IMG/VR virus record: IMGVR_UViG_3300021963_000137
Coordinates: 1-61,496 of that record
Reading direction: 5' to 3' (one strand)
Source of the DNA: a virus
Length of the DNA: 61,496 nucleotides
The notes below the pieces were generated by a model. The model did not search any database. It was given only the letters and a program-made list of their open reading frames with translations, and was not told where the DNA came from. This document shows, piece after piece, positions 1-61,496 of the stretch (position 1 is its first letter; each line of letters begins with the position of its first letter). Made by a program: the position numbers and the translations under genes.

Positions 1-137
1 AAAATGCTCAATCATTATTTGAAGTAGCTGATAAAACATGTTATGGTGGTTTGAATACTTATATTGGTGACTATCTTAGAGACTTAGGTAAATTACATTG
101 GAAAGTAAAAGCAACTATTGGAAAGAGTTTTAAATGA
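1..137 (+). CDS. Dps-like protein, C-terminal fragment (left copy)
   Basis: This is the last 44 codons and stop of the Dps/ferritin-like gene that is complete at 59054-59515; the window opens inside it. The fragment differs from the complete copy by one silent base near its end. Its stop overlaps the start of the next gene by four bases (ATGA). Confidence 0.85.
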   Translation, partial: NAQSLFEVADKTCYGGLNTYIGDYLRDLGKLHWKVKATIGKSFK

Positions 138-388
138 AACAATATCAAAACTATAACATCTTTGCTTTAAGAGGTGATAGAGAAACATCTGACATGGATG
201 TATGTACAAATCTAGGGTTAGACCCTAAACTAGCTGGTACGCCAGATATTAATGAAGCTGCTATCCGAAAGATGCACAAAGATAATTATGAAGGATACCT
301 TACAAAAGGTTATTCTCCAGATGAAGCTTTATCTTTGGCTGATACAAATGCAGATAGTGTTCGTCAAGAAATTAAAAGACTGATTTAA
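134..388 (+). CDS. Conserved small protein, 84 aa (left copy)
   Basis: Function not recognised. The protein is soluble and mainly polar, with no membrane segment or cysteine cluster apart from one Cys. It begins at an ATGA overlap with the Dps-like gene, implying translational coupling, and is the last gene of the plus-strand arm before the bidirectional terminator. The second copy at 59512-59766 differs by one conservative residue (Asp to Glu in the HKDNYEG stretch), which supports it being a real, selected gene. Confidence 0.75.
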   Translation: MKQYQNYNIFALRGDRETSDMDVCTNLGLDPKLAGTPDINEAAIRKMHKDNYEGYLTKGYSPDEALSLADTNADSVRQEIKRLI

Positions 389-395
389 AAAAAAT

Positions 396-425
396 AGCCC
401 TTCAAGGAATTATCCTTGAGGGGCT
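396..425. terminator. Bidirectional rho-independent terminator
   Basis: Stem AGCCCTTCAAGGA / TCCTTGAGGGGCT with one G-T wobble, loop ATTA. It is followed by TTTTTATTTT on the plus strand and by an equivalent U-run on the minus strand (the A-run at 386-394). It lies exactly between the ends of the converging arms (plus-strand 84-aa gene, minus-strand virion RNA polymerase), so it can stop transcription from both sides. The stem is related to the hairpin at 40630-40659. Confidence 0.9.
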
Positions 426-435
426 TTTTATTTTG

Positions 436-3400
436 CTATGCGTGAGTCATCTGAGCAATACCATGTTTTATTACATTACCGTTTGTACGTAATGCTTTAA
501 AACCTTGATCTACTTTTCCTTCAAATTCATTTGCAAAAATCTTAAACATATTTTCTGCACCACCTAATTGTTGGTAAGATTCAATCATATTAAATAAGTC
601 TCTAAATTGTGAACCAGATACTGTTAGATTAGGTATACCATCAATCCAACCTGCTTTCTTAGCTTTATCTAATAATTGATTGTTCTTTGCTTTAAGATCT
701 TCCCAACTTTTGATTGAATCTTTTGATCTATTTTTAATATACGCTTCATACTCTGGACTATTATTAGTCTTCTTATTTAAGTCTTCAAAGAAAGCCCCTA
801 ATGCAGGGAAATCTCCTTTAGTACCTATACCTACGTCTGATGCACCAGCTGTTCTTCTAAACACTTCGTCTTTAGCTTTAATGTAAGCATTCTCTAATTG
901 TTTAGCAAACTTTTTAATTTCAGGTATTGCCTGAGGAATTGCTACGTTATTATAAGTATTACGATAAAGATGCATTGTATCCATTGTTGTGATTAATGAA
1001 TCATGAACAGTAGCTACTGGTAAAGGAATTTTTCTATCCGCATTTAAATCTAACATCATTAGCTTAAGCAAGTCAGCATCAGTAGATTGAATAGGCATAA
1101 CACCTAATAACCTAGACAATGCAGAGCCAAGAGCATTTTCAAACAAATCAAATTTATTTTTGGCTTTGTTATAGAATGATTGATTAGGTTTACCAGCAGC
1201 AGCATTGTACATTCTTCTTGCAGCTTGTACTTCAACAATACCTTCAGGAGCTAAATAAGTATTTGTTTCAATACCTCTATCTACAGTAGTATATGGTTGT
1301 CCTTCAGGAGTCATACCCGTTCCTTCTATATCTCTGAATTGATCAGGAATAAAACCTAAGTCAACAGAAGAATATACAGTGTCATCACCCGTAATACCTT
1401 TTAAAATAGGTATTGAGTTAATAACAGCAAACATACGACCAACCTTTTTAAGCATTCTAGTAAAGCTAGGGTCAATTACTTTTCTTAGAGTTGCATCTAA
1501 TGCGTTAGCTAAATCTTGAGCTGCTTCCGTTGAACTATTGTAATTGGGTAAAACATATTCAGCAAATACAGAATTATATTCTTGAGAATTTTCTAAGAAA
1601 GATAATACATGATCAAAGAACATTCCAGAATCTTTACCATAAGAATTCTGCATTAAAGGTGCCTTAAATAAATCAGTTGCTAATTTTTCATTGACTGCAT
1701 TGCTAAAGAAATTTTTCCAACCATCAAGTCTATCTTTGTTATCAACAATTATATTAGATAAATTATCACCAATAATACTTAAAGCATAGCCACGCATATC
1801 AGATAAGTTAGGGTTATAAGAACCTAATCTAATTGCAACTGTTGGTTTACCTGCATACAAAGATTGAATAAAGATACCATTTTGGTTTCCATCATCATAG
1901 TTTAAAGCACTAAGCTTAATAAAACGATTAGCCATTGCTGGATCTATTGCTGCCATACCTAATTGAGCAAAGTCATCATAAAGATTTTGATGTGACTGGG
2001 CTTCACCTCTAGGCATATTAGCAAGTAGGTTAACAATGTTTGATCCTTCAGCTACATTACCTGATAACCAATCATTATATTCTTTACCTAACATACCTAA
2101 ATGTTTACCAATCTCAGGTGTATACATTCTAATTAATTGTATCTCAGGTTGTTTAACAATATCTTTATTGAGTACAGTTGGGTCACCACTATAACTATAG
2201 TAATTAACTACAGCACATTCCATAAGACCAAGAGCAGTTCTTTCATCAGGAGTTAATGCCATTAAAGCTTTGTTACGGGCTTTACCTGACTTGCTAAATA
2301 TACCCATTGCTTTGTCTTGTAAGTTTTTAATTTTTACAGGATCAAAGAAATGATTAGCGTAAGTTAAACCTTGAATACCAAAGTTAAGCATCTCACGAGT
2401 AGCATTTTTAGACGCTAGTATATCAGTTCCAGCATTAGTTCTGAAAAATCGTTGGTTAGCCATTGAATGAGAGTAACCTGTATACACTACACCTTTAATC
2501 TTCTGAGCATTTGCTAAATCATATTCCATAAATTGAATAGCATTATTTATAGTAGTTTTTGCATGTTGATTTTGTAACTCAACAAATTTAGCTCTAGATA
2601 CTGGGTCATTATTATTATAGTCACTAGGGGGTTTAACTCTTTGTTTAAGCTTATTGTAGTCTGATAAAGATACTTTATGACGTTTAGCAAATGGACTTGA
2701 AGAATAGAAGCCTTCTGGACCATCTACCATATTTTTTTTAATATCTTCTAATTGAATACTAGTAGACAACATGGCTTTTGGTAGGAAAATTTCACCGATA
2801 GAACTAAATATATCTTTAACTGTTTCAGCTACAGGTTGTTTAGCACCTTCTATAAATAAAGAATTCTTTGTACCTTGTGAACCAGGCTTAATAAAATTAG
2901 AACCAGATATTTGTGGTACCTTAGAAGGTAAAGATCTACGTTCATCACCAGCTAATGCAGCAGACATATAGCTTAATTCAGCTGCTAAATCTTTCATTTC
3001 TTTAGAAGAACCATACACAATATTATTATCTTTATCTAACATAGGCAGGTGACGATGTTGAGCAATCTCTGCTTCAACTTTAGCTTCTGCTAATTGTCTT
3101 ACTGCTTGAGCAGGTATATTCATACCTAAGTTAGATAAGGCATTGTGCATTGAAGCAATAGTAGAGTTAACCAAATTAGTTTTTGGTTGGGCATCCATAA
3201 GATTACCGTTTTTGTCTCTTACTTCAGCAACATCTTCAAACGGATCTGTCTTAATACCATTTTTAAATAATCGTGTTTGCTCAGTAGCTCGTGCATGCGC
3301 AATACCTAACACTGTAGAGATTGGTCTGGCATATTCTAAAGGAATATTATTAGTATTTAAAATTTCTAAACCAGCAGGAACACCATAGTACCCTTCAGCA

Positions 3401-4050
3401 GTACTTCTAATAACAGCTTCAGGGCTAAACAAATCAGCAGCAGTAGCATCTGACACCATGCTTAATGCAGGTGCTGCACTATCAGCCCATTGTTTAATAA
3501 TACTATCATCCATACCCATAAATTGAGAAGTACCAGCTGGCATAGATTCTGCTGAAGATACTTCTGCTCTTGCCCTAAGAATAGCTTGACCTGCCTCTAC
3601 TGGATCTTCAGTCATTAAGGCAGGAGCCATATTAGGTCTGGTAGATAAGTCAACTTCTTGTTGTTGACCATACTCAGCCATAGTAATAGGCTGAGTCATA
3701 TACTCACCAGTCTGAGGGTCAAACTGAGGCATACCCTGTTCATCTTCTACTAGGCTAAGTCTTTCTCGACCAGCAAGAGATGATTGAGTAGCCTGAGCTA
3801 GGTCTTCAGGAGTTGATTGTGCAGATAACCTATCTATATTAACTGGACCAGCAATACCCCCAGCGGGTAGGGGTACTACAGGAATAGGCTGTGGATTATA
3901 TACATCCATAGCTTGTTTAACTGCTTCTGTCCCAGGTATTTCTACCTGAGGTGCAGCACCAGTACCAAAGGCTTGGTTAGAGAATGCTTGCAATTGCTCT
4001 GCACTTAAAGGTGCTTTGCCTTGCGTATTTACATTTACATTAATTGCCAT
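436..4050 (-). CDS. Virion-type single-subunit RNA polymerase, 1204 aa
   Basis: Last gene of the structural arm, directly abutting the 1433-aa ejection protein, with SD AAGGA before the ATG. The sequence shows the single-subunit RNA polymerase motifs in order. There is a QR pair at 533-534 in the place of the T/DxxGR motif. Motif A is DGNQNGI with Asp720 (T7 DGSCSGI, D537). Motif B is K796 with Y804-G805 eight residues on, the exact T7 K631/Y639 and N4 K670/Y678 spacing. An STDADLL stretch at 989-995 matches the T7 HSQDGSHL region. Motif C is VHDS with H1016-D1017. The Arg four residues before the motif B Lys is Thr792. About 500 N-terminal and 190 C-terminal residues flank the core. By N4 analogy it would be packaged and ejected to transcribe early genes. 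It is far shorter than N4 vRNAP (about 3500 aa). Packaging is inferred from gene position only. Confidence 0.85.
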   Translation of the reverse strand: MAINVNVNTQGKAPLSAEQLQAFSNQAFGTGAAPQVEIPGTEAVKQAMDVYNPQPIPVVPLPAGGIAGPVNIDRLSAQSTPEDLAQATQSSLAGRERLSLVEDEQGMPQFDPQTGEYMTQPITMAEYGQQQEVDLSTRPNMAPALMTEDPVEAGQAILRARAEVSSAESMPAGTSQFMGMDDSIIKQWADSAAPALSMVSDATAADLFSPEAVIRSTAEGYYGVPAGLEILNTNNIPLEYARPISTVLGIAHARATEQTRLFKNGIKTDPFEDVAEVRDKNGNLMDAQPKTNLVNSTIASMHNALSNLGMNIPAQAVRQLAEAKVEAEIAQHRHLPMLDKDNNIVYGSSKEMKDLAAELSYMSAALAGDERRSLPSKVPQISGSNFIKPGSQGTKNSLFIEGAKQPVAETVKDIFSSIGEIFLPKAMLSTSIQLEDIKKNMVDGPEGFYSSSPFAKRHKVSLSDYNKLKQRVKPPSDYNNNDPVSRAKFVELQNQHAKTTINNAIQFMEYDLANAQKIKGVVYTGYSHSMANQRFFRTNAGTDILASKNATREMLNFGIQGLTYANHFFDPVKIKNLQDKAMGIFSKSGKARNKALMALTPDERTALGLMECAVVNYYSYSGDPTVLNKDIVKQPEIQLIRMYTPEIGKHLGMLGKEYNDWLSGNVAEGSNIVNLLANMPRGEAQSHQNLYDDFAQLGMAAIDPAMANRFIKLSALNYDDGNQNGIFIQSLYAGKPTVAIRLGSYNPNLSDMRGYALSIIGDNLSNIIVDNKDRLDGWKNFFSNAVNEKLATDLFKAPLMQNSYGKDSGMFFDHVLSFLENSQEYNSVFAEYVLPNYNSSTEAAQDLANALDATLRKVIDPSFTRMLKKVGRMFAVINSIPILKGITGDDTVYSSVDLGFIPDQFRDIEGTGMTPEGQPYTTVDRGIETNTYLAPEGIVEVQAARRMYNAAAGKPNQSFYNKAKNKFDLFENALGSALSRLLGVMPIQSTDADLLKLMMLDLNADRKIPLPVATVHDSLITTMDTMHLYRNTYNNVAIPQAIPEIKKFAKQLENAYIKAKDEVFRRTAGASDVGIGTKGDFPALGAFFEDLNKKTNNSPEYEAYIKNRSKDSIKSWEDLKAKNNQLLDKAKKAGWIDGIPNLTVSGSQFRDLFNMIESYQQLGGAENMFKIFANEFEGKVDQGFKALRTNGNVIKHGIAQMTHA

Positions 4051-7000
4051 TTATTTTCCTTTAAAAGCATTTACAAGTTCTTCTGCCGTATAGTTACTTA
4101 CTACAGGGAAACTACCAATAACAGGCATAGCTCTCATTATCTTTTTAGCGCCCTTCATTTCTTTTCCTTCAGCTATATTGTATGCACCTTCAATAGGCTT
4201 AGCTACCCATGATACAACAGGTGAAGCACCCTTAGCTTTATCTACAGCCCATTCTAAAGGCTTCTCCGTAAATTTAGCACTACTAAATTCAATAGTAGGT
4301 GATATAGCTTCAGTTATCTTTTCTGCCTGACCAATTAAACCTGATGAATTTAAAATACGTTGAGCTTTCTTTGCTCTACTTTTTACATAAGGGCTATCTT
4401 CACCATAAGATAATTGATCTTTAAACATATTAACAAAAGCACTCATAATTAATGTCATACCCATAGTAGCAAAAGCATCATACCTCATACCAACACTACC
4501 ATTAAGGATGTGTTGCTTATATAGTCTGGGTAGTAGAACTGCTGTAGCTGTACCCATAAACTTTTGCATAGTGGTAACCATTTTAAACCTTGGATCATTA
4601 TAAATCTTTGGTGTGTTAAATGGTTGTGGATTAACAATACGAGAATCAACAAAATTAATTAATGCAGTATAAATATTATCTTGTATAGCTTCATATATAG
4701 GAGCATTTTGTTCTGTATTTAAAAATCCACCTTCAAAAGGAGACATATTAAACTGACTTCCCATAACATCTATTGCATTAAGCATATGAGGTACATTTAA
4801 ACCATACTGCTGTAATTGAATTAAAGCTTGTTGTTGTTCTACAGTTAAACCTTGCCCAGTAGCAAATGCAACATCACGAATAGCAGGGTCAACTCCACTA
4901 AGTGTGTTAAGTTGGGTCATCATAATATCACCAGCAACACTAAGAACAGCCATACGGTTAGCATCTGTCTGCGCTCTTAAAGAAATAGCAGAAACAAACA
5001 CACCCATAATCTTACGTAGTTTGTTAGTATCAGTACCACCAAAGTCATATTTGTTAGATGCATCAAAGCCAGCTTCATGAAAACCTAATCTACTAAAAGT
5101 TTTTCTATTGTAATATCTTTCATGTAGATTATCTATTTCTTTTTGAATTGCATCAAGAGATGCTTGAGAAGCATTAGGTGCATTTAATTTAGAATTTAAC
5201 TCATCTAATCTTTCCTGTAAACTTACATCAGGTATTTGTCTTAAATGCTTAATACCAAATAATGAGGCAGCAAATGATGCACCCTTAGCCATATCAGTAG
5301 CATATTCAGTAGCATATTCTTGTGCATAGGTAGAAAATTGTTTTCCTAATAATTTAGCAGGAGTACCTAAGCTTGCTAAGGTTGCTTCAGCTTGAGAAGA
5401 AATAGCTGCTTTAGATAATGAAGATAACAATGCTGCTGTAACTAAATAATTTTGTAAAGAAGATATAAAAGGACTTTCAATATTATTGTAGTCGTTATTA
5501 GTAATATCATACCATGCTCTTACTTCTGTTGTTGCAGCTTTAAAAGCTTTTTCATCAAACACTCCATTAGAGTCATTAAATTCACCTGCATCTTTGGCAG
5601 CTAATAAAAGCTTACCAAGGATATTACCATCTTTTCCAAGATAAGTTGCATGCATCACTTGATGAGCTGTTCTTTCTTTCATATGCTCAATACTATCAAG
5701 GATATTACTATGAAATATATGTTGCAAATTAGGATTAGTAAAGAAACCATATTGGGATAAATAGTCTACTGCAGCACTTGCTTTTGTTCTATTAGAGCTA
5801 TTAAGGTTATTAACAGCAGTAGTAGCTTCTGATCTTGTTGCTCCACTATTAACCATTTCATTTACAATAAGTGGTTTATTATTATTAAGCTTAGGAACAT
5901 CAATACGAGATGATTGAAATAAAGCATTTTCATCTAGTAAATGATTAAATGGTAACCCAGCATCAATAGCAGATTGTGCCATTGATTTTCTAGTATTATC
6001 TAATTTTTCTTTCCAATTTTGAAGAATAACATTTTGTTCTGTATTAAGTGGAAGTTGTAAACCCTGAGACCAATAATTGTTATAAGCCTCTTTTACCATT
6101 TCATTAACAGACTGTTTGTTAACACCAAAACCCATTATACCAGTTAACTTAGAAGCTAAATCGTATGCTCCACCATCAGACCATTTACCCATAAGCTTTT
6201 GTTGAAATACAGAAGCAGAGTCTCCTGGTAATATACCAAAACCTCCCATTATAGCTTTAAGGTAGGCTGAATTATATTTAAAGTTACCATTAGAATCTGT
6301 AATACTTGGGATAGCAGTATGGCTTAGTTGTCTCCACAAAGATAATGGATCAGAAATTGTTTGCTTAATACCTTCAAACCAACCTTTGTTTGTAGGTAAA
6401 TTAGTTAAAGAGGTATCAGGATGATTTGAGGGTTGAACAGCAGTTTGTCGAGCTAATTGAGTAATATCAACATGACCACCATTTTGAGTTGCTAACCGTT
6501 CTTGATTATCAGCTTGAAATGCTTGTGAATCTCCAACAGCTTTATCATAAAGTCTTTGAGCGTCTACAGCTGAATGCCATCCAGCCATATCAGTTACGCC
6601 TCTTGCTCCATGAAAACCAGCACCCATAACAGCACCACCAACAAAGGCATCTTCTAACTGGTCTTTATAATCTAAATTATATTTATAATTACGATTAAAT
6701 TGACCTGATTGACCTAGCATTTGAAGCTCTTGTTGTAATAACTCAGTACCACCTTCACCACCAGCAGCTATAGTAGCTCTTCCAGTAGCTTTAGCAGCAC
6801 CTTCCATAGATAACAATTGCCTTGTAGCAAATTCTTTTCCAAAGCCTGTGAATGCTAATATCTCTTGTTTAGTAGCTTCTTGTAAAATCTTTTCAGCTTC
6901 TACTCTAGTTGCTGCCTTACCATTTTGAATCATAGCATTAATAACTTCTTCTTTACCTGTAATAGTAAATAAATTAGCACCTAATTTACCAGATAAAAAA

Positions 7001-8352
7001 TCAAGACCTATTCTATCTAATGTACCCGAACCAACACCAGCAGCAATAGCTAATGGTACATTCTTTTTGTCATCAGGTTGGTCAGCATAAAATTGTCCTG
7101 TATAAAGAAAAGAACCAGGTACTGTAGATAAAGCTAAACCTAAAGACGAACCACCAGAGGCATATGCAGCACCCATTGTAATAATCATTTGAGGTAATGT
7201 ACCTGCAAACAAATTACCTGTGTATGTTAATGTATCTTTGGCAGTATTCCACCAACCTGAATCAGTATTAATATCTCTAAATGAAGATAATGTTGCAGGT
7301 AAATCTGCTTGAGTCATTTTAATACCATTGACATGAGCCTTAGCATTGTCTTTAAGTTCATCCCAACCAGTCTTTTCACCAACCATTTCTACGTTACCCC
7401 AAAAGCCTTTGGATATGTCTTTAAGAGCACTGTATAACACTGTACCTTGTTGATTATAAGCTTGGTTCATTATAGTTCTGTCATCATGACGAAACTGTAC
7501 ACCACCTACTATATCAGGCAAATAGGAAGCATAAAACATTTGTTGTTGAGCTGCTTCTTTTTGTTTTAATAATTTAGCTTTAATTTCAGGAGGTATTTGT
7601 TGTCCACCATTTGTTGTGTAGGACATAGCTCCTTCAAAACCTACTGCATTAAAGTCAGGTACCATTTCAGGTTTACCTTCACTAGCTAGTATAGCATCAA
7701 TCTTTTTAATAGTATCTCTGGCATTATTAATACCTTTAATACCTGTACTGTTTTTATATGCAGCATATTGTTCTTCGTTAAAAGCATTTACCTTAGGAAC
7801 ATACTGACGTCTTCCCGCCTCAGCAAACTCCTTGTCCCTACGCTCATTTTCTTTAACTATTCCTGCTAATATAGGGTCTTTTTTAGCTCTTTCAGGAAAA
7901 GCTTTTAAGACAGTTTGCATGTTATAGTACTGAGCAGCAGACTCATCATCAGTAAATCTATTAGGTTCTACTGCACCTATTTTTGTTAAAAAGTTACCAG
8001 CACTTTCACCAGTACTAGGATTAATAACCTTAGCTACTTCACGATTATAACTGGATTTACCAGTAGGTTGTATATCAGTAAATCCAGCTTGATTAAGTAT
8101 CTTAGGAATTTGTGGTGCTACGCCTTGCTCCTGAGGAGGTATAAATATACCTTCATACCTATGACCAACCTCAGGCGCATTGTACCCTTCAATACGATAA
8201 GCTTTATTATTTACTTTAATAGTATCAGGATCAACCCATTGTTGAGTACCTTTTACTTGTTTGTTATTAACAGTTAAAGCAGAGCCTGAAGAAGGGGCTA
8301 TAGATGCTTTATCAGCGAGTACATCATCAACATAATCATCTAACGATTTCAT
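4051..8352 (-). CDS. Giant ejected internal virion protein with nuclease-like N-terminus, 1433 aa
   Basis: The second-largest protein; in T7-like order it occupies the place of the inner-core proteins that form the DNA-ejection conduit. Residues 40-125 look like a staphylococcal-nuclease (TNase) fold: DPDTIKV, then YRIEG with Arg53, APE with Glu61, and Arg104 in YNREVAK. These match the Arg-Glu-Arg catalytic triad pattern. Hydrophobic stretches occur near residues 385-420, about 1020 and about 1340 and could insert in membranes. No lytic transglycosylase motif was recognised. It is flanked tightly by the virion RNA polymerase and the 1031-aa protein. Ejection role is inferred from size, position and composition. 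Confidence 0.7.
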   Translation of the reverse strand: MKSLDDYVDDVLADKASIAPSSGSALTVNNKQVKGTQQWVDPDTIKVNNKAYRIEGYNAPEVGHRYEGIFIPPQEQGVAPQIPKILNQAGFTDIQPTGKSSYNREVAKVINPSTGESAGNFLTKIGAVEPNRFTDDESAAQYYNMQTVLKAFPERAKKDPILAGIVKENERRDKEFAEAGRRQYVPKVNAFNEEQYAAYKNSTGIKGINNARDTIKKIDAILASEGKPEMVPDFNAVGFEGAMSYTTNGGQQIPPEIKAKLLKQKEAAQQQMFYASYLPDIVGGVQFRHDDRTIMNQAYNQQGTVLYSALKDISKGFWGNVEMVGEKTGWDELKDNAKAHVNGIKMTQADLPATLSSFRDINTDSGWWNTAKDTLTYTGNLFAGTLPQMIITMGAAYASGGSSLGLALSTVPGSFLYTGQFYADQPDDKKNVPLAIAAGVGSGTLDRIGLDFLSGKLGANLFTITGKEEVINAMIQNGKAATRVEAEKILQEATKQEILAFTGFGKEFATRQLLSMEGAAKATGRATIAAGGEGGTELLQQELQMLGQSGQFNRNYKYNLDYKDQLEDAFVGGAVMGAGFHGARGVTDMAGWHSAVDAQRLYDKAVGDSQAFQADNQERLATQNGGHVDITQLARQTAVQPSNHPDTSLTNLPTNKGWFEGIKQTISDPLSLWRQLSHTAIPSITDSNGNFKYNSAYLKAIMGGFGILPGDSASVFQQKLMGKWSDGGAYDLASKLTGIMGFGVNKQSVNEMVKEAYNNYWSQGLQLPLNTEQNVILQNWKEKLDNTRKSMAQSAIDAGLPFNHLLDENALFQSSRIDVPKLNNNKPLIVNEMVNSGATRSEATTAVNNLNSSNRTKASAAVDYLSQYGFFTNPNLQHIFHSNILDSIEHMKERTAHQVMHATYLGKDGNILGKLLLAAKDAGEFNDSNGVFDEKAFKAATTEVRAWYDITNNDYNNIESPFISSLQNYLVTAALLSSLSKAAISSQAEATLASLGTPAKLLGKQFSTYAQEYATEYATDMAKGASFAASLFGIKHLRQIPDVSLQERLDELNSKLNAPNASQASLDAIQKEIDNLHERYYNRKTFSRLGFHEAGFDASNKYDFGGTDTNKLRKIMGVFVSAISLRAQTDANRMAVLSVAGDIMMTQLNTLSGVDPAIRDVAFATGQGLTVEQQQALIQLQQYGLNVPHMLNAIDVMGSQFNMSPFEGGFLNTEQNAPIYEAIQDNIYTALINFVDSRIVNPQPFNTPKIYNDPRFKMVTTMQKFMGTATAVLLPRLYKQHILNGSVGMRYDAFATMGMTLIMSAFVNMFKDQLSYGEDSPYVKSRAKKAQRILNSSGLIGQAEKITEAISPTIEFSSAKFTEKPLEWAVDKAKGASPVVSWVAKPIEGAYNIAEGKEMKGAKKIMRAMPVIGSFPVVSNYTAEELVNAFKGK

Positions 8353-8369
8353 AATAACCCCTTTTCAGT

Positions 8370-11300
8370 TTATTTTTTCTTAGGTTCAGTATAGGATTTC
8401 CATTTAGGAAGACCACTTGTTTCTGCTATAGCCCAATCTTGGAACGTGCTATAGTTCTCCTGAGTATAACCCGATTTTTCCATTTTAGTTCTAACATCTG
8501 CTGGTATATTCTTATAAGCCCTTTTTAAAGCTTCATATGCAGCTTGATCATCTATCACTACATTATCTTTATTATATTTATTTTGAATAACTCTATCTAA
8601 AGCATTAGTAAATTCAGCCATAGATTTTCCAGATAAATTTTTACCATTAGGCTTCCACAAATCTTTGTCAGAGGGACTTGTAGTTTTAGCAATATTACTT
8701 CTAATAACTTTCCTAATACCGTCAGGATCTTGAAGTCCACTTTCTACAAGTTGAGGAATAGCTAAATTCATAACATCTGCTTTGCTATCAATAGTTAGTC
8801 CTCCAGGAATACTAGAAAGTATTCTATTAGAATTATTAGCTACTGCTTTAGCATTAAAAGGTTTTCCATCTTTATCTTTAGCACCTTCAGGTATTAAAGC
8901 TTCAACCTTTCTAGCAACAGTATCTTCTTCATATCGATGAGCTTCAATACTTTTAACAGCGTTAAATGGAATTAACCTACCATCCATAGTCTGATACTGA
9001 CCTTTATGATATTGAACTGGCATAAGTTCACCATCTACAAGCATCATATCGGGTTTCTTAGGATACTTACCTTTACCACCACCTTCGCCATCATCATCAC
9101 TACCACTACCATTTTTACGACCATACCCAGGAGGATAATGCTGAACATTAGCTGCTAGATATGTAGTAACAGCACGCATATTATTCATCCAGTCTTCAGG
9201 TGTTTCAAAATTACCTTTTAACATACTCATAGCTTGACTTCTTACTGCAGGAGATACATCCATAGCTAAATACTTTTGTAAATTATCACTAAGATGCTCT
9301 TGATCTTTTCTGGCAGCAGCAGATTTTTCGTAAGTCCATTTGTTATCTTCTTTTAACTGTTGGAATTTACGGTATTGTATTTCGCTTTCAGCTCTAGCTT
9401 CTTCTTTTCTTTCTGCTAAAGATAATCTTTTCTCATTAAGTTTCCTATCAGCTTCTGCTTTCTTATCGGCTTTAGCTTGTCCAGCTAATGTAATAGCAGT
9501 ACGCATATCTTCACGTTCAGCTTGAGCAGCTAATTGCTTATCTTGACGCTTGTTAGCCTCTTCTTGAGCCTGTCTACGTAAAGAAGTTTCAAATGCTTGT
9601 CTACCACCATAAGATAATGCACGAGCAGTGTCATAACCCATAGCACGACCTGCTACAGTAGCTACAGCTAATCGAGCAACTTCCTGATCATTTAAACCTA
9701 AGACACTCTTAATACCTTTGTATGTAAATAAATCTTTAAGCGAATCAATAGCAGACTCATCGTCTTTATTAGCTATAGCTTTATCAACAGCTTTTTGAGA
9801 ACCTTTTAATTGTTTAATCCAATATTCAGGTCTGGTATCATCATCTTCTGGTTTTAATGGAGGAACAATTTTACCTTCATTAGCATCTATTATTGCTTGC
9901 ATCTCAGCATTAAATGCTTGTTTAGCATTTGGATCAGGGATGAATGCAACTGGCTCTACAGGCATGTTGATGGTACTATTGTTACCACCAACAGACTTAG
10001 CTACAACAGGAGGAGGTACAGGAAAACGATCTTTACCTTCAACAACTACCTTAGGTTTAGCAGCAAGCATTGGTAAAGGTTCAATTACTTCCATACCTAC
10101 ATTTTTAAAAGGTCTTTCTGGGATGTCAAATTCTGAACTAACACTACCATTGATTTTTGCTTGTACATCTTTAAGCTTCATGTCTGCAGTTACATCTGGA
10201 TAAGCAGAACGAGGAACAGCATCTTCTATTTTATCTTTTGTTGTAGAAATATTAACTAGATTTTCAGGGATTACCTTTTGTTGATAATCTATTACTGGGC
10301 CAGCAATTACTGTTGGTTCAAGTATAGGGCTAGACTCAGGTACATCTTCAACACCATTTTCATAATGATAACTAGCTGAACTACCTCTATTAAAGTCATA
10401 TACTCTTTCAGTACCATCTTCAAAAGAAGAACCTGGTACATCAGAATGCTCATATGCTAATGATGGTACAGGTACTTGAATGGTACCTTCATTATAGTTC
10501 ATTAATTGAGGTACTGCAGAAGTGCCGTCAGCATATAACGTATCAGTATATCCTACAGGTATTTTAACACCTAGTCTATCAGAAAAAGGTGATTGACCAG
10601 CATTAACTCGCATGTCTCTATAAGCAGCAGCTTTATTAGCTATTGCATCATTCATTTGACCTTGAGTAATTAATTGAACTTCTTTGTTACTTAATGTAGG
10701 AACTAAACTAGGGTATTGACCCTTATTATCATCAAGAGTATACTCAGTCATTGCACTAGGTCTAATAGATATTTCTTGATTATAAACAGGTATTTCACCC
10801 ATATAACCTTTTCCTTTAGGCATAGGCATCTCATATGATATTGAACCTTGAGTAGGATTATCATTCTGATAACGGAAGCCGTCAGGAGCTAACCCTTTAC
10901 CTTTAACTTTTTTAGTACCATCTTTGTATCCAGCAGCCTGTTGTACTCTACTAGGGATAACATCTGAGTTAACAATGTTAATAGAGCCATCACGAAATTC
11001 TAAAAAACCTTTTTTAGTTTTGTTAGCTTTTCTACCTTCTTGAACCATACGTTTAATAATGGGTTTATTCTTAGGGTCTTGTGCGGCAGGTTCAGGGATA
11101 ACAGCTTCGCCAGGAGTTAGCATAGCAGGTACTGTATCTGTATTTTGTTTAGCAGCTTTCCTAGCTTTAGCAGCATCTTCTGCTTGATATGGCAACATGT
11201 GCTGACCACGTTTAAATAGTTCTGTCCCTGCTAATGGGTTAGGTGATTTAACTTTTAATGGAGCACCTAAGGTACCCATCTTATATTTGTGAACGTCTTC

Positions 11301-11465
11301 TTTATGACCTAATGTTTGTCCAGCCTTACCAGCAGCTTCTACAAGTTTAATTTCATGTAGTTGTTGTTTACGGGCTTCCTCCCGTTCCATCTTAGCTGTT
11401 TCTCTGGCTTCTTGAGAAGCAAACTTTAAGTACTCTCTGTGTTGTTTAGCAGATAGTGGTCCCAT
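8370..11465 (-). CDS. Large internal virion / ejection protein, 1031 aa
   Basis: Large hydrophilic protein between the small core proteins and the 1433-aa protein, so probably part of the ejectosome. The N-terminus is a charged helix. Around residue 115 it has VPAMLTPGEAVIP, a motif often seen in large phage internal or tape-like proteins. Roughly residues 660-760 are an Ala/Lys/Glu/Arg-rich coiled coil, and near 830 there is a short Gly/Asp-rich linker. No catalytic motif was recognised. It starts one base after the stop of the gene before it. Confidence 0.65.
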   Translation of the reverse strand: MGPLSAKQHREYLKFASQEARETAKMEREEARKQQLHEIKLVEAAGKAGQTLGHKEDVHKYKMGTLGAPLKVKSPNPLAGTELFKRGQHMLPYQAEDAAKARKAAKQNTDTVPAMLTPGEAVIPEPAAQDPKNKPIIKRMVQEGRKANKTKKGFLEFRDGSINIVNSDVIPSRVQQAAGYKDGTKKVKGKGLAPDGFRYQNDNPTQGSISYEMPMPKGKGYMGEIPVYNQEISIRPSAMTEYTLDDNKGQYPSLVPTLSNKEVQLITQGQMNDAIANKAAAYRDMRVNAGQSPFSDRLGVKIPVGYTDTLYADGTSAVPQLMNYNEGTIQVPVPSLAYEHSDVPGSSFEDGTERVYDFNRGSSASYHYENGVEDVPESSPILEPTVIAGPVIDYQQKVIPENLVNISTTKDKIEDAVPRSAYPDVTADMKLKDVQAKINGSVSSEFDIPERPFKNVGMEVIEPLPMLAAKPKVVVEGKDRFPVPPPVVAKSVGGNNSTINMPVEPVAFIPDPNAKQAFNAEMQAIIDANEGKIVPPLKPEDDDTRPEYWIKQLKGSQKAVDKAIANKDDESAIDSLKDLFTYKGIKSVLGLNDQEVARLAVATVAGRAMGYDTARALSYGGRQAFETSLRRQAQEEANKRQDKQLAAQAEREDMRTAITLAGQAKADKKAEADRKLNEKRLSLAERKEEARAESEIQYRKFQQLKEDNKWTYEKSAAARKDQEHLSDNLQKYLAMDVSPAVRSQAMSMLKGNFETPEDWMNNMRAVTTYLAANVQHYPPGYGRKNGSGSDDDGEGGGKGKYPKKPDMMLVDGELMPVQYHKGQYQTMDGRLIPFNAVKSIEAHRYEEDTVARKVEALIPEGAKDKDGKPFNAKAVANNSNRILSSIPGGLTIDSKADVMNLAIPQLVESGLQDPDGIRKVIRSNIAKTTSPSDKDLWKPNGKNLSGKSMAEFTNALDRVIQNKYNKDNVVIDDQAAYEALKRAYKNIPADVRTKMEKSGYTQENYSTFQDWAIAETSGLPKWKSYTEPKKK

Positions 11466-11466
11466 T

Positions 11467-11988
11467 TTAAATCCATTTCATTGACTTGGCTAACATTAAT
11501 GCGCCTATACCCCAACCAACTGGTCCCATACTAGCAAGCATACCTGCTTCACCAGCAGCAGCACTACCACCAGCTAATGCAGTAGCTTCAGACATTGCGG
11601 CAGTTTGAGCCGCTGTAGTTGCAGCAGATCCAGCAGCGCCTGTACCTATACCTGCCATAGTGCTTGTTGGTGCAGCAACTGTTGGATAACTAGCCATAAC
11701 ACTCTGTTCTACTACAGGAGCGCCACCAGTACCAATAGGACCAGCTGTCATATCTTTATAGGCACCATAAGCATAATTACCACCTTTTTCAACACCTTTG
11801 TTAATAGCCATACTTCTTAATTGTTCTGCATCTCTATTAGGTTTTTCTTGTATAACCTGTCCTGGCTGCATTTGTTCGTTATTAGCTTGTAAAGGAACAA
11901 TAGTATTAGATAGAGGAGCAGCAACTAAAGGTTGTTGCGCTGATTGTGATGATTGATTTGCCCAATCCCAAGGATCATTGTTAATCAT
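11467..11988 (-). CDS. Small internal core / ejection protein, 173 aa
   Basis: N-terminal half is polar and Gln/Asn-rich. The C-terminal 70 residues are Ala/Gly-rich and hydrophobic, ending in a segment with GPVGWGIGALML that could span a membrane. This is reminiscent of T7 gp14, the ejected protein that forms the outer-membrane part of the channel, but similarity is by position and composition only. Its start overlaps the stop of the 230-aa gene by one base. Confidence 0.5.
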   Translation of the reverse strand: MINNDPWDWANQSSQSAQQPLVAAPLSNTIVPLQANNEQMQPGQVIQEKPNRDAEQLRSMAINKGVEKGGNYAYGAYKDMTAGPIGTGGAPVVEQSVMASYPTVAAPTSTMAGIGTGAAGSAATTAAQTAAMSEATALAGGSAAAGEAGMLASMGPVGWGIGALMLAKSMKWI

Positions 11989-12680
11989 TATTTACCTCCA
12001 CCAGTTTGAACTACTTGAGTAGATTGTCTTGCAGGATTACCATAAATACTTGAAGCAAATCGTTGATAGCCTTGCCATGCAGCATCTAATTCTTGTTGAT
12101 CAATAGCTCGTTTTTGTCCACCACTAGACTCTAACATTTTAATTAAGTTAGATTGATCAGAGGATAATGCAGCAGCATTTGTATTTAATCCTTGTTCAGC
12201 AGCAGCTTTATTTTGAATTATTTGTTGAGCAAACTTTGCTTTAGTAGCGTCTTCAGCAGAAGCATTAGCTAAGTTTTGTCTGTAAGAACCTAATGTTCCT
12301 GATGCACCATAGTCTTGACCAATTTTAGCAGCACCCATACCAACATCTAATTCAAGTGCGTTTTTAAGTTGATCAGCTCCACCTGTATTAGCCATGTCTT
12401 CTAAACGAGCACGCTGACCTGTTAATGTTCCTCTATTAGCTGCAACAGCTTTTTCTAAATCAGATAAGCCTGAATCCCAAGCTTTAGCTTGTAAATCACT
12501 TTTACCTGCTACTTTACTTAATTCACCTCTTTCAAAAAGAGTTTGTCCAGTACTTTGAACATTGCGTATCGCTGGTCTAAATTCTTCAGGAATGTTTTCT
12601 GTAGTAACTTCTTTTGTACCACCCCCTCCACCACTACCGCCATAACGCTTTGTAACTTTACCTATTTTCCATTTGCTCAT
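11988..12680 (-). CDS. Internal virion / ejection protein, 230 aa
   Basis: Basic N-terminus with a Gly run, then a mostly helical Ala/Gln-rich body without cysteines. It sits at the head of the ejection-protein block (230, 173, 1031, 1433, 1204 aa). SD AAGGAACATATAATG; the start overlaps the acetyltransferase-like gene by 23 bases. Specific function not recognised; a virion-core role is inferred from position. Confidence 0.5.
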   Translation of the reverse strand: MSKWKIGKVTKRYGGSGGGGGTKEVTTENIPEEFRPAIRNVQSTGQTLFERGELSKVAGKSDLQAKAWDSGLSDLEKAVAANRGTLTGQRARLEDMANTGGADQLKNALELDVGMGAAKIGQDYGASGTLGSYRQNLANASAEDATKAKFAQQIIQNKAAAEQGLNTNAAALSSDQSNLIKMLESSGGQKRAIDQQELDAAWQGYQRFASSIYGNPARQSTQVVQTGGGK

Positions 12681-13107
12681 TATATGTTCCTTCTAAATCT
12701 TTTCTCATAACTACGTATGCTTGTTTAAAACCAGGAACATACTTGGGTAATTCTTTTGCCCATCCTGGTCTTCCCCATTGTTCAATAGCTTTACATCCCA
12801 TTTGTTTTGCAAACTTTTCTACAGTGGGAAATACTTTAGATTGCTCTTCAAAATCTTTACCTGCAAAGGCTATAATATGAAGTGTTTTATATTGCGCATA
12901 TTGTATTACTTGTGTTAATGCGGCACCAACAATATTGTTATTGTTGTTACCTATCACCCAACAATGTGTAGTGTTATTAAGTATATTACGCATATGATCA
13001 GTTAAAGTAGATTCACTTTGACCTTTATCTATTGCTTTTTCTAACAAGCTGGAAATAGCAGCCCAGTGTTTTAAAACTAATTCTGGAGGTAGTATTACTA
13101 TTTCCAT
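12658..13107 (-). CDS. GNAT-like acetyltransferase-fold protein, 149 aa
   Basis: Residues 1-135 have the alternating pattern of a GNAT fold: an N-terminal helix pair, a CWVIGNN...IVGAAL strand pair, LHIIAFAGKD, then EKFAKQMGCKAIEQWGR and a C-terminal YVVMRKDL strand. The strict acetyl-CoA loop Q/RxxGxG/A is not clear, so it may be a structural relative rather than an enzyme. Similar proteins are common beside ejection-protein genes in podoviruses, where they are thought to help virion assembly. SD AAAGGAATAAGT before the ATG. Confidence 0.55.
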   Translation of the reverse strand: MEIVILPPELVLKHWAAISSLLEKAIDKGQSESTLTDHMRNILNNTTHCWVIGNNNNNIVGAALTQVIQYAQYKTLHIIAFAGKDFEEQSKVFPTVEKFAKQMGCKAIEQWGRPGWAKELPKYVPGFKQAYVVMRKDLEGTYNEQMENR

Positions 13108-13131
13108 ACTTATTCCTTTTAATATTATTTG

Positions 13132-13779
13132 TTAATAAAATTCTTCAATGATTACAACGCCAGCAGCTCCTGCTCCTCCAGATTGTCCAGGGTTACCAGA
13201 TTGACCACCACCTCCACCACCGCCATAGGCTTGTCCAGCGCCACCTGCACTATTTAAATTAGCAAGTCCACCACCACCTAAGCTAGAGGATCCACCTATT
13301 CCACCTGGGCCATAAGTACTACCACTATACACATGACCAACTGAACCACCTTGTCCACCAATATTTATATTACCGTTTGATCCTACGCCACCTGCACCAC
13401 CAATACCATATGATGCGCTTGACCCGCCTGTTGCAGAAATTACTGTGATAGGTGAACTTCCAAAAGATGAGGTTCCACCAGCTCCTCCAACTACATATGG
13501 ATGTGTTGAGGACAAAGAGCTTGCTGAATAATAACGGATAGCTGTGCCTCCACCACCTCCTCCAGCGCCGCCAGGAGTAGTACCTCCACTAGTGTTTGTT
13601 CCACCATTACCACCTCCACCAACAACAGTTACTTTTATTGATTTAAGACCTGTAGGCTTTGACCAAGTACCTGATGATGTGTAAACGTTTATAAGGTTAA
13701 CTCCTGTAGATCCAGAAGATGTTTGTGAAGAAGAATCAGGAAATGTTATTCCTGAAGAATTGATTGTTGTTGTTGCCAT
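13132..13779 (-). CDS. Glycine-rich fibre-tip / adhesin-like protein, 215 aa
   Basis: Begins with a short beta segment ending TWSKPTGLKSIKVTVVGG, followed by repeated Gly runs broken by Thr/Ser/Asn, and ends AGVVIIEEFY. This layout matches glycine-rich phage receptor-binding or tail-tip proteins in which Gly tracts pack as polyglycine helices. It follows the 718-aa fibre and a 120-aa fibre-associated protein. It is the second glycine-rich protein in the genome (see 20725-21732). SD AAGGAAAAATATG. Confidence 0.65.
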   Translation of the reverse strand: MATTTINSSGITFPDSSSQTSSGSTGVNLINVYTSSGTWSKPTGLKSIKVTVVGGGGNGGTNTSGGTTPGGAGGGGGGTAIRYYSASSLSSTHPYVVGGAGGTSSFGSSPITVISATGGSSASYGIGGAGGVGSNGNINIGGQGGSVGHVYSGSTYGPGGIGGSSSLGGGGLANLNSAGGAGQAYGGGGGGGQSGNPGQSGGAGAAGVVIIEEFY

Positions 13780-13787
13780 ATTTTTCC

Positions 13788-14150
13788 TTAACTTCCTGAG
13801 ACTGCACCACCAGCACTAATTGAATTATTTGTAGTAATTGCTCCAGTAGAGGCAATAGTTACTAAGGTTGTTGATCCATACTTAATAAGTAAATTACCAC
13901 CTGATTCAGTTATTGAAAAGTTTGTTGATACTAAGCTAGGTGCTGATCCTGTAATACTAATAGGCCATGTTCCTGTTGCTGTTGTACCAGAGTTTGAAGG
14001 TACATTTAAACTTGTTCTAGCATCTGCGGCTGTTGCTGCATTAGTGCCACCTTTAGAAAGAGGAACTACAGCATTTAATACAGTAGGAGGTACTTGACCC
14101 GAAGTATCTACCGAATTAGCAAAATTTGCTAAATTAACTGCTTGTGTCAT
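13788..14150 (-). CDS. Tail-fibre-associated protein, 120 aa
   Basis: Starts MTQAVNLANFANSVDTSGQ and contains VVPLSKGGTNAATAADAR, a phrase typical of phage tail-fibre proteins; the rest is Ser/Thr/Gly beta-rich sequence. The start overlaps the end of the 718-aa fibre gene by 17 bases. Probably a short fibre component or connector. Confidence 0.6.
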   Translation of the reverse strand: MTQAVNLANFANSVDTSGQVPPTVLNAVVPLSKGGTNAATAADARTSLNVPSNSGTTATGTWPISITGSAPSLVSTNFSITESGGNLLIKYGSTTLVTIASTGAITTNNSISAGGAVSGS

Positions 14151-16290
14151 TTGTTTGACCTTTCACTTGTAAACGTAGTTCATCTATTTGATCTTGCATA
14201 ACTTTGAACATATCTGCTATTGTTGGTTTTTGATCTATTACAACAGGCATATCCATACCTAATACACCCGCAGCGCTTACAGAAGATGCTGATGCTTCGC
14301 CATATTTATTAAATGAACAATATTGGTAAGGTTGTCCTGCAATATTTAATGTACCTATTTCAGTTAAATTGTATGATGTTGATGTTGATCCAGGAATTGA
14401 ATAATCTGATGTTGGCCTTAACAATACCCCATTAAGAAACATTAAATGCGAATTTCTATAATAAGGAGTTGGAAACACTACATTGTTAGAAGATATAATT
14501 GTTTCAGTAATGTTTTCACCAAATATAAGGACACTAGAGGCATTAAAAGAAAAAGTAACTACATCACAATTACCACCTTTAGATGCTGTTCTTAATATAT
14601 ATCCTTGAGCTGTTCCAAAATAATCATAATCACTATCAACAATTAAAGTACCATTTATAAATAATAACTCAGAACCATTAGCAGAAGTTGATGATATATA
14701 AGTTTGTCCATCTGTTAATGTAGAACTAGTTGTTATAAAAGGAACTTTATCAGCAGACGTAGCACCATCAATTAAACGAATATAATATATTGCTATTTTA
14801 TCATTTACTGCACAGGCATTTGTAAATGTTACTGTGGTTGTAGTTCTTGTATAATCAGTCCCTGGCTTAAGAAATGCACCATTCCTAAATACTAATATCT
14901 GATTTGTTTGTGCGTTAGAAAAAGTAAATACTGTTTGTCCTGATGTTGCAGTAGTAAGCATTGAACTAAATAATACTTGATCAGAAGCACCTGTTCTATA
15001 TACTCTACCAAATTGATCTACACCAATAGTAGCTGTTGTAGTAATATCAATATCAAAACCACTAGTAGTTGATCCTTGCCCATATGGTGTTAAATTAACA
15101 TTAGTAATACCAGTAGTGTTAGTATAATAGGAAATATTACCATCAGTAGGGCTTGTAATACCTGTAACAACAGATCCTGTTCTTTGATACATATCAATGT
15201 AATCAATTAAATCAGATTGCTCACATATATTTTGCCAACCAGAATTGTCTGGAGCATTTTGAGTTAAACTAAATTGAACTACATTAGATGAATTAGTTCT
15301 TACCCATAAATTAACTGTAGTTAAAAATGTTCCACCTGCTGCAAACCATGTATAATCAGCAGGATTATTATCTACTGTTAATACATCAGATGCTTGTAAA
15401 CCATAATAAGTTTTACCTGAAGGATTATTACTAATACTTGTTCCTGTAATACTAGTAGCATATTGCACTAATAAATATCTGTATGGTGATTCAATAATAA
15501 GTGGTGCTTCAGATATAATACCAATAGTATCTACTGTGCCTAAGGTTGATACATCTAAATTGAGTACATCCCCTTTGTATTCAAGATATCCTAACGGTCT
15601 TGTTTGTGCAGGTAATACATCAATATTACGCCCACCATAAGCTCTATAATATAGCTCATAAGTGGTTCCAAAGGTAAAAGGTGACCAATCAAACAAAGTT
15701 GGATCTACTGAAGTAGAACCATCAGTGCTTGTATATATACCATAATAAGTTTTATTTGTAGGTGTTGTAGATAAACCTGTGCCTACAGAATCATCTGCAT
15801 ATCTAATAATTAAATATTGATTAAATACTGCAGATGGATTATCTAAATCAATAGATCTTTGAGGTACAATTCTCCATTGTCTGCTATCGTCAGGTGCCTC
15901 TGTAGATACTGCAAATGTTGCAAATCGTCCACCAGTAGTAGCTACCCATAATACTTTACTAATACCAAATCCACCATCAGCTACTTCATACCATGTGTAT
16001 GCTGCTGGATTTAAACTTTCAATAACCGTATCATCATTCCTAACACCAAACCATGTTCTTGAATAAGGGTTATCAGATATATTTGTACCAATAGCATCAT
16101 CAGCATATTTGACATCAAGATATCTATAAAGATAGCCAACAAGATTTCCTGAATTATCAGCTATTGAACCAGTACTAGTATTAGTAGATACTACTGAATT
16201 TGAAATACTAGAATTATTTTGATAATCTAAAAATACTTGAGTTAAAAAAGAATTTAAATCTGTGTTATCCGTGATAGGTGGATTAAGCAT
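14134..16290 (-). CDS. Tail fibre / tailspike-like protein with triplicated domain, 718 aa
   Basis: Beta-rich, Ser/Thr/Asn/Tyr-rich protein without catalytic motifs. Residues about 55-137, 158-235 and 270-350 are three divergent copies of one unit: YRYLDVKYADDAIGT, QYLIIRYADDSVGT and YRYLLVQYATSITGT, each followed by NP..(R/K)T(W/Y)(F/Y)G and an aromatic NPAxYTW-like end. The C-terminus (MQDQIDELRLQVK) is a short coiled coil. It begins one base from the nozzle-like gene. Likely a peripheral fibre or baseplate adhesin. Confidence 0.65.
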   Translation of the reverse strand: MLNPPITDNTDLNSFLTQVFLDYQNNSSISNSVVSTNTSTGSIADNSGNLVGYLYRYLDVKYADDAIGTNISDNPYSRTWFGVRNDDTVIESLNPAAYTWYEVADGGFGISKVLWVATTGGRFATFAVSTEAPDDSRQWRIVPQRSIDLDNPSAVFNQYLIIRYADDSVGTGLSTTPTNKTYYGIYTSTDGSTSVDPTLFDWSPFTFGTTYELYYRAYGGRNIDVLPAQTRPLGYLEYKGDVLNLDVSTLGTVDTIGIISEAPLIIESPYRYLLVQYATSITGTSISNNPSGKTYYGLQASDVLTVDNNPADYTWFAAGGTFLTTVNLWVRTNSSNVVQFSLTQNAPDNSGWQNICEQSDLIDYIDMYQRTGSVVTGITSPTDGNISYYTNTTGITNVNLTPYGQGSTTSGFDIDITTTATIGVDQFGRVYRTGASDQVLFSSMLTTATSGQTVFTFSNAQTNQILVFRNGAFLKPGTDYTRTTTTVTFTNACAVNDKIAIYYIRLIDGATSADKVPFITTSSTLTDGQTYISSTSANGSELLFINGTLIVDSDYDYFGTAQGYILRTASKGGNCDVVTFSFNASSVLIFGENITETIISSNNVVFPTPYYRNSHLMFLNGVLLRPTSDYSIPGSTSTSYNLTEIGTLNIAGQPYQYCSFNKYGEASASSVSAAGVLGMDMPVVIDQKPTIADMFKVMQDQIDELRLQVKGQTNDTSS

Positions 16291-16291
16291 T

Positions 16292-17833
16292 TTATCTCCT
16301 ATCTATTTGTTTAGAATCAAGTGACATAGTAGCTAAACGCCAATAGCCAGTGGTTGTTATTCTGTAATTCATTACACGACCATATACTCTTGGATCAACT
16401 TTGTAACCCTGAGATTTTTCATTGTTAGGTAAAAATGTAAATGTATCTTTTAAATCAGGATCATCTATTGATAAATCAATATTATCTACATAATTGTTTT
16501 GCCCTATTACTCTTATAGTAATACTTGCATTACTAGGTACTTGATCAAATATAGGATACACAGAACTAATCATTGTACTTCCAGTAACATCCCCTGTGTT
16601 TAATTTTTTCTTTTCAATATAAGATGTATATGCGACTAATGCTGAACCATTCCACATTAAATAATTGCTATCTGTTACTAATGTTTGTGTTGTATTAGTA
16701 CACATGTATATTACTTCAGTTCCATATTGAAATGTAGTAGATACATTAGCAGGACCAGTAAATGCGTAAGTTAAAGATGGTAATGTTCTTTTAGACCATG
16801 TGTTATTTTTGTAATTAAACACTAAAGCTTCATTACATACTGTAGAAGAGCCTTTAGGGTAGTTAATCCATATTTCTTTATAAAAAGAATTTTTAACTAG
16901 ATGTACTTTATTAATATAATTTTTATTTAAATTATTAAAGAAATATTTTTTAATTCTAAAGTCAGCAATAGACTCAATAGCGCCTGAACCATTATGTGTG
17001 TATATATCATTACGATCAACAACAAAATGTTTACCATCAACTTCAATAACACAATCAGTACTTAAAATACCATATGACTTACTATAAGGAGATACTCTAG
17101 TATTAGCACCAATAGTAAGTATGTTAATACAATCAGAAGAATATATGTACATATTTCCTCTTAGCTCACACATATCTAAGATAGGAGATGTAGAGCTTAT
17201 TTCAAATTCATCTGCTGTGTCTGTTGTAAAACCTGGTTGCCATACAGAAGGTACTGAGCCTGTAGCAGCTTGAACTGATACTCTAACAGTGCTAGGTGCA
17301 TAAGTTAAAATACCACTTTGATTTAATGTTAAGTTAGCTGCAACTAATGAGTAACCTAATGATCTAATAACTTTAGCTGTTACTGTTAAACCTGATACAT
17401 AATTCCATCCTGGTAATGGTTGAAAGGTATTATCTGCAGAAAGACTGCCATATAAACAATATAATGGAGTAGTAGCACCATTGTTAAGAATAACGGCATA
17501 ACCACCATTAAATAAAGTACCTTGCCAATCACTATTTGTATATGATCCAGACCCACTAGAAAACATAGATGAAGTATTTCCAGCAGAATCTACTCTAACT
17601 ATATTTCCATTTTTAGCAAATATATTGTACCCTGTGTCTGGTCTTCTCCAATGAATTCCATAGTCAGGTGCAATAGCAACAGTTCTGGAAGTGGTTTCCC
17701 CAGTAGTTGCTTGTACAGACTCGTCATCAAATCTTATATTTAGTACGTCTGTAAAAGTGTTCATTGGTAGGATCATAGGAGGCATATCTGCGTTCCACCC
17801 ACCCCTACCAAATTGTTCTATAGGTGTAGCCAT
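16292..17833 (-). CDS. Tail nozzle / tubular-type structural protein, 513 aa
   Basis: Opens with IEQFGRGGWNADMPPMILP and a DVLNIRF stretch, then repeated beta blades (GWNYVSG, NMYIYSSDCINILTIG, GKHFVVDRNDIYTHNG, YKEIWINYPKG, NNTWSKRTLP). This is the pattern of beta-propeller tail-nozzle proteins of podoviruses (T7 gp12-like role). SD AAGGAAG before the ATG; a phage-type promoter lies 20-37 bases upstream, making it the first gene of a late unit that includes the fibres and ejection proteins. Confidence 0.65.
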   Translation of the reverse strand: MATPIEQFGRGGWNADMPPMILPMNTFTDVLNIRFDDESVQATTGETTSRTVAIAPDYGIHWRRPDTGYNIFAKNGNIVRVDSAGNTSSMFSSGSGSYTNSDWQGTLFNGGYAVILNNGATTPLYCLYGSLSADNTFQPLPGWNYVSGLTVTAKVIRSLGYSLVAANLTLNQSGILTYAPSTVRVSVQAATGSVPSVWQPGFTTDTADEFEISSTSPILDMCELRGNMYIYSSDCINILTIGANTRVSPYSKSYGILSTDCVIEVDGKHFVVDRNDIYTHNGSGAIESIADFRIKKYFFNNLNKNYINKVHLVKNSFYKEIWINYPKGSSTVCNEALVFNYKNNTWSKRTLPSLTYAFTGPANVSTTFQYGTEVIYMCTNTTQTLVTDSNYLMWNGSALVAYTSYIEKKKLNTGDVTGSTMISSVYPIFDQVPSNASITIRVIGQNNYVDNIDLSIDDPDLKDTFTFLPNNEKSQGYKVDPRVYGRVMNYRITTTGYWRLATMSLDSKQIDRR

Positions 17834-17852
17834 TAGGTTCTTCCTTTGTTTT

Positions 17853-17870
17853 GTTTCCTATTAGGGGTCT
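17853..17870 (-). promoter_or_regulatory. Phage RNA polymerase promoter, late unit
   Basis: Minus-strand sequence AGACCCCTAATAGGAAAC, matching the repeated element GTCCCCTAATAGG. It lies in the 38-base gap between the endolysin stop and the 513-aa tail gene and points at that gene. By analogy with T7 (CACTATAGGGA) transcription would start at the GG, giving a leader of about 20 nt that includes the SD. Confidence 0.65.
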
Positions 17871-17871
17871 T

Positions 17872-18336
17872 CTACGGTTGTAAGCCTTTAAGGTAAACTG
17901 TTTTACCATTTTGTTTTACAGCAGTTAAACACTCACATTTAAGATTATTAGGGTCATATGATACGTGTACCCATCCTGAGTCAGGTATCCCTTGTGTATA
18001 AAATTCAAGAATTAATTGTGTAAATTTAAAGTTGTCTTTAATATATTGAGCTAGGTCACCATTAGCTACACCTACAACCTCGATATCCGCAGCCATACCT
18101 TTACAATGGTCTGATGTCTTTGACCCGCCTACAGCAGCATTAGATTCAGGTGAACGATAAGCACTATTAACAGTTACTTTACCATAGTGGTCTCTCACAG
18201 GCTGTAATACCTTTTCACATAATACTTTTAAATTATTTAATGCAGTATCATCAGGAGTATTATCTAAGCCCAGTCTTGTGGCTGTTTCTGATTTAGTTAA
18301 TTCTTTTAAAGAAAAGTTAGTGCTTAACTGGGTCAT
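17872..18336 (-). CDS. Endolysin, M15-type peptidase, 154 aa
   Basis: Peptidase M15-type L-alanyl-D-glutamate or D-Ala endopeptidase that cuts peptidoglycan cross-links at lysis. The zinc motif is visible: H77 (SKTSDHCKG), D84 (MAADIEV), and H124 in GWVHVSYD, with the usual VNSAYRSPESN substrate strand before it. Length fits the single-domain family; no signal peptide, so a holin is needed. Its start lies inside the end of the i-spanin gene (20-base overlap), completing the lysis cassette. Confidence 0.88.
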   Translation of the reverse strand: MTQLSTNFSLKELTKSETATRLGLDNTPDDTALNNLKVLCEKVLQPVRDHYGKVTVNSAYRSPESNAAVGGSKTSDHCKGMAADIEVVGVANGDLAQYIKDNFKFTQLILEFYTQGIPDSGWVHVSYDPNNLKCECLTAVKQNGKTVYLKGLQP

Positions 18337-18799
18337 TTAATTTATCCTTAATTTCATTATATTGACTGATACAAACATTTAATTTACGAATAGCAGTGTC
18401 ACCCTCTGCAACTATTGAGATAAGATCTTGAGCAACCTGTCTGTCAAGTTCGGCTCGTGTTTCTCCTGAGTTACTTCTACTGGGAGTGGAGGTATCTGAG
18501 GTGGTTGATACACTACAGTCGGGGGCTTTGGTGGAGATAGGAAGGAACAACTTGCGCTCACCATTAGCAACGGCAACACGAAGGTTAGCAATTTTCTTTT
18601 CAGCATCTTTTTCTTTCTTTCTTAATACAGTAGCATATGTTGTTGCCACTTCACCCATCTGTTTTTCTTTTTCTCTGGCAACATCATTTGCGGCAGATAC
18701 TTGTAGTGCTGTCTCTACTCCTGCATCATAGCTACCTTTCCAATACCCTAAACCAAGGGCTATTAGTATAGCTATAATACATGCTAATATTGTTTTCAT
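18317..18799 (-). CDS. Inner-membrane spanin (Rz-like), 160 aa
   Basis: Start chosen at the ATG ending at 18799, with SD GGAG, which gives MKTILACIIAILIALGLGYW, an N-terminal signal-anchor. A charged coiled coil follows (about 35-85) and a helical C-terminal domain. An out-of-frame lipoprotein gene is nested inside it, the classic Rz/Rz1 arrangement. The i-spanin and o-spanin span the periplasm and fuse inner and outer membranes at the last step of Gram-negative lysis. Confidence 0.85.
   Translation of the reverse strand: MKTILACIIAILIALGLGYWKGSYDAGVETALQVSAANDVAREKEKQMGEVATTYATVLRKKEKDAEKKIANLRVAVANGERKLFLPISTKAPDCSVSTTSDTSTPSRSNSGETRAELDRQVAQDLISIVAEGDTAIRKLNVCISQYNEIKDKLNDPVKH
18412..18606 (-). 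CDS. Outer-membrane lipoprotein spanin (Rz1-like), 64 aa
   Basis: Entirely embedded in the i-spanin gene in another frame. It starts MLKRKLLTFVLPLLMVSASC, a lipoprotein signal with Cys20, then a Pro-rich stretch (SPPKPPTVVYQPPQIPPLP), the hallmark of Rz1. The lipobox -3 residue (Ser) is not the usual Leu, a minor oddity. Confidence 0.83.
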   Translation of the reverse strand: MLKRKLLTFVLPLLMVSASCSFLSPPKPPTVVYQPPQIPPLPVEVTQEKHEPNLTDRLLKILSQ

Positions 18800-19122
18800 T
18801 CTCCGTGCATCTTTCCTCTGGTATACGCTTGAGCAGCCATAAACGCAACAACAATAGTAGTCATACCAGCACAATAAGTAGTTAATAATCCTGTTAATGC
18901 AGATACTTTATCTAACATAAATAAACTAGAACCAAATAGAATAGTAAGTACAACAGGGAGTCCTAAAGCAAACCATGCCATAATACGCTGTTGATCAGCC
19001 ATTTTATCCATGTTCTCAATCATCATCATTCGTTCTGAACGAGACAATTCTTCATCACTTACAATACCATCTTTGTCACTGTCAAACTGATTGTATACTG
19101 AATCTTTTTCTAGTTGCTTCAT
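18796..19122 (-). CDS. EF-hand membrane protein, candidate holin, 108 aa
   Basis: N-terminal single EF-hand loop with canonical ligands D14, D16, D18, G19 and E25 (DSDKDGIVSDEE), a basic/Met-rich helix, then two hydrophobic segments (about 47-68 and 74-97) and a short charged tail. It overlaps the i-spanin start by four bases (ATGA) and sits in the lysis cassette, so a class II holin with a possible Ca2+/Mg2+-sensing head is the best guess. Holin activity is inferred. Confidence 0.6.
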   Translation of the reverse strand: MKQLEKDSVYNQFDSDKDGIVSDEELSRSERMMMIENMDKMADQQRIMAWFALGLPVVLTILFGSSLFMLDKVSALTGLLTTYCAGMTTIVVAFMAAQAYTRGKMHGE

Positions 19123-19421
19123 TAATTATCCTTTGATTTTGATTGTTTACGTTCTATTTGTTTTTGTATTTGTTCTGTCTTTTGAAGAAGTGCTTGAGCC
19201 TTAAGCTCTGTTTCATATGCCCTAGAAAACAATAAAGCACCTATAGGCAATAATATAGTAACTAATACACAAGCAGCAACCCATCCTAAATACCACATTG
19301 GAGACTCCTCTAAAGGGTTAGGTACAGGAACCACAGGTGGAGGTATCCAGCTAGGAATATCACTGCCAACACCCATGCTACTGTTATTTTTGTTTGTTTT
19401 TCTAACTGCCTTTGTTGCCAT
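19122..19421 (-). CDS. Single-pass membrane protein in lysis cassette, 99 aa
   Basis: Pro-rich N-terminus (PSWIPPPVVPVPNP), one strong membrane segment (about 43-66) and a Lys/Gln coiled-coil tail. SD CAGGAGCTATG. Its first 112 bases overlap the end of the 228-aa gene in another frame, so this DNA encodes two proteins. Its own stop abuts the EF-hand gene start. Role unknown; lysis or virion membrane function inferred from position. Confidence 0.55.
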   Translation of the reverse strand: MATKAVRKTNKNNSSMGVGSDIPSWIPPPVVPVPNPLEESPMWYLGWVAACVLVTILLPIGALLFSRAYETELKAQALLQKTEQIQKQIERKQSKSKDN

Positions 19422-19996
19422 AGCTCCTGCCTCTTCTTAGCTTCTTCTTTTAGCCTTGCTTGGGTTTGCTCCTCTTCAATTTTGTCTCTCATACCAAACA
19501 CTTCAGAGTACAACGCCCCCATTTCTGGTGGGCTTTGATACACCATGCACTCTCTAATTTGAATAACTAAACTGTCCATTTCTTGTTGTGCCATTACTCG
19601 GTTAAGTGCTGACTCCATTAAGTTCTGATCAGGATCATAGACATTCTTTGACTTCTCTTCCTCTTCCCTGATGTGTGCTGCTAATTGTTCTTGGAGCTTA
19701 AAGAATTCTGTAAGGTTTTTAACGATGTCAACTTTGACTTGAGTTTCGTCAACAGCAACATAGTCAGATTTTTTAGATTTAACAGCAGGTTTTGCAACTT
19801 GAGTTTTAGGTTTGTTATCAAAGAACCCAACAAGCGTTGCCCATATTCCTTTGACCTCTTTGCCAATGGCAACAACTTCATCAGCAGTTCTTTTAATCTC
19901 AACAAAAGACTCTTTAGCTTGCTTGTAAAGATCACACCCAGCTTGGATATTTTTAACCAAACCAGCCGCAAGGAGGCAAATACTGATAGGATCAAT
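19310..19996 (-). CDS. Coiled-coil protein with C-terminal membrane anchor, about 228 aa
   Basis: Long Lys/Glu-rich coiled coil ending in a membrane segment (VAWVLAVIFLAGYLHLWF). No ATG opens this frame: TTG at 19960 has no Shine-Dalgarno. An in-frame ATT at 19996-19994 has AGGGG seven bases upstream, lies just after the upstream stop, and gives an N-terminus (M)DPISICLLAAGLVKNI, resembling the xDPxxA start I recall for proteins of this kind. I therefore propose AUU initiation. It overlaps the 99-aa gene by 112 bases. Function unknown. Confidence 0.55.
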   Translation of the reverse strand: MDPISICLLAAGLVKNIQAGCDLYKQAKESFVEIKRTADEVVAIGKEVKGIWATLVGFFDNKPKTQVAKPAVKSKKSDYVAVDETQVKVDIVKNLTEFFKLQEQLAAHIREEEEKSKNVYDPDQNLMESALNRVMAQQEMDSLVIQIRECMVYQSPPEMGALYSEVFGMRDKIEEEQTQARLKEEAKKRQELWQQRQLEKQTKITVAWVLAVIFLAGYLHLWFLYLTL

Positions 19997-19997
19997 T

Positions 19998-20207
19998 TCA
20001 CACCCCTATTAAATGTTTAATAAATTCTGCTGCAGTACCTGGACCTAATAATACACATAGCATTACGCCATAAAGTAAATATTCAATTTTAGTCATACGA
20101 GCAGCACCATCAGAAAGGCTTTTAGATATATTAGCATATCTTTCTGCGCACACTTGTTCGTGTGTCATTAACTTAGCTTCTGTTATTGTTACAGTAGTAT
20201 CTGACAT
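19998..20207 (-). CDS. Small single-pass membrane protein, possible holin or antiholin, 69 aa
   Basis: Polar N-terminal 40 residues with a MTHEQVCAERYANISKSL helix and one membrane segment (IEYLLYGVMLCVLLGPG), ending near the C-terminus. Size and topology fit a one-TM pinholin or an XhlA-like lysis accessory. First gene of the lysis block; weak specific evidence. Confidence 0.5.
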   Translation of the reverse strand: MSDTTVTITEAKLMTHEQVCAERYANISKSLSDGAARMTKIEYLLYGVMLCVLLGPGTAAEFIKHLIGV

Positions 20208-20224
20208 TATTCTAATCCTTTAAT

Positions 20225-20728
20225 TTAAGTATTTGGCGTAATAGTAAACGGATTAGGTAATTCACTTGAAATCCATGTAGTATGCCCATATTCATTTGTT
20301 AACTCTCTACAAATAGTAAGAGAGTGTGTTGCAATAATTGCTTTTGCAATTTCTGTTAAAGCAATTTTTGCTTCTTCTTCTGTATCACAATATTGATGAG
20401 TACCAGTTAATGTATTAAAAACTTGATATTTACCCATTGAAAAAACCTTTCCTATATAACGCACAAACTTTTCAGTTTTTCTTTGTTCAATATACCATGC
20501 CAAATCTCTGCTTAAATTATTATCTATTAAAAATTCAATACATTCTATTTCAGTACGGCCCCACATATTAGCAACAGTAAAATAATGATCATCAGCAGAT
20601 GAGTCGTCTTTTGTAGGATCATAATTCTTTTGATTTGGTCTATCAAAACTTATTCCACAAGAACCTAAATGTAAGAGTAATTCTTTAGTAATAATAATTT
20701 GATTATTTTCATTAACTCGTTCTGTCAT
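20225..20728 (-). CDS. Uncharacterised protein after the glycine-rich adhesin, 167 aa
   Basis: Start placed at the ATG ending at 20728 (SD GGGAG) rather than the longer open frame; it overlaps the adhesin stop by four bases. Soluble, acidic, with a GCGISFDR-like beta start not otherwise recognised, and a Cys-containing HQYCDTEEEAKIAL helix. Genes directly after glycine-rich receptor-binding proteins are often assembly chaperones, but no motif proves that here. Confidence 0.5.
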   Translation of the reverse strand: MTERVNENNQIIITKELLLHLGSCGISFDRPNQKNYDPTKDDSSADDHYFTVANMWGRTEIECIEFLIDNNLSRDLAWYIEQRKTEKFVRYIGKVFSMGKYQVFNTLTGTHQYCDTEEEAKIALTEIAKAIIATHSLTICRELTNEYGHTTWISSELPNPFTITPNT

Positions 20729-21732
20729 GACACACTCCCATAAACTCTGGTAGTGTTTCCACTTACCCAAGTAACTGTAAATCCATTTAAAGACACTGCT
20801 TTACCTCCTACCCAACCTGAGCCACCTGAGGCACCCCATCCACCGCCACCTCCAGATCCGCTACCAACACTACCGCCTACTCTAGTGCCTGTAGCTCCAG
20901 CAGCATTTCCAGCACCACCATTACCACCACCACCAGAACCACCTGCACCGCCTGAGCCTGGAAATATCCTTCCACCTCCTGCGCCACCACCATAGTTAGT
21001 AGTTGTAGTTTTACCGCTTGTGCTTACAAATGATCCACCACCACCGCCACCTGCGCCTCCTCCTTGCGCTTGTGACACTGTGTTTCCTGTTCCACCAACT
21101 GCGCCTGCACTCCCAATTGCTCCCCCTGCACCGCCACTAATCCCAGCACTGGTAGGAGCAGCACCTGCGCCGCCACCTGCGCCACCCCCGCCACCTGCAA
21201 AACCGCCGACATTTTGCATGTTTAAGCCACCACCGCCGCCCCCGCCAATATAGGCAGAAGCATTGGTATTATTAATTGTAGTGTGATAGCCCAAACTAAG
21301 AGCAGGACCCCCTGGTCCATTGACCGAGCCTCCTCCACCAAGACCACCTTGACCCATTATGTAGCCATTATTTACAAGAAGAATTGTGTCACCAGTTGTC
21401 CCTCCTGATAACGTTAATCCATGCGTTCCTGTAGATGATGACCAAAGGTATATACCTGAGTTTACTGTAATAGTAATATCTGATGCACCAGCTACGTAAC
21501 CACTAATTGAAGAAACATTTAAGGAAGCATTATTAGTATTAGCTGAAAAAGTGTATGAGATTGAAGCTCTATTTGATTTTCCATAAAAGTTAGACAATGC
21601 AATTTGTCCAGAAGGAACTCCAGCTAAAGTGCGGTATGACGCTTGATTAATGTTTGCACTTGTTGTTCCTGCCTGACCAAGTTCTACGTTAATAGCGTTA
21701 AACGAAATTGCGCCTGATGCTGGTAATGTCAT
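20725..21732 (-). CDS. Glycine-rich receptor-binding adhesin, 335 aa
   Basis: Starts MTLPASGAISFNAINVELG, an opening shared by many phage fibre-tip proteins, has a small beta domain (to about 125), then at least eight Gly-rich tracts of 6-9 glycines separated by short Ser/Thr/Asn loops, and closes with FTVTWVSGNTTRVYGS. This is the layout of T4-like gp38-type adhesins, whose Gly motifs form stacked polyglycine-II helices with variable loops that bind receptors. It lies between the 1188-aa fibre and the lysis genes and probably caps the fibre. Confidence 0.75.
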   Translation of the reverse strand: MTLPASGAISFNAINVELGQAGTTSANINQASYRTLAGVPSGQIALSNFYGKSNRASISYTFSANTNNASLNVSSISGYVAGASDITITVNSGIYLWSSSTGTHGLTLSGGTTGDTILLVNNGYIMGQGGLGGGGSVNGPGGPALSLGYHTTINNTNASAYIGGGGGGGLNMQNVGGFAGGGGGAGGGAGAAPTSAGISGGAGGAIGSAGAVGGTGNTVSQAQGGGAGGGGGGSFVSTSGKTTTTNYGGGAGGGRIFPGSGGAGGSGGGGNGGAGNAAGATGTRVGGSVGSGSGGGGGWGASGGSGWVGGKAVSLNGFTVTWVSGNTTRVYGSVS

Positions 21733-21744
21733 TTTTAAACTCCG

Positions 21745-24700
21745 TTATTTTAATTTTTCTTCAAGTATTTCTATTTTATTATTTAACTCTTTAATAGCTT
21801 CAATTAATAAAGGCACAAGTTTTTCATATCTAACAGTTAAATATTGTTCATCAATAGGTGCAGGTGCAACTACTTCAGGCATAATTGCTTGGACTTGTTG
21901 TGCAGAAACGCCTACTTCTCTTATTGGTTTATAACCCAAATCTTGTGCAGTTTGATTTGCTTCATAATAAAAACCATTTAAGGTGTTTACTTTATCTAAA
22001 GCATTTTTAATATTGCCAAAATTTGTTTTTAAACGATCATCAGAATAATATGCTGTTACGTTATTAGTTGCTCTAATTTCTCCAGCAGTTCCAGAACCAG
22101 CAGTGCCAACACCTAAACTATTCATTTGAAAGTTGTTTGCGGTATTTGTTGCATTAGCTGTAGTTGCTGTAGTTGCTGTAGTTGCTGTTGTAGCTGTAGC
22201 AGCATTACCTGTACAAGAACCTGATGAGCCATCAATATTGACACCTGTTAACGATTGCGTAGCACTTGCCCTATTAACTGCAATACTTGTTGTACCTAGA
22301 TTAAAAGAGGATGTAGTATAAAAGCCATTAGTTACCGTAGCCGCATTACCAGTACATGAAGCAGATGAACCTGTTGTGTTTTGATTGAGCGTTGGAAATG
22401 TACAGTTAGTTAAAGTGCCGCTTGATGGTGTACCAAGTGCGCCCCCACTGACTAAATTCCCGCTTGCAGTGCCAGTCAAAGCTGCAGTAATAGTTCCTGC
22501 ACTAAAATTACCTGATGCATCTCTAGCAACAATAGTGCTTGCTGTATTTGCATTTGTTGCGTTAGATGTAACTGTAAATGTAGCTGCGGTAGATTGATTT
22601 GCAGTAAATGTTTGTGAACCAGATAACCCTGTTCCTGATACTGCTAATGTTAATGTGCCATTATTTACATTACTTGCAGTCGTAGCTGTAGCAGCATTAC
22701 CTGTACATGAACCAGAAGAACCTGTTGTGTTTTGATTTAGCGTAGGTATATCAGCAGCAACAATAGCTCTAAATGTAGCAGTACCAGCCGCTCCATTAGG
22801 TGCAGCATAAAAATAATTAGCTATTTGAGAGCCAGATAAACCAGCAGCAGTTCCTGTTGTATTTTGGTTTAAAGTAGGAAATGTACAATTAGTTAATGTT
22901 CCACTTGCTGGAGTACCTAATGCACCGCCTTGAACAACAATAGTTGAACTAGCATCTGGTAATGTAAATGTTCTTTCGGTAGTTGTTGGTCCAGTAAATT
23001 TAGTAAATCCATTACCAGTACCACCATAAGTGGATGAAATAATGTTTGTTACATCTGCTGAACCATTAAATGAGCCACCATGAATTGATCTTGCTGTTGT
23101 TAATGTTGCAGCAGAACCTGTTGTATTTTGGTTTAAAGTAGGAAATGTACAATTAGTTAATGTTCCACTTGCTGGAGTACCTAATGCAGGTGTAACTAAA
23201 GTAGGTGATGTAGATAATACAACATTACCACTACCTGTAGTACTATAAGAAGTACCCCATGCACTACCTGTAGAATTTACAATACCTGCACCTGGGTAAG
23301 TAAATGTGCTTGGTGCAGCAAATTGAATAAAAGTAATACCAGTTGTTCCTACTGTAATAGGTAATACTGTTTGTTGTACCCAAGATGTATTAGCATTAAC
23401 TGTACCTAATAATACTAATAAAAAGTCACCAGCATCAATTTGATCGGTACCTGTTCCTGAGCTATCAAAGTCAGTAGCACGAGTTAATACCCATGCAGTA
23501 GATCCTGAACCTACATTGGTAACTGTATATACACCATTTTGAGAACTTGTAGATTGATTTTTAACTAATATACGTTGACCTACAGTTGGAGAAGCACTAT
23601 CAATAGATAATGTTGCAAACGTAGTTGTTTTAGTTAATGTGGCACCTACTCCTGATGTGCCATTGTTATAAGATACAGTACCTAAATCTGCAGTAGTTGC
23701 ATAATTACATGCTGCATGAAAGTTAACACCTACCGCAAGGGAGTCTACATACAGCTTATTAGTAATATCAGTATCTGCTGAAGGTGCTGTAGTAATGGAA
23801 CCTGTTGTTAAAGCAACTGAGGTAATGTCTGTATTTGTACCTGATTTAGCAGCATTTAAATTAGTTCTTGAGGTAGTTACATTACCAACATCTGATAAGT
23901 TGTTAGATGAAAGTAATACACCTGCAGCAGACACATATGCTGTTAACCATGCAGAACCTGAGTATACTCTCATTTCATTGCTAACTGTATTAAAATACAA
24001 TGCGCCTGTTAATAAAGCATTACCATCATTATCTAATGTAGGGTTTGAAGATTTAGCTCCAAGGTATCTGTCATCAAAAGAATCATAAGATGCTGCTGCA
24101 GATATTGCAGAAGCATTAGCACTACTAGCTGAAGTAGAAGCACTAGATGCGCTAGATGCTGCATCACTTGCTTGGGTAGTAGCTATCCCTGCTTGAGTTG
24201 TAGCTGTTGTTGCACTAGTAGCCGAATTGTTTGCTTGAGTAGTAGCTATCCCCGCTTGGGTAGTTGCAGTTGATGCACTAGTAGAAGCAGATGATGCACT
24301 AGATGCTGAATTTGTTGCTGATGTAGCAGCAGATGTAGCTGAACCACTTGCAGATGTAGCACTATTAGCAGCATTGGTTGCACTAGTTGAAGCAGCAGAC
24401 GCACTAGAAGCAGCATTAGTAGCTGATGTTCCTGCAGATGTAGCAGAGCTACTTGCGCTTGTAGCACTAGTAGAGGCGTTAGATGCTTGTGTAGTAGCTA
24501 TACCAGCCTGAGTTGTAGCAGTTGATGCACTAGTTGAAGCAGCAGACGCACTAGAAGCAGCATTAGAGGCTTGAGTAGTAGCTATACCCGCTTGAGTTGT
24601 AGCTGTTGTTGCTGACCCAGAAGCACTTGTAGCACTATTAGCGGCATTAGTTGCTGATGTAGATGCTTCACTTGCTTTTGTAGTAGCCGTTGTTGCTGAT

Positions 24701-25311
24701 GTACTTGCTGATGTAGCAGAATTAGATGCACTAGTAGCACTAGTAGAAGCACTGCTTGCGGATGTTGCAGCATTAGTTGCACTTGTAGATGCTCCACTAG
24801 CAGAAGTTGCGGCATTAGTTGCACTAGTAGAAGCAGATGATGCACTAGCTGCTGCCTCAGTAGCTTTGGTTACTGCAATATTTGCTTGAGTATTAGCATT
24901 TGTTGCTGAAGTTGCAGCAGAAATTGCTGCTGAACCAGCATTTGATGAACTTGCTGAAGCGCTATTTGCAGAAATACCCGCAGATACTGCTGAATTATAC
25001 GAGCTAGTTGCAGAAGTTGCAGCAGCAGTAGCACTTACTGCTGCCGCAGCAGCACTTGCAGCAGCATCATTAGCATCTTCAGCAGCAATATTGCTGTATT
25101 GTACTGCAGTTACAATATCAAGATTATCATATTCACCACCAGCAGAGACACTTCCCGTCATGCCTGGAGCTTGCTGATAACCTGATGTATTTGTAGGTGC
25201 GTCAGAGGAAACAGTATTAACTGTTTGTTGAGCACTAGTCTGTGCTAAGTCTCCGTACTCACCACCAGCAGCCATACCTGCGGTAACCCCAGCTGTTTGT
25301 TGGTATCCCAT
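21745..25311 (-). CDS. Long tail fibre with Ala/Ser/Thr repeats and S74 auto-cleaving chaperone, 1188 aa
   Basis: Residues about 80-410 are imperfect repeats of ATSATNAASSAS and TTQAGIATTQAS units, a predicted trimeric helical shaft. Residues about 680-1040 carry repeated GTLTNCTFPTLNQNTTG segments. The C-terminal 100 residues are an S74 intramolecular chaperone domain: Ser1090 and Lys1095 in SDDRLK form the expected dyad (spacing as in K1F endosialidase), followed by GVSAQQV and a YEKLVPLLIEAIKEL coiled coil. The chaperone would trimerise the fibre and cut itself off. Confidence 0.88.
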   Translation of the reverse strand: MGYQQTAGVTAGMAAGGEYGDLAQTSAQQTVNTVSSDAPTNTSGYQQAPGMTGSVSAGGEYDNLDIVTAVQYSNIAAEDANDAAASAAAAAVSATAAATSATSSYNSAVSAGISANSASASSSNAGSAAISAATSATNANTQANIAVTKATEAAASASSASTSATNAATSASGASTSATNAATSASSASTSATSASNSATSASTSATTATTKASEASTSATNAANSATSASGSATTATTQAGIATTQASNAASSASAASTSASTATTQAGIATTQASNASTSATSASSSATSAGTSATNAASSASAASTSATNAANSATSASGSATSAATSATNSASSASSASTSASTATTQAGIATTQANNSATSATTATTQAGIATTQASDAASSASSASTSASSANASAISAAASYDSFDDRYLGAKSSNPTLDNDGNALLTGALYFNTVSNEMRVYSGSAWLTAYVSAAGVLLSSNNLSDVGNVTTSRTNLNAAKSGTNTDITSVALTTGSITTAPSADTDITNKLYVDSLAVGVNFHAACNYATTADLGTVSYNNGTSGVGATLTKTTTFATLSIDSASPTVGQRILVKNQSTSSQNGVYTVTNVGSGSTAWVLTRATDFDSSGTGTDQIDAGDFLLVLLGTVNANTSWVQQTVLPITVGTTGITFIQFAAPSTFTYPGAGIVNSTGSAWGTSYSTTGSGNVVLSTSPTLVTPALGTPASGTLTNCTFPTLNQNTTGSAATLTTARSIHGGSFNGSADVTNIISSTYGGTGNGFTKFTGPTTTERTFTLPDASSTIVVQGGALGTPASGTLTNCTFPTLNQNTTGTAAGLSGSQIANYFYAAPNGAAGTATFRAIVAADIPTLNQNTTGSSGSCTGNAATATTASNVNNGTLTLAVSGTGLSGSQTFTANQSTAATFTVTSNATNANTASTIVARDASGNFSAGTITAALTGTASGNLVSGGALGTPSSGTLTNCTFPTLNQNTTGSSASCTGNAATVTNGFYTTSSFNLGTTSIAVNRASATQSLTGVNIDGSSGSCTGNAATATTATTATTATTANATNTANNFQMNSLGVGTAGSGTAGEIRATNNVTAYYSDDRLKTNFGNIKNALDKVNTLNGFYYEANQTAQDLGYKPIREVGVSAQQVQAIMPEVVAPAPIDEQYLTVRYEKLVPLLIEAIKELNNKIEILEEKLK

Positions 25312-25322
25312 TTGGTGTCTCC

Positions 25323-26237
25323 TTAAATTAATCCGTTAGTATTAAAGTTAACTTGTACGTTACCACCAGATGCTCTACGCCATTTTTCTTCTTTGTTAAG
25401 TGAGAATACATTTTCATTAAATCGTTTTTCGTAACGTTGTTCCATTGCCTGGTCAAACATGTATGCGCCTAAATTGTATAAAGCACCCCATACAACTAAT
25501 CTTTCATTATTATCTCTTAACCAATTAGATACTTCTTTACCAATATAATATTTAGTTGTTACTGTAGCATTATAAGCAGCAGCCTCTGCATATGTTGCAA
25601 AGCATTTTGTAACAGAAGATGCGGTAGAAAAGTATAGTGGTGTATCTGTATTTACACCTGTTAAAGTTAAATATGGTTGATCAGCATCTGATAAACTAAT
25701 TAAATAATTAATAGGTACAACGCTATATAAAGCATTTAATGCAGGTAATCTGCGATAGTAATGGATTTCTACTTCGGCACCTACAGCTAATTGGGGATGA
25801 ATAAATATTTTGTTATCCTGCCACATCCAGTTATATACTGAATATTTTTCTGAATATAAATCAAAGAAAGTTCTACTATCTGTTACTTCATTAAATACTT
25901 TACTTACATTAGATGGATAGGTAGAATATGATGTACCAATATTATCTTGTGCTAAAGTTCTAACATAAACAAACTGAGTTAAATCTTCAGGAATAGCAAA
26001 AGAAGTATAAGCATTACCATAAGGCATACCTAAACTATTTTCTCCTGAATTGTCTGTACTTGCAACTGTGTAAACAACAGTAGCTTCTAATGGAGGAATA
26101 CGTAATTGTCTGTAGCATTCGTCAGCAGAATAGGTTAAACAATCCTGAATGACGCTGTCGGGTATAGTTGCTACTTCGGGTTTATTACTCCAGTCTCTTA
26201 CTTTAGCGACTAAAGCGTCAAATCTAGGTGTTGCCAT
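25323..26237 (-). CDS. Head-tail adaptor protein, 304 aa
   Basis: Starts with a helical ALVAKVRDWSNKP...IPDSVIQDCLTYSADECYRQLRIPPLE segment, then beta-rich parts (YTSFAIPEDLTQFVYVRTL, KIFIHPQLAVGAEVEIHYYRRLPAL) and ends with a helix RLVVWGALYNLGAYMFDQ. This matches podovirus head-tail adaptor / tail-tubular A-type proteins that bind below the portal. Position after the capsid genes agrees. Confidence 0.65.
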   Translation of the reverse strand: MATPRFDALVAKVRDWSNKPEVATIPDSVIQDCLTYSADECYRQLRIPPLEATVVYTVASTDNSGENSLGMPYGNAYTSFAIPEDLTQFVYVRTLAQDNIGTSYSTYPSNVSKVFNEVTDSRTFFDLYSEKYSVYNWMWQDNKIFIHPQLAVGAEVEIHYYRRLPALNALYSVVPINYLISLSDADQPYLTLTGVNTDTPLYFSTASSVTKCFATYAEAAAYNATVTTKYYIGKEVSNWLRDNNERLVVWGALYNLGAYMFDQAMEQRYEKRFNENVFSLNKEEKWRRASGGNVQVNFNTNGLI

Positions 26238-26246
26238 TTAAATTCC

Positions 26247-26570
26247 TTATAAAGCTTTTACATTACTCGTTTTTAGTAATGGATAATCCGATTCAATAAC
26301 TTGTTTTAATTTTCTTAGGTTAGTTGGATCCTGCATAAAGTCAGGAGCATGTACATCTAACCCATGTTTAGTTAACATATCAATAGCAACAATATCAGGG
26401 ATAATAGCAAATGATCTATATGTTCTGCCATTACGGGAAATAGAATCTAACTCTCGTTGTTGAGAAGCATAGTCTTTATAGTCCTGAACATTTTGTTCTA
26501 ATTGAAAATTCTTTTCGTCTGTTTTAACAACAAAGCTTTTAGCATTGTTTTCTTGTGATAAAAATCCCAT
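26247..26570 (-). CDS. Conserved structural-region protein, 107 aa
   Basis: Soluble, helical, with a Gln-rich middle and a C-terminal VIESDYPLLKTSN stretch. Located between the capsid-associated 95-aa protein and the adaptor, so head completion or adaptor function is possible. No motif recognised. Confidence 0.55.
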   Translation of the reverse strand: MGFLSQENNAKSFVVKTDEKNFQLEQNVQDYKDYASQQRELDSISRNGRTYRSFAIIPDIVAIDMLTKHGLDVHAPDFMQDPTNLRKLKQVIESDYPLLKTSNVKAL

Positions 26571-26582
26571 GTGTCCTCTTAA

Positions 26583-26870
26583 TTAGTTTTTTAATGCTGC
26601 AGAAAATGATCCATCAACAGTAAAACAACCGTATTCATAAAGAATACCACCAGATGCATACGCACTTACTGCGGTTACTACTAAAGCACCAGCTGTGCTA
26701 TTAGCGCCATCATAATACTTAACTTGGCTAATACGACCACGAACTACGTTAGGTGCTCTATAGTCTGAACCAGCATCTAGGCTGTCAGCAGTAGTTGCAA
26801 TATTAACAACATAGTTATCAGGGATGTATTGGCGAGTACCATCTGTCGCTGTAATTCTTAGAAATTCCAT
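26583..26870 (-). CDS. Small beta-rich head protein, 95 aa
   Basis: Beta-rich sequence (EFLRITATDGTRQYIPDNYVVNI ... ALVVTAVSAYASGG) directly downstream of the capsid terminator. Could be a capsid decoration or stabilisation protein; inference from size, composition and place. It lies just past the terminator, so it is presumably expressed at a lower level than capsid. Confidence 0.5.
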   Translation of the reverse strand: MEFLRITATDGTRQYIPDNYVVNIATTADSLDAGSDYRAPNVVRGRISQVKYYDGANSTAGALVVTAVSAYASGGILYEYGCFTVDGSFSAALKN

Positions 26871-26884
26871 TTGTGTTCCTTATA

Positions 26885-26916
26885 ATAAAAAAGGAGGAAG
26901 ATTTCTCTCCCTCCTT
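26885..26916 (-). terminator. Rho-independent terminator after the capsid gene
   Basis: On the minus strand AAGGAGG pairs with CCTCCTT across a 12-base loop, followed by TTTTATTAT. It lies in the 64-base gap directly after the capsid stop, as T-phi follows gene 10 in T7, and probably sets capsid above downstream tail genes by partial termination. Confidence 0.82.
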
Positions 26917-26934
26917 GTTTAGGTTATGTAACGA

Positions 26935-28050
26935 TTAAGCGCCAGATAAACCGAAAATCATACCACAACCTTTAGGGTTACGGCATTCTAGTGTACCTTC
27001 TTCAACGATTTGACCAATGATAGAGTCACCTAATTGGCCTAAGTCAACTTCTTGTAGAGGACGTAAAGAAGCATAGCTGAACCACATTGGATCATATAAG
27101 AACGCTGTGAAGTTAGCTGTGTCGTTTAAACCAGAAACAGTAGTATTAGAGATACCCATAACATAGTTAGGAACAACCATAATGTCACCGAAGTCAGACA
27201 TGTAAATCTCAACTGACTGACGGAGTTTACCGTCTTGGTCAATGTTACGGCGAACGTTACCGTCACCAGCATTGCTTGAGCTAGAGCCAGCAGACTGTGC
27301 CTTAGCAGAGAATACACGGCGGTTAGCAGGAGACAACATTAGTTTAGTAGCTTTACCACCGTTTTCGTAGATAGCTTGCATAACAGTGTCAACATGTGAC
27401 AAAGCTAAGCTGTTCTTATCAGCGCCAGTAACAGTAGTGAAAGTACCAGCAATACCACCGCCTGGATTAGTAGGAGCAGTATACTCGCCTGGAGTAGTCA
27501 ACACGTTAAGTGCTGTAGCAGGAGTAGTAGTGGCTGCAGTGTAGTTAACCCATGCTTGGTAACCACCAAAGGTACGAGTACCAGAGCCGTTAGAGCTGTC
27601 CCAGCTGTTAACTAAGTCGAACTCAACGTCACGGCGTAGTTCGGTACCACGCTTCTTGAGTTGATATGCGTATTCGTCAGCAACACCAGCTTGGTCAACA
27701 GCACGTTTAGTACCAGTAACAGTAACAGTTTTGCTGTTAATCTGAGTGTAGTTACCTAAACGAGTACGATAGGGTTCAGTAACTTGGTTAGTTGCTTGGG
27801 TAGCGTAAGAGACACCTTCAGCAACGGGATTAGATGCAGGAGGTGACAACTCGTCAGTTTGCCATTCGTGGAAGACAGCAGTAGCTTTTGTCTTACCAAT
27901 AGATGACATAAAGGGAGTTTCATCTCGAGAAATCATAGAGATAAAGTTAGCGAGGTCTTCACGTTCGCCAGCATTTACTGCATTACCTGTGGATGCAGAG
28001 CTACGAGCAGCAGCCTTAGGGCCGCCTGTAGCAAAAGTTTGAATAGCCAT
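26935..28050 (-). CDS. Major capsid protein, SU10-type, 371 aa
   Basis: HK97-fold capsid protein of the SU10 major-head-protein type (formerly DUF5309). Recognised by the N-terminal part: EREDLANFISMISRDETPFM followed by SSIGKTKA and the HEWQTDEL strand, then the ELRRDVEFDLVN helix and a C-terminal MWFSYASLRPLQ region. Ordered codon use and moderately higher G+C than its neighbours fit high expression. Preceded by the scaffold gene and followed by a strong terminator. Confidence 0.88.
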   Translation of the reverse strand: MAIQTFATGGPKAAARSSASTGNAVNAGEREDLANFISMISRDETPFMSSIGKTKATAVFHEWQTDELSPPASNPVAEGVSYATQATNQVTEPYRTRLGNYTQINSKTVTVTGTKRAVDQAGVADEYAYQLKKRGTELRRDVEFDLVNSWDSSNGSGTRTFGGYQAWVNYTAATTTPATALNVLTTPGEYTAPTNPGGGIAGTFTTVTGADKNSLALSHVDTVMQAIYENGGKATKLMLSPANRRVFSAKAQSAGSSSSNAGDGNVRRNIDQDGKLRQSVEIYMSDFGDIMVVPNYVMGISNTTVSGLNDTANFTAFLYDPMWFSYASLRPLQEVDLGQLGDSIIGQIVEEGTLECRNPKGCGMIFGLSGA

Positions 28051-28052
28051 TT

Positions 28053-28070
28053 TTAAGTTTCCTTATAGTG
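28053..28070 (-). promoter_or_regulatory. Weak candidate promoter before the capsid gene
   Basis: Minus strand reads CTCACTATAAGGAAAC before the capsid start. It shares the CTATA/GGAAAC layout with T7-class promoters and the GGAAAC end of two GTCCCCTAATAGG elements here, but the CCCCTAATA core is not kept, and AAGGAAAC also serves as the SD. Position is analogous to T7 phi10. Confidence 0.25.
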
Positions 28071-28079
28071 AGTTTTGGT

Positions 28080-29222
28080 TTATAGTTTTTTGCTCACAGA
28101 AGAAATACGTTTTAGAAAATCTAATTCGTCTTGTTTTGATCCTTGACCAGAAAGAACTTTGGAACGGTTGGTACTAACATTCTGCTGCTCCTTCTGGGAG
28201 TTCGAAGTTCCCTTTTTAGAGGGTATCGACTTTACCGATGGTGCTGCTTTACGTTTCACTTCGCCTGTTTCCTTTGCGGTTTTTAGCTTACGATAATCAT
28301 TAATAAATTTAACTACTACTGGATCATATACTTGATTTAACAACTCTTCAGGTAAGCCTTCTTTAAGGGCAAACTCTCGGATACTTGTAGCAACTTTTTC
28401 AGAATAATCAGGAATATGATTCATGATATTTTCTTCATAGTTCTTTAATAGTTGTTGTTGATACTCAACTTGTTGAGCCTGTAATTGTTCCATTATTGCT
28501 GAAGTTTTAGCTTCACGACTATTGCGTGCTGCCCAATACTTTTCTTGCACTATTTCTAATTGATCTCTTAATTCACGAGCAGTGTATGAGTCACCGTCTT
28601 CTCGTGCTTTATCAATTTCGGATTTAACCTTATGGTACTCTTTGGCAAGATTAGTTTCAACAATAGTCAATTCTTGATTGATTACTGTACCTAATTGAAT
28701 TACTTCTTGAAGCTTTTCATTTCTTTCTTGTTCGACCTGTTTCTTCAGTTCGCCTAGTTCACGCCCCTTTTGAGATAGATGCTTATCAGTAGAATAGCCT
28801 TTACGGATTTCTTCTAGGGTCACGTACTCTGTTTTACCGTCAACGGTTACAGGTACTTGATATTCCCAATCAATATCTTCTTCAGAAGGTAGTTCAGAGT
28901 TTTGGGTAGACGCATCATCCTCATCTTTACTTTCTTCTTCAGTTGCTGTTGATTCTTCTTCTTCATCTAGGTCAGTTGCAGACTCTTCATCGTTCTCTTT
29001 TTGGGCTTCTTCTTCCGATGATTCGTCTGGATTTGGGACGCCTAAGTCTTCCTCTGGTAGAGATTCTTCTTTATCCAACCCAAGCATTTTAGCTGCTGGT
29101 GAGTTGCGAAGAATGTCATCAAGACTCTTTGCTTCCAAATCTGCACTATAACTTCCGTCATCAAAGTCCTTACTCGATACATTCGAGGCAGGTGTGTTGG
29201 TAGAGAGATGTTGTAGATTCAT
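28080..29222 (-). CDS. Capsid scaffolding protein, 380 aa
   Basis: Highly charged helical protein: the first 120 residues are Glu/Asp/Ser-rich, then a long Glu/Lys/Gln coiled coil (about 150-260), and a basic C-terminal end (KRKAAPSVKSIPSKKG, then SVSKKL) as expected for a scaffold that contacts capsid shells. Position between portal and capsid is the standard one. No protease motif seen. Confidence 0.8.
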   Translation of the reverse strand: MNLQHLSTNTPASNVSSKDFDDGSYSADLEAKSLDDILRNSPAAKMLGLDKEESLPEEDLGVPNPDESSEEEAQKENDEESATDLDEEEESTATEEESKDEDDASTQNSELPSEEDIDWEYQVPVTVDGKTEYVTLEEIRKGYSTDKHLSQKGRELGELKKQVEQERNEKLQEVIQLGTVINQELTIVETNLAKEYHKVKSEIDKAREDGDSYTARELRDQLEIVQEKYWAARNSREAKTSAIMEQLQAQQVEYQQQLLKNYEENIMNHIPDYSEKVATSIREFALKEGLPEELLNQVYDPVVVKFINDYRKLKTAKETGEVKRKAAPSVKSIPSKKGTSNSQKEQQNVSTNRSKVLSGQGSKQDELDFLKRISSVSKKL

Positions 29223-29245
29223 AAATTATTTACCTTTGTGTCCAA

Positions 29246-29509
29246 TTAAACTGCAACAGCAGTTTTTTTAGCAGCCTTAGCTGCCGCCATCTTTTTGACA
29301 AAAGCTTCTTTGTCTTCAACCTTTGTAGCTTTAATGGGTTGACCACTCATTCGATCAATCACATCAATAGCACCTTGTAGGCTTACCAAGATGGGTGCAT
29401 AGCGTTGGGCTAAACCCGTACCGCCATTCTCTCCTGCTCTAGATAGTTCTCGTAAGATTTCTTCTCTAGAACGAATTAATACTTCTTTAACATTTGAATA
29501 ATTACTCAT
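29246..29509 (-). CDS. Small head-region protein, 87 aa
   Basis: The open frame extends upstream, but the ATG ending at 29509 has SD GAAGAAGG and gives MSNYSNVKEVLIRSREEILR, so this start is preferred; it overlaps the preceding gene by eight bases. Helical, ending in an Ala/Lys-rich tail (KKMAAAKAAKKTAVAV). Function unknown. Confidence 0.6.
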   Translation of the reverse strand: MSNYSNVKEVLIRSREEILRELSRAGENGGTGLAQRYAPILVSLQGAIDVIDRMSGQPIKATKVEDKEAFVKKMAAAKAAKKTAVAV

Positions 29510-29864
29510 TGCCTTCTTCCCCTTCTTGGGATTCCTGTTTTTGTTTGTGCATAAACTGAACGTTCTTGCCGTATCTTTCAATACCAATTAATTTCTCTTT
29601 AACAGAGCCTAATGCCATAGCTGTGTGATACAAGAATTCTCTTTCTTTAGAACAGTGAGGTTCAGTTTTAAGCCATGTAACAAAGAGATCTGCTAAGATC
29701 TCTCCGTATGCATCGCCAAAGAATTGTTCACGTTCTCTTACTGAGAACTCAGCCTTTCCAAGAGCTGTTTGAGCATCTCGGAAAGGTTCAACTTTATATT
29801 CACCAGTTTCATGGTTCATTTTTGGTTTGACTCTTCTTTCAAACCCATCTTTATATTTGTCCAT
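29502..29864 (-). CDS. Small head-region protein, 120 aa
   Basis: Charged helical protein (FRDAQTALGKAEFSVREREQFF, YGEILADLFVTWLKTEPH, then an acidic Gln/Glu tail). It lies between portal and scaffold. One Cys. A connector or capsid-assembly role is possible; nothing specific recognised. Confidence 0.55.
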   Translation of the reverse strand: MDKYKDGFERRVKPKMNHETGEYKVEPFRDAQTALGKAEFSVREREQFFGDAYGEILADLFVTWLKTEPHCSKEREFLYHTAMALGSVKEKLIGIERYGKNVQFMHKQKQESQEGEEGNE

Positions 29865-29873
29865 ATCTTAATA

Positions 29874-32120
29874 TTATTGTGGCATTTCTGCCGCTGGTCC
29901 TTGAGGTTGAGGAGCTTCCATACCATTAGCGGGTCTAGAAGCATCTCCATGCGAGTCTGACGTAATAAAGTCTTTTGCCATAGCTAATAGAACTTTAATA
30001 TCAGGTTGTTTAGGTGGATCAACACCTTCTTTAGCTGCTTGGATATAAATCTTACCCCATTCTTGGTAGGATTTATCTAATGCAACCATAAGTTGTTTTG
30101 TATTATCTTGCATAGCATTTTTAGCTTGGACATTAGTTAAATCAATAGTAGCTTGTCTTTGAGCCATATCTAGCATTTTAACTTGTTCTTCTAATTGCTT
30201 AAGCTTTTCAGTAGCCTTTATTTCATTGTCTCTTGACTCTTGTGCTTTTTGTTTAAAGTCAGGAGCCGTATAATCAACAATATAGTCTAATGGATCTAAG
30301 TCCATAGCTTCAAGAGTCTTACATGCAATACGTACAGCTGCTTCTGGATTGATAGCGCCACCAGCACCTGCTTGTAATAATGCAGGTAAAAGCTGTTGAC
30401 CTACCATAGACATCTTTTTAACAACGTTACTATTGCCATTCTCACCTACATCCGCATCAATATACATGAGCATATTGTTAGGCAATGTTGATGGATCAAC
30501 TGACTTGAAGATATCATTTTGATCAGTGTATTTAACTACCTTACCACGTAGCTTAGATCTCATAGTACGATATACACCGTCACATAAACGTTTAAATCCT
30601 GTCTCAGCAAATCTACGTGCCATAAATTGAATACGTACTTGTGCTGCAGACATAGCCTTCTGCATCTTTTCTTCACTGTTACCTGATACATATAATGTAT
30701 CATTTAAACCTTGAGCAGCTTTACCCATACCAGTAGCTTGTTCTTTATGAACCTGTAGCAATTCTAGGATTGGTACAGTGCCAGGACTAATAGTGTCTGG
30801 AGTCATAGAAGACACAGCTGTCTGTGGGTTTCCATTAGTAGCAATAATCTGTTTAGGCTTCATATTCTGAAGAGCACTAAAGTCTACTACATTAGGATCA
30901 GCTAATTTAGGTGCATAGTTAGTTAAGTATACATTCTCTACGAAGCCACGAAGAATAGCGGTAGTAGCTAATGTAGATGGGCGAACCATATCTGCAACGC
31001 TAATACCAAAGAATTCGTGAGGTACTTCAAAGGGACAAAGAGTTGCTAAAGGAATCATATCACAATCTTCTTCAAGCAGGATTGTTGACCCTGCAATAAT
31101 GAAGTGTTTTAATTCGGCAATACCGTCTCCGTCTCTGTCTACTCTTAACCAACATTCAATAACAGTTAATTGTCTGTTAGCTTCTGAAGGGAATAGTTCC
31201 CTTGAATTTCCCCCTAGCCAGTACTCTTCGCCGACTAGACGCTTTCGAGCTGCTTGCTCTTCGGTGTACTTGGTGGCCCAATCATATGACCCATCACCAA
31301 TAGCGTCCCAATCGATGTTCTCTGCAATATCGGGGAAAAACTTTCTGACCTCAGAACGGGTCATATCAATCTGAATACCTACGAATGCTGCATCATCTAG
31401 TGAGTGCGCATCCCTTGTAATCCTAAAACATTCTGGATGTACGTTCTTAATAAGAACTCGTGTCTTATTTGTTTTACGTTTTAAACGAACATCCTTATAT
31501 ACTACTAGAAACTCTGAGTTACCATCAAGGTTTGTTGTTAACTCTTGCTCATAATTAAGGTTTCCTATGATTTCTACATCGGAATCTGACAAAATAAGGT
31601 CTAGATTTTCTTGAGAAATAGAGTCATATTCTTCGAAATTATAGTCAAAATCCTCAATAAACTCCCAACGAACAATACTATTTTTCCACAAAAGAGCTGA
31701 CTTAACCCATGTATTAAGGATTTCCCAGCCAGGATTTTGTTTAAAGATAGCATAATTAACTAAATCAGAAGCTACCTTAGCATGATGATAGTCTGTGGGT
31801 GTTGGTCCAGCAGGAAGAAACCTTGCTAGCTTGTTATTGTTAAACATTAGTTCAGCAATAATAGCTGTGTAACCTTCAACCGCCTCTACTGTGTCAGATG
31901 AAACAATCTGAGACACACCTTGAGGAGTCAAATGGTACTGTGGCATCATACCATATTCGTATGTAGCCTTTTGTCTTTCACGAGCCAAGTCAGAACTGTT
32001 TAAGAAGTCACCAACAGAGTTCATTACACCCTGTTCGATCATAGCTAATAGTTCATTATCACCTACTGGCTCTTTATACCTGTCAGTAAGCCTGATAGGG
32101 GTAGTTGTATTATCTGCCAT
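29874..32120 (-). CDS. Portal protein, 748 aa
   Basis: Start taken at ATG ending at 32120 (SD AAAGG) rather than an upstream TTG. Large portal: N-terminal helices with YEYGMMPQYHLTPQG and a wing region around ALLWKNSIVRWEF, the middle HEFFGISVADMV and LRGFVENVYLTNY typical of podovirus portals, and a long helical C-terminal barrel with Gln/Lys-rich coiled coil (about 640-700). It forms the dodecameric ring for packaging and ejection. Order terminase-portal-scaffold-capsid is canonical. Confidence 0.83.
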   Translation of the reverse strand: MADNTTTPIRLTDRYKEPVGDNELLAMIEQGVMNSVGDFLNSSDLARERQKATYEYGMMPQYHLTPQGVSQIVSSDTVEAVEGYTAIIAELMFNNNKLARFLPAGPTPTDYHHAKVASDLVNYAIFKQNPGWEILNTWVKSALLWKNSIVRWEFIEDFDYNFEEYDSISQENLDLILSDSDVEIIGNLNYEQELTTNLDGNSEFLVVYKDVRLKRKTNKTRVLIKNVHPECFRITRDAHSLDDAAFVGIQIDMTRSEVRKFFPDIAENIDWDAIGDGSYDWATKYTEEQAARKRLVGEEYWLGGNSRELFPSEANRQLTVIECWLRVDRDGDGIAELKHFIIAGSTILLEEDCDMIPLATLCPFEVPHEFFGISVADMVRPSTLATTAILRGFVENVYLTNYAPKLADPNVVDFSALQNMKPKQIIATNGNPQTAVSSMTPDTISPGTVPILELLQVHKEQATGMGKAAQGLNDTLYVSGNSEEKMQKAMSAAQVRIQFMARRFAETGFKRLCDGVYRTMRSKLRGKVVKYTDQNDIFKSVDPSTLPNNMLMYIDADVGENGNSNVVKKMSMVGQQLLPALLQAGAGGAINPEAAVRIACKTLEAMDLDPLDYIVDYTAPDFKQKAQESRDNEIKATEKLKQLEEQVKMLDMAQRQATIDLTNVQAKNAMQDNTKQLMVALDKSYQEWGKIYIQAAKEGVDPPKQPDIKVLLAMAKDFITSDSHGDASRPANGMEAPQPQGPAAEMPQ

Positions 32121-32183
32121 TGTTAACCTTTCTGGGTTATTCAATCATTCAATCAAGGTCAACAATGACCTAATATATTTCTT

Positions 32184-32930
32184 TTAGCTACAAACTGCTG
32201 TAGCAATACAGTATTCAATAACCATGTAGTCAGTAGCTGTTGCTAGTTGACCAGTAACTCTTAATGCTAAATCATTTTTAGTTTCTTCTGTGGCATATAC
32301 TGCGGCTGAAGCAGAAGCACCATGACCAAGGGCTGTAAGAGGGGTACACACCTGACTATTAGTTTTACCACGATTAGCTAAATCTTTATCAATATTAGTA
32401 GTTAAACTAGTTGTAATAGCTGCATTATGAATGGTTGTAGAACCAAATATAATTTTAGGTGTTTTGTTGTTAGCATTAGTAGGTGTAGAAATTAATAGTT
32501 TAACCAACAATTGACCTGATGGCCCCATTAAATTACCAGGAACAATAGCCCTAATCAAAGAAAGATCAGAGGCAGTAGTTTGCGTATATGAGCTATTAGA
32601 ACCTACTGCATTAACATGAGATACTGTTGTAGGGTCATAAGGGGTAAATGGGGTAGTCGTTGGGTTAATATAGATTGTGTATACTTGACCTACAGTAGTA
32701 CTAGAAAACTCTGTATAATATAATCCTGCAGAACCACCTACCACTGCTCCAGCAGGTAACCAAACCCATGCATCACCATAAATTGTTGGTAATGCTGTTG
32801 TTAATGTAATTGTTCCATTAGTTGCTACTGTTCCATTAGAAGGAATAATAACGGGAATACTTGCTCCAATAATACCTGATTCTTCTGTGGGTACACTAGT
32901 AAATACTGTACCTAAATTTAATTGCCCCAT
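32184..32930 (-). CDS. Beta-rich virion protein, possible head fibre or decoration, 248 aa
   Basis: Ser/Thr/Ala-rich, almost all beta, with few charges; several Gly/Pro turns (AWVWLPAGAVVGGSAGLYYTEF) and a C-terminal YMVIEYCIATAVCS. Composition fits an exposed virion protein. Placed between the packaging genes and portal, unusual for a tail fibre, so a head fibre is more likely. Not assigned to a family. Confidence 0.5.
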   Translation of the reverse strand: MGQLNLGTVFTSVPTEESGIIGASIPVIIPSNGTVATNGTITLTTALPTIYGDAWVWLPAGAVVGGSAGLYYTEFSSTTVGQVYTIYINPTTTPFTPYDPTTVSHVNAVGSNSSYTQTTASDLSLIRAIVPGNLMGPSGQLLVKLLISTPTNANNKTPKIIFGSTTIHNAAITTSLTTNIDKDLANRGKTNSQVCTPLTALGHGASASAAVYATEETKNDLALRVTGQLATATDYMVIEYCIATAVCS

Positions 32931-33016
32931 GTGTCTATTCCTTTAATAAAGTGCTACTACTTTGTTCCTTCCCCCATGAGTAGCCAACAAGGTTGGACAC
33001 AAGGGAACTTTGTTTA
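32931..33016 (-). other. Intergenic stretch with hairpin
   Basis: An 86-base gap. On the minus strand it holds CCAACCTTGTTGG (5-bp stem, 3-base loop) inside a wider inverted repeat CAAAGTTCC / GGAACAAAG. There is no U-run, so a terminator is unlikely; mRNA processing, a regulatory hairpin or an N4-type hairpin promoter are options. Confidence 0.4.
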
Positions 33017-33172
33017 TTATTTATTTTGTCCTCTGATAGCCAAGTATTGACCATCAGCCTCTTTTAGTTTACCATCCTGTTTAGGATATACTAGTTTATT
33101 AGGTTGTTGAGGCTTAATCAAAGCCTTTAATTGTTCTTTTTCTTTACCACGTAGGTTTAAATCAATAGCCAT
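33017..33172 (-). CDS. Small basic protein, 51 aa
   Basis: Starts MAIDLNLRGKEKEQLKALIKP; Lys/Gln-rich, no membrane segment. It lies in a tight run of three tiny genes between terminase and the 248-aa protein. Conserved-looking but not recognised. Confidence 0.55.
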   Translation of the reverse strand: MAIDLNLRGKEKEQLKALIKPQQPNKLVYPKQDGKLKEADGQYLAIRGQNK

Positions 33173-33178
33173 ATTAGT

Positions 33179-33460
33179 TTACCATTTCACTTTGTTAGCC
33201 CAGTATGCCGCTGATAACGGTCCTTTAGCAATATTACTTGCATGTCTAGCCTTAAAAGATTCTCTACGCTTTCTGTATGATTCTGACTCTCCCTCTTTTT
33301 TGGGAGACCCTTGAGTACCTTGTTCACCAAAACGAATAGTCTTAACAGTGTCCCCACTCTTAGCAACTACTACATGACTTTTTGTAGGATGACTAGGTGT
33401 CTTCTTAGGTTTATTAAAACCAGATACACCAGCCCTCTCTAATCTAGGATCTTTTGCCAT
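33179..33460 (-). CDS. Conserved packaging-region protein, 93 aa
   Basis: Opens KDPRLERAGVSGFNKPK and continues PSHPTKSHVVVAKSGDTV and IRFGEQG, ending RHASNIAKGPLSAAYWANKV. I recognise this sequence pattern from many podovirus and cyanophage genomes, where its function is unknown. Strongly basic, so nucleic-acid binding is plausible. Start overlaps the previous stop (TAATG). Confidence 0.72.
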   Translation of the reverse strand: MAKDPRLERAGVSGFNKPKKTPSHPTKSHVVVAKSGDTVKTIRFGEQGTQGSPKKEGESESYRKRRESFKARHASNIAKGPLSAAYWANKVKW

Positions 33461-33606
33461 TACTTCCCCTTCTTAGCAGTCTTAGCCGAATCTTTAAAAG
33501 CTTTGTTTGTAGGAGCACCCTTAGTTCCAGGTTTCCTCATTTTCTCTTTAGACCCTTCAGCAATCCGTTTTTTCTTAGCATGTATATTATCGTATAATCC
33601 TGCCAT
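33460..33606 (-). CDS. Conserved tiny basic protein, 48 aa
   Basis: Starts MAGLYDNIHAKKKRIAEGS and contains MRKPGTKGAPT, a recurring phage small-protein phrase; very Lys-rich. Directly after the terminase gene. Function unknown; probable virion-assembly or DNA-binding accessory. Confidence 0.68.
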   Translation of the reverse strand: MAGLYDNIHAKKKRIAEGSKEKMRKPGTKGAPTNKAFKDSAKTAKKGK

Positions 33607-33615
33607 ATTATTCCT

Positions 33616-35256
33616 CTATATCCAAGTGGTTTCTAATTGTTGAAAGTTCCCCATCTTTTGTGTAAAAGGAACATTAGTTGTTGTTAGTCTATCTCCGTGT
33701 GTCCTGATTACTTCCAGAGCAATAGCAAGAGCGATAACGGTATCATCATTGTGACCAACAATAGCATTTGTCCGACCATTGTCATCAGCCACATAATTCA
33801 TTAGCTCCCCAATAATAGTTCTTGAAGGTATCCATATTTCTTCCTGTTCAATAGCACTCTTAAGAAACCCAATAATAGCTGGCTTAGAAGATGTTGTTGT
33901 TCTCCAACCCATCCGCATACCTTCATCTTTAGATACATTAGCCATTTTAGTTTGATAATACATATTAACATAGCCCATTTGAACTAGTCTATTTAATGTG
34001 GCAATACCCATACTGTTAGACTCTACCGCCATTAAAGCGTTATTATAGTATCTTCCTAGATAGAACAATAGATCTCCAAACTTACTGGGATCAATCATAT
34101 TATTTCTATACGTGGCACATATCTCTTTTTCTGCATTCATAACTACTGCAGCAGAATGGTCTTTACCTACCCCTAAGGATACGTCTGCAGCTATAACAAA
34201 GGATTGATCAAAGGATGGATATTTAAATATCTCAATAGAACCCTGTCGGGCATCCTCCATCATCATACTTTCAAAGTTAAATTCTCTCTGAGCTAATATA
34301 GGTTGTGGTATTAGTTTATTTAACTTTTCAATACTGAATACATTAGAGCCTGAAACAATAAAGGCTTCTTCAGGAGTCGCTGGGTACTCCTGTTTAAATT
34401 TGTCTACCCCACTCTCAGCTATCTTGAGTCTCCTCCAGTATAACTGATCATTATCTAAATTAAACCTTGTAACTAATATTTCTTCTTCATCTGTTTTCTC
34501 AAACCCCTCAGGGCTATTCCTACGATATTCAGACATAAGAAACCAAGGTACAAATATAGGTATATATTCATTCTTACCAGCTACAGCATCTGTCCATAGT
34601 CTATGAAATGAGTTTCCTACCCCATTAGCTGTACTCTCAAGGATAACCTCGGTACCGTCTGCTTGGGAGATCCCCTGAAATAAACCTGCTAGGATTTTTT
34701 CATCATGAAGCCAGAAGGATACTTCTGAAAGATGTGCGATCGTAGGCGTAATACCCCTACCCGCCTCAGGAGAACCTGCTGTATACAATCTATAACCAGA
34801 ATCATTATGTTCAAACATAATCTCTTTTGCGTTAGATCTCTTTAAAGTAGGTGAAAACTGTGTAGGCATATTAGAAATAATATTCCTGGACATAGTAAAT
34901 AAAGCATCAGATGTTGCAGCATCATGAGCCATAACAACACTCTTGTTGTAAGCATTGAAATAAGACTTCCAGAATACTCTACCAGTAGTATATGTAGAAA
35001 GACCCATCTGTCGGGCTTTTAAAATAATAGCCCTAACTTTTCCAGTTTCTTTTAGTTGACCTTCAATAGCATCATTAACGATCTTTTGTGCATCATTAAA
35101 TTCAAAAGGTTGGAATCCTAGTCGGGAGTCTTTGGGTAGAATCTTTATTTGCTCTTTTGCAAAGAGTTCAAAGTTATTTTGGTATTCTGCGAGTTTTTCT
35201 CTGCGCTTTAGTTCCCTTAAAGCCTCTAGCTTGCGGGTGTTTGAAGTGGTTGTCAT
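33616..35256 (-). CDS. terL: Terminase large subunit, 546 aa
   Basis: ATP-driven packaging motor and nuclease. The ATPase part has a Walker A variant with K80, R82-Q83 and G85 (KARQMGLST), Walker B IAHLSEVSFW, and coupling motif VILESTANG. The nuclease part has AADVSLGVGKDHS, AVESNSMG and a C-terminal NDDTVIALAIA, giving the acidic RNase H-like site. Normal length. First gene of the minus-strand arm, with a phage-type promoter 16-33 bases upstream. Its small subunit appears to be about 4.4 kb away at 39643-40023. Confidence 0.92.
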   Translation of the reverse strand: MTTTSNTRKLEALRELKRREKLAEYQNNFELFAKEQIKILPKDSRLGFQPFEFNDAQKIVNDAIEGQLKETGKVRAIILKARQMGLSTYTTGRVFWKSYFNAYNKSVVMAHDAATSDALFTMSRNIISNMPTQFSPTLKRSNAKEIMFEHNDSGYRLYTAGSPEAGRGITPTIAHLSEVSFWLHDEKILAGLFQGISQADGTEVILESTANGVGNSFHRLWTDAVAGKNEYIPIFVPWFLMSEYRRNSPEGFEKTDEEEILVTRFNLDNDQLYWRRLKIAESGVDKFKQEYPATPEEAFIVSGSNVFSIEKLNKLIPQPILAQREFNFESMMMEDARQGSIEIFKYPSFDQSFVIAADVSLGVGKDHSAAVVMNAEKEICATYRNNMIDPSKFGDLLFYLGRYYNNALMAVESNSMGIATLNRLVQMGYVNMYYQTKMANVSKDEGMRMGWRTTTSSKPAIIGFLKSAIEQEEIWIPSRTIIGELMNYVADDNGRTNAIVGHNDDTVIALAIALEVIRTHGDRLTTTNVPFTQKMGNFQQLETTWI

Positions 35257-35271
35257 GGGGTGTAGTTATAG

Positions 35272-35289
35272 TTTCTCTATTAGGGGACT
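35272..35289 (-). promoter_or_regulatory. Phage RNA polymerase promoter for the structural arm
   Basis: Minus strand AGTCCCCTAATAGAGAAA, a member of the GTCCCCTAATAGG family (GAG in place of GGG/GGA). It points at the terminase gene 16 bases away and would open the whole morphogenesis arm. Confidence 0.65.
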
Positions 35290-35292
35290 ACT

Positions 35293-35505
35293 CTTTATAC
35301 TTTTTATTTATAGCCCCTTAGTCTTTGTGTGTGAAAAAGAATCAGGGGTTTGTTGTTCTCCCCCTCCTGTGTCGTGTGACCCCCCTGTCTCGTGGTGGTC
35401 GGTCGTGCTGCGGTGTCGGGTCGTTCCTGCCTCTCTTCTTCTGTCGGTGGTGCTGTGGCGCTGGTGCTGTCGACTTCCTTTGTTAGCGCTGTCTTGGAGT
35501 TCATT
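35293..35505. other. Non-coding divergence region with A-free tract
   Basis: Between the divergent arms. Bases 35380-35472 (93 bases) contain no A on the plus strand; 35401-35460 is about 65 % G+C in an otherwise AT-rich genome. Open frames crossing it on both strands (Thr-rich minus, Val/Leu/Cys-rich plus) look like composition artefacts. Candidate roles: packaging or terminus site, structured RNA, or early promoter region. Confidence 0.5.
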
Positions 35506-35661
35506 ATGCGTTCTATCCTCTTGTTCGTTTGTCTTCGCCGTGGTTTTGGTTTGTCCTTCTCTACTGCCTGTGGTCACTTGCTTAATGCTTGGGGTACTGC
35601 TCAGTGGTACAGTGACATGTCTACTGTTGACCTGTTCCTGTTAGCTACTCGTAAGTCTTAA
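35506..35661 (+). CDS. First early gene, small basic protein, 51 aa
   Basis: Start at an ATG with SD GGAG six bases upstream. Starts MRSILLFVCLRRGFGLSF, hydrophobic then basic, and ends STVDLFLLATRKS. Codons end heavily in T. Unrecognised; the position, first gene of the plus-strand arm, suggests early host takeover. Confidence 0.5.
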   Translation: MRSILLFVCLRRGFGLSFSTACGHLLNAWGTAQWYSDMSTVDLFLLATRKS

Positions 35662-35681
35662 GGGCTTTCTCGATTGGCTCC

Positions 35682-35712
35682 TTGTGGGGTCTTTCGAGAG
35701 CGTCTTGCTCTG
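35682..35712 (+). promoter_or_regulatory. Hairpin element A (AGAGC type)
   Basis: AGAGC-GTCTT-GCTCT stem-loop (35697-35711) 15 bases before the next start codon, with an upstream long-range TCTCGA/TCGAGA pairing. First of three similar elements (also 35906-35921 and 36193-36208). Confidence 0.45.
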
Positions 35713-35726
35713 TTTGGGAGGTTGGT

Positions 35727-35870
35727 ATGTATCTCGGTGACTTGCTTCGTAAGAAGCTTGCTGAGCTGCCACCTGTGGATGAGGCGGCACTTGATGCTTA
35801 CCTTGACGAAGTAGAAGAAGAATTCTGCTTTGTTTGTGGTAATGAGTGTTGCAATCATCCTCAGGATTAA
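35727..35870 (+). CDS. Tiny early protein with Cys/His cluster, 47 aa
   Basis: SD GGGAGG five bases before ATG. An acidic helix (VDEAALDAYLDEVEEEF) is followed by CFVCGNECCNHPQD, a CxxC..CC.H cluster that could bind zinc. Early, small, acidic plus zinc motif fits a host-protein inhibitor, but that is inference. Confidence 0.6.
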   Translation: MYLGDLLRKKLAELPPVDEAALDAYLDEVEEEFCFVCGNECCNHPQD

Positions 35871-35881
35871 GAGGCTGCCTG

Positions 35882-35921
35882 TAGCATCCTGTTAGGGTGC
35901 TATGGAGAGCGATCTTGCTCT
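35882..35921 (+). promoter_or_regulatory. Tandem hairpin element B
   Basis: Two adjacent stem-loops: TAGCA(T)CC..GG(G)TGCTA at 35882-35902 and AGAGC-GATCTT-GCTCT at 35906-35921, 19 bases before the next ATG. The second hairpin is identical to that in element C. Confidence 0.5.
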
Positions 35922-35940
35922 ATTCTAAAAGGGGTTTGTT

Positions 35941-36156
35941 ATGTCTTCTTCTTTTGTTGTCTACGCTGTGTCTGCTTCTGCTCCTCAGTGTGTTGTTGCT
36001 AGCTTTGATACTGTTGCTGAAGCTAATGCTGCTGCTTGGTTGGCTAACTCTATCGATAGTACTTGTGACTATCGTGTTGATGAGGTCTTGCTTGATGATT
36101 TGCTTTGTTCTGAGTGGAAGACCAAGGAGAGAATGTCAGGATACGAGTTACTTTAA
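35941..36156 (+). CDS. Small early protein, 71 aa
   Basis: SD AAGGGG. Ala/Ser-rich start, then SFDTVAEANAAAWLANSI and DYRVDEVLLDD; compact alpha/beta look. Codons are almost entirely T-ending. Not recognised. Confidence 0.55.
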   Translation: MSSSFVVYAVSASAPQCVVASFDTVAEANAAAWLANSIDSTCDYRVDEVLLDDLLCSEWKTKERMSGYELL

Positions 36157-36170
36157 TAAGATCTTTGCCT

Positions 36171-36208
36171 ATTGGGTATAACAACCCAATGGAGAGCGAT
36201 CTTGCTCT
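36171..36208 (+). promoter_or_regulatory. Tandem hairpin element C
   Basis: ATTGGGT-ATAACA-ACCCAAT (perfect 7-bp stem, 36171-36190), then AGAGC-GATCTT-GCTCT (36193-36208), followed 24 bases on by the next ATG with SD AAGGAG. Same architecture as element B. Confidence 0.5.
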
Positions 36209-36232
36209 TGTACATAACTCAAGGAGATTAAC

Positions 36233-36430
36233 ATGTACACAATCCTCAACGTCCTTACCGCTATCATGTGGTATGCTGCTGCATCATGGTCTATAGATCA
36301 GATCTATACTCATGACAACAATAGCCCTCTTATGATTGCTATCTTAGTTGCATCAGCTGTCTTAGCGGGTATGCAAGCATTTGATCTGATTAACAACATT
36401 GAAGACAAACACAACCAAGGAGAACTGTAA
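36233..36430 (+). CDS. Small early membrane protein, 65 aa
   Basis: Two hydrophobic segments (about 3-20 and 33-50) with a polar loop containing SIDQIYTHDNN and a charged tail. SD AAGGAG. Could act at the host membrane (for example superinfection exclusion), but no family was recognised. Confidence 0.6.
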   Translation: MYTILNVLTAIMWYAAASWSIDQIYTHDNNSPLMIAILVASAVLAGMQAFDLINNIEDKHNQGEL

Positions 36431-36537
36431 TGTACTACGTATACCATAGGCTCACTAAGGTATTGATTGCTAAGACTACATCAGTCAGAGTGCTCAATGA
36501 GTACGATCCAACATACTATGAAGTAGTAACCTACTAA
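36430..36537 (+). CDS. Tiny Tyr-rich protein, 35 aa
   Basis: Starts on a TAATG overlap with the preceding gene: MYYVYHRLTKVLIAKTTSV..., ending EVVTY. Likely translationally coupled. Very short, so only moderately supported. Confidence 0.4.
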   Translation: MYYVYHRLTKVLIAKTTSVRVLNEYDPTYYEVVTY

Positions 36538-36571
36538 TAGCATACCTTCTCGGTTAGAGAGACCAGGGCAT

Positions 36572-36587
36572 CAGGGGTAAGTACCTG
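36572..36587 (+). promoter_or_regulatory. GGTAAGTA hairpin element D
   Basis: CAGG-GGTAAGTA-CCTG stem-loop 28 bases before the next start. The loop is identical to that of element E while the stem differs with base-pairing kept (CAGG/CCTG here, CTTGG/CCAAG there). Confidence 0.5.
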
Positions 36588-36615
36588 CCGTTAACATCAA
36601 CTCAAGGAGAACGTT

Positions 36616-36906
36616 ATGTCAGTAGCAGAAATCAAACCAGCATTCGCTATCAAAGGCGATACAACAACAACAGCCTACACATCTACACCATCTATCTTGA
36701 TGGCAGTGTTTGTAGACAAAGAAAACAAATACTGGTATGCAGTAGATGATCAGCAGACTATCCGTAAGATGTCCATCACACGGGATGTTGAACATGCTCG
36801 TAGAGAGTATAAGATTGCTCGTAACCTTGTAGGCAAGAAGGTATACTTTGGTGTCACACAAGGATGGGATGGTAATGTATGGTTCAATGAAGTCATTGAA
36901 GCTTAA
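36616..36906 (+). CDS. Early protein, 96 aa
   Basis: SD AAGGAG. Beta-rich N-terminal half (SILMAVFVDKENKYWYAVDDQQT) and basic helix (DVEHARREYKIARNL), then YFGVTQGWDGNVWFNEV. Function not recognised. Preceded by hairpin element D and followed by element E, so it may be its own expression unit. Confidence 0.6.
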   Translation: MSVAEIKPAFAIKGDTTTTAYTSTPSILMAVFVDKENKYWYAVDDQQTIRKMSITRDVEHARREYKIARNLVGKKVYFGVTQGWDGNVWFNEVIEA

Positions 36907-36946
36907 CCTGTAAGACAGTCTTCACGGCTGTATAAAAGTGAGACCT

Positions 36947-36964
36947 CTTGGGGTAAGTACCAAG
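36947..36964 (+). promoter_or_regulatory. GGTAAGTA hairpin element E
   Basis: CTTGG-GGTAAGTA-CCAAG, 33 bases before the next start. Shares loop and the upstream GAGACC with element D, with a compensated stem. A second small hairpin (ACAG...CTGT) lies upstream near 36915-36931. Confidence 0.5.
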
Positions 36965-36997
36965 ATCACATAACACACTCAACACAAGGGGATAAAC

Positions 36998-37246
36998 ATG
37001 AAATACATGCTGTTAACACCAGTAACACCAGAGGACTTCTGCCTCGATACCTTCGAGGAAGTACAGGAGTCAGCACAAGAATTCGGATGTAACATAATGT
37101 TATCAACAAAGATAACAGGAGGAACAATTGCATTCTTTGTAGCTAAGACAAAAGAAGCACTAGAGAGTATGTGCTCACAGGTAGACCTAGATGGTACCGT
37201 AATAGGGTACTCAGAAACCTATGACCAACTCGTAGTAATCAGTTAA
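36998..37246 (+). CDS. Early protein, 82 aa
   Basis: SD AAGGGG. Alternating beta and helix, three Cys, with GGTIAFFVAKTKEALESM, suggestive of a small ferredoxin-like fold. Unrecognised. Confidence 0.55.
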   Translation: MKYMLLTPVTPEDFCLDTFEEVQESAQEFGCNIMLSTKITGGTIAFFVAKTKEALESMCSQVDLDGTVIGYSETYDQLVVIS

Positions 37247-37260
37247 CCAAAGAGAATAAT

Positions 37261-37452
37261 ATGAACTACCATACCTATATGACGTTACCATTAGAACGAT
37301 TCCTAGAAGAACTTAAACAAGAAAGAGATAGGAGGGTATACCTAAGGACAAAATCTCTGCAGGAAGTACTACAAGGATATACCCAGACATACACCCGACA
37401 GGCAACTGAGGAGAAGTATGCAGAGAACGTAGCGAGAGGAGGTTTTTTGTAG
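37261..37452 (+). CDS. Small charged protein, 63 aa
   Basis: Helical, Arg/Glu-rich (FLEELKQERDRRVYLRTK), ends ENVARGGFL. Upstream SD is weak (AAAGAGAAT). Function unknown. Confidence 0.5.
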   Translation: MNYHTYMTLPLERFLEELKQERDRRVYLRTKSLQEVLQGYTQTYTRQATEEKYAENVARGGFL

Positions 37453-37516
37453 AAAGTATTTTGTGTGTGCTAAAAGTGTAACAAAGTGAATCAAAATGAA
37501 CATAAAGGAAGTTCAA

Positions 37517-37849
37517 ATGAAACAACACATCCATCATGACGCCATCATAGCGTGGGCTAAAGGTGCTAAGATACAATTCCAAGACACCACTAGTGCAGCT
37601 AAATGGCATGACTCAGAAAGCCCTATGTGGTATGAAGATCACATATACCGAGTAAAGCCTGAACCAATCATCCGAGACGTAACCCATAACCTCTACATTA
37701 ACAGTGTAGAAGAACTAGCCTTAGCATTCGAAGAAAGAGGAGTAGGCAGAGTGCATCCATCATACAAACTCATAGGCTCAATCAAGCTTACATTCCAAGA
37801 CAAAAAACTAGTTAACTATTCAGAAGTATTCATTGACGGAGTAAGCTAA
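37517..37849 (+). CDS. Conserved phage protein, 110 aa
   Basis: Start at the ATG after AAGGAAG, not the ATG at 37496. Contains HDAIIAWAKGAKIQFQ followed by W...SPMWYEDHIYRVKPEP, a pattern common in small phage proteins that bind or mimic nucleic-acid-processing partners, function unknown. Overlaps the next gene by one base. Confidence 0.62.
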   Translation: MKQHIHHDAIIAWAKGAKIQFQDTTSAAKWHDSESPMWYEDHIYRVKPEPIIRDVTHNLYINSVEELALAFEERGVGRVHPSYKLIGSIKLTFQDKKLVNYSEVFIDGVS

Positions 37850-38055
37850 TGATCTTCCTTCCACTACTCTTTGTATGCCTAACTGACAACGTAACATGTC
37901 AATTCGGTATACTAAAAGCAACAGATGACTTTAACAAATGTCTCATACAAGTCCAAGAGGCTTCTAAAGAACTCGAAGATAATCCTACAGTAGGAGTATT
38001 CAGAGCAACGTGTGCAGAAATAAATGATGTAACTTTAAAAGGAAAACAAACATGA
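37849..38055 (+). CDS. Small exported Cys-motif protein, 68 aa (paralogue 1)
   Basis: Hydrophobic N-terminus MIFLPLLFVC acts as a probable signal or anchor; Cys10, Cys17 (CQF), Cys31 and Cys55 follow. The same layout occurs in the gene at 41478-41669. Two disulphides in the periplasm are plausible. Role unknown. Confidence 0.55.
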   Translation: MIFLPLLFVCLTDNVTCQFGILKATDDFNKCLIQVQEASKELEDNPTVGVFRATCAEINDVTLKGKQT

Positions 38056-38486
38056 ATCCAGAAGTCAAACAACTGTGGCTAGATGCCTTACGTTCAGGTA
38101 AATACACTCAAGGTAAATCTCTACTCAGACCAACTGAAAGCACCTATTGTTGTCTAGGTGTGTTATGCCAGATAGCAGAAGAAAGAGGTATATGTGAATA
38201 CATTCCTTCAGACGAACATGAAGGATTCACAATTAAATATCCAGATGTATTCCAAGATGGTTTTTGTGACGGAAATGTATACGAAGAATCTGAACTACCT
38301 TGGGTAGTAAAACAATGGGCAGGATTAGATAACGAGAATCCTAAAGTAACACTCAATGAAAGGAACACAAAAGAACACCTAAAAGGTACAATGCAAGACA
38401 ACACCATAATAACCTTAGCACAGTTAAATGACGAACATAATTATACATTCACAGAATTAGCAGACATCATTGAGGAGCAATTATGA
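38052..38486 (+). CDS. Conserved phage protein with CCLGVL motif, 144 aa
   Basis: Starts MNPEVKQLWLDALRSGKYTQG and contains TYCCLGVLCQIAEERG, then a C-terminal ITLAQLNDEHNYTFTELADII. I recognise this as a widespread phage family of unknown function. ATGA overlap with the preceding gene; ends coupled to the next. Confidence 0.68.
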   Translation: MNPEVKQLWLDALRSGKYTQGKSLLRPTESTYCCLGVLCQIAEERGICEYIPSDEHEGFTIKYPDVFQDGFCDGNVYEESELPWVVKQWAGLDNENPKVTLNERNTKEHLKGTMQDNTIITLAQLNDEHNYTFTELADIIEEQL

Positions 38487-38722
38487 TTAAAAGAGATAAA
38501 AGCATGGGTGCATTGTTAACCAAAAACATCACCTATACACTGCACATTAACCAAGAACAGTTAGACCTACTCGAAGAACTACTCGGCTTTGTAGGCGGTA
38601 TAGGTCGTAACAGAGACATGACTAACGAACTACAAATGGCTCTTGAACAATATGCCACAAGAGACAGAGACATGTGTGAAACAAACTACTTCAAAGAAGA
38701 AAGCTTAGTGGTAGTCAAATGA
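38483..38722 (+). CDS. Small protein, 79 aa
   Basis: ATGA overlap with the gene before. Polar, with LHINQEQLDLLEELLGFVGG and a C-terminal acidic and Cys-containing stretch. Unrecognised. Confidence 0.55.
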   Translation: MIKRDKSMGALLTKNITYTLHINQEQLDLLEELLGFVGGIGRNRDMTNELQMALEQYATRDRDMCETNYFKEESLVVVK

Positions 38723-38907
38723 TGTTCGAAACATTACTCATCATCCTGTCAATAGTCATTGTATCATACATTCTGATATTCGTATCAGACTATATGCTTA
38801 ATGACTCCGATCAAGAACGTCTCAATCAAGAATACGCAGAGAAAGCCAGAAAACACAATGAGCTTATGGTCAAAAAGGAGAATCGTAATGGCCCATTCAG
38901 CGGCTGA
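38719..38907 (+). CDS. Single-pass membrane protein, 62 aa
   Basis: N-terminal membrane segment FETLLIILSIVIVSYILIFV then a charged helix. Overlaps neighbours at both ends. Function unknown. Confidence 0.55.
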   Translation: MMFETLLIILSIVIVSYILIFVSDYMLNDSDQERLNQEYAEKARKHNELMVKKENRNGPFSG

Positions 38908-39070
38908 AATATACTTTGATCTTATCAAACGTATCAAAGATAAAGTCAAAGCAGACATATCCATTGTGTATGATCCTGAAACTGGTATCCAAAAACATTT
39001 TCTTAAAGGTAAATTATTAAAAGTTAAAAAGGTATCCGATGGAACAAAACCTAACAGCAATAATCTATGA
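38888..39070 (+). CDS. Small protein, 60 aa
   Basis: Start at ATG 38888 with strong SD AAGGAG; the longer open frame is not needed. MAHSAAEIYFDLIKRIKDKV, then a beta segment and Lys-rich tail. Unrecognised. Confidence 0.55.
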   Translation: MAHSAAEIYFDLIKRIKDKVKADISIVYDPETGIQKHFLKGKLLKVKKVSDGTKPNSNNL

Positions 39071-39344
39071 CAAGAAAGGAAGAATCTTAAGTATAGGTAA
39101 AAACAGTTATACCAAGACACATCCTTTTCAAGCGTTACATGCTAAAAAGCAGAATATGCCTGAGAGAATCTTTTTACATGCTGAAGTTTCAGCTATTGTG
39201 AGATGTTCTGATATATCTAAAGCACATAAGATGCTTGTTATCAGAACAAACAAAGAAGGTAGACATCTATATGCAAAACCATGTAATATATGTATGTCTG
39301 CTATAAAGTCAGTAAACATTAACCAAATTGAATGGAGTATATAG
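39039..39344 (+). CDS. Cytidine-deaminase-fold protein, 101 aa
   Basis: Has the zinc deaminase signature: HAEVSAIVRC (His and proton-shuttling Glu) and KPCNICMSAI (PCxxC). At 101 aa it is shorter than dCMP deaminases, with the N-terminal strands TAIIYDKKGRILSIGKNS. Could deaminate a cytidine or guanine nucleotide or a tRNA/DNA base; the substrate cannot be told. A second, full-size deaminase lies at 47951-48418. Confidence 0.75.
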   Translation: MEQNLTAIIYDKKGRILSIGKNSYTKTHPFQALHAKKQNMPERIFLHAEVSAIVRCSDISKAHKMLVIRTNKEGRHLYAKPCNICMSAIKSVNINQIEWSI

Positions 39345-39345
39345 T

Positions 39346-39516
39346 ATGTTCTTAGCTATTCTACGTGATGACTTCTCTTTAGTAGGTATCGGTGAATCCA
39401 TTGAAGAAGCCTTTGATGCTCTCCATGACCAAGAGTCAGGTGCAGAGATTGAAGACTGTGACTTCTTTGACCTAGTCAACCCAATGCGATTCACCTACGT
39501 ACTCACTCAGAAGTAA
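39346..39516 (+). CDS. Small acidic protein, 56 aa
   Basis: Start at ATG with SD GGAG eight bases upstream, one base after the deaminase stop. MFLAILRDDFSLVGIGESIEE with further acidic residues; possibly a DNA-mimic-like protein, but only by charge. Last gene before the 39.5-kb promoter. Confidence 0.5.
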   Translation: MFLAILRDDFSLVGIGESIEEAFDALHDQESGAEIEDCDFFDLVNPMRFTYVLTQK

Positions 39517-39522
39517 ACTCTA

Positions 39523-39540
39523 GTTGTCCCCTAATAGGGA
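39523..39540 (+). promoter_or_regulatory. Phage RNA polymerase promoter at the candidate origin
   Basis: GTTGTCCCCTAATAGGGA, the best match to the family and ending like a T7 promoter (ATAGGGA). It points right into the AT-rich palindrome and then antisense through the 39643-40023 gene toward SSB. Confidence 0.7.
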
Positions 39541-39600
39541 ATTCTGAAAAAATAATATTTATTAATATATTATTAATAAAAGAACTTAATTAAGATAAAT
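39541..39600. other. AT-rich palindromic tract, candidate replication origin
   Basis: Sixty bases with only a handful of G/C, containing the perfect inverted repeat TTTATTAATA-TAT-TATTAATAAA (39558-39580). The T7 primary origin is likewise an AT-rich segment just downstream of phage promoters, where the RNA polymerase transcript primes synthesis. Function inferred. Confidence 0.4.
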
Positions 39601-39636
39601 AAAAAAGAGAATAATAACAAATGTTACTATTCTCTT
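39596..39636 (-). terminator. Rho-independent terminator for the small-terminase gene
   Basis: On the minus strand AAGAGAATAGTAAC pairs with GTTATTATTCTCTT (one mismatch, loop ATTT), followed by TTTTTATTT. It begins six bases past the stop of the 39643-40023 gene. There is no U-run on the plus side, so rightward transcripts should pass. Confidence 0.82.
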
Positions 39637-39642
39637 AATTAC

Positions 39643-40023
39643 TTACTCTGATAGACCTTCTTCGGAGATTATCTTCTTAAGTTCTTCATCAGTCAGATCC
39701 ACTGTCTTGTTAGTGTTAGTCTGTTCAATCCTAGCTAGCTTAGGATTCTCATACTCTGCTATCATATTAGCGTATCTTGCTGCATCCTCAAAGTTATCTT
39801 CCTGAAGTGCTTTAAACATAGCCATTCTAAGCACATCAAGTGAAGATACCTGAGGAAGATCATCTAAAGCTCTTTGAAAGGCTTTAGCCGTTATCTTAAA
39901 TTCCTCTGCTAACTTAACGTTTAATGACCTAGATGCTGCACTCTTAAGCTGATTAGCTCGTGCAGTCTCCGAGGTAATAACCTTAAGATTAGCTAAGGAA
40001 TTAGGATGTATTCCTTTTGACAT
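39643..40023 (-). CDS. Probable terminase small subunit, 126 aa
   Basis: Only minus-strand gene within the plus arm. Start taken at ATG ending 40023 (SD GAGGA) because the upstream ATG would leave almost no leader after the promoter. KGIHPNSLANLK opens a HTH-like basic region, then a helical core (DVLRMAMFKALQEDNFEDAARY, ANMIAEYENPKLARIE) and an acidic tail, a layout I associate with small terminases that recognise the packaging site. It has its own promoter and terminator. Family assignment is moderate. Confidence 0.6.
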   Translation of the reverse strand: MSKGIHPNSLANLKVITSETARANQLKSAASRSLNVKLAEEFKITAKAFQRALDDLPQVSSLDVLRMAMFKALQEDNFEDAARYANMIAEYENPKLARIEQTNTNKTVDLTDEELKKIISEEGLSE

Positions 40024-40042
40024 ATTTTTAATCCTCATAGTA

Positions 40043-40060
40043 GTTTCCTATTAGGGGACT
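40043..40060 (-). promoter_or_regulatory. Phage RNA polymerase promoter for the small-terminase gene
   Basis: Minus strand AGTCCCCTAATAGGAAAC, identical over the core to the 17853-17870 element. It is about 20 bases upstream of the preferred start codon, so the leader is short and contains the SD. Confidence 0.68.
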
Positions 40061-40088
40061 ACTCAATCTTTAATCCATAGGAACAATC

Positions 40089-40598
40089 ATGACAGTAGCA
40101 ACAAATGACACAGTTAACGTAATCATCAAAGATGTAGAATTACACTGGGCTAAATTAGATAAGCCTGTTGATCCCTTCGGTACTCTACAATATGAGTTAC
40201 AGATTCAGGCTCCCAAGAAACGTGAGAAAGAGTTATCTGCTTTCGGTAAAGTTAAAGTTATCGATGGTGGTAAAATCTCTATTAACCTGAAAAAGAAAGC
40301 TCTTAAAGCTGATGGTACTGATGCTGCTAAAGTACGTGTTGTAGATGCCACTAAAGAAGCACTTGATCCAAAGCTTATCGGTAATGGCTCTATCGGTAAT
40401 GTTATGGTTATGCAGAAGCCTTATGAGATCAAGGCTCCTAACGGTAAAGTAACTAAGTCAGGTATCTCCAATATGCTCACAGCTGTACAAGTTACTAAGC
40501 TTGTTAAGTATGAACGTAAGAGTGAAAACTTTGTAGACTTCGATGCTGAAGAGTCTACTGGTGTTCAAGAAACAGCAACAGAAGATTCACCATTCTAA
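40089..40598 (+). CDS. Single-stranded DNA-binding protein, 169 aa
   Basis: OB-fold SSB of the T7 gp2.5 / DUF2815 kind: beta-rich start (VNVIIKDVELHWAKLDKP), LQYELQIQAPKK, IGNVMVMQKPYEI, and an acidic C-terminal tail ending DSPF with the terminal Phe used to bind polymerase and helicase. It coats ssDNA during replication. Followed by a terminator, so it is the end of a transcript or a high-level segment. Confidence 0.83.
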   Translation: MTVATNDTVNVIIKDVELHWAKLDKPVDPFGTLQYELQIQAPKKREKELSAFGKVKVIDGGKISINLKKKALKADGTDAAKVRVVDATKEALDPKLIGNGSIGNVMVMQKPYEIKAPNGKVTKSGISNMLTAVQVTKLVKYERKSENFVDFDAEESTGVQETATEDSPF

Positions 40599-40629
40599 AT
40601 CTATCAGTTAGTCATAACTGACTAATAAT

Positions 40630-40665
40630 AACCCTTCAAGGAATCCTCTTTGAAGGGTTTTTTAA
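40630..40665 (+). terminator. Rho-independent terminator after SSB
   Basis: AACCCTTCAA / TTGAAGGGTT with a 10-base loop, followed by TTTTTT. It shares CCCTTCAAGGAAT with the arm-end terminator at 396-425. Confidence 0.88.
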
Positions 40666-40678
40666 TCAAAGGTAATAT

Positions 40679-40897
40679 ATGTATAAATTTGCTTTTAAAG
40701 ATAAACACACAAAACACTTAGATTATCCTAACGGAGACCTAATGACAGAACAGTCATGTGCATTAATCACATACAAAATTAATGAAGATCATCATGATGT
40801 AGTAATAAATGTAGAAAATATGCACTTCAGAGAAGAAGATCTAAACGAATTAATTGCTTTCTTAACAACTCTAAACAACAAAATCAAAGGACTCTAA
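40679..40897 (+). CDS. Small protein, 72 aa
   Basis: MYKFAFKDKHTKHLDYPNGD start, beta-rich with HHDVVINVENMHF and helix DLNELIAFLTTLNN. SD is AAAGGT. Unrecognised. Confidence 0.55.
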   Translation: MYKFAFKDKHTKHLDYPNGDLMTEQSCALITYKINEDHHDVVINVENMHFREEDLNELIAFLTTLNNKIKGL

Positions 40898-40898
40898 A

Positions 40899-41285
40899 AT
40901 GGCTAAGCTTAACAAAGATCAAATCAAATATGCTGTTCAACGTGCTAATGCTAAACTAAATGAAAAAGAGGAATTACAAAAAGAATCTATTCCTGTAATA
41001 GAAAACCCATTGTATAATGCAAAGGCTGTCTACAATGCTATCTACTCAGGTAAACAAATGCCTTTTGAACAATTCGAAAAAGAATTTAATCATGGTTACT
41101 ACTTTGCTAATGGGGTTCGTGATTTAGCAGCCTATGACAAAGAATTCACAGCGGAACATGATCGTTATAATCTGTTGCTAAGAAAAATCTCTGAAGACAT
41201 CAATGTACAACGTATTGCTATCCAAGATAAACTATACCTCTCAGATGATGCTGCTGAAGTATTAGCCTTAATTGATGCTCTCTAA
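40899..41285 (+). CDS. Helical protein, 128 aa
   Basis: Lys/Glu/Asn-rich helices; contains FEQFEKEFNHGYYFANGVRDLA. SD AAAGGACTCTAAA. No motif recognised; first longer gene of the 40.7-47.4-kb block of small coupled genes. Confidence 0.55.
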   Translation: MAKLNKDQIKYAVQRANAKLNEKEELQKESIPVIENPLYNAKAVYNAIYSGKQMPFEQFEKEFNHGYYFANGVRDLAAYDKEFTAEHDRYNLLLRKISEDINVQRIAIQDKLYLSDDAAEVLALIDAL

Positions 41286-41481
41286 ACCTCGTAGTCTTTT
41301 TGTAGCATTCATATGTATGTATCTAGGACTGTACATCCTGATACCATCATCTGTAGAACCACATAAGCCAAGTGAATTAATGACTATGGCTAAAATGCGT
41401 TCTAAAGAAAAAGTATGTAACAAAAAGAAACTAAAACCTTCTCTTAAAAAACAATGTGAAAGATGGGGTATTTATATATGA
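41275..41481 (+). CDS. Small membrane-anchored basic protein, 68 aa
   Basis: N-terminal hydrophobic segment (RSLFVAFICMYLGLYILIP) and a Lys/Arg-rich tail with two Cys. Overlaps the previous gene by 11 bases and the next by four. Possibly periplasmic-facing; role unknown. Confidence 0.5.
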   Translation: MLSKPRSLFVAFICMYLGLYILIPSSVEPHKPSELMTMAKMRSKEKVCNKKKLKPSLKKQCERWGIYI

Positions 41482-41669
41482 CAATATACATAATAGTTTT
41501 ATACATTTGCATAGAAACTAAATGTCAGTTCTTTCAAGCAGAAGGATACATAACTGATGAAAAAGAATGCAAAAGAGAAGTTGCAGCACAAATAGAAAAA
41601 GGAAAAAGTGATGGTATTAAAGTAGATGGTGCATGTATTGACTTAGAAGTTCAAGGAAAAAGAATATGA
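41478..41669 (+). CDS. Small exported Cys-motif protein, 63 aa (paralogue 2)
   Basis: Start at ATG 41478 (ATGA overlap, GGGG upstream). Hydrophobic MTIYIIVLYIC then Cys16 in CQF, Cys31 and Cys53, the same layout as the 37849-38055 protein. Probably exported with disulphides; function unknown. Confidence 0.55.
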   Translation: MTIYIIVLYICIETKCQFFQAEGYITDEKECKREVAAQIEKGKSDGIKVDGACIDLEVQGKRI

Positions 41670-41803
41670 ACGAAGTCCAACAATTCTACGAGGCTATCCG
41701 TAAAAAATGGCCTGTACCAACTAAACCTTGGGAAGAGCTTCATCCACAAGAACAAATGATGCTTATCCAAGCCATAAATATAATACTACAGGTATTACAA
41801 TGA
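41666..41803 (+). CDS. Tiny helical protein, 45 aa
   Basis: ATGA overlaps at both ends. MNEVQQFYEAIRKKWPVP then PWEELHPQEQMMLIQAINII, amphipathic helices. Unrecognised but well placed for coupling to the oxygenase. Confidence 0.5.
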   Translation: MNEVQQFYEAIRKKWPVPTKPWEELHPQEQMMLIQAINIILQVLQ

Positions 41804-42351
41804 CAGATCGTATACACATAACAGCATCAGGAAAAAAGATACAAGTATGGGATGACATAATCCCAGCAAACTTACAAAGTGTATTCTTTCAATACATAGT
41901 AGCATCAAGATACTCTATTGGATGGGCTGATCAAAACTCAGAAACAGGAGCAAGATATAGATATCTACATTGCCAAATGACTGACGAAGAAACTTTTCAT
42001 GGTGGAATATACCCATATATTCTAACAACCAAAATAAAAGATCATCTTGAAGGATATGTTTTTGAAAAATCAGTAGTCAATCTAAGCACTCCATCTGATG
42101 TAAATTTCTTTCATACTCATGACAAAAACGGTCTTATCCTACTCTACTATCCTAATCCAATTTGGCAAAATCATTGGCATGGAGAAACCTTATTCTCAAA
42201 TGAATCATCTAAAGAAATTGAATATGCTATATCATACAAACCTGGTAGACTAGCACTATTTGACTCATCAATTTCACATTCTATAAGACCACAATCAATT
42301 GTTGCAGACAATTTTAGATTTACTTATGCAATGGTATTTGTAAAGGGATAA
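41800..42351 (+). CDS. 2-oxoglutarate/Fe(II) oxygenase, 183 aa
   Basis: Start at ATG 41800 (ATGA overlap). Jelly-roll oxygenase features: FHTHDKN (His105-107, Asp108), LLYYPNPIWQNHWHGETLF, PGRLALFDSSISHSI (His160) and RFTYAMVF (Arg173), the His/Asp...His...Arg set for iron and 2-oxoglutarate. Exact first ligand is uncertain. Related phage enzymes are prolyl-hydroxylase-like; the substrate (protein or nucleic acid) is unknown. Confidence 0.75.
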   Translation: MTDRIHITASGKKIQVWDDIIPANLQSVFFQYIVASRYSIGWADQNSETGARYRYLHCQMTDEETFHGGIYPYILTTKIKDHLEGYVFEKSVVNLSTPSDVNFFHTHDKNGLILLYYPNPIWQNHWHGETLFSNESSKEIEYAISYKPGRLALFDSSISHSIRPQSIVADNFRFTYAMVFVKG

Positions 42352-42352
42352 A

Positions 42353-42634
42353 ATGGATATCTATGAAGGTGAATTCAATACAGACGTACTATGGGACTTC
42401 GACTATACAGACTATGAGGATACCGAAACAACAGTTCTCTATTCTGTAGAACCCGCAGAACCATGGGTAGGTATCATGCATGACGGTTATGAATACCAAG
42501 TATTATTATACCGTAATGACATACTATTAAGAGATATTACTGATGAATTATCTGATAAAGATCATGCAGCAATATATCATGCCTGTGTAACCAACTTTGA
42601 GGAGATTAAAAATAGTCAATACGAACCATTCTAA
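42353..42634 (+). CDS. Acidic protein, 93 aa
   Basis: Very acidic N-terminus (DIYEGEFNTDVLWDFDYTDYEDTE), then beta-rich WVGIMHDGYEYQVLLYRND and an acidic helix. Could be DNA-mimic-like by charge. No family recognised. Confidence 0.5.
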   Translation: MDIYEGEFNTDVLWDFDYTDYEDTETTVLYSVEPAEPWVGIMHDGYEYQVLLYRNDILLRDITDELSDKDHAAIYHACVTNFEEIKNSQYEPF

Positions 42635-42824
42635 TAGCTTTGGGTCATCAAAGTATTTTGTATTTAACCAACAAGGTTATGACCGTATGTATTTCGGTGT
42701 AGCTGGTCGTGAAATCAGTCTACTAAACGCAGTTCTATTCTTAACACATAAAGAGGCACAAAAACATGCAGACAATCTCAATTCCCGTATCACAGATCAA
42801 AAAGAAACGCACAATGAACCCTGA
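42597..42824 (+). CDS. Small protein with unclear start, 75 aa
   Basis: The frame has no early ATG. TTG 42597 lacks an SD, while GAGGAG at 42599-42604 sits seven bases before an in-frame ATA. Body: SSKYFVFNQQGYDRMYFGVAGREIS then a polar helix. Start uncertain; coding status moderate. Confidence 0.42.
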   Translation: MRRLKIVNTNHSNSFGSSKYFVFNQQGYDRMYFGVAGREISLLNAVLFLTHKEAQKHADNLNSRITDQKETHNEP

Positions 42825-43074
42825 AGTACAAGCTAAAGGTGCTATTGCTCTTGAAAAATGGCGTAAAGAAAAAGCCAAAGCACATGCTAAAGGTGGTAAA
42901 ACATTAGCTAACTGGATTGCTAAAGAAGAAGCTAAGAAAGCATCTCGTACAATCTCTCCATTAACAGCTATTCGTAATTTCTGTGTTGACTGTGTAGGCG
43001 GTAGTACTCAAGAAGTATCTAACTGTTCTAACCAAAAATGTAACTTATACATTCATCGTCCATACCAACTATGA
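42766..43074 (+). CDS. Conserved Cys-motif phage protein, 102 aa
   Basis: Basic Lys/Ala helices, then ISPLTAIRNFCVDCVGG followed by NCSNQKCNLYIHRP, a CxxC...CxxxxC zinc-ribbon-like module ending with a basic tail. This C-terminal pattern is common in small phage proteins of unknown role, possibly nucleic-acid binding. Confidence 0.65.
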   Translation: MQTISIPVSQIKKKRTMNPEVQAKGAIALEKWRKEKAKAHAKGGKTLANWIAKEEAKKASRTISPLTAIRNFCVDCVGGSTQEVSNCSNQKCNLYIHRPYQL

Positions 43075-43259
43075 GATTATACGAACTAAATCGTAATACA
43101 CTATTCACTCTTACAGGTGATGATCGTATCTACAAACTACATAACCTTGATGGTATGTATTCATACATCACAGATGCTATGGATAATGTATATCATTTTG
43201 CAGTATTTACTGAAGTGGAACCATATGAAAGCAATATTCGCATACAAACTGTTTCGTAA
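43071..43259 (+). CDS. Small protein, 62 aa
   Basis: ATGA overlap with the gene before. Beta-rich: MRLYELNRNTLFTLTGDDRIYKL. Looks like a small SH3-like barrel by pattern only. Confidence 0.5.
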   Translation: MRLYELNRNTLFTLTGDDRIYKLHNLDGMYSYITDAMDNVYHFAVFTEVEPYESNIRIQTVS

Positions 43260-43545
43260 ACGTAAAAACGGTACCTATGGTCCATTATTTATTAATAGAC
43301 CACAAATGCTCTTTGTAGGTATAACCTATGATGCTGAAGATCATCCTACTAAAGGATATGCTCACAGACCAGGTTGGCACTGTTGTTCTTTACCTATAGC
43401 ACCACACCTATCTAAAAAAGGTCGTGTATGGTGTGAAGTTAAAATTGAAGGATACACAGAACACATAAGACCATACAGTCAAGGTGGCTTGTGGTATACA
43501 GCAGATAAATTAACTATCCTAAAGGAAATAGATGTTAAGGCATAA
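43225..43545 (+). CDS. Conserved phage protein, 106 aa
   Basis: Start at ATG 43225, overlapping the preceding gene by 35 bases. Contains KGYAHRPGWHCCSLPIAPHL and GRVWCEVKIEGY, a pattern I associate with phage-encoded small enzymes or binding proteins of unknown role. Conserved His and Cys residues suggest metal binding, unproven. Confidence 0.55.
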   Translation: MKAIFAYKLFRKRKNGTYGPLFINRPQMLFVGITYDAEDHPTKGYAHRPGWHCCSLPIAPHLSKKGRVWCEVKIEGYTEHIRPYSQGGLWYTADKLTILKEIDVKA

Positions 43546-43966
43546 AGAACATACCTATCTTGCTGGTCCTATTGAAGGATTAACCAAAGAACAAGCAATG
43601 AAATGGAGAACAGAAGCTTCTTTTGAACTAGCTAACTTTGGTGTTGATACATTAGACCCAACTCGTAGAACATCTTTCATTGACAGTAACCATCTAACAA
43701 CCAAGAATGCTGCAAGACGAGTATGGAAGGCTGACCTTCAAGATATCGCCTATAGTACAGTTGTATTAGCTAATCTATCAGACAATCTCCCAGGAAAAAA
43801 GTGGGGTACTGTATGTGAGATAGCTCATGCACATACCAAAAATAAAATCATTATTGTTGTTATGGATAAAGATCAATTCGAACATCCATTCATAACACAA
43901 TATGCTACTGAAGTGCATCATACGTTAAAAGATGCTATTGAAGCTGTAAAGGAGTATTACCTGTGA
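43532..43966 (+). CDS. Nucleoside 2-deoxyribosyltransferase-like protein, 144 aa
   Basis: SD AAAGGAAATAG. Rossmann-like fold with YLAGPIEGLTKEQAMKWR at the N-terminus, TLDPTRR, VVLANLSDN and KKWGTVCEIAHAHTKNK with the catalytic Glu position in CEIA. Such enzymes swap bases on deoxyribonucleosides or hydrolyse dNMPs; in phages they can feed precursor pools or degrade host nucleotides. Confidence 0.72.
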   Translation: MLRHKEHTYLAGPIEGLTKEQAMKWRTEASFELANFGVDTLDPTRRTSFIDSNHLTTKNAARRVWKADLQDIAYSTVVLANLSDNLPGKKWGTVCEIAHAHTKNKIIIVVMDKDQFEHPFITQYATEVHHTLKDAIEAVKEYYL

Positions 43967-44136
43967 TTCCTTATAACTACAGAAAATTACTAGCTTTTAT
44001 GCTAAGCTTAATGTTCGTATTTGCAACAATAGAATTCTGGTTAACTGTGCTAAAAGTTATCATAATAGGAAGTAGCTTAGGGATCATATATGCAATCCTA
44101 ACCTATGAATCACCAATCAACATCAACAGGAGATAA
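43963..44136 (+). CDS. Small two-segment membrane protein, GTG start, 57 aa
   Basis: GTG with SD AAAGGAG eight bases upstream, overlapping the previous stop (GTGA). Two hydrophobic segments (about 9-29 and 31-47). Unknown function. Confidence 0.55.
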   Translation: MIPYNYRKLLAFMLSLMFVFATIEFWLTVLKVIIIGSSLGIIYAILTYESPININRR

Positions 44137-44138
44137 CA

Positions 44139-44648
44139 ATGCCAAACTGGACAGCAAACAGTGTTATCATCACTGCAAACAATAATGCACAACAAAATAA
44201 AATCAAAGAGCTACATGATAGAATGTTTAGTGGTGATGAAACCTTTTTAGATGGTTTGTTTGAATACTTCGTACCATCTTCCAAAGGTGATGACTGGTAT
44301 CAATCTAACATTGATAACTGGGGTACTAAATGGGATGCCACTGATGTAGTCCTTGAAAATAGTGATGAAACAACATTCATCCATTTAACCTTTGATACAG
44401 CATGGAGTCCTCCTGAAGCATTCTATGATAACCTAAATAAACAAGGTTATACTGTTGAAGCTACATTCTGTGAACAAGGTTGTGACTTCATCGGTTATTA
44501 TCGTAATGGTGAATTCGTATCTGAATCATTTAATGATGGTACATTTAACTATGAAGATGATGACTACTATGAAAAGCAAGATGAACGTATCTCGTCTTAC
44601 TTTGCTATTAATAACTTTACACACCAACCAACACACGCAGGAGGTTAA
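44139..44648 (+). CDS. YubB/DUF1281-like protein, 169 aa
   Basis: PNWTANSVIITAN start, DNWGTKWDATDV and FDTAWSPPEAFYDNL, the characteristic phrases of the DUF1281 (YubB ferredoxin-like) family found on plasmids and phages, function unknown. Acidic C-terminal tail (NYEDDDYYEKQ). SD AGGAG. Confidence 0.72.
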   Translation: MPNWTANSVIITANNNAQQNKIKELHDRMFSGDETFLDGLFEYFVPSSKGDDWYQSNIDNWGTKWDATDVVLENSDETTFIHLTFDTAWSPPEAFYDNLNKQGYTVEATFCEQGCDFIGYYRNGEFVSESFNDGTFNYEDDDYYEKQDERISSYFAINNFTHQPTHAGG

Positions 44649-44649
44649 T

Positions 44650-44913
44650 ATGCCATACATTCGTAGCATTGATCGAGATCGTTTAGACTATATTACTGAT
44701 GCAGTACTTAATACAGGTATCACATCAGCAGGTGAAATGAACTATCTGTTTACAATTATTGCAAATGAATATCTTAATCGTAATGGTAAAAACTACCAAT
44801 ACATTAACGATGTTGTAGGAGCTTTAGAAGGTGCTAAGCAAGAATTCTATAGACGTATTGCTGCACCTTATGAAGATATTAAAATCACAGAAAATGGAGA
44901 TGTATATTTATGA
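44650..44913 (+). CDS. Conserved phage protein, 87 aa
   Basis: SD AGGAGG. Mostly helical with YITDAVLNTGITSAGEMNYL, then GALEGAKQEFYRRIAAPYED and ENGDVY at the end; I recognise this as a widespread small phage family without known function. ATGA overlap with the next gene. Confidence 0.65.
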   Translation: MPYIRSIDRDRLDYITDAVLNTGITSAGEMNYLFTIIANEYLNRNGKNYQYINDVVGALEGAKQEFYRRIAAPYEDIKITENGDVYL

Positions 44914-45368
44914 ACATTGATGATGATCGACAACTGTGGAAATCAAAAGATCCACAAGATGATTCATTCAAGTCAGACTTCTATGATGCATGGGCTAAAA
45001 AACAAATATGGCCTTACCCTGAAAAATCATGGACTGATACTTTTGCAAAAGCGTATAATAAAGAAATTAATTATGAAGCCGCTAAAAAAGAAGAATATAC
45101 TCTAGATGAAAACTTCTTTATACAATCAAGCATAGATGCCGTTATTAATCCTAAACACTACAAGAACGTAGCAGCAGGTAAACAATACATGGAACTCATG
45201 GTTGACATGCTTGATGGTAAATCAGGTGTAGAAGCACACTTGTTCGGTCAAATTTATAAATACCTCATGCGTTGTGGTAATAAAGATGATGAAGTACAAG
45301 AGTTAGAAAAAGCTCTATGGTATTTAAATGCTCTTATTAAATACAAGAAAGAAGGTGTTGTACTATGA
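44910..45368 (+). CDS. DUF3310-type protein, 152 aa
   Basis: N-terminal 75 residues are variable and charged. C-terminal DUF3310 domain: AVINPKHYKNVAAGKQYMEL, LFGQIYKYLMRCGNKDDEVQ and LEKALWYLNALI. This family is common in phages and is thought to act in nucleotide metabolism, unproven. Confidence 0.75.
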   Translation: MNIDDDRQLWKSKDPQDDSFKSDFYDAWAKKQIWPYPEKSWTDTFAKAYNKEINYEAAKKEEYTLDENFFIQSSIDAVINPKHYKNVAAGKQYMELMVDMLDGKSGVEAHLFGQIYKYLMRCGNKDDEVQELEKALWYLNALIKYKKEGVVL

Positions 45369-45592
45369 AAATAGAATTAGAACATGAAACCTTTACAAAA
45401 GCAATAGCTCAAGAACTTAAAGAGCAATATCATTCTTTTAAACGTGATCTTGATAATGATACACATGTAGGTTTATTTTCTCTTGATAAAGAAGAAGATA
45501 AAAAACAAATGAAAGAATTTTTAAATGCCTTTGAAAAAGTGCATAGCTACTATTCAATTTATCGTATTGATGAATATCCGCATGAAAGCTAG
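45365..45592 (+). CDS. Small helical protein, 75 aa
   Basis: ATGA overlap with DUF3310 gene. Charged helices (HETFTKAIAQELKEQYHSF, KKQMKEFLNAFEKVHSYY). Unrecognised. Confidence 0.52.
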   Translation: MKIELEHETFTKAIAQELKEQYHSFKRDLDNDTHVGLFSLDKEEDKKQMKEFLNAFEKVHSYYSIYRIDEYPHES

Positions 45593-45767
45593 AAACAAAG
45601 TAGTCAGAGACAGTATTCGTAATCCTAAACGTAATGCTGGTAAACACAAAGATAAACGTGAAGACATACTAAAACAATTATCTCAACTTGAAGAAGAAAT
45701 GGTTTTAATTAAGTCACGAGTAAAACAATTTGAGGAGTTATATAATGAAAGTACAGAGCATAGATGA
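45582..45767 (+). CDS. Small basic coiled-coil protein, 61 aa
   Basis: Start at ATG 45582, overlapping the previous gene by 11 bases. Strongly basic first 25 residues then coiled coil ILKQLSQLEEEMVLIKSRVK. Could bind nucleic acid. Confidence 0.5.
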   Translation: MKARNKVVRDSIRNPKRNAGKHKDKREDILKQLSQLEEEMVLIKSRVKQFEELYNESTEHR

Positions 45768-45903
45768 ACATGAAGATGGTAGTGCTACATTAATTATGGA
45801 TATGACTAATGAAGAAGTACGTACCTTAATTGAATACGCTATGATAGAGCTACTTAAAAAGTTTATTGCAGATACAGGAAAAAATAAACAGTGGACAGAC
45901 TAA
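45745..45903 (+). CDS. Small acidic protein, 52 aa
   Basis: SD GAGGAG before the ATG. MKVQSIDEHEDGSATLIMDM then an amphipathic helix VRTLIEYAMIELLKKFI. The recognisable beta-then-helix form occurs in small phage proteins; no function known. Confidence 0.52.
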   Translation: MKVQSIDEHEDGSATLIMDMTNEEVRTLIEYAMIELLKKFIADTGKNKQWTD

Positions 45904-46061
45904 AAGAAATACGTACTTTCTTTGGTAAACTGTATGGTACATATGGTAGAAAACAAATTACAATGGTACAATCAAAAGCGTATGAATGTACTGAATGCCA
46001 ACAGATATTCTTAAACAAAAAACAAGGAATAAATCATGAGTGTATTGAAACCATATCGTAA
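45891..46061 (+). CDS. Tiny zinc-ribbon-like protein, GTG start, 56 aa
   Basis: GTG start with AGGAAAA upstream. Basic N-terminus, then YECTECQQIFLNKKQGINHEC, a CxxC...HxxC zinc-finger-like module. Overlaps both neighbours. Possible nucleic-acid binding. Confidence 0.5.
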   Translation: MDRLKEIRTFFGKLYGTYGRKQITMVQSKAYECTECQQIFLNKKQGINHECIETIS

Positions 46062-46212
46062 TAACTTATTTGCTTCTAGAGATACCATAGAAGAAGCATT
46101 AGACTATTGTACTATGATAGCTAGTGGTTGCGGTGAATATCATGGCGCAGTTCTTACAGCTATTATGGTATTAATAAACACTGTATGTAAAGTAGAAGAA
46201 GCAAGTGAGTAG
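46036..46212 (+). CDS. Small protein, 58 aa
   Basis: SD AAGGAATAAATC before ATG. DTIEEALDYCTMIASGCGEYH, then a hydrophobic AVLTAIMVLINTV helix. Unrecognised. Confidence 0.5.
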   Translation: MSVLKPYRNNLFASRDTIEEALDYCTMIASGCGEYHGAVLTAIMVLINTVCKVEEASE

Positions 46213-46348
46213 CTGGCTCATTATAACAATAGGTTTTGTATACCTTTATATATCAATAGAACAGTTATATAGAGGTAATACAGGAATGGCAATAACTTAC
46301 TTTGGATATGCCTTCGGTAACGTAGGTTTATATATGTTAGCAAAATGA
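46205..46348 (+). CDS. Tiny membrane protein, GTG start, 47 aa
   Basis: GTG with AGAAG upstream; overlaps both neighbours. Hydrophobic SSWLIITIGFVYLYISI, then a second moderately hydrophobic helix. Function unknown. Confidence 0.45.
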   Translation: MSSWLIITIGFVYLYISIEQLYRGNTGMAITYFGYAFGNVGLYMLAK

Positions 46349-46554
46349 ATATTGAAGAACAAAAAGCTTTTGTTAAAGCATATAGTAATAATGTTGCTCA
46401 TAATCCTGATGATTTTGTAGCAGACTTTGTTGCTAAATATAACTTAAATCAAGACATTGATTACTCATATGAACACACATCTATAATGGACGCATTAGGG
46501 ATGTGGCATGACGCTATCAAATGGAAACTAAATGAACTTAATAAGAACAGTTAA
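46345..46554 (+). CDS. Small protein, 69 aa
   Basis: ATGA overlap. Helical: EEQKAFVKAYSNNVAHNPDD and DALGMWHDAIKWKLNEL. Unrecognised; 23-base overlap with the GIY-YIG gene. Confidence 0.5.
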   Translation: MNIEEQKAFVKAYSNNVAHNPDDFVADFVAKYNLNQDIDYSYEHTSIMDALGMWHDAIKWKLNELNKNS

Positions 46555-47137
46555 AAAGTTTGTTACAGGCACTGATAAGTACTTTGATATCTACGAATGT
46601 ACTGTTGACGAAGTTGAGTCTTATACATCTGACTCAGGTAAATCAATGATACGTGTTAAGATAAATGAAGTAGAATACTCAGGCTTGTATAACAAATGGG
46701 TGTATGAATACCTATGTGAGAACGAAGGAACAACTTCCTTTGTAGTCATGTGGAGAGCACCTAAGGGTAAGCCTATGTTGGCATACCTAAAAGAACTATG
46801 GCAGAACCATATTGAAGGAGTAACAGATGGAGAAGTGTCCAGTGAATCTGACGCTTATAGCCCAAGCGGTGAGTCATTTTGTTATCTTTGGGTCAATAAA
46901 GATACAGACAGAAAGTATATCGGAAAGCACAAAGGAACAGCAGATGATGGATATGTCTGCAGTTCTGAGTCGATGCTTGAAGAATACAATGATTGTCCAT
47001 CACGATTCATCAGGACAATCTTAGCATATGGTACTGACCAAGAAATGCATGAGTTAGAAACAATGTTATTGTTGCAACTCAAAGCTTCTAAGTCAGAATT
47101 GTTTTATAACTTGAGTAACAATTTAAGGAAAGACTAA
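46532..47137 (+). CDS. GIY-YIG nuclease-like protein, 201 aa
   Basis: N-terminal about 100 residues are beta-rich (YECTVDEVESYTSDSGKSM) and unfamiliar. From about 112 a GIY-YIG module appears: FCYLWVNKDTDRKYIGKHKG, YVCSSESMLEEY, and an acidic ELETMLLLQL helix with the metal-binding Glu. Such genes in phages are homing endonucleases or host-DNA-degrading enzymes; the extra N-terminal domain could give specificity. A second GIY-YIG gene lies at 51643-52059. Confidence 0.72.
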   Translation: MNLIRTVKKFVTGTDKYFDIYECTVDEVESYTSDSGKSMIRVKINEVEYSGLYNKWVYEYLCENEGTTSFVVMWRAPKGKPMLAYLKELWQNHIEGVTDGEVSSESDAYSPSGESFCYLWVNKDTDRKYIGKHKGTADDGYVCSSESMLEEYNDCPSRFIRTILAYGTDQEMHELETMLLLQLKASKSELFYNLSNNLRKD

Positions 47138-47138
47138 C

Positions 47139-47396
47139 ATGTCTACGCAAGATTGGTGCAAAACATATAACTATAATCAAGTAATTGATACACGCAACTT
47201 TGAAATCTGTATTGATCTTAATGCTAAGTACGGATACTTCGAACACAAACTATTAGGAGAAGATTGTGCTGGTGGTTTGTGGTTTGATGAATGTATGTTT
47301 CTACAAGACTACGATGGTGTTTATGAGTTACCTGGTGAAGTCATCAGAGAGCTTAGTAGCCGCAGCTATATAGATGCTGAAGAATTTCAACCTTAA
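47139..47396 (+). CDS. Small protein, 85 aa
   Basis: Starts one base after the GIY-YIG stop with AAGGAAAG upstream. Beta-rich: NFEICIDLNAKYGYFEHK, GGLWFDE, an OB- or SH3-like pattern. Ends five bases before a phage-type promoter. Confidence 0.52.
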   Translation: MSTQDWCKTYNYNQVIDTRNFEICIDLNAKYGYFEHKLLGEDCAGGLWFDECMFLQDYDGVYELPGEVIRELSSRSYIDAEEFQP

Positions 47397-47402
47397 ACCG
47401 CA

Positions 47403-47420
47403 GTTGTCCCCTAATAGGAG
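47403..47420 (+). promoter_or_regulatory. Phage RNA polymerase promoter before the replication genes
   Basis: GTTGTCCCCTAATAGGAG, five bases from the next ATG by its end, in the 29-base gap between the 85-aa gene and the 50-aa gene. Transcription from it would cover MazG-like, dCMP deaminase, DNA polymerase, helicase and RNA polymerase genes. The initiating GGAG would also serve as the SD. Confidence 0.68.
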
Positions 47421-47425
47421 TGAAC

Positions 47426-47578
47426 ATGAAAAAGACAATCGTAACAGTTGTGTTTGAACTTAGAGATGAACTATCTAAAGATCAAACCTTAAATACAATA
47501 GACTGCCTTATTGACAGTGATGGTATGCTCAAAGGAGAAACTTATAACGTGGTAGATATTGATGTCATCGAAGAATAA
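47426..47578 (+). CDS. Small protein, 50 aa
   Basis: MKKTIVTVVFELRDELSKDQ then ETYNVVDIDVIEE, a beta-helix-beta pattern; typical small phage protein encoded just before MazG-like genes. First product of the 47.4-kb promoter. Confidence 0.52.
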   Translation: MKKTIVTVVFELRDELSKDQTLNTIDCLIDSDGMLKGETYNVVDIDVIEE

Positions 47579-47837
47579 TCTTATAGCACGTATCACACAA
47601 GAAGAATGTGCTGAAGTGATACAGGCTATTTCTAAAGCATTACGCTTTGGAGTAGATCATGTGTCACCTGTTACAGGTATCACTAACAAATCTCATCTTG
47701 AAGACGAGATGGGACAATTGATTGCTATGATGCAGCTACTAGCTGATGAATGGAAATTAGAACGTGATAACGTAACAGCAGCATATAAACAAAAACAAAA
47801 GAATTATGACTTATGGGATAAACAATATGCTGATTGA
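47562..47837 (+). CDS. MazG-like NTP pyrophosphohydrolase, 91 aa
   Basis: ATG at 47562, overlapping the previous gene by 17 bases. MazG signature helices: ARITQEECAEVIQAISKALRFG with the ExxE metal site (EECAE), and a second helix HLEDEMGQLIAMMQLL (EDE). Single-domain length. It hydrolyses nucleoside triphosphates or ppGpp-type signals; in phages it is proposed to tune host stress alarmones or dNTP pools. Confidence 0.78.
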   Translation: MSSKNNLIARITQEECAEVIQAISKALRFGVDHVSPVTGITNKSHLEDEMGQLIAMMQLLADEWKLERDNVTAAYKQKQKNYDLWDKQYAD

Positions 47838-48024
47838 AGATCATGGTGATATTCTTACTATTTTGTTTGTTCTTAAACCACCTAAAGACCATACTCAACT
47901 ATGGCATTTAACAGAAGTATGTAAAAAACTACAGGAGCTAGTGATACAATATGAAAACTCAGAAGGATTGGGATCAGTTTTATCTGAAGATAGCACAGCT
48001 AGTAGCGCAACAAAGCTATGCTAA
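47827..48024 (+). CDS. Small protein, 65 aa
   Basis: Start at ATG 47827 preferred (GGGAT upstream); an ATG at 47806 is possible. ILTILFVLKPPKDHTQLWHL then a helix. Overlaps the dCMP deaminase start by 74 bases. Low confidence beyond coding. Confidence 0.42.
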   Translation: MLIEDHGDILTILFVLKPPKDHTQLWHLTEVCKKLQELVIQYENSEGLGSVLSEDSTASSATKLC

Positions 48025-48418
48025 AGACCGTAAAGTAGGTGCTGTTATCGTTAAGAATGATAACATCATTTCTTTTTCTTACAATGGAACACCACGAGGA
48101 TGGGATAATGAAACTCAGACAGATGATGGACAAACTAAATCAATGGTACTACACGCTGAAGCTCAAGCTATTGCTAAGTTGGCTCGATCAACCTTATCTA
48201 GTGATAGCGCTACTCTCTACTGTACCCTTAGTCCTTGTATTGATTGTGCAAAGCTTATTAGTGAAGTGGGTATTAAACGGTTAGTTTATATTGATGAATA
48301 TAAATGTACTCAAGGTATTGATTTCTTAATAGCTAACAATGTATTAGTCAATGAAGAATATTCAACAACAAGATTAGCCAGTAAAGAATGGTTAGCTAGA
48401 ACAGGATTACTATGGTAG
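47951..48418 (+). CDS. dCMP deaminase, 155 aa
   Basis: ComEB/T4 Cd-type deaminase that makes dUMP for dTMP synthesis. Zinc motifs HAEAQAIAK and SPCIDC with catalytic Glu; N-terminal RKVGAVIVKNDNI and substrate strand FSYNGTPRGWDNE; C-terminal YIDEYKC. No thymidylate synthase was seen in the window, so the host presumably supplies it. Confidence 0.87.
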   Translation: MKTQKDWDQFYLKIAQLVAQQSYAKDRKVGAVIVKNDNIISFSYNGTPRGWDNETQTDDGQTKSMVLHAEAQAIAKLARSTLSSDSATLYCTLSPCIDCAKLISEVGIKRLVYIDEYKCTQGIDFLIANNVLVNEEYSTTRLASKEWLARTGLLW

Positions 48419-48597
48419 ATATTTATTTGTTAGTAGCACTTGTTTTATTTCTTGGTGTATATAACTGGAAATTAATAACTCAAGTTAATGACCAAGAAGA
48501 ACAATTAGAAATGGCTAATGATTTAATTTTAACTATGGCAGAAGAACTACAAAGTTTAGGTTCGCCTAATGTTAAGGTAGTTGAACGTGAAAAATAA
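48412..48597 (+). CDS. Small membrane-anchored coiled-coil protein, 61 aa
   Basis: Hydrophobic IYLLVALVLFLGVYNW followed by a Glu/Gln coiled coil (VNDQEEQLEMANDLILTMAEEL). Starts on the overlap with the deaminase. Spanin-like in form but far from the lysis genes; role unknown. Confidence 0.5.
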   Translation: MVDIYLLVALVLFLGVYNWKLITQVNDQEEQLEMANDLILTMAEELQSLGSPNVKVVEREK

Positions 48598-49063
48598 ACT
48601 ATTTCCTGGTATCACAGTAGAAGTAGTATGTTTACCTAATTGTGAGAAAGAAATAGGTAAACTATTCTTTGATTGCTTAGAAGATTATGTTGAAAGGTTT
48701 AATAAACCAGTTCAATTTCTTAATTTTAAAATACAAATCTGTGCAATAGAATACCCTATTGGCGCAGAGATGGGTATCACTATGTTCAATGAGCAAGATG
48801 ATCGTATACTTATACAAGTAAAAGATCCATTTGTTTCTGAATGCGAGTATAGTGATTGGGCTATGGAAAAATTTATTTGTGTGTTATGTCACGAGATTGT
48901 TCATGCCTGTCAACATTTAACAGGTAGTACTGGTATTAAAATTCCAAAGTATAAGAATAATACAAACAATATACATGATGAATATTTCTTTGATCCTATT
49001 GAAATAGAAGCCAGAATTTTAGAATCAGTTTATTCTACCTATTATGGACAAACTTTATTATGA
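48587..49063 (+). CDS. Zincin-like metallopeptidase, GTG start, 158 aa
   Basis: GTG start favoured (AAGG nine bases upstream). HEIVHACQH gives the HExxH zinc site (H102, E103, H106), with a downstream FDPIEIEARILES helix offering the third ligand. Stand-alone, cytoplasmic, no signal peptide. Similar small phage zincins are of unknown substrate. It abuts the DNA polymerase gene (four-base overlap). Confidence 0.7.
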   Translation: MKNKLFPGITVEVVCLPNCEKEIGKLFFDCLEDYVERFNKPVQFLNFKIQICAIEYPIGAEMGITMFNEQDDRILIQVKDPFVSECEYSDWAMEKFICVLCHEIVHACQHLTGSTGIKIPKYKNNTNNIHDEYFFDPIEIEARILESVYSTYYGQTLL

Positions 49064-50919
49064 AAAAATTAAGGCTATGTGTAGACATAGAAACAAACGA
49101 CCTGATGCCTAAAGTAGATACTATATGGTGTCTAGTAGCGGTTGATTCAGATACAGGTACTGTATACTCTTTTTCGGATTACGATAATGAATTACCATCA
49201 CTTAAAGAAGGTCTTGATTTTATTAGCACCGCTGATATTTTATTCGGTCATAACTTTATTGGTTATGATCTTGTTGTGCTTAAACATTTACTGGGATGGA
49301 GTCCACCTAATACAGTAAAATTAGTAGACACTTGGATACTATCTATGCTTAACCAATACAAACGAGATCACAAACATGGTCTTGAAGGTTGGGGTTCTAA
49401 ATTAGGTTTTCCTAAACTAGAATTTAATGAATTCAATAAGTATAGTAAAGAAATGCTTACATATTGTATTCGAGATGTAGAACTTAATGTTAAGGTATAC
49501 AAGGTACTTGTAGAAGAAGCTACTAAAATTATATCTAAACATCCTACATATAAAACAGGTATTGAAGTTGAAATGGAGTTTGCTACTATTGAATCTGAAA
49601 TCCAATACAAAGGATGGATGTTTGATATGGCGGGTGCTCAGACTCTGTTAACTAAAATCAATAATAAGCTTGAAGCTATTGAAGCAGTACTTGAGCCTAA
49701 GATAGGTTTAAGATGTCTTAAAGTAGATAAAGCTGATGAATACAAAGAACCTGCTTGGCGTAAAGATGGTTGTTATACAGTAGCAACTGTTAAACACTTT
49801 GATATACCACAAGAAGCAGGTAAAGAAGATAGACCTATTGCTGGTCCATATTGTCGTATTGCTTTTGAACAAGGTAAAGTAGGCAGTATTGAAGTAGTAA
49901 AAGATTGGTTGTATAGTCTTGGATGGGTACCTGATGAATGGAACGTTGAAAAGATTAACGGTAAATTCGTAAACAAAAGCCCTAAGATTACAGAATCTTC
50001 TCTTGAAAAGTTAGGACCAGATGCTATGCTAGTGTCTGAGTATTACACAATCAGAAGCCGTAAAGGTATTTTAGAAGGATGGATTGATGCTGTTAAACAA
50101 TCAAAAGATAACCGTCTTCATGGGCGCATGTGGACTATTGGGACTCCTACCTTTCGTTGTCGTCATGAGCTTGTTGCTAATCTCCCTAGCGTTGATTCGG
50201 TTTATGGCAAAGAGATGCGAGGACTTCTTATCTGTGAAGCTGGAACAAGTATTGTGGGAGCCGACTCATCGGGTAACCAGATGCGTGGTCTATGTCATTA
50301 CATTGGTAACGATGATTTTACTAATGAAGTAATCAACGGAGATGTACATACAAAGAATGCTGAGATTCTTAGCACAGTATATCCATGCTCTCGTAAGACA
50401 GCTAAACCTTGGCTATATGCTTATCTCTTCGGAGCAGGAGCAGGTAAGTCTGGTTTAATTCTTACAGGTAAACGTGATGCTACTATCGGTAAAGCTTCTC
50501 AAGATAAATTTGAGACTGCTATTCCAGGATTAAAAGAACTTAAAGATAAACTTAATGGTATGTTTGAAAAAACATCAGGATCATTTGGTAAAGATAAAGC
50601 TTTTATTCGTGGTGTTGATGGTAGATTAATCTTTGTTAGTTCTGGTCATCAGGTATTAAACTACTTGCTGCAAACAGCTGAAGGTGTTACTTGTAAAGCA
50701 GCTATTGTTTATCTTAAACGTAAGCTACAAGAACGTGGTATACAATTCTACTTTGCTATTCATTATCATGACGAACTAGCAGTAGTAGTTAAAGATGAAT
50801 ATGCAGAAGAAGTAAAAGAGTTAGCCATTGAAGCGTTCACTGAAGCACCTAAATGGTTTGGTATTAATTGTATGGGTGGTGACGCTCACATTGGAAAAAC
50901 ATATGCAGAAGTACACTGA
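49060..50919 (+). CDS. DNA polymerase, family A, T7-like, 619 aa
   Basis: 3'-5' exonuclease domain first: D9 and E11 in VDIETN, FGHNFIGYD, YCIRDVELN with D139. Polymerase domain: motif A GADSSGNQMR with D402, O-helix R445, K449, Y453 (RKTAKPWLYAYLFGAG), motif C HDE at 570-572. Tyr453 is at the T7 Y526 position. Slightly shorter than T7 gp5 (704 aa); no clear thioredoxin-binding insert found by eye, although a thioredoxin gene lies downstream. Confidence 0.93.
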   Translation: MKKLRLCVDIETNDLMPKVDTIWCLVAVDSDTGTVYSFSDYDNELPSLKEGLDFISTADILFGHNFIGYDLVVLKHLLGWSPPNTVKLVDTWILSMLNQYKRDHKHGLEGWGSKLGFPKLEFNEFNKYSKEMLTYCIRDVELNVKVYKVLVEEATKIISKHPTYKTGIEVEMEFATIESEIQYKGWMFDMAGAQTLLTKINNKLEAIEAVLEPKIGLRCLKVDKADEYKEPAWRKDGCYTVATVKHFDIPQEAGKEDRPIAGPYCRIAFEQGKVGSIEVVKDWLYSLGWVPDEWNVEKINGKFVNKSPKITESSLEKLGPDAMLVSEYYTIRSRKGILEGWIDAVKQSKDNRLHGRMWTIGTPTFRCRHELVANLPSVDSVYGKEMRGLLICEAGTSIVGADSSGNQMRGLCHYIGNDDFTNEVINGDVHTKNAEILSTVYPCSRKTAKPWLYAYLFGAGAGKSGLILTGKRDATIGKASQDKFETAIPGLKELKDKLNGMFEKTSGSFGKDKAFIRGVDGRLIFVSSGHQVLNYLLQTAEGVTCKAAIVYLKRKLQERGIQFYFAIHYHDELAVVVKDEYAEEVKELAIEAFTEAPKWFGINCMGGDAHIGKTYAEVH

Positions 50920-51757
50920 TAATGATATTCAGTTTGACATGGCAATTATAGATGCAGACAGTATCATGTATCAAATTGCTTTTGTTGAACCCTCTCCAGC
51001 TAAATGCAAGAAAGGTCTTGACAATAAGCTAAAAGAAATTATGGAAAACACTAATGCCTCTAATGGTGTAGTGTTTATTAAAGGTAGTAATAACTTTAGA
51101 TATGAAGTTGATATTGCTTATAAAGGAAATCGTAAAGATACTATTGAACCTGAAGTAAAAGATCGTATTGAAATGTTATATGAATACGCTAAAGACTTCT
51201 GTGTATTAAGCGATAAAGGTGAGGCAGATGATCTTTGTGGTATCACTGCTCGCAAAGCTCTTGATGAAGGTAAACTATATATTGTATCTCACATAGATAA
51301 AGATCTTAATGCTATCACAGGATGGCATCATAACTTTAAGACAGGTGAGATATATCATATGGATGACTCACAAGCTTATCGTTTCTTAATGACTCAAATC
51401 CTTACAGGAGATGCTACAGATAATATCCAAGGGTTACGTGGTGTAGGTATTAAGACAGCTGAAAAGCTAATTAAAGATACACCTAATAACCTCTTGTGGG
51501 ATAAGGTTATCGAGTTGTGGAAAGCAAAACAAGGAGACTTGTGGTATAATAATTTCCTGAAGTGTGCTAACTGTATTTACATCAGGGAGTTTGAAGAAGA
51601 TCTCAGACCATTAACTTTTGAAGAAATAAAAGAAAGATTAGTATGGACTATGGACATTGGCATCCCCTTACAGACAGACCAGACGGAGCCTTTGGATTTA
51701 TCTACTATGTCGAAAACCTCCAAACAGGAAGACGATACATTGGAAGAAAGCAATTAA
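50903..51757 (+). CDS. 5'-3' exonuclease / flap nuclease, T7 gp6-like, 284 aa
   Basis: Start at ATG 50903 overlapping the polymerase by 17 bases; ATG 50939 is also possible. FEN-type nuclease: AIIDADSIMYQ at the N-terminus, YKGNRK, GEADDLCGI, SHIDKDLNAI and the helix-hairpin-helix GDATDNIQGLRGVGIKTAEKL. It removes primers and degrades host DNA. The last 38 codons overlap the GIY-YIG gene. Confidence 0.88.
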   Translation: MQKYTDNDIQFDMAIIDADSIMYQIAFVEPSPAKCKKGLDNKLKEIMENTNASNGVVFIKGSNNFRYEVDIAYKGNRKDTIEPEVKDRIEMLYEYAKDFCVLSDKGEADDLCGITARKALDEGKLYIVSHIDKDLNAITGWHHNFKTGEIYHMDDSQAYRFLMTQILTGDATDNIQGLRGVGIKTAEKLIKDTPNNLLWDKVIELWKAKQGDLWYNNFLKCANCIYIREFEEDLRPLTFEEIKERLVWTMDIGIPLQTDQTEPLDLSTMSKTSKQEDDTLEESN

Positions 51758-52059
51758 TCAGTGAATCAAAACGACTACTACCTGGAGCAACAAGAAGAAC
51801 CATCACTCGAAGAGAGAGTGATTGGAGAGATTATAGATCCTCGTGCAGAGAACTCTTGGATGATATTAACTACTACGGATTTGATTCATTTACTTTTGTT
51901 ATCTACGAATGGGTATTTGGAAAAGGAATGCTTACGTATCGGGAAGTCCAAGAGCAATGGGAATGTGAAGTCCTTTCGAGAATTGAAACACCTGATGGAG
52001 AACGCCTCTACTACAATGGGAATATTGGGGCAGTAAAATTTCTTAAACCAAAGCTATGA
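51643..52059 (+). CDS. GIY-YIG nuclease, 138 aa
   Basis: Out of frame with and overlapping the exonuclease end by 115 bases. GIY-YIG core begins at residue 18: FIYYVENLQTGRRYIGRKQ, then an Arg/Trp helix (ESDWRDYRSSCRELL), YGFDSFTFVIYEW and a metal-binding Glu in VQEQWECEVL. Single-domain form as in Seg-type phage homing enzymes. Confidence 0.82.
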   Translation: MDYGHWHPLTDRPDGAFGFIYYVENLQTGRRYIGRKQLISESKRLLPGATRRTITRRESDWRDYRSSCRELLDDINYYGFDSFTFVIYEWVFGKGMLTYREVQEQWECEVLSRIETPDGERLYYNGNIGAVKFLKPKL

Positions 52060-52208
52060 AAAATAAAAAACCTGAACCTTTAAAAGAATATATTAGTCTT
52101 AAGGATGAATTTAAAAATCAATTCCAAAAGAAAAAGTCTACTCAACAAGAGGCTAGACAGCGTAGAAAAGAAATTAGAGATATGAAGGAACAAAGGGAGT
52201 GGAATTAA
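52056..52208 (+). CDS. Small basic protein, 50 aa
   Basis: ATGA overlap with the nuclease, one base from the helicase start. Lys/Arg/Gln-rich (NQFQKKKSTQQEARQRRKE). May be a replication accessory; too short to assign. Confidence 0.55.
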   Translation: MKNKKPEPLKEYISLKDEFKNQFQKKKSTQQEARQRRKEIRDMKEQREWN

Positions 52209-52209
52209 T

Positions 52210-53814
52210 ATGTCCCGCTGGATACATGCACCATGTCCTAAATGTAGTTCATCAGACGCATTTAGTTACAAAGAAGATGACTCGCATGGCTTTTGTTTTA
52301 GCTGCCAGAAGTCTTCACCTATAGACCCTAACTTCAAACCAACTGTATATCACAAAGAGAATTACAACATGCATACTTTAGAGGAAATTAAAGATTATGA
52401 CACTAGAGGTTTTCAAGAAAGAGCTATCACAAAAGTGGTTGCATCTCATTATGGAGTTAAAGTATCATATGCAGAAGATGGCACGATCAGTAGCCACTTC
52501 TATCCATATACTCGTGGCGGTGTCGTTGTTGCCTATAAGGAACGTAAACTACCTAAAACATTCCTTATACATGGTGACTTTAAAGATACTGAATTATTTG
52601 GTCAAAATGTTTCCTCAGGTGGTAAGCGCATTGTTATTACTGAAGGAGAATTGGATGCACTTGCCGTGGCACAAGCCCAACACGATAAGTATGCTAAATT
52701 CTATCCGTCAGTCGCAATCCCGTCGGCATCGGCAATGGCTCTAATCCTTAATCAACGTGAGTACCTTCGTAGTTTTGATGAAGTAGTACTTATGTTTGAT
52801 ATGGATGAACCTGGTAGGAAAGCTACTCAACAAGCAGCTAAAATTATTGGTTACGATAAAATTAAGGTAGCAGACTTACCTGAAAAAGATCCATGTGATG
52901 TGTTAATTAAACATGGTTCAGCAGAGTTAATGAAGTGTATCTTTAATGCTCGTACATACAGTCCTGCTGGTGTAGTTAAAGGTGAAGAGATTTGGGAACA
53001 GTATCAACGTAGACAGTCTACTGTATCTGTACCTTATCCTCATTGTTTGAATGGCTTAAATGAAAAGCTATATGGCATGAGACAAGGTGAGATTGTATTG
53101 TTTACTTCAGGTACTGGCTCAGGTAAATCAACTGTTATTAAAGAAATTGTATTTGAAATACTAAGTAAAACTACTGACATGGTAGGTATGGTTTCTCTTG
53201 AAGAATCTGTAGGTGATACTGCTCAGAAGTTTATTAGTATGCAACTTAAAAAGAATCTTAATGTTGATGTTGTATCTGAACAAGAACAATATCAAGCTTT
53301 CCAAACAGTCTTTGGTGATGAACGATTAATCTTATTAGACCATCAAGGTTCTGTTAGTGATGAGTCTCTTATTGATAAGATGGAACACCTAGCATTGATG
53401 GGTTGTAAATATATTATCCTTGATCACATCACTATTGCTGTATCTGAAGGTGCTAAAGGTAAGACAGGTAATGAGGCAGTTGACTCTGTTATGTCTGACT
53501 TACTTAAGATAGCTAAGAAACATAACGTATGGTTAGGTGTTGTATCTCACCTACGTAAAGGTGAAAAACCTTTTGAAGAAGGTAACCTACCTACTATTGA
53601 TGACATCAAGGGTTCTGGTTCTATCAAACAAATTTCATTTGATATCATCGCCTTTGCACGTAATATGATTGCTGAAACAGAAGCAATGCGTAATACTATT
53701 CGCCTTCGTGTTCTCAAATCTCGTTTTACTGGTCTTACAGGTGACTGTGGTACTACTAAATATGATGCTGGCACAGGGCGACTACAACAAAATACATTCG
53801 TAGACTTTCAATAA
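52210..53814 (+). CDS. Primase-helicase, T7 gp4-like, 534 aa
   Basis: Zinc ribbon C9, C12, C29, C32; TOPRIM primase with E145 in ITEGE and D197/D199 in MFDMDEPG; linker helix; RecA-type hexameric helicase with Walker A at 300-307 (SGTGSGKS), MVGMVSLEES, YIILDHITI Walker B, and SHLRKGE. It primes lagging strands and unwinds the fork, working with the T7-like polymerase, exonuclease and SSB. Confidence 0.93.
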   Translation: MSRWIHAPCPKCSSSDAFSYKEDDSHGFCFSCQKSSPIDPNFKPTVYHKENYNMHTLEEIKDYDTRGFQERAITKVVASHYGVKVSYAEDGTISSHFYPYTRGGVVVAYKERKLPKTFLIHGDFKDTELFGQNVSSGGKRIVITEGELDALAVAQAQHDKYAKFYPSVAIPSASAMALILNQREYLRSFDEVVLMFDMDEPGRKATQQAAKIIGYDKIKVADLPEKDPCDVLIKHGSAELMKCIFNARTYSPAGVVKGEEIWEQYQRRQSTVSVPYPHCLNGLNEKLYGMRQGEIVLFTSGTGSGKSTVIKEIVFEILSKTTDMVGMVSLEESVGDTAQKFISMQLKKNLNVDVVSEQEQYQAFQTVFGDERLILLDHQGSVSDESLIDKMEHLALMGCKYIILDHITIAVSEGAKGKTGNEAVDSVMSDLLKIAKKHNVWLGVVSHLRKGEKPFEEGNLPTIDDIKGSGSIKQISFDIIAFARNMIAETEAMRNTIRLRVLKSRFTGLTGDCGTTKYDAGTGRLQQNTFVDFQ

Positions 53815-53823
53815 AAGGAATAC

Positions 53824-56025
53824 ATGAATCCAGTACAATATCTATCTGAAAGAGTAGCCAAAGTCGTGGTCAACTCAGATAAGATTTATAATGAAGGTGC
53901 TCGACTATTAGCACATCATCCAACATGGGAATATGACTTAGAAAGGTTTGTAAATGAATCGTGGGACACACTCCTCCGCTACTGTATTCGCAACAAGAAT
54001 GCAACTCATAGCGCATCAGTTAAACTTACTTTTGCAAGTGACCTTATCGGAAAACGAATCGCAAGAGCTATTGGAACTGATGAAAGCAACATCAAATCAA
54101 CTCTCGCTCTTGGAGACATTCTACTCGAAACATTTCTCCAAGATAGTCTTATAGATATCTTCAGAGAGTATGATGGATTTAAAGCTCCATACATGGTGCG
54201 TATTGTCAACATGCCTGACAATATTAAGCCTACATTAATAGGTACTTCATTTGAACCTTTATTACCTATAGCTGGTCTATATAGTAACCTTACTAAAGAA
54301 CCATTCATTAAAGGATGGACTAACAGTAAGCTGTTTCATGAGTACTTAGATAAACCTTTTGTACGTGCATTAGAAACATTACGCCAACAACCTTGGGTAT
54401 TAAATCAAGGTGTGTTAGAAGGTATGAGAAACTATAAGCCAACTGAAATACTAAAGTTGGTTGATGATGATGGTGTATTATATGACTACAACATTCATTA
54501 TGAAAATTTAGAACTACCAAAGAAGCTTAAGCACCTAGATGGTACTTCTTTCCTTGGTAAGAAAGACCCTAAGCTACAACGTATGCTTAGTAAGTTCTTT
54601 GAATACAATCAAGTAGTAAAGAAAGCTGAATTGATTGGTGATAGATCATTCTATCAAGAAGTATCCTGTGACTATCGTGGTCGAGTATACTATGCTGAAT
54701 CCTTCTTAGAGTTTCAGGGTAGTGACTTGGCTCGTAGTCTCTTTTTATTCCAGAATAAAAAAGAAATGGATGATCGTGGTTACTTCTGGCTTAAGGTTCA
54801 TACAGCAGGATGCTATAATGAATCGTTTAATGTTAATAAATTACCACATTATTTTACTACTGACTATAAGACTTATTTAAAAGGAGAAGGTTTAGATACT
54901 ATCTCCCTTGATAAAATGACTCTTGAAGATAGAGCTATATGGGTAGATAATAATTTAATTAAATTAGCTAACATTGCTAATCAATATACTATAGATACAT
55001 CCGCTGAAAAGCCTTATAGTTTATTAGCTTGTTGTCTTGAAATTAAAAATTATATCCAAGCTAAATCTAAAGGTAAGAAGCATATGTCTGGTCTTCCTAT
55101 ACCTATTGATGGTAGTAATAATGGATGGCAGCATCTGGCAGCTATGTCTAGAGATACCCAAGCAGCTACCTTAGTATCATTAGTACCTACACCTATACAG
55201 AAAGACTTTTATGTAGCTGTGGCTAAAGAGCTAATTAACATTATGCCTGACTACTTTAAACAAAAGAATATGCCTATGAAAGATATCCGTAAAGGTATTG
55301 CTAAACGAGGTTCTATGACTCGTGCATACTCAGCAGGTAAACAACGTATTGCTAAGAATATGTATGATGACTGCCATGTAGAAGGATTTACTGTTAAATA
55401 TGGTATCACAGAAAAAGAATGTGGAGACTTAGCAGGTAACCTAATTAAGGCTATTAATGCAGTATGCTCTGGTCCATTAAAGACAACTAAGTTCTTACAA
55501 AAAATTGCTGAACATGAGCTTAACTCTGGTCGTAATCAACTATCATGGCATACACCTTCAGGATTCCCTGTAGTGTATAAAGCATTTCTTCAGCATGAAC
55601 GTAAACATAGAGGTACTATTAGAGGTATACCTGGAAACCCTAAAGGAAGGATTAGACATGTTATTAAAGTGGATGTACTCAATAAAGATACAGGTGAAAA
55701 AGTTCCTTGTAGACGCTCCTTTGCTTCTGGCATCAGCCCTAATCTCGTTCATAGTTACGATGCTGCTCATATGGCTAATGTTATCTCTATTTTTAATGGC
55801 AACTTTGGTGCTGTCCACGACAGCTTTAGTACTCATGCCAGTGAAGTGGATTTTCTTCAGGAAGTAACTAAGATGACCTTTGTAGCACAGTATGATATAG
55901 AAAACTTCTTTAGTAATCTTATGGATACATTAATGCTTAACAAAGATACATTCACTTACCCTCCACCAGAAGAAGGTACATTAGATTTAAAACAAGTCTA
56001 TGAATCTAAATACTTTTTCTGCTAG
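53824..56025 (+). CDS. Single-subunit RNA polymerase, T7/N4 RNAPII-type, 733 aa
   Basis: All catalytic motifs are present: DYRGR at 283-287, motif A DGSNNGWQH with D429, motif B K494 and Y502 (KRGSMTRAY), HSYDAAHM (644-650 region) and motif C VHDS with H665-D666. The DGSNNGWQH form is closer to N4 gp16 than to T7. At 733 aa it is shorter than T7 gp1 (883). SD AAAGG. It is the likely user of the GTCCCCTAATAGG promoters. A second, virion-type polymerase is at 436-4050. Confidence 0.93.
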   Translation: MNPVQYLSERVAKVVVNSDKIYNEGARLLAHHPTWEYDLERFVNESWDTLLRYCIRNKNATHSASVKLTFASDLIGKRIARAIGTDESNIKSTLALGDILLETFLQDSLIDIFREYDGFKAPYMVRIVNMPDNIKPTLIGTSFEPLLPIAGLYSNLTKEPFIKGWTNSKLFHEYLDKPFVRALETLRQQPWVLNQGVLEGMRNYKPTEILKLVDDDGVLYDYNIHYENLELPKKLKHLDGTSFLGKKDPKLQRMLSKFFEYNQVVKKAELIGDRSFYQEVSCDYRGRVYYAESFLEFQGSDLARSLFLFQNKKEMDDRGYFWLKVHTAGCYNESFNVNKLPHYFTTDYKTYLKGEGLDTISLDKMTLEDRAIWVDNNLIKLANIANQYTIDTSAEKPYSLLACCLEIKNYIQAKSKGKKHMSGLPIPIDGSNNGWQHLAAMSRDTQAATLVSLVPTPIQKDFYVAVAKELINIMPDYFKQKNMPMKDIRKGIAKRGSMTRAYSAGKQRIAKNMYDDCHVEGFTVKYGITEKECGDLAGNLIKAINAVCSGPLKTTKFLQKIAEHELNSGRNQLSWHTPSGFPVVYKAFLQHERKHRGTIRGIPGNPKGRIRHVIKVDVLNKDTGEKVPCRRSFASGISPNLVHSYDAAHMANVISIFNGNFGAVHDSFSTHASEVDFLQEVTKMTFVAQYDIENFFSNLMDTLMLNKDTFTYPPPEEGTLDLKQVYESKYFFC

Positions 56026-56042
56026 TTGTCCCCTAATACCGA
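56025..56042 (+). promoter_or_regulatory. Degenerate phage-type promoter before RNR
   Basis: GTTGTCCCCTAATACCGA, overlapping the RNA polymerase stop codon. Core matches but the initiating GG is CC, so it may be weak, inactive or start differently. It lies 21 bases before the RNR ATG. Confidence 0.45.
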
Positions 56043-56062
56043 AGAATAAACAAAAGGAACTC

Positions 56063-57940
56063 ATGAACTCTTATCAACAACTTATCGCTAAATCCCGTTA
56101 TGCCCGTTACTTACCTGAAAAGAAACGTAGGGAGAATTGGAATGAAACCTCTGAACGTTGGGTAGCTTTCTTTCAAAGAGAATTAAAAAATAAAATTAAA
56201 CCAAATGACAGTATCTGGGAAATTTTAGGTAATGAGATTAATAATTTGTCTACATTACCCTCAATGCGTTCTATTATGACAGCTGGAGAGGCATTACGCC
56301 GTACTAATGTGGCTGCATATAATTGTTCTTATTTACCTATTGATAGTCCTCGTTGTTTTGATGAGGCCATGTATATCCTATTATGTGGTACTGGAGTGGG
56401 CTTCTCGGCTGAACAGCAATATACCAGTCAGTTACCTCCAGTACCTTTCTTAGTAAATGATTATTCTTTTATCATTAAGGTTGAGGACAGCAAAGAAGGT
56501 TGGTGTGACGCATATCGTACACTTATTAATAACTTATACAAAGGTATTATTCCTCACTGGGATACATCTTTAGTACGCCCAGCAGGTGCTCCACTTAAGA
56601 CCTTTGGTGGTCGTGCTTCTGGTCCTGGCCCATTGATTGACTTGTTCAGCTATACAGTTAACAAGTTTATGGTAGCTCAAGGACGTCAACTAAAGCCTAT
56701 TGAGTGCCATGATATCATGTGTAAGATTGGTGAGGTAGTTGTGGTAGGTGGTGTACGCCGCAGTGCTATGATTAGCTTAGGAGACTTAGGAGACTATGAC
56801 CATGCTACTGCTAAGACAGGTACATGGTGGGAACAACATGGTGAACGTGCTTTAGCTAATAACTCAGCTGTATACAATAGTAAACCTTCTGTAGGCGAGT
56901 TCATGAAGGAATGGTTAGACATCTACAACAGTCATTCAGGTGAACGAGGAATCTTTAATCGTGAAGCATCACAAAAACAAGCAGCAAAATGGGGAAGACG
57001 ATCAGCTAGTGTTGATTACGGAACTAATCCCTGTTCAGAAATCATCCTTAAGCCCTACCAGTTTTGCAACTTATCCACCGTTGTTGTCTCACCAGAGGAT
57101 ACTCTTGCCTCCCTCAAACACAAGGTCAGAGTGGCTACTATTATGGGTACCATGCAGTCAACCCTAACTTACTTCCCTTACCTACGTGATATCTGGCGTA
57201 CTAATACTGAGTCAGAACGCCTGTTAGGTGTGTCTATGACTGGTATCCTTGACAATCAACTATTACGTGGTCAAGGTAATATGAATTTAGAAGAAGTATT
57301 ATCTATCCTACGTGACGTAGCTCGTGAGACTAATGAAGAATGGGCTGAGATCTTAGGTATCTCTGCTTCAACAGCTATTACTTGTGTTAAGCCTGAAGGT
57401 ACTGTATCTCAGTTAACACAAACAAGTAGTGGTATTCATGCTGGACATGCACCATATTATATCAGACGTATTCGTCAGGATAAAAAGGATCCTTTAACAC
57501 AGTTCTTAATTGAACAAGGTGTTCCTCATGAAGACTGTGTTATGAAGCCTGATCAAACATCTGTGTTTAGCTTCCCACAACGTTCACCAGGATTTACCCG
57601 CAAGGACTTAACCGCTATTGAACACTTAAATATCTGGTTAATGTATCAACGTCATTGGTGTGAACACAAACCATCTGTCACTATCTCTGTTAAAGAACAT
57701 GAGTGGATGGAGGTAGGTGCATGGGTATATGAACACTTTGATGAATGTACTGGTATTAGCTTCTTACCTGATGATGGTGGTACTTATCGTCAGGCTCCAT
57801 ACGAAGATATTGACTTGTCAGTATATCATCGTTTAAAAGATACACAACCCACTATTGATTGGGAAAATTTTATTGAAGATCGTGATAATGTTGAGGGTGC
57901 TCAAACATTAGCATGTACAGCTGGAGGATGTGAGATTTGA
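56063..57940 (+). CDS. nrdJ: Class II (cobalamin-dependent) ribonucleotide reductase, 625 aa
   Basis: Start at ATG with AAAAGGAACTC. Monomeric adenosylcobalamin-dependent type: AYNCSYLPIDSPRCFDEAMY, CGTGVGFSAE, GGRASGPGPL, VGGVRRSAMISL, NPCSEI (radical Cys region), CVKPEGTVSQL and a C-terminal CTAGGC redox pair (C-x4-C). It makes deoxynucleotides without oxygen and needs host B12. No NrdA/B partner. Thioredoxin-like gene follows at once. Confidence 0.92.
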   Translation: MNSYQQLIAKSRYARYLPEKKRRENWNETSERWVAFFQRELKNKIKPNDSIWEILGNEINNLSTLPSMRSIMTAGEALRRTNVAAYNCSYLPIDSPRCFDEAMYILLCGTGVGFSAEQQYTSQLPPVPFLVNDYSFIIKVEDSKEGWCDAYRTLINNLYKGIIPHWDTSLVRPAGAPLKTFGGRASGPGPLIDLFSYTVNKFMVAQGRQLKPIECHDIMCKIGEVVVVGGVRRSAMISLGDLGDYDHATAKTGTWWEQHGERALANNSAVYNSKPSVGEFMKEWLDIYNSHSGERGIFNREASQKQAAKWGRRSASVDYGTNPCSEIILKPYQFCNLSTVVVSPEDTLASLKHKVRVATIMGTMQSTLTYFPYLRDIWRTNTESERLLGVSMTGILDNQLLRGQGNMNLEEVLSILRDVARETNEEWAEILGISASTAITCVKPEGTVSQLTQTSSGIHAGHAPYYIRRIRQDKKDPLTQFLIEQGVPHEDCVMKPDQTSVFSFPQRSPGFTRKDLTAIEHLNIWLMYQRHWCEHKPSVTISVKEHEWMEVGAWVYEHFDECTGISFLPDDGGTYRQAPYEDIDLSVYHRLKDTQPTIDWENFIEDRDNVEGAQTLACTAGGCEI

Positions 57941-58206
57941 ACTTATATAAATTTTATACTGATACATGTGTACCATGCAGACAAATGAATAATCGTATTA
58001 AAGATGTAGATTTTAATTTTGATTATGGTGTAGTATTAACTAATGTTAATGCTACTGAAAACACAGAGCTTAGAGACAAGTATGGGGTTAAGACTGTACC
58101 TACCTTTGTACTAGCCGATGATAAAGATAATATGATTCGTAAGATTAGTGGATCTATTTCTTTACCTGAGTTAGATACTTTTATTACAGGCACAGCCGTC
58201 CCCTAA
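57937..58206 (+). CDS. Thioredoxin/glutaredoxin-like protein, TTG start, 89 aa
   Basis: TTG start with strong SD GGAGG, overlapping the RNR stop by four bases. The fold begins at once (LYKFYTDTCVPCRQM), with CVPC active site and cis-Pro motif VKTVPTFVLAD. It probably re-reduces the RNR C-terminal cysteines; a role as polymerase processivity factor, as host thioredoxin plays in T7, is a further possibility. Confidence 0.85.
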   Translation: MNLYKFYTDTCVPCRQMNNRIKDVDFNFDYGVVLTNVNATENTELRDKYGVKTVPTFVLADDKDNMIRKISGSISLPELDTFITGTAVP

Positions 58207-58212
58207 TAGGGA
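58195..58212 (+). promoter_or_regulatory. Phage RNA polymerase promoter for tRNA genes
   Basis: GCCGTCCCCTAATAGGGA, overlapping the end of the thioredoxin gene; its end is four bases before the first tRNA. Transcription would start almost at the tRNA 5' end. Confidence 0.65.
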
Positions 58213-58216
58213 ACAA

Positions 58217-58291
58217 TGCGGGATAGCTCAGTAGGAGAGTGCTGGACTCATAATCCAGAGGTCAGTGGTGCGAATCCACTTTCCGCAACCA
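58217..58291 (+). tRNA. tRNA with CAT anticodon (Met, or Ile if lysidine-modified)
   Basis: Acceptor TGCGGGA / TTCCGCA with one G-T wobble, D arm GCTC..GAGT, anticodon arm CTGGA-CTCATAA-TCCAG, T arm AGTGG-TGCGAAT-CCACT, discriminator A and encoded CCA. No initiator C1:A72 mismatch, so an elongator-type tRNA. Pairs with the following tRNA-Arg. Confidence 0.92.
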
Positions 58292-58299
58292 AACAACAA

Positions 58300-58374
58300 G
58301 GGTCATTAGTTCAATGGATAGAACAGTGATCTTCTAAGTCACGAGTGCATGTTCGATTCATGCATGACCCACCA
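58300..58374 (+). tRNA. tRNA-Arg (TCT)
   Basis: Perfect acceptor GGGTCAT / ATGACCC, D arm, anticodon arm GTGAT-CTTCTAA-GTCAC with anticodon TCT (reads AGA/AGG), T arm TGCAT-GTTCGAT-(T)CATGCA-like, discriminator A and CCA. AGA is the frequent Arg codon in this AT-rich phage, so it supports phage translation. Confidence 0.92.
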
Positions 58375-58384
58375 TAGGACACAT

Positions 58385-58726
58385 ATGAAATCTAAAAAAT
58401 ATAACTCAAGAAAATTCCTTAACAGCAAACACGGATTAGCAGCTATTGAAGTTAGTTGTGATATCTGTGATTGGTCTATGGATACTAATGTTACTATCTC
58501 TGATTGTAATAGGAATGTTACATTAGACTTTAGTATTTATAAAGAAAAAGATTATGCTGAGAAATCTAAAAAGTTATCTTTAATTATTAATGAATTAATG
58601 GTATTAAAGGAATTTATGGATCTTAATGCTGATGAGTATATTGAAGCAAGAAAACAATTAGATTTAAAAAACAGTAAACGAAAGTCAAAACCACTTTCAG
58701 AATTATTAGGGGAATTAGATGATTAA
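58385..58726 (+). CDS. Uncharacterised protein, 113 aa
   Basis: Start at ATG 58385 with AGGA upstream, right after the tRNAs. Basic N-terminus, CDICDW pair and a long Lys/Glu helix. The CxxC could bind zinc. Unrecognised. Confidence 0.55.
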   Translation: MKSKKYNSRKFLNSKHGLAAIEVSCDICDWSMDTNVTISDCNRNVTLDFSIYKEKDYAEKSKKLSLIINELMVLKEFMDLNADEYIEARKQLDLKNSKRKSKPLSELLGELDD

Positions 58727-58958
58727 CGAATACGATATTCAAGATATGCGTGAAGATAGTATTGTCTTTGAATGCAAACACAGTAACCCCAAACTAATTA
58801 CCCGTATGGAGATGTCTGCTCACTCTCATATCACTGAAGTGGTAGAGCAGTTTGAAAGGTTTCTACGAGGTATGGGTTACTTTCCTCCATCAGGATGTCA
58901 TCTGGAATTTGTAGATGACCATACATATACTATGGATTGGGCAGACGCTAATGAGTAA
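58719..58958 (+). CDS. Small protein, 79 aa
   Basis: Overlaps the previous gene by eight bases. INEYDIQDMREDSIVFEC start and an acidic C-terminus; contains EVVEQFERFLRGMGYFPP, a phrase resembling phage proteins of unknown role. Coupled to the next tiny gene. Confidence 0.58.
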   Translation: MINEYDIQDMREDSIVFECKHSNPKLITRMEMSAHSHITEVVEQFERFLRGMGYFPPSGCHLEFVDDHTYTMDWADANE

Positions 58959-59064
58959 GGGTAGTAATCGTAGACCTACTGACGAAAAGAAATACAAAGA
59001 TAACTACGATCAGATCTTTGGTAAAACTAAACAACCAATTAAGGAACAATCTAATGGTAAATAA
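58951..59064 (+). CDS. Tiny conserved basic protein, 37 aa
   Basis: Overlaps the preceding gene by eight bases. SKGSNRRPTDEKKYKDNYDQ then IFGK; I recognise the SKGSxxRPTDxKKFxxNYDxIFG form from many aquatic phages, function unknown. Too short for usual callers. Confidence 0.68.
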   Translation: MSKGSNRRPTDEKKYKDNYDQIFGKTKQPIKEQSNGK

Positions 59065-59515
59065 TATTTCTGTAGTGTTATTACCACTACGTAATCTTTT
59101 TGCAGATAACTTTGTTGTATATTACAAGTCACATGGATACCACTTCAATGTTGAAGGACCAACTTTTGCTCAAGACCATGAGTTATTAAATGAAATTTAT
59201 GATTTCCTTTGGGCACAACATGATAGCTTAGGTGAACAATTACGTCAGCTAGATAAGCCAGCATTACCCTCTCTTAAAGCTATTTTAGATACAACAGAGA
59301 TTTCTGAGTGTAACAAACTAGGTGAGTCTAGTAAGACCATGTTTACTGAATTATGTAATGACTTTGAAATATTAATTCAAAATGCTCAATCATTATTTGA
59401 AGTAGCTGATAAAACATGTTATGGTGGTTTGAATACTTATATTGGTGACTATCTTAGAGACTTAGGTAAATTACATTGGAAAGTAAAAGCAACTATTGGA
59501 AAGAGCTTTAAATGA
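59054..59515 (+). CDS. Dps / mini-ferritin-like protein, 153 aa
   Basis: Start at ATG with AAGGAACA, not the TTG at 59018. Four-helix ferritin fold with Dps ligand spacing: H30, H42, (N46), D57, E61 matching E. coli Dps H51, H63, D67, D78, E82. One ligand is changed (Asp to Asn46). It could protect DNA or sequester iron during infection. A C-terminal fragment of the second-strain copy opens the window at 1-137. Confidence 0.8.
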   Translation: MVNNISVVLLPLRNLFADNFVVYYKSHGYHFNVEGPTFAQDHELLNEIYDFLWAQHDSLGEQLRQLDKPALPSLKAILDTTEISECNKLGESSKTMFTELCNDFEILIQNAQSLFEVADKTCYGGLNTYIGDYLRDLGKLHWKVKATIGKSFK

Positions 59516-59766
59516 AACAATATCAAAACTATAACATCTTTGCTTTAAGAGGTGATAGAGAGACATCTGACATGGATGTATGTACAAATCTAGGGTTAGA
59601 CCCTAAACTAGCTGGTACGCCAGATATTAATGAAGCTGCTATCCGAAAGATGCACAAAGAAAATTATGAGGGATACCTTACAAAAGGTTACTCTCCAGAT
59701 GAAGCTTTATCTTTGGCTGATACAAATGCAGATAGTGTTCGTCAAGAAATTAAAAGACTGATTTAA
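59512..59766 (+). CDS. Conserved small protein, 84 aa (right copy)
   Basis: Second copy of the gene at 134-388, with one residue different (Glu for Asp in HKENYEG). ATGA overlap with the Dps-like gene; last plus-arm gene before the terminator. Confidence 0.75.
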   Translation: MKQYQNYNIFALRGDRETSDMDVCTNLGLDPKLAGTPDINEAAIRKMHKENYEGYLTKGYSPDEALSLADTNADSVRQEIKRLI

Positions 59767-59774
59767 AAAAAAAT

Positions 59775-59804
59775 AGCCCTTCAAGGAATTATCCTTGAGG
59801 GGCT
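59775..59804. terminator. Bidirectional terminator (right copy)
   Basis: Same hairpin as 396-425, unchanged in both strands' copies although surrounding bases have drifted, which supports function. Confidence 0.88.
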
Positions 59805-59814
59805 TTTTATTTTG

Positions 59815-61496
59815 CTATGCGTGAGTCATCTGGGCAATACCATGTTTTATTACATTACTATTTGTACGTAATGCTTTAAAACCTTGATCTACTTTTCCTT
59901 CAAATTCATTTGCAAAAATCTTAAACATATTTTCTGCACCGCCTAATTGTTGGTAAGATTCAATCATATTAAATAAGTCTCTGAATTGTGAACCAGATAC
60001 TGTTAGATTAGGTATACCATCAATCCAACCTGCTTTCTTAGCTTTATCTAATAATTGATTGTTCTTTGCTTTAAGCTCTTCCCAACTTTTGATTGGGTCT
60101 TTTGATCTGTTTTTAATATATGCTTCATACTCTGGACTATTATTAGTCTTTTTATTTAAGTCTTCAAAGAAAGCGCCTAATGCAGGGAAGTCTCCTTTAG
60201 CACCAATACCTACGTCTGATGCACCAGCTGTTCTTTTAAACACTTCATCTTTAGCTTTGATATAAGCATCTTGTAATTGTTTAGCAAACTTTTTAATCTC
60301 AGGTATTGCCTGAGGAATTGCTACGTTATTATAAGTATTACGATAGAGATGCATTGTATCCATTGTTGTGATTAATGAATCATGAACAGTAGCTACTGGT
60401 AAAGGTATTTTTCTATCCGCATTTAAATCTAACATCATTAGCTTAAGCAAGTCAGCATCAGTAGATTGAATAGGCATAACACCTAACAATCTAGACAATG
60501 CAGAGCCAAGAGCATTTTCAAACAAATCAAATTTATTTTTGGCTTTGTTATAGAATGATTGATTAGGTTTACCAGCAGCAGCATTGTACATCCTTCTTGC
60601 TGCTTGTACTTCAACAATACCTTCAGGGGCTAAATAAGTATTTGTTTCAATACCTCTATCTACAGTAGTATATGGTTGTCCTTCAGGAGTCATACCCGTG
60701 CCTTCTACATCTCTGAATTGATCAGGAATAAAACCTAAATCAACAGAAGAATACACAGTGTCATCACCAGTAATACCTTTTAAAATAGGTATTGAGTTAA
60801 TAACAGCAAACATACGACCAACCTTTTTAAGCATACGAGTAAAACTTGGATCAATTACTTTTCTTAAAGTTGCGTCTAATGCGTTAGCTAAATCTTGTGC
60901 TGCTTCAGTTGAACTGTTGTAGTTAGGTAAAACATATTCAGCAAATACAGAATTATACTCTTGAGAATCTTCTAAGAAAGATAATACATGATCAAAGAAC
61001 ATTCCAGAATCTTTACCATAAGAATTCTGCATTAAAGGCGCTTTAAATAAATCAGTTGCTAACTTCTCATTAACTGCATTACTAAAGAAATTTTTCCAGC
61101 CATCAAGCCTATCTTTGTTATCAACAATTATATTAGATAAATTATCACCAATAATACTTAACGCATAACCACGCATGTCAGATAAGTTAGGGTTATAAGA
61201 ACCTAATCTAATTGCAACTGTTGGTTTACCTGCATACAAGGATTGAATAAAAATACCATTCTGATTTCCATCATCATAGTTTAAAGCACTAAGCTTAATA
61301 AAACGATTAGCCATTGCGGGATCCATTGCTGCCATACCTAATTGAGCAAAGTCATCATAAAGATTTTGATGTGATTGAGCTTCACCTCTAGGCATATTAG
61401 CAAGTAGGTTAACAATGTTTGATCCTTCAGCTACATTACCTGATAACCAATCATTATATTCTTTACCTAACATACCTAAATGTTTACCAATCTCAG
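59815..61496 (-). CDS. Virion RNA polymerase, C-terminal part (right copy, cut by window end)
   Basis: Residues about 645-1204 of the protein at 436-4050, running off the window. About nine residues differ, all conservative and none in motif A (DGNQNG), motif B (K, YG) or motif C (VHDS), so the catalytic motifs are under constraint. Confidence 0.85.
   Translation of the reverse strand, partial: EIGKHLGMLGKEYNDWLSGNVAEGSNIVNLLANMPRGEAQSHQNLYDDFAQLGMAAMDPAMANRFIKLSALNYDDGNQNGIFIQSLYAGKPTVAIRLGSYNPNLSDMRGYALSIIGDNLSNIIVDNKDRLDGWKNFFSNAVNEKLATDLFKAPLMQNSYGKDSGMFFDHVLSFLEDSQEYNSVFAEYVLPNYNSSTEAAQDLANALDATLRKVIDPSFTRMLKKVGRMFAVINSIPILKGITGDDTVYSSVDLGFIPDQFRDVEGTGMTPEGQPYTTVDRGIETNTYLAPEGIVEVQAARRMYNAAAGKPNQSFYNKAKNKFDLFENALGSALSRLLGVMPIQSTDADLLKLMMLDLNADRKIPLPVATVHDSLITTMDTMHLYRNTYNNVAIPQAIPEIKKFAKQLQDAYIKAKDEVFKRTAGASDVGIGAKGDFPALGAFFEDLNKKTNNSPEYEAYIKNRSKDPIKSWEELKAKNNQLLDKAKKAGWIDGIPNLTVSGSQFRDLFNMIESYQQLGGAENMFKIFANEFEGKVDQGFKALRTNSNVIKHGIAQMTHA

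Follow-up and report, generated by a model that had tools for sequence, protein, structure and literature searches.

We describe here an uncultured short-tailed phage that seems to carry a T7-type RNA polymerase (RNAP) of its own in the virion, beside its DNA-ejection proteins as in phage N4. It is a protein hardly similar in sequence to the virion RNAP (vRNAP) of phage N4 and encoded in an otherwise unrelated genome; the packaging is an inference. The candidate, P0001, has 1204 amino acids and an ATG start codon, and its gene, the last of the late arm, lies on the minus strand, which the earlier note had left unstated. We consider it probable that P0001 is an active DNA-dependent RNAP that is made late, packaged and ejected to serve the early genes, in an N4-like logic of two polymerases, with packaging, ejection, activity and promoter use all being inferred. 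What was computed is the fold, the motifs, purifying selection, the occurrence of two RNAPs in each near-complete relative, gene position, co-divergence with the neighbouring protein P0002 and a promoter-like motif. In the literature that we searched, N4-like phages or close derivatives are the sole reported source of single-chain T7-type virion RNAPs, and no virion proteomics was found for the phage group of P0001. Features of the window (the whole stretch of 61,496 nucleotides that was analysed) are collected in Table 1.

Table 1. Features of the window discussed in the text.
Feature	Position	Strand	Remarks
P0001, virion-position single-subunit RNAP candidate	436..4050	-	motif A D720, motif B K796/Y804, motif C H1016-D1017
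P0002, ejection-like protein, 1433 aa	4051..8352	-	adjoins P0001 and co-diverges with it
P0003, large protein, 1031 aa	8370..11465	-	third member of fast-diverging late module
Promoter-like motif, weak copy, 3 mismatches	17859..17873	-	just upstream of structural gene 16292-17833
Promoter-like motif AGTAGTCCCCTAATA	35278..35292	-	upstream of terminase large subunit
Early leader	35310..35690	+	nearly identical to closest complete relative over most of its length
Early hairpin, class 1, AGAGC-GTCTT-GCTCT	35697..35711	+
Early hairpin, class 1, AGAGC-GATCTT-GCTCT	35906..35921	+
Early hairpin, class 1, AGAGC-GATCTT-GCTCT	36193..36208	+
Early two-hairpin element, class 2, GAGACC ... GGTAAGTA loop	36541..36593	+
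Early two-hairpin element, class 2	36915..36969	+
Promoter-like motif AGTTGTCCCCTAATA	39522..39536	+	first rightward copy
Promoter-like motif	40049..40063	-	upstream of lone leftward gene 39643-40038
Promoter-like motif	47402..47416	+	upstream of a rightward gene
Second RNAP, conventional T7-type, 733 aa	53824..56025	+	Pfam RNA_pol E 3e-55
Promoter-like motif	56024..56038	+	just after second RNAP gene, upstream of ribonucleotide reductase start
Promoter-like motif, 2 mismatches	58194..58208	+	upstream of tRNA-Met, tRNA-Arg
P0001 C-terminal half, second appearance (552-aa ORF)	59815..61473	-	contig-end overlap, 98% protein identity

Conserved motifs of P0001

The earlier note had read three polymerase motifs and a STDADLL segment in P0001, and each was recovered at the same residues, the segment at 989-995. 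The family alignment comprises 29 sequences (28 rows and gp33 of phage CRP-7), with 27-28 relatives covering the motif residues. D720 of motif A (DGNQNG) and Y804 of motif B (K796-APLMQNS-Y804-G) are present in 27/27 sequences, H1016 and D1017 of motif C (VHDS) in 28/28, and K796 in 26 of 27, the remaining residue being an Arg in CRP-7 gp33. Q723 and R753 (27/27) and Q988 and D991 (28/28) are likewise invariant. Since the motif residues are conserved across this alignment, the matches are not due to chance. P0001 is under strong purifying selection, with dN/dS of 0.08-0.15 against three close relatives. The Thr that the earlier note had remarked on as odd, at position 792 in place of T7 R627, is real: the column holds S, K, A, N, T or G, and Arg occurs in no family member. 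Inspection of the P0001 sequence by eye found no D/T-x-x-G-R pentapeptide; a structural equivalent is not excluded.

An active-site neighbourhood unlike that of T7, with Thr, Ser or Lys for R627, would also fit an ejection protein that has a polymerase fold and another job, in which it would prime, pull DNA without transcribing it or serve as a structural part, and CRP-7 gp33, with DARQSN for DGNQNG in addition to its Arg for K796, points the same way. However, both catalytic Asp residues and the motif B Tyr are invariant and purifying selection is strong, and we hold this explanation to be very improbable.

Predicted fold and sequence searches

The AlphaFold model of residues 101-1204 is confident (pLDDT 86.4, pTM 0.85). 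Foldseek returned 71 PDB matches at E<=0.001, and the best 50 of these 71 are all single-subunit RNAPs of the T7, mitochondrial or N4 kinds; lack of a palm/fingers fold had been named beforehand as an outcome that would refute the polymerase claim, which thus survived. Among the matches listed, the E-values are 7e-15 for mitochondrial RNAP, 2.6e-12 for T7 RNAP (3e2e, TM 0.54 by target) and 8.5e-11 for N4 vRNAP. TM-scores are moderate (0.4-0.54) and the long-chain rmsd is 10-17 A. In the model, D720 ends a strand, K796 lies within a helix that ends at Y804, and the HD of motif C forms a beta-hairpin turn after the QSTD helix. The motif residues thus lie on the expected structural elements of the predicted structure, as judged from secondary-structure context and not from coordinate superposition on D537, K631, Y639 and D812 of T7. 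By its modelled fold, P0001 appears to belong to the superfamily of T7, mitochondrial and N4 single-subunit RNAPs; RNA synthesis itself is inferred.

Searches with the single P0001 sequence found no match in the PDB, PHROGs or the phage collection, and there was no Pfam RNA_pol match, Pfam giving just one DNA_pol_A hit below threshold. The phage search with P0001 alone also missed CRP-7 gp33, whose detection required the family profile. The family profile found no relative among bacterial and archaeal genome contigs, and hence neither a host nor a prophage could be identified.

The only Pfam signal in the family is a weak DNA_pol_A match over the motif C region (seen in 7/28 members with E no higher than 0.1, the lowest being 0.0019), which is all that speaks for P0001 being a relative of family A DNA polymerases, or for its motif matches being coincidental. 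We attribute this match to shared palm ancestry. Against a DNA polymerase stand the exclusively RNA polymerase character of the best 50 of the 71 PDB matches, a motif C that reads HDS and not HDE, a motif A of the form DGxxxG, and a separate DNA polymerase A gene at 49060-50919, and we give the idea next to no credence.

Profile comparison with T7-type RNAPs (hhalign) was not significant, and within it all four motifs fell in register, pairing DGNQNG with DGSNNG, KAPLMQNSYG with KRGSMTRAYS, QSTDA with HSYDA and HDSLIT with HDSFST. The T7 set included second-RNAP sequences from five relatives, and the alignment may have suffered from three of these being short fragments in the wrong frame. Against 12 N4-family sequences the best hhalign E-value was 0.0047 over 81 columns, with the motifs congruent but no significant full-length profile match to the N4 polymerase domain; the N4 family itself aligned with the T7-type profile at 1.5e-11.

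These values bear on whether P0001 is a derived N4 (Schitoviridae) vRNAP that lost its N- and C-terminal domains and diverged past sequence recognition, with no separate recruitment. Such an origin would account for the shared place as last late gene after the ejection genes (as in N4 gp52-gp51-gp50) and for the motif A DG--NG and motif B K-x-PL common to both. N4-family vRNAPs also vary in size: the earlier note had given about 3500 aa for N4-family vRNAPs, which is true of N4 gp50 but does not hold as a general rule, the vRNAP of Alteromonas phage R22Y having 2083 aa (PMC11705849). On the other side, P0001 meets the N4 family only at the 0.0047 level whereas N4 and T7-type profiles meet far more strongly, Foldseek puts mitochondrial and T7 RNAPs ahead of N4, and motif C agrees with T7 in reading HDS, where N4 has FDG. 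We regard the derivation from N4 as possible if rather unlikely. It concerns origin only, since the function would be as proposed. Most likely the P0001 lineage is distinct from N4 vRNAP, though it could still be a reduced form of the N4 lineage.

Position of P0001 in the late arm

The genome forms a circular map of ~59.4 kb, the contig ends overlapping (1-2117 = 59379-61496, 96.5% identical). Because of this overlap the 552-aa ORF near the right end is the end of the P0001 gene seen twice, and it was rejected as a second gene copy.

P0001 follows two large ejection-like protein genes. In nine relatives the identities of P0001/P0002 are 92/91, 49/43, 51/44, 37/34, 34/38, 34/38, 27/29, 43/39 and 34/37%, compared with 84-99% for the capsid and 59-98% for the second RNAP, so that P0001 divergence tracks its neighbour P0002 and not capsid or replication genes. 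The ejection-protein position claimed in the earlier note is therefore upheld by synteny, in the relatives and in CRP-7, and by co-divergence, with the ejection role of the neighbours itself inferred. The P0002 model is all-helical and of low confidence (pLDDT 60), and this low-confidence model matched no known structure and no known ejection protein; its N-terminus carries an R-x-x-G-x-NAPE motif like that of staphylococcal-nuclease-like domains. The label 'ejection module' consequently rests by inference on position, size, co-divergence and weak PHROG links. The co-divergence supports a module and does not prove packaging, since ejection proteins may generally evolve fast. For one P0002 relative, PHROG gave a hit to 'virion RNA polymerase' (E 0.0003); none of the seven members rescanned proved to be its source, and the hit was left unused.

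A second RNA polymerase and early-arm elements

The earlier note had described the genome as unlike N4, which the markers seen bear out (an SU10-type adaptor, ribonucleotide reductase and a single-chain T7-type second RNAP), but it had overlooked this second RNAP, a true member of the T7/Autographiviridae RNAP group. Both polymerases are present in 9/9 near-complete relatives.

A T7-promoter-like motif, found family-wide and oriented with the genes, lies before middle and late genes. The putative promoters (GTCCCCTAATAGG-type, GGTACCTAATAGG) are ascribed to the second RNAP by inference. Rightward copies begin only at 39522, which leaves the initial ~4 kb of the early arm without the motif; nor was a sigma-70-like promoter found on the + strand of 35200-37690.

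Covarying hairpins are present on the sense strand of the early arm, confined to its first kilobases. Their loops are of 5-8 nt, and N4-style 3-nt loops are clear only in one relative (G006). Instead of being promoters, the hairpins may function as elements of the RNA; none of them matched an Rfam family, and a lone weak Rfam hit to a lncRNA at 41038 was taken as chance. It remains a speculation, and one we think unlikely to be right as a whole, that CRP-7-like podoviruses carry a T7-type virion RNAP of a second lineage, recruited independently, for which the covarying hairpins are start sites, with the cytoplasmic RNAP acting on separate CTAATAGG promoters.

Encapsidation has not been shown and the P0001 gene lies in the late arm, and P0001 might instead be a late-made RNAP that stays unpackaged in the producing cell, for example as a late-stage transcriptase. 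The genome, however, already has a conventional RNAP and family-wide promoters (inferred) before its late genes, and P0001 diverges with P0002 and not with replication or transcription genes; we judge this reading improbable.

Relation to known systems and model

The nearest cultured relative of P0001 is gp33 of Roseobacter phage CRP-7 (QBQ72826.1, 'hypothetical protein'), a homologue by family profile (E 2.1e-27, motifs in register) of similar length (1235 aa) and in the same position, after gp34/gp35. Pairwise similarity is weak (~24% in the C-terminal part), and gp33 differs in the motif A and K796 residues given above. CRP-7 gp34 and P0002 are homologues (E 3e-12), and gp30 is a T7-type RNAP 33% identical to the second RNAP; no promoter repeat was found in CRP-7. 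Those parts of the CRP-7 paper that were available do not describe gp33 as an RNA polymerase (PMC6918029). CRP-7-type podoviruses have been reported as ubiquitous in marine viromes.

N4 is one precedent for a pair of virion and non-virion RNAPs (PMC4496689). Like P0001, N4 gp50 has the single-subunit RNAP fold, DG--NG and K-x7-YG motifs and a late gene after ejection proteins, and in N4, too, later genes are served by another phage RNAP. By contrast, gp50 has large N- and C-terminal domains, P0001 being a third its size and shorter than the R22Y protein as well, and N4 RNAPII has two chains where the second RNAP here has one. The two-RNAP logic would thus be N4-like, while the putative virion RNAP could not be placed in the N4 vRNAP family by the sequence methods used. 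T7 RNAP shares fold and motif order with P0001, but it is made in the cell and unpackaged, and P0001 lacks its R627 and D/T-x-x-G-R motif. Outside N4, P23-45 is a further precedent, following a virion/non-virion logic with a tail-tape-fused vRNAP and an nvRNAP (PMC10770324); these are two-barrel enzymes related to cellular RNAPs, with a fold unrelated to P0001. For StenR_269, a putative large virion-position RNAP has been proposed outside Schitoviridae on the basis of size, absence of cysteine, helical content and low-confidence models, without motif or fold evidence in what was accessible of that paper (PMC10747016).

According to the model that we favour, P0001 would be made late along with head and ejection proteins and packaged in the capsid, and would enter the host together with the phage genome, possibly helping to pull the DNA in. 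Transcription of the leading rightward early genes by P0001 would then precede all phage protein synthesis in the cell. Early or early-middle transcription would yield the second, cytoplasmic RNAP, which would in turn recognise GTCCCCTAATAGG-type promoters before the middle and late genes.

If true, a compact virion RNAP in an unrelated podovirus group would show the strategy to reach beyond N4. It would explain a conserved 'hypothetical' protein and provide a small virion RNAP for biochemistry, and with a relative, CRP-7, in culture, the main claim can be put to a direct test. The fast-diverging module at the late end and the well-conserved second RNAP are a natural pair for studies of promoter specificity.

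Results

P0001, the candidate virion-position RNA polymerase of this uncultured short-tailed phage, is a minus-strand product of 1204 aa for which the earlier note had claimed a set of polymerase motifs; checked against the sequence, every one was found in its place. In two scans of IMG/VR, 32 loci proved to be related, at about 27-97% identity, and dN/dS against three close relatives is 0.08-0.15. In a family alignment that includes gp33 of the Roseobacter phage CRP-7, D720, Q723, R753 and Y804 are invariant (27/27), as are Q988, D991, H1016 and D1017 (28/28), and the K796 column is lysine with the sole exception of an arginine in CRP-7 gp33. The lack of arginine at the equivalent of T7 R627, four residues before the motif B lysine, extends to the whole family, in which this column is never arginine; invariant R753 is one candidate substitute, which is a guess.

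Sequence searches of PHROGs, PDB sequences and a phage collection returned no match to P0001, and Pfam gave DNA_pol_A alone, below threshold, at the motif C region. An AlphaFold model of residues 101-1204, built with 28 sequences, reached pLDDT 86.4 and pTM 0.85. Foldseek comparison of this model with the PDB yielded 71 matches at E<=0.001, and all of the 50 listed are single-subunit RNA polymerases, among them yeast mitochondrial RNAP (7.3e-15), T7 RNAP (2.6e-12, TM 0.54 by target) and N4 vRNAP, the packaged polymerase of phage N4 (8.5e-11 and 1.1e-10). The comparison with the N4 and T7 enzymes proposed earlier thus matched both, in a single-subunit RNAP fold; the top matches in a viral structure library were likewise DNA-directed RNA polymerases. 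In the model D720 lies at a strand end, K796 inside a helix ending at Y804, and H1016-D1017 at a beta-hairpin turn following the QSTD helix. Judged from this predicted secondary-structure context, without residue-level superposition, these residues appear to occupy the places that motifs A, B and C should have.

The contig ends overlap (96.5% identical) and the map is therefore circular, at about 59.4 kb; the window was probably assembled from a strain mixture. From the terminase (35.3 kb) the late arm extends leftward through portal, scaffold, major capsid protein and SU10-type adaptor genes, with P0003, P0002 and P0001 at its end. The rightward early/replication arm carries DNA polymerase A, exonuclease, primase/helicase, ribonucleotide reductase and a second, T7-type RNAP, which was absent from the earlier note. 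Both polymerases are present in 9/9 near-complete relatives.

Features of the phage genome
Feature	Position	Strand	Remarks
P0001	436-4050	-	virion-position RNAP candidate
Late-end module	436-11465		much faster divergence across relatives than in the capsid, terminase and replication genes
P0002	4051-8352	-	N-terminal conserved R-x-x-G-x-NAPE motif, like staphylococcal-nuclease-fold proteins; no Pfam call
Second RNAP	53824-56025	+	conventional T7-type; Pfam RNA_pol 3.4e-55
T7-promoter-like motif	17859, 35278, 39522, 40049, 47402, 56024, 58194		seven copies
Class 2 two-hairpin element	36541-36593, 36915-36969	+	covarying stems, GGTANGTA loop
Early leader	35310-35690		near-identical to closest complete relative across GC-richer stretch; later early genes differ more
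Solitary leftward gene in rightward arm	39643-40038	-	own promoter-like motif at 40049
Endonuclease V-like match	41728-42351		PHROG
Nucleoside 2-deoxyribosyltransferase-like gene	43532-43966	+	Pfam 6e-8
tRNA-Met(cat) and tRNA-Arg(tct)	58217-58374	+	tRNA-Arg(TCT) likewise reported for CRP-7 (PMC6918029)
Contig-end overlap	1-2117 = 59379-61496

Across nine relatives, identity is 84-99% for the capsid protein, 72-98% for the terminase and 59-98% for the second RNAP. Beyond the closest relative that of P0001 falls to 27-51%, and P0002, an ejection-like protein, drops in step (91, 43, 44, 34, 38, 38, 29, 39 and 37%); P0003, a large late protein, also diverges strongly. P0001 thus behaves as a member of the P0001-P0002-P0003 late module and not of the transcription/replication module, and P0002 adjoins it in those related loci that span P0002. 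The layout is the same in CRP-7, the closest cultured phage, where gp33 is the homologue of P0001 (family profile E 2.1e-27), gp34 that of P0002 (E 3e-12) and gp30 that of the second RNAP (33%).

Seven copies of the T7-promoter-like motif AGTTGTCCCCTAATA(GGG) were counted when up to three mismatches were allowed (shuffled mean 2.5; seven reached in 1/100). All seven copies lie on the strand of the downstream gene, and for six of them a protein or tRNA gene begins no more than about 30 nt away. Genes preceded by the motif include those for the terminase, ribonucleotide reductase and the tRNAs, and a structural gene. Most simply, the motif is the promoter of the second RNAP, an assignment that is inferred. 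It is found family-wide in two specificity variants, GTCCCC- or GGTACC-type before TAATAGG, relatives carrying either GTCCCCTAATAGG or GGTACCTAATAGG; from sequence, it looks as if specificity had shifted together with the polymerase.

As the earliest rightward copy is that at 39522, the early arm lacks the motif over its first ~4 kb. A scan of the + strand at 35200-37690, itself weak evidence, gave no sigma-70-like match. This region contains repeated hairpins of two classes, class 1 being A[G/C]AGC-G(N)TCTT-GCT[C/G]T and class 2 the two-hairpin element. In several relatives these hairpins stand on the sense strand directly ahead of early genes, with compensatory changes. Genome-wide, the counts in ten genomes come to 11 and 11, where the shuffled means lie near 2. 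Class 2 is 93.6% paired, with covariation of 0.426 versus 0.132 in shuffles, and its covariance model matches strongly at early-arm sites only; Rfam gave no match for the early hairpin elements, and class 2 is possibly a new structured element, of RNA or of DNA. In one relative the hairpins are shaped like N4 vRNAP promoters, with 5-bp stems and 3-nt loops. A role of the early hairpins as leader-RNA elements or processing sites is equally possible.

Discussion

In profile-profile comparisons, the P0001 family aligned with T7-type RNAPs at a non-significant E of 0.1, the four motifs all falling in register, and with N4 vRNAPs at 0.0047 over 81 columns around motif C; N4 vRNAPs and T7-type RNAPs matched each other at 1.5e-11. 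Motif C of P0001 (HDS) has the T7 form, and its motifs A and B (DG--NG and K-x-PL) are similar to those of N4. This makes P0001 a single-subunit RNAP of deep divergence, which the tests run do not allow to be assigned to the N4 vRNAPs; it could still be a reduced N4 lineage.

Virion RNAPs in the literature include N4-type enzymes, such as one of 2083 aa in R22Y (PMC11705849) and a distant member from the proposed Poorviridae, as well as the multisubunit enzymes of jumbo phages and the P23-45 type (PMC10770324). In the accessible part of its description, the virion RNAP of StenR_269 is a guess from size (PMC10747016), and in that of the CRP-7 paper the T7-type RNAP (ORF30) is the sole RNA polymerase discussed (PMC6918029). 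No virion RNAP like P0001 outside the N4, jumbo-phage and P23-45 types was found in the open-licence literature; an earlier description elsewhere is possible.

The best reading is an N4-like transcription cascade with two RNAPs. Computation provides the fold, the motifs and their promoter counterparts, the position and the co-divergence for it; packaging, ejection and activity are inferred. According to this model, packaged P0001 would start early transcription on the incoming DNA, and the second RNAP would then be made and take over the middle and late genes.
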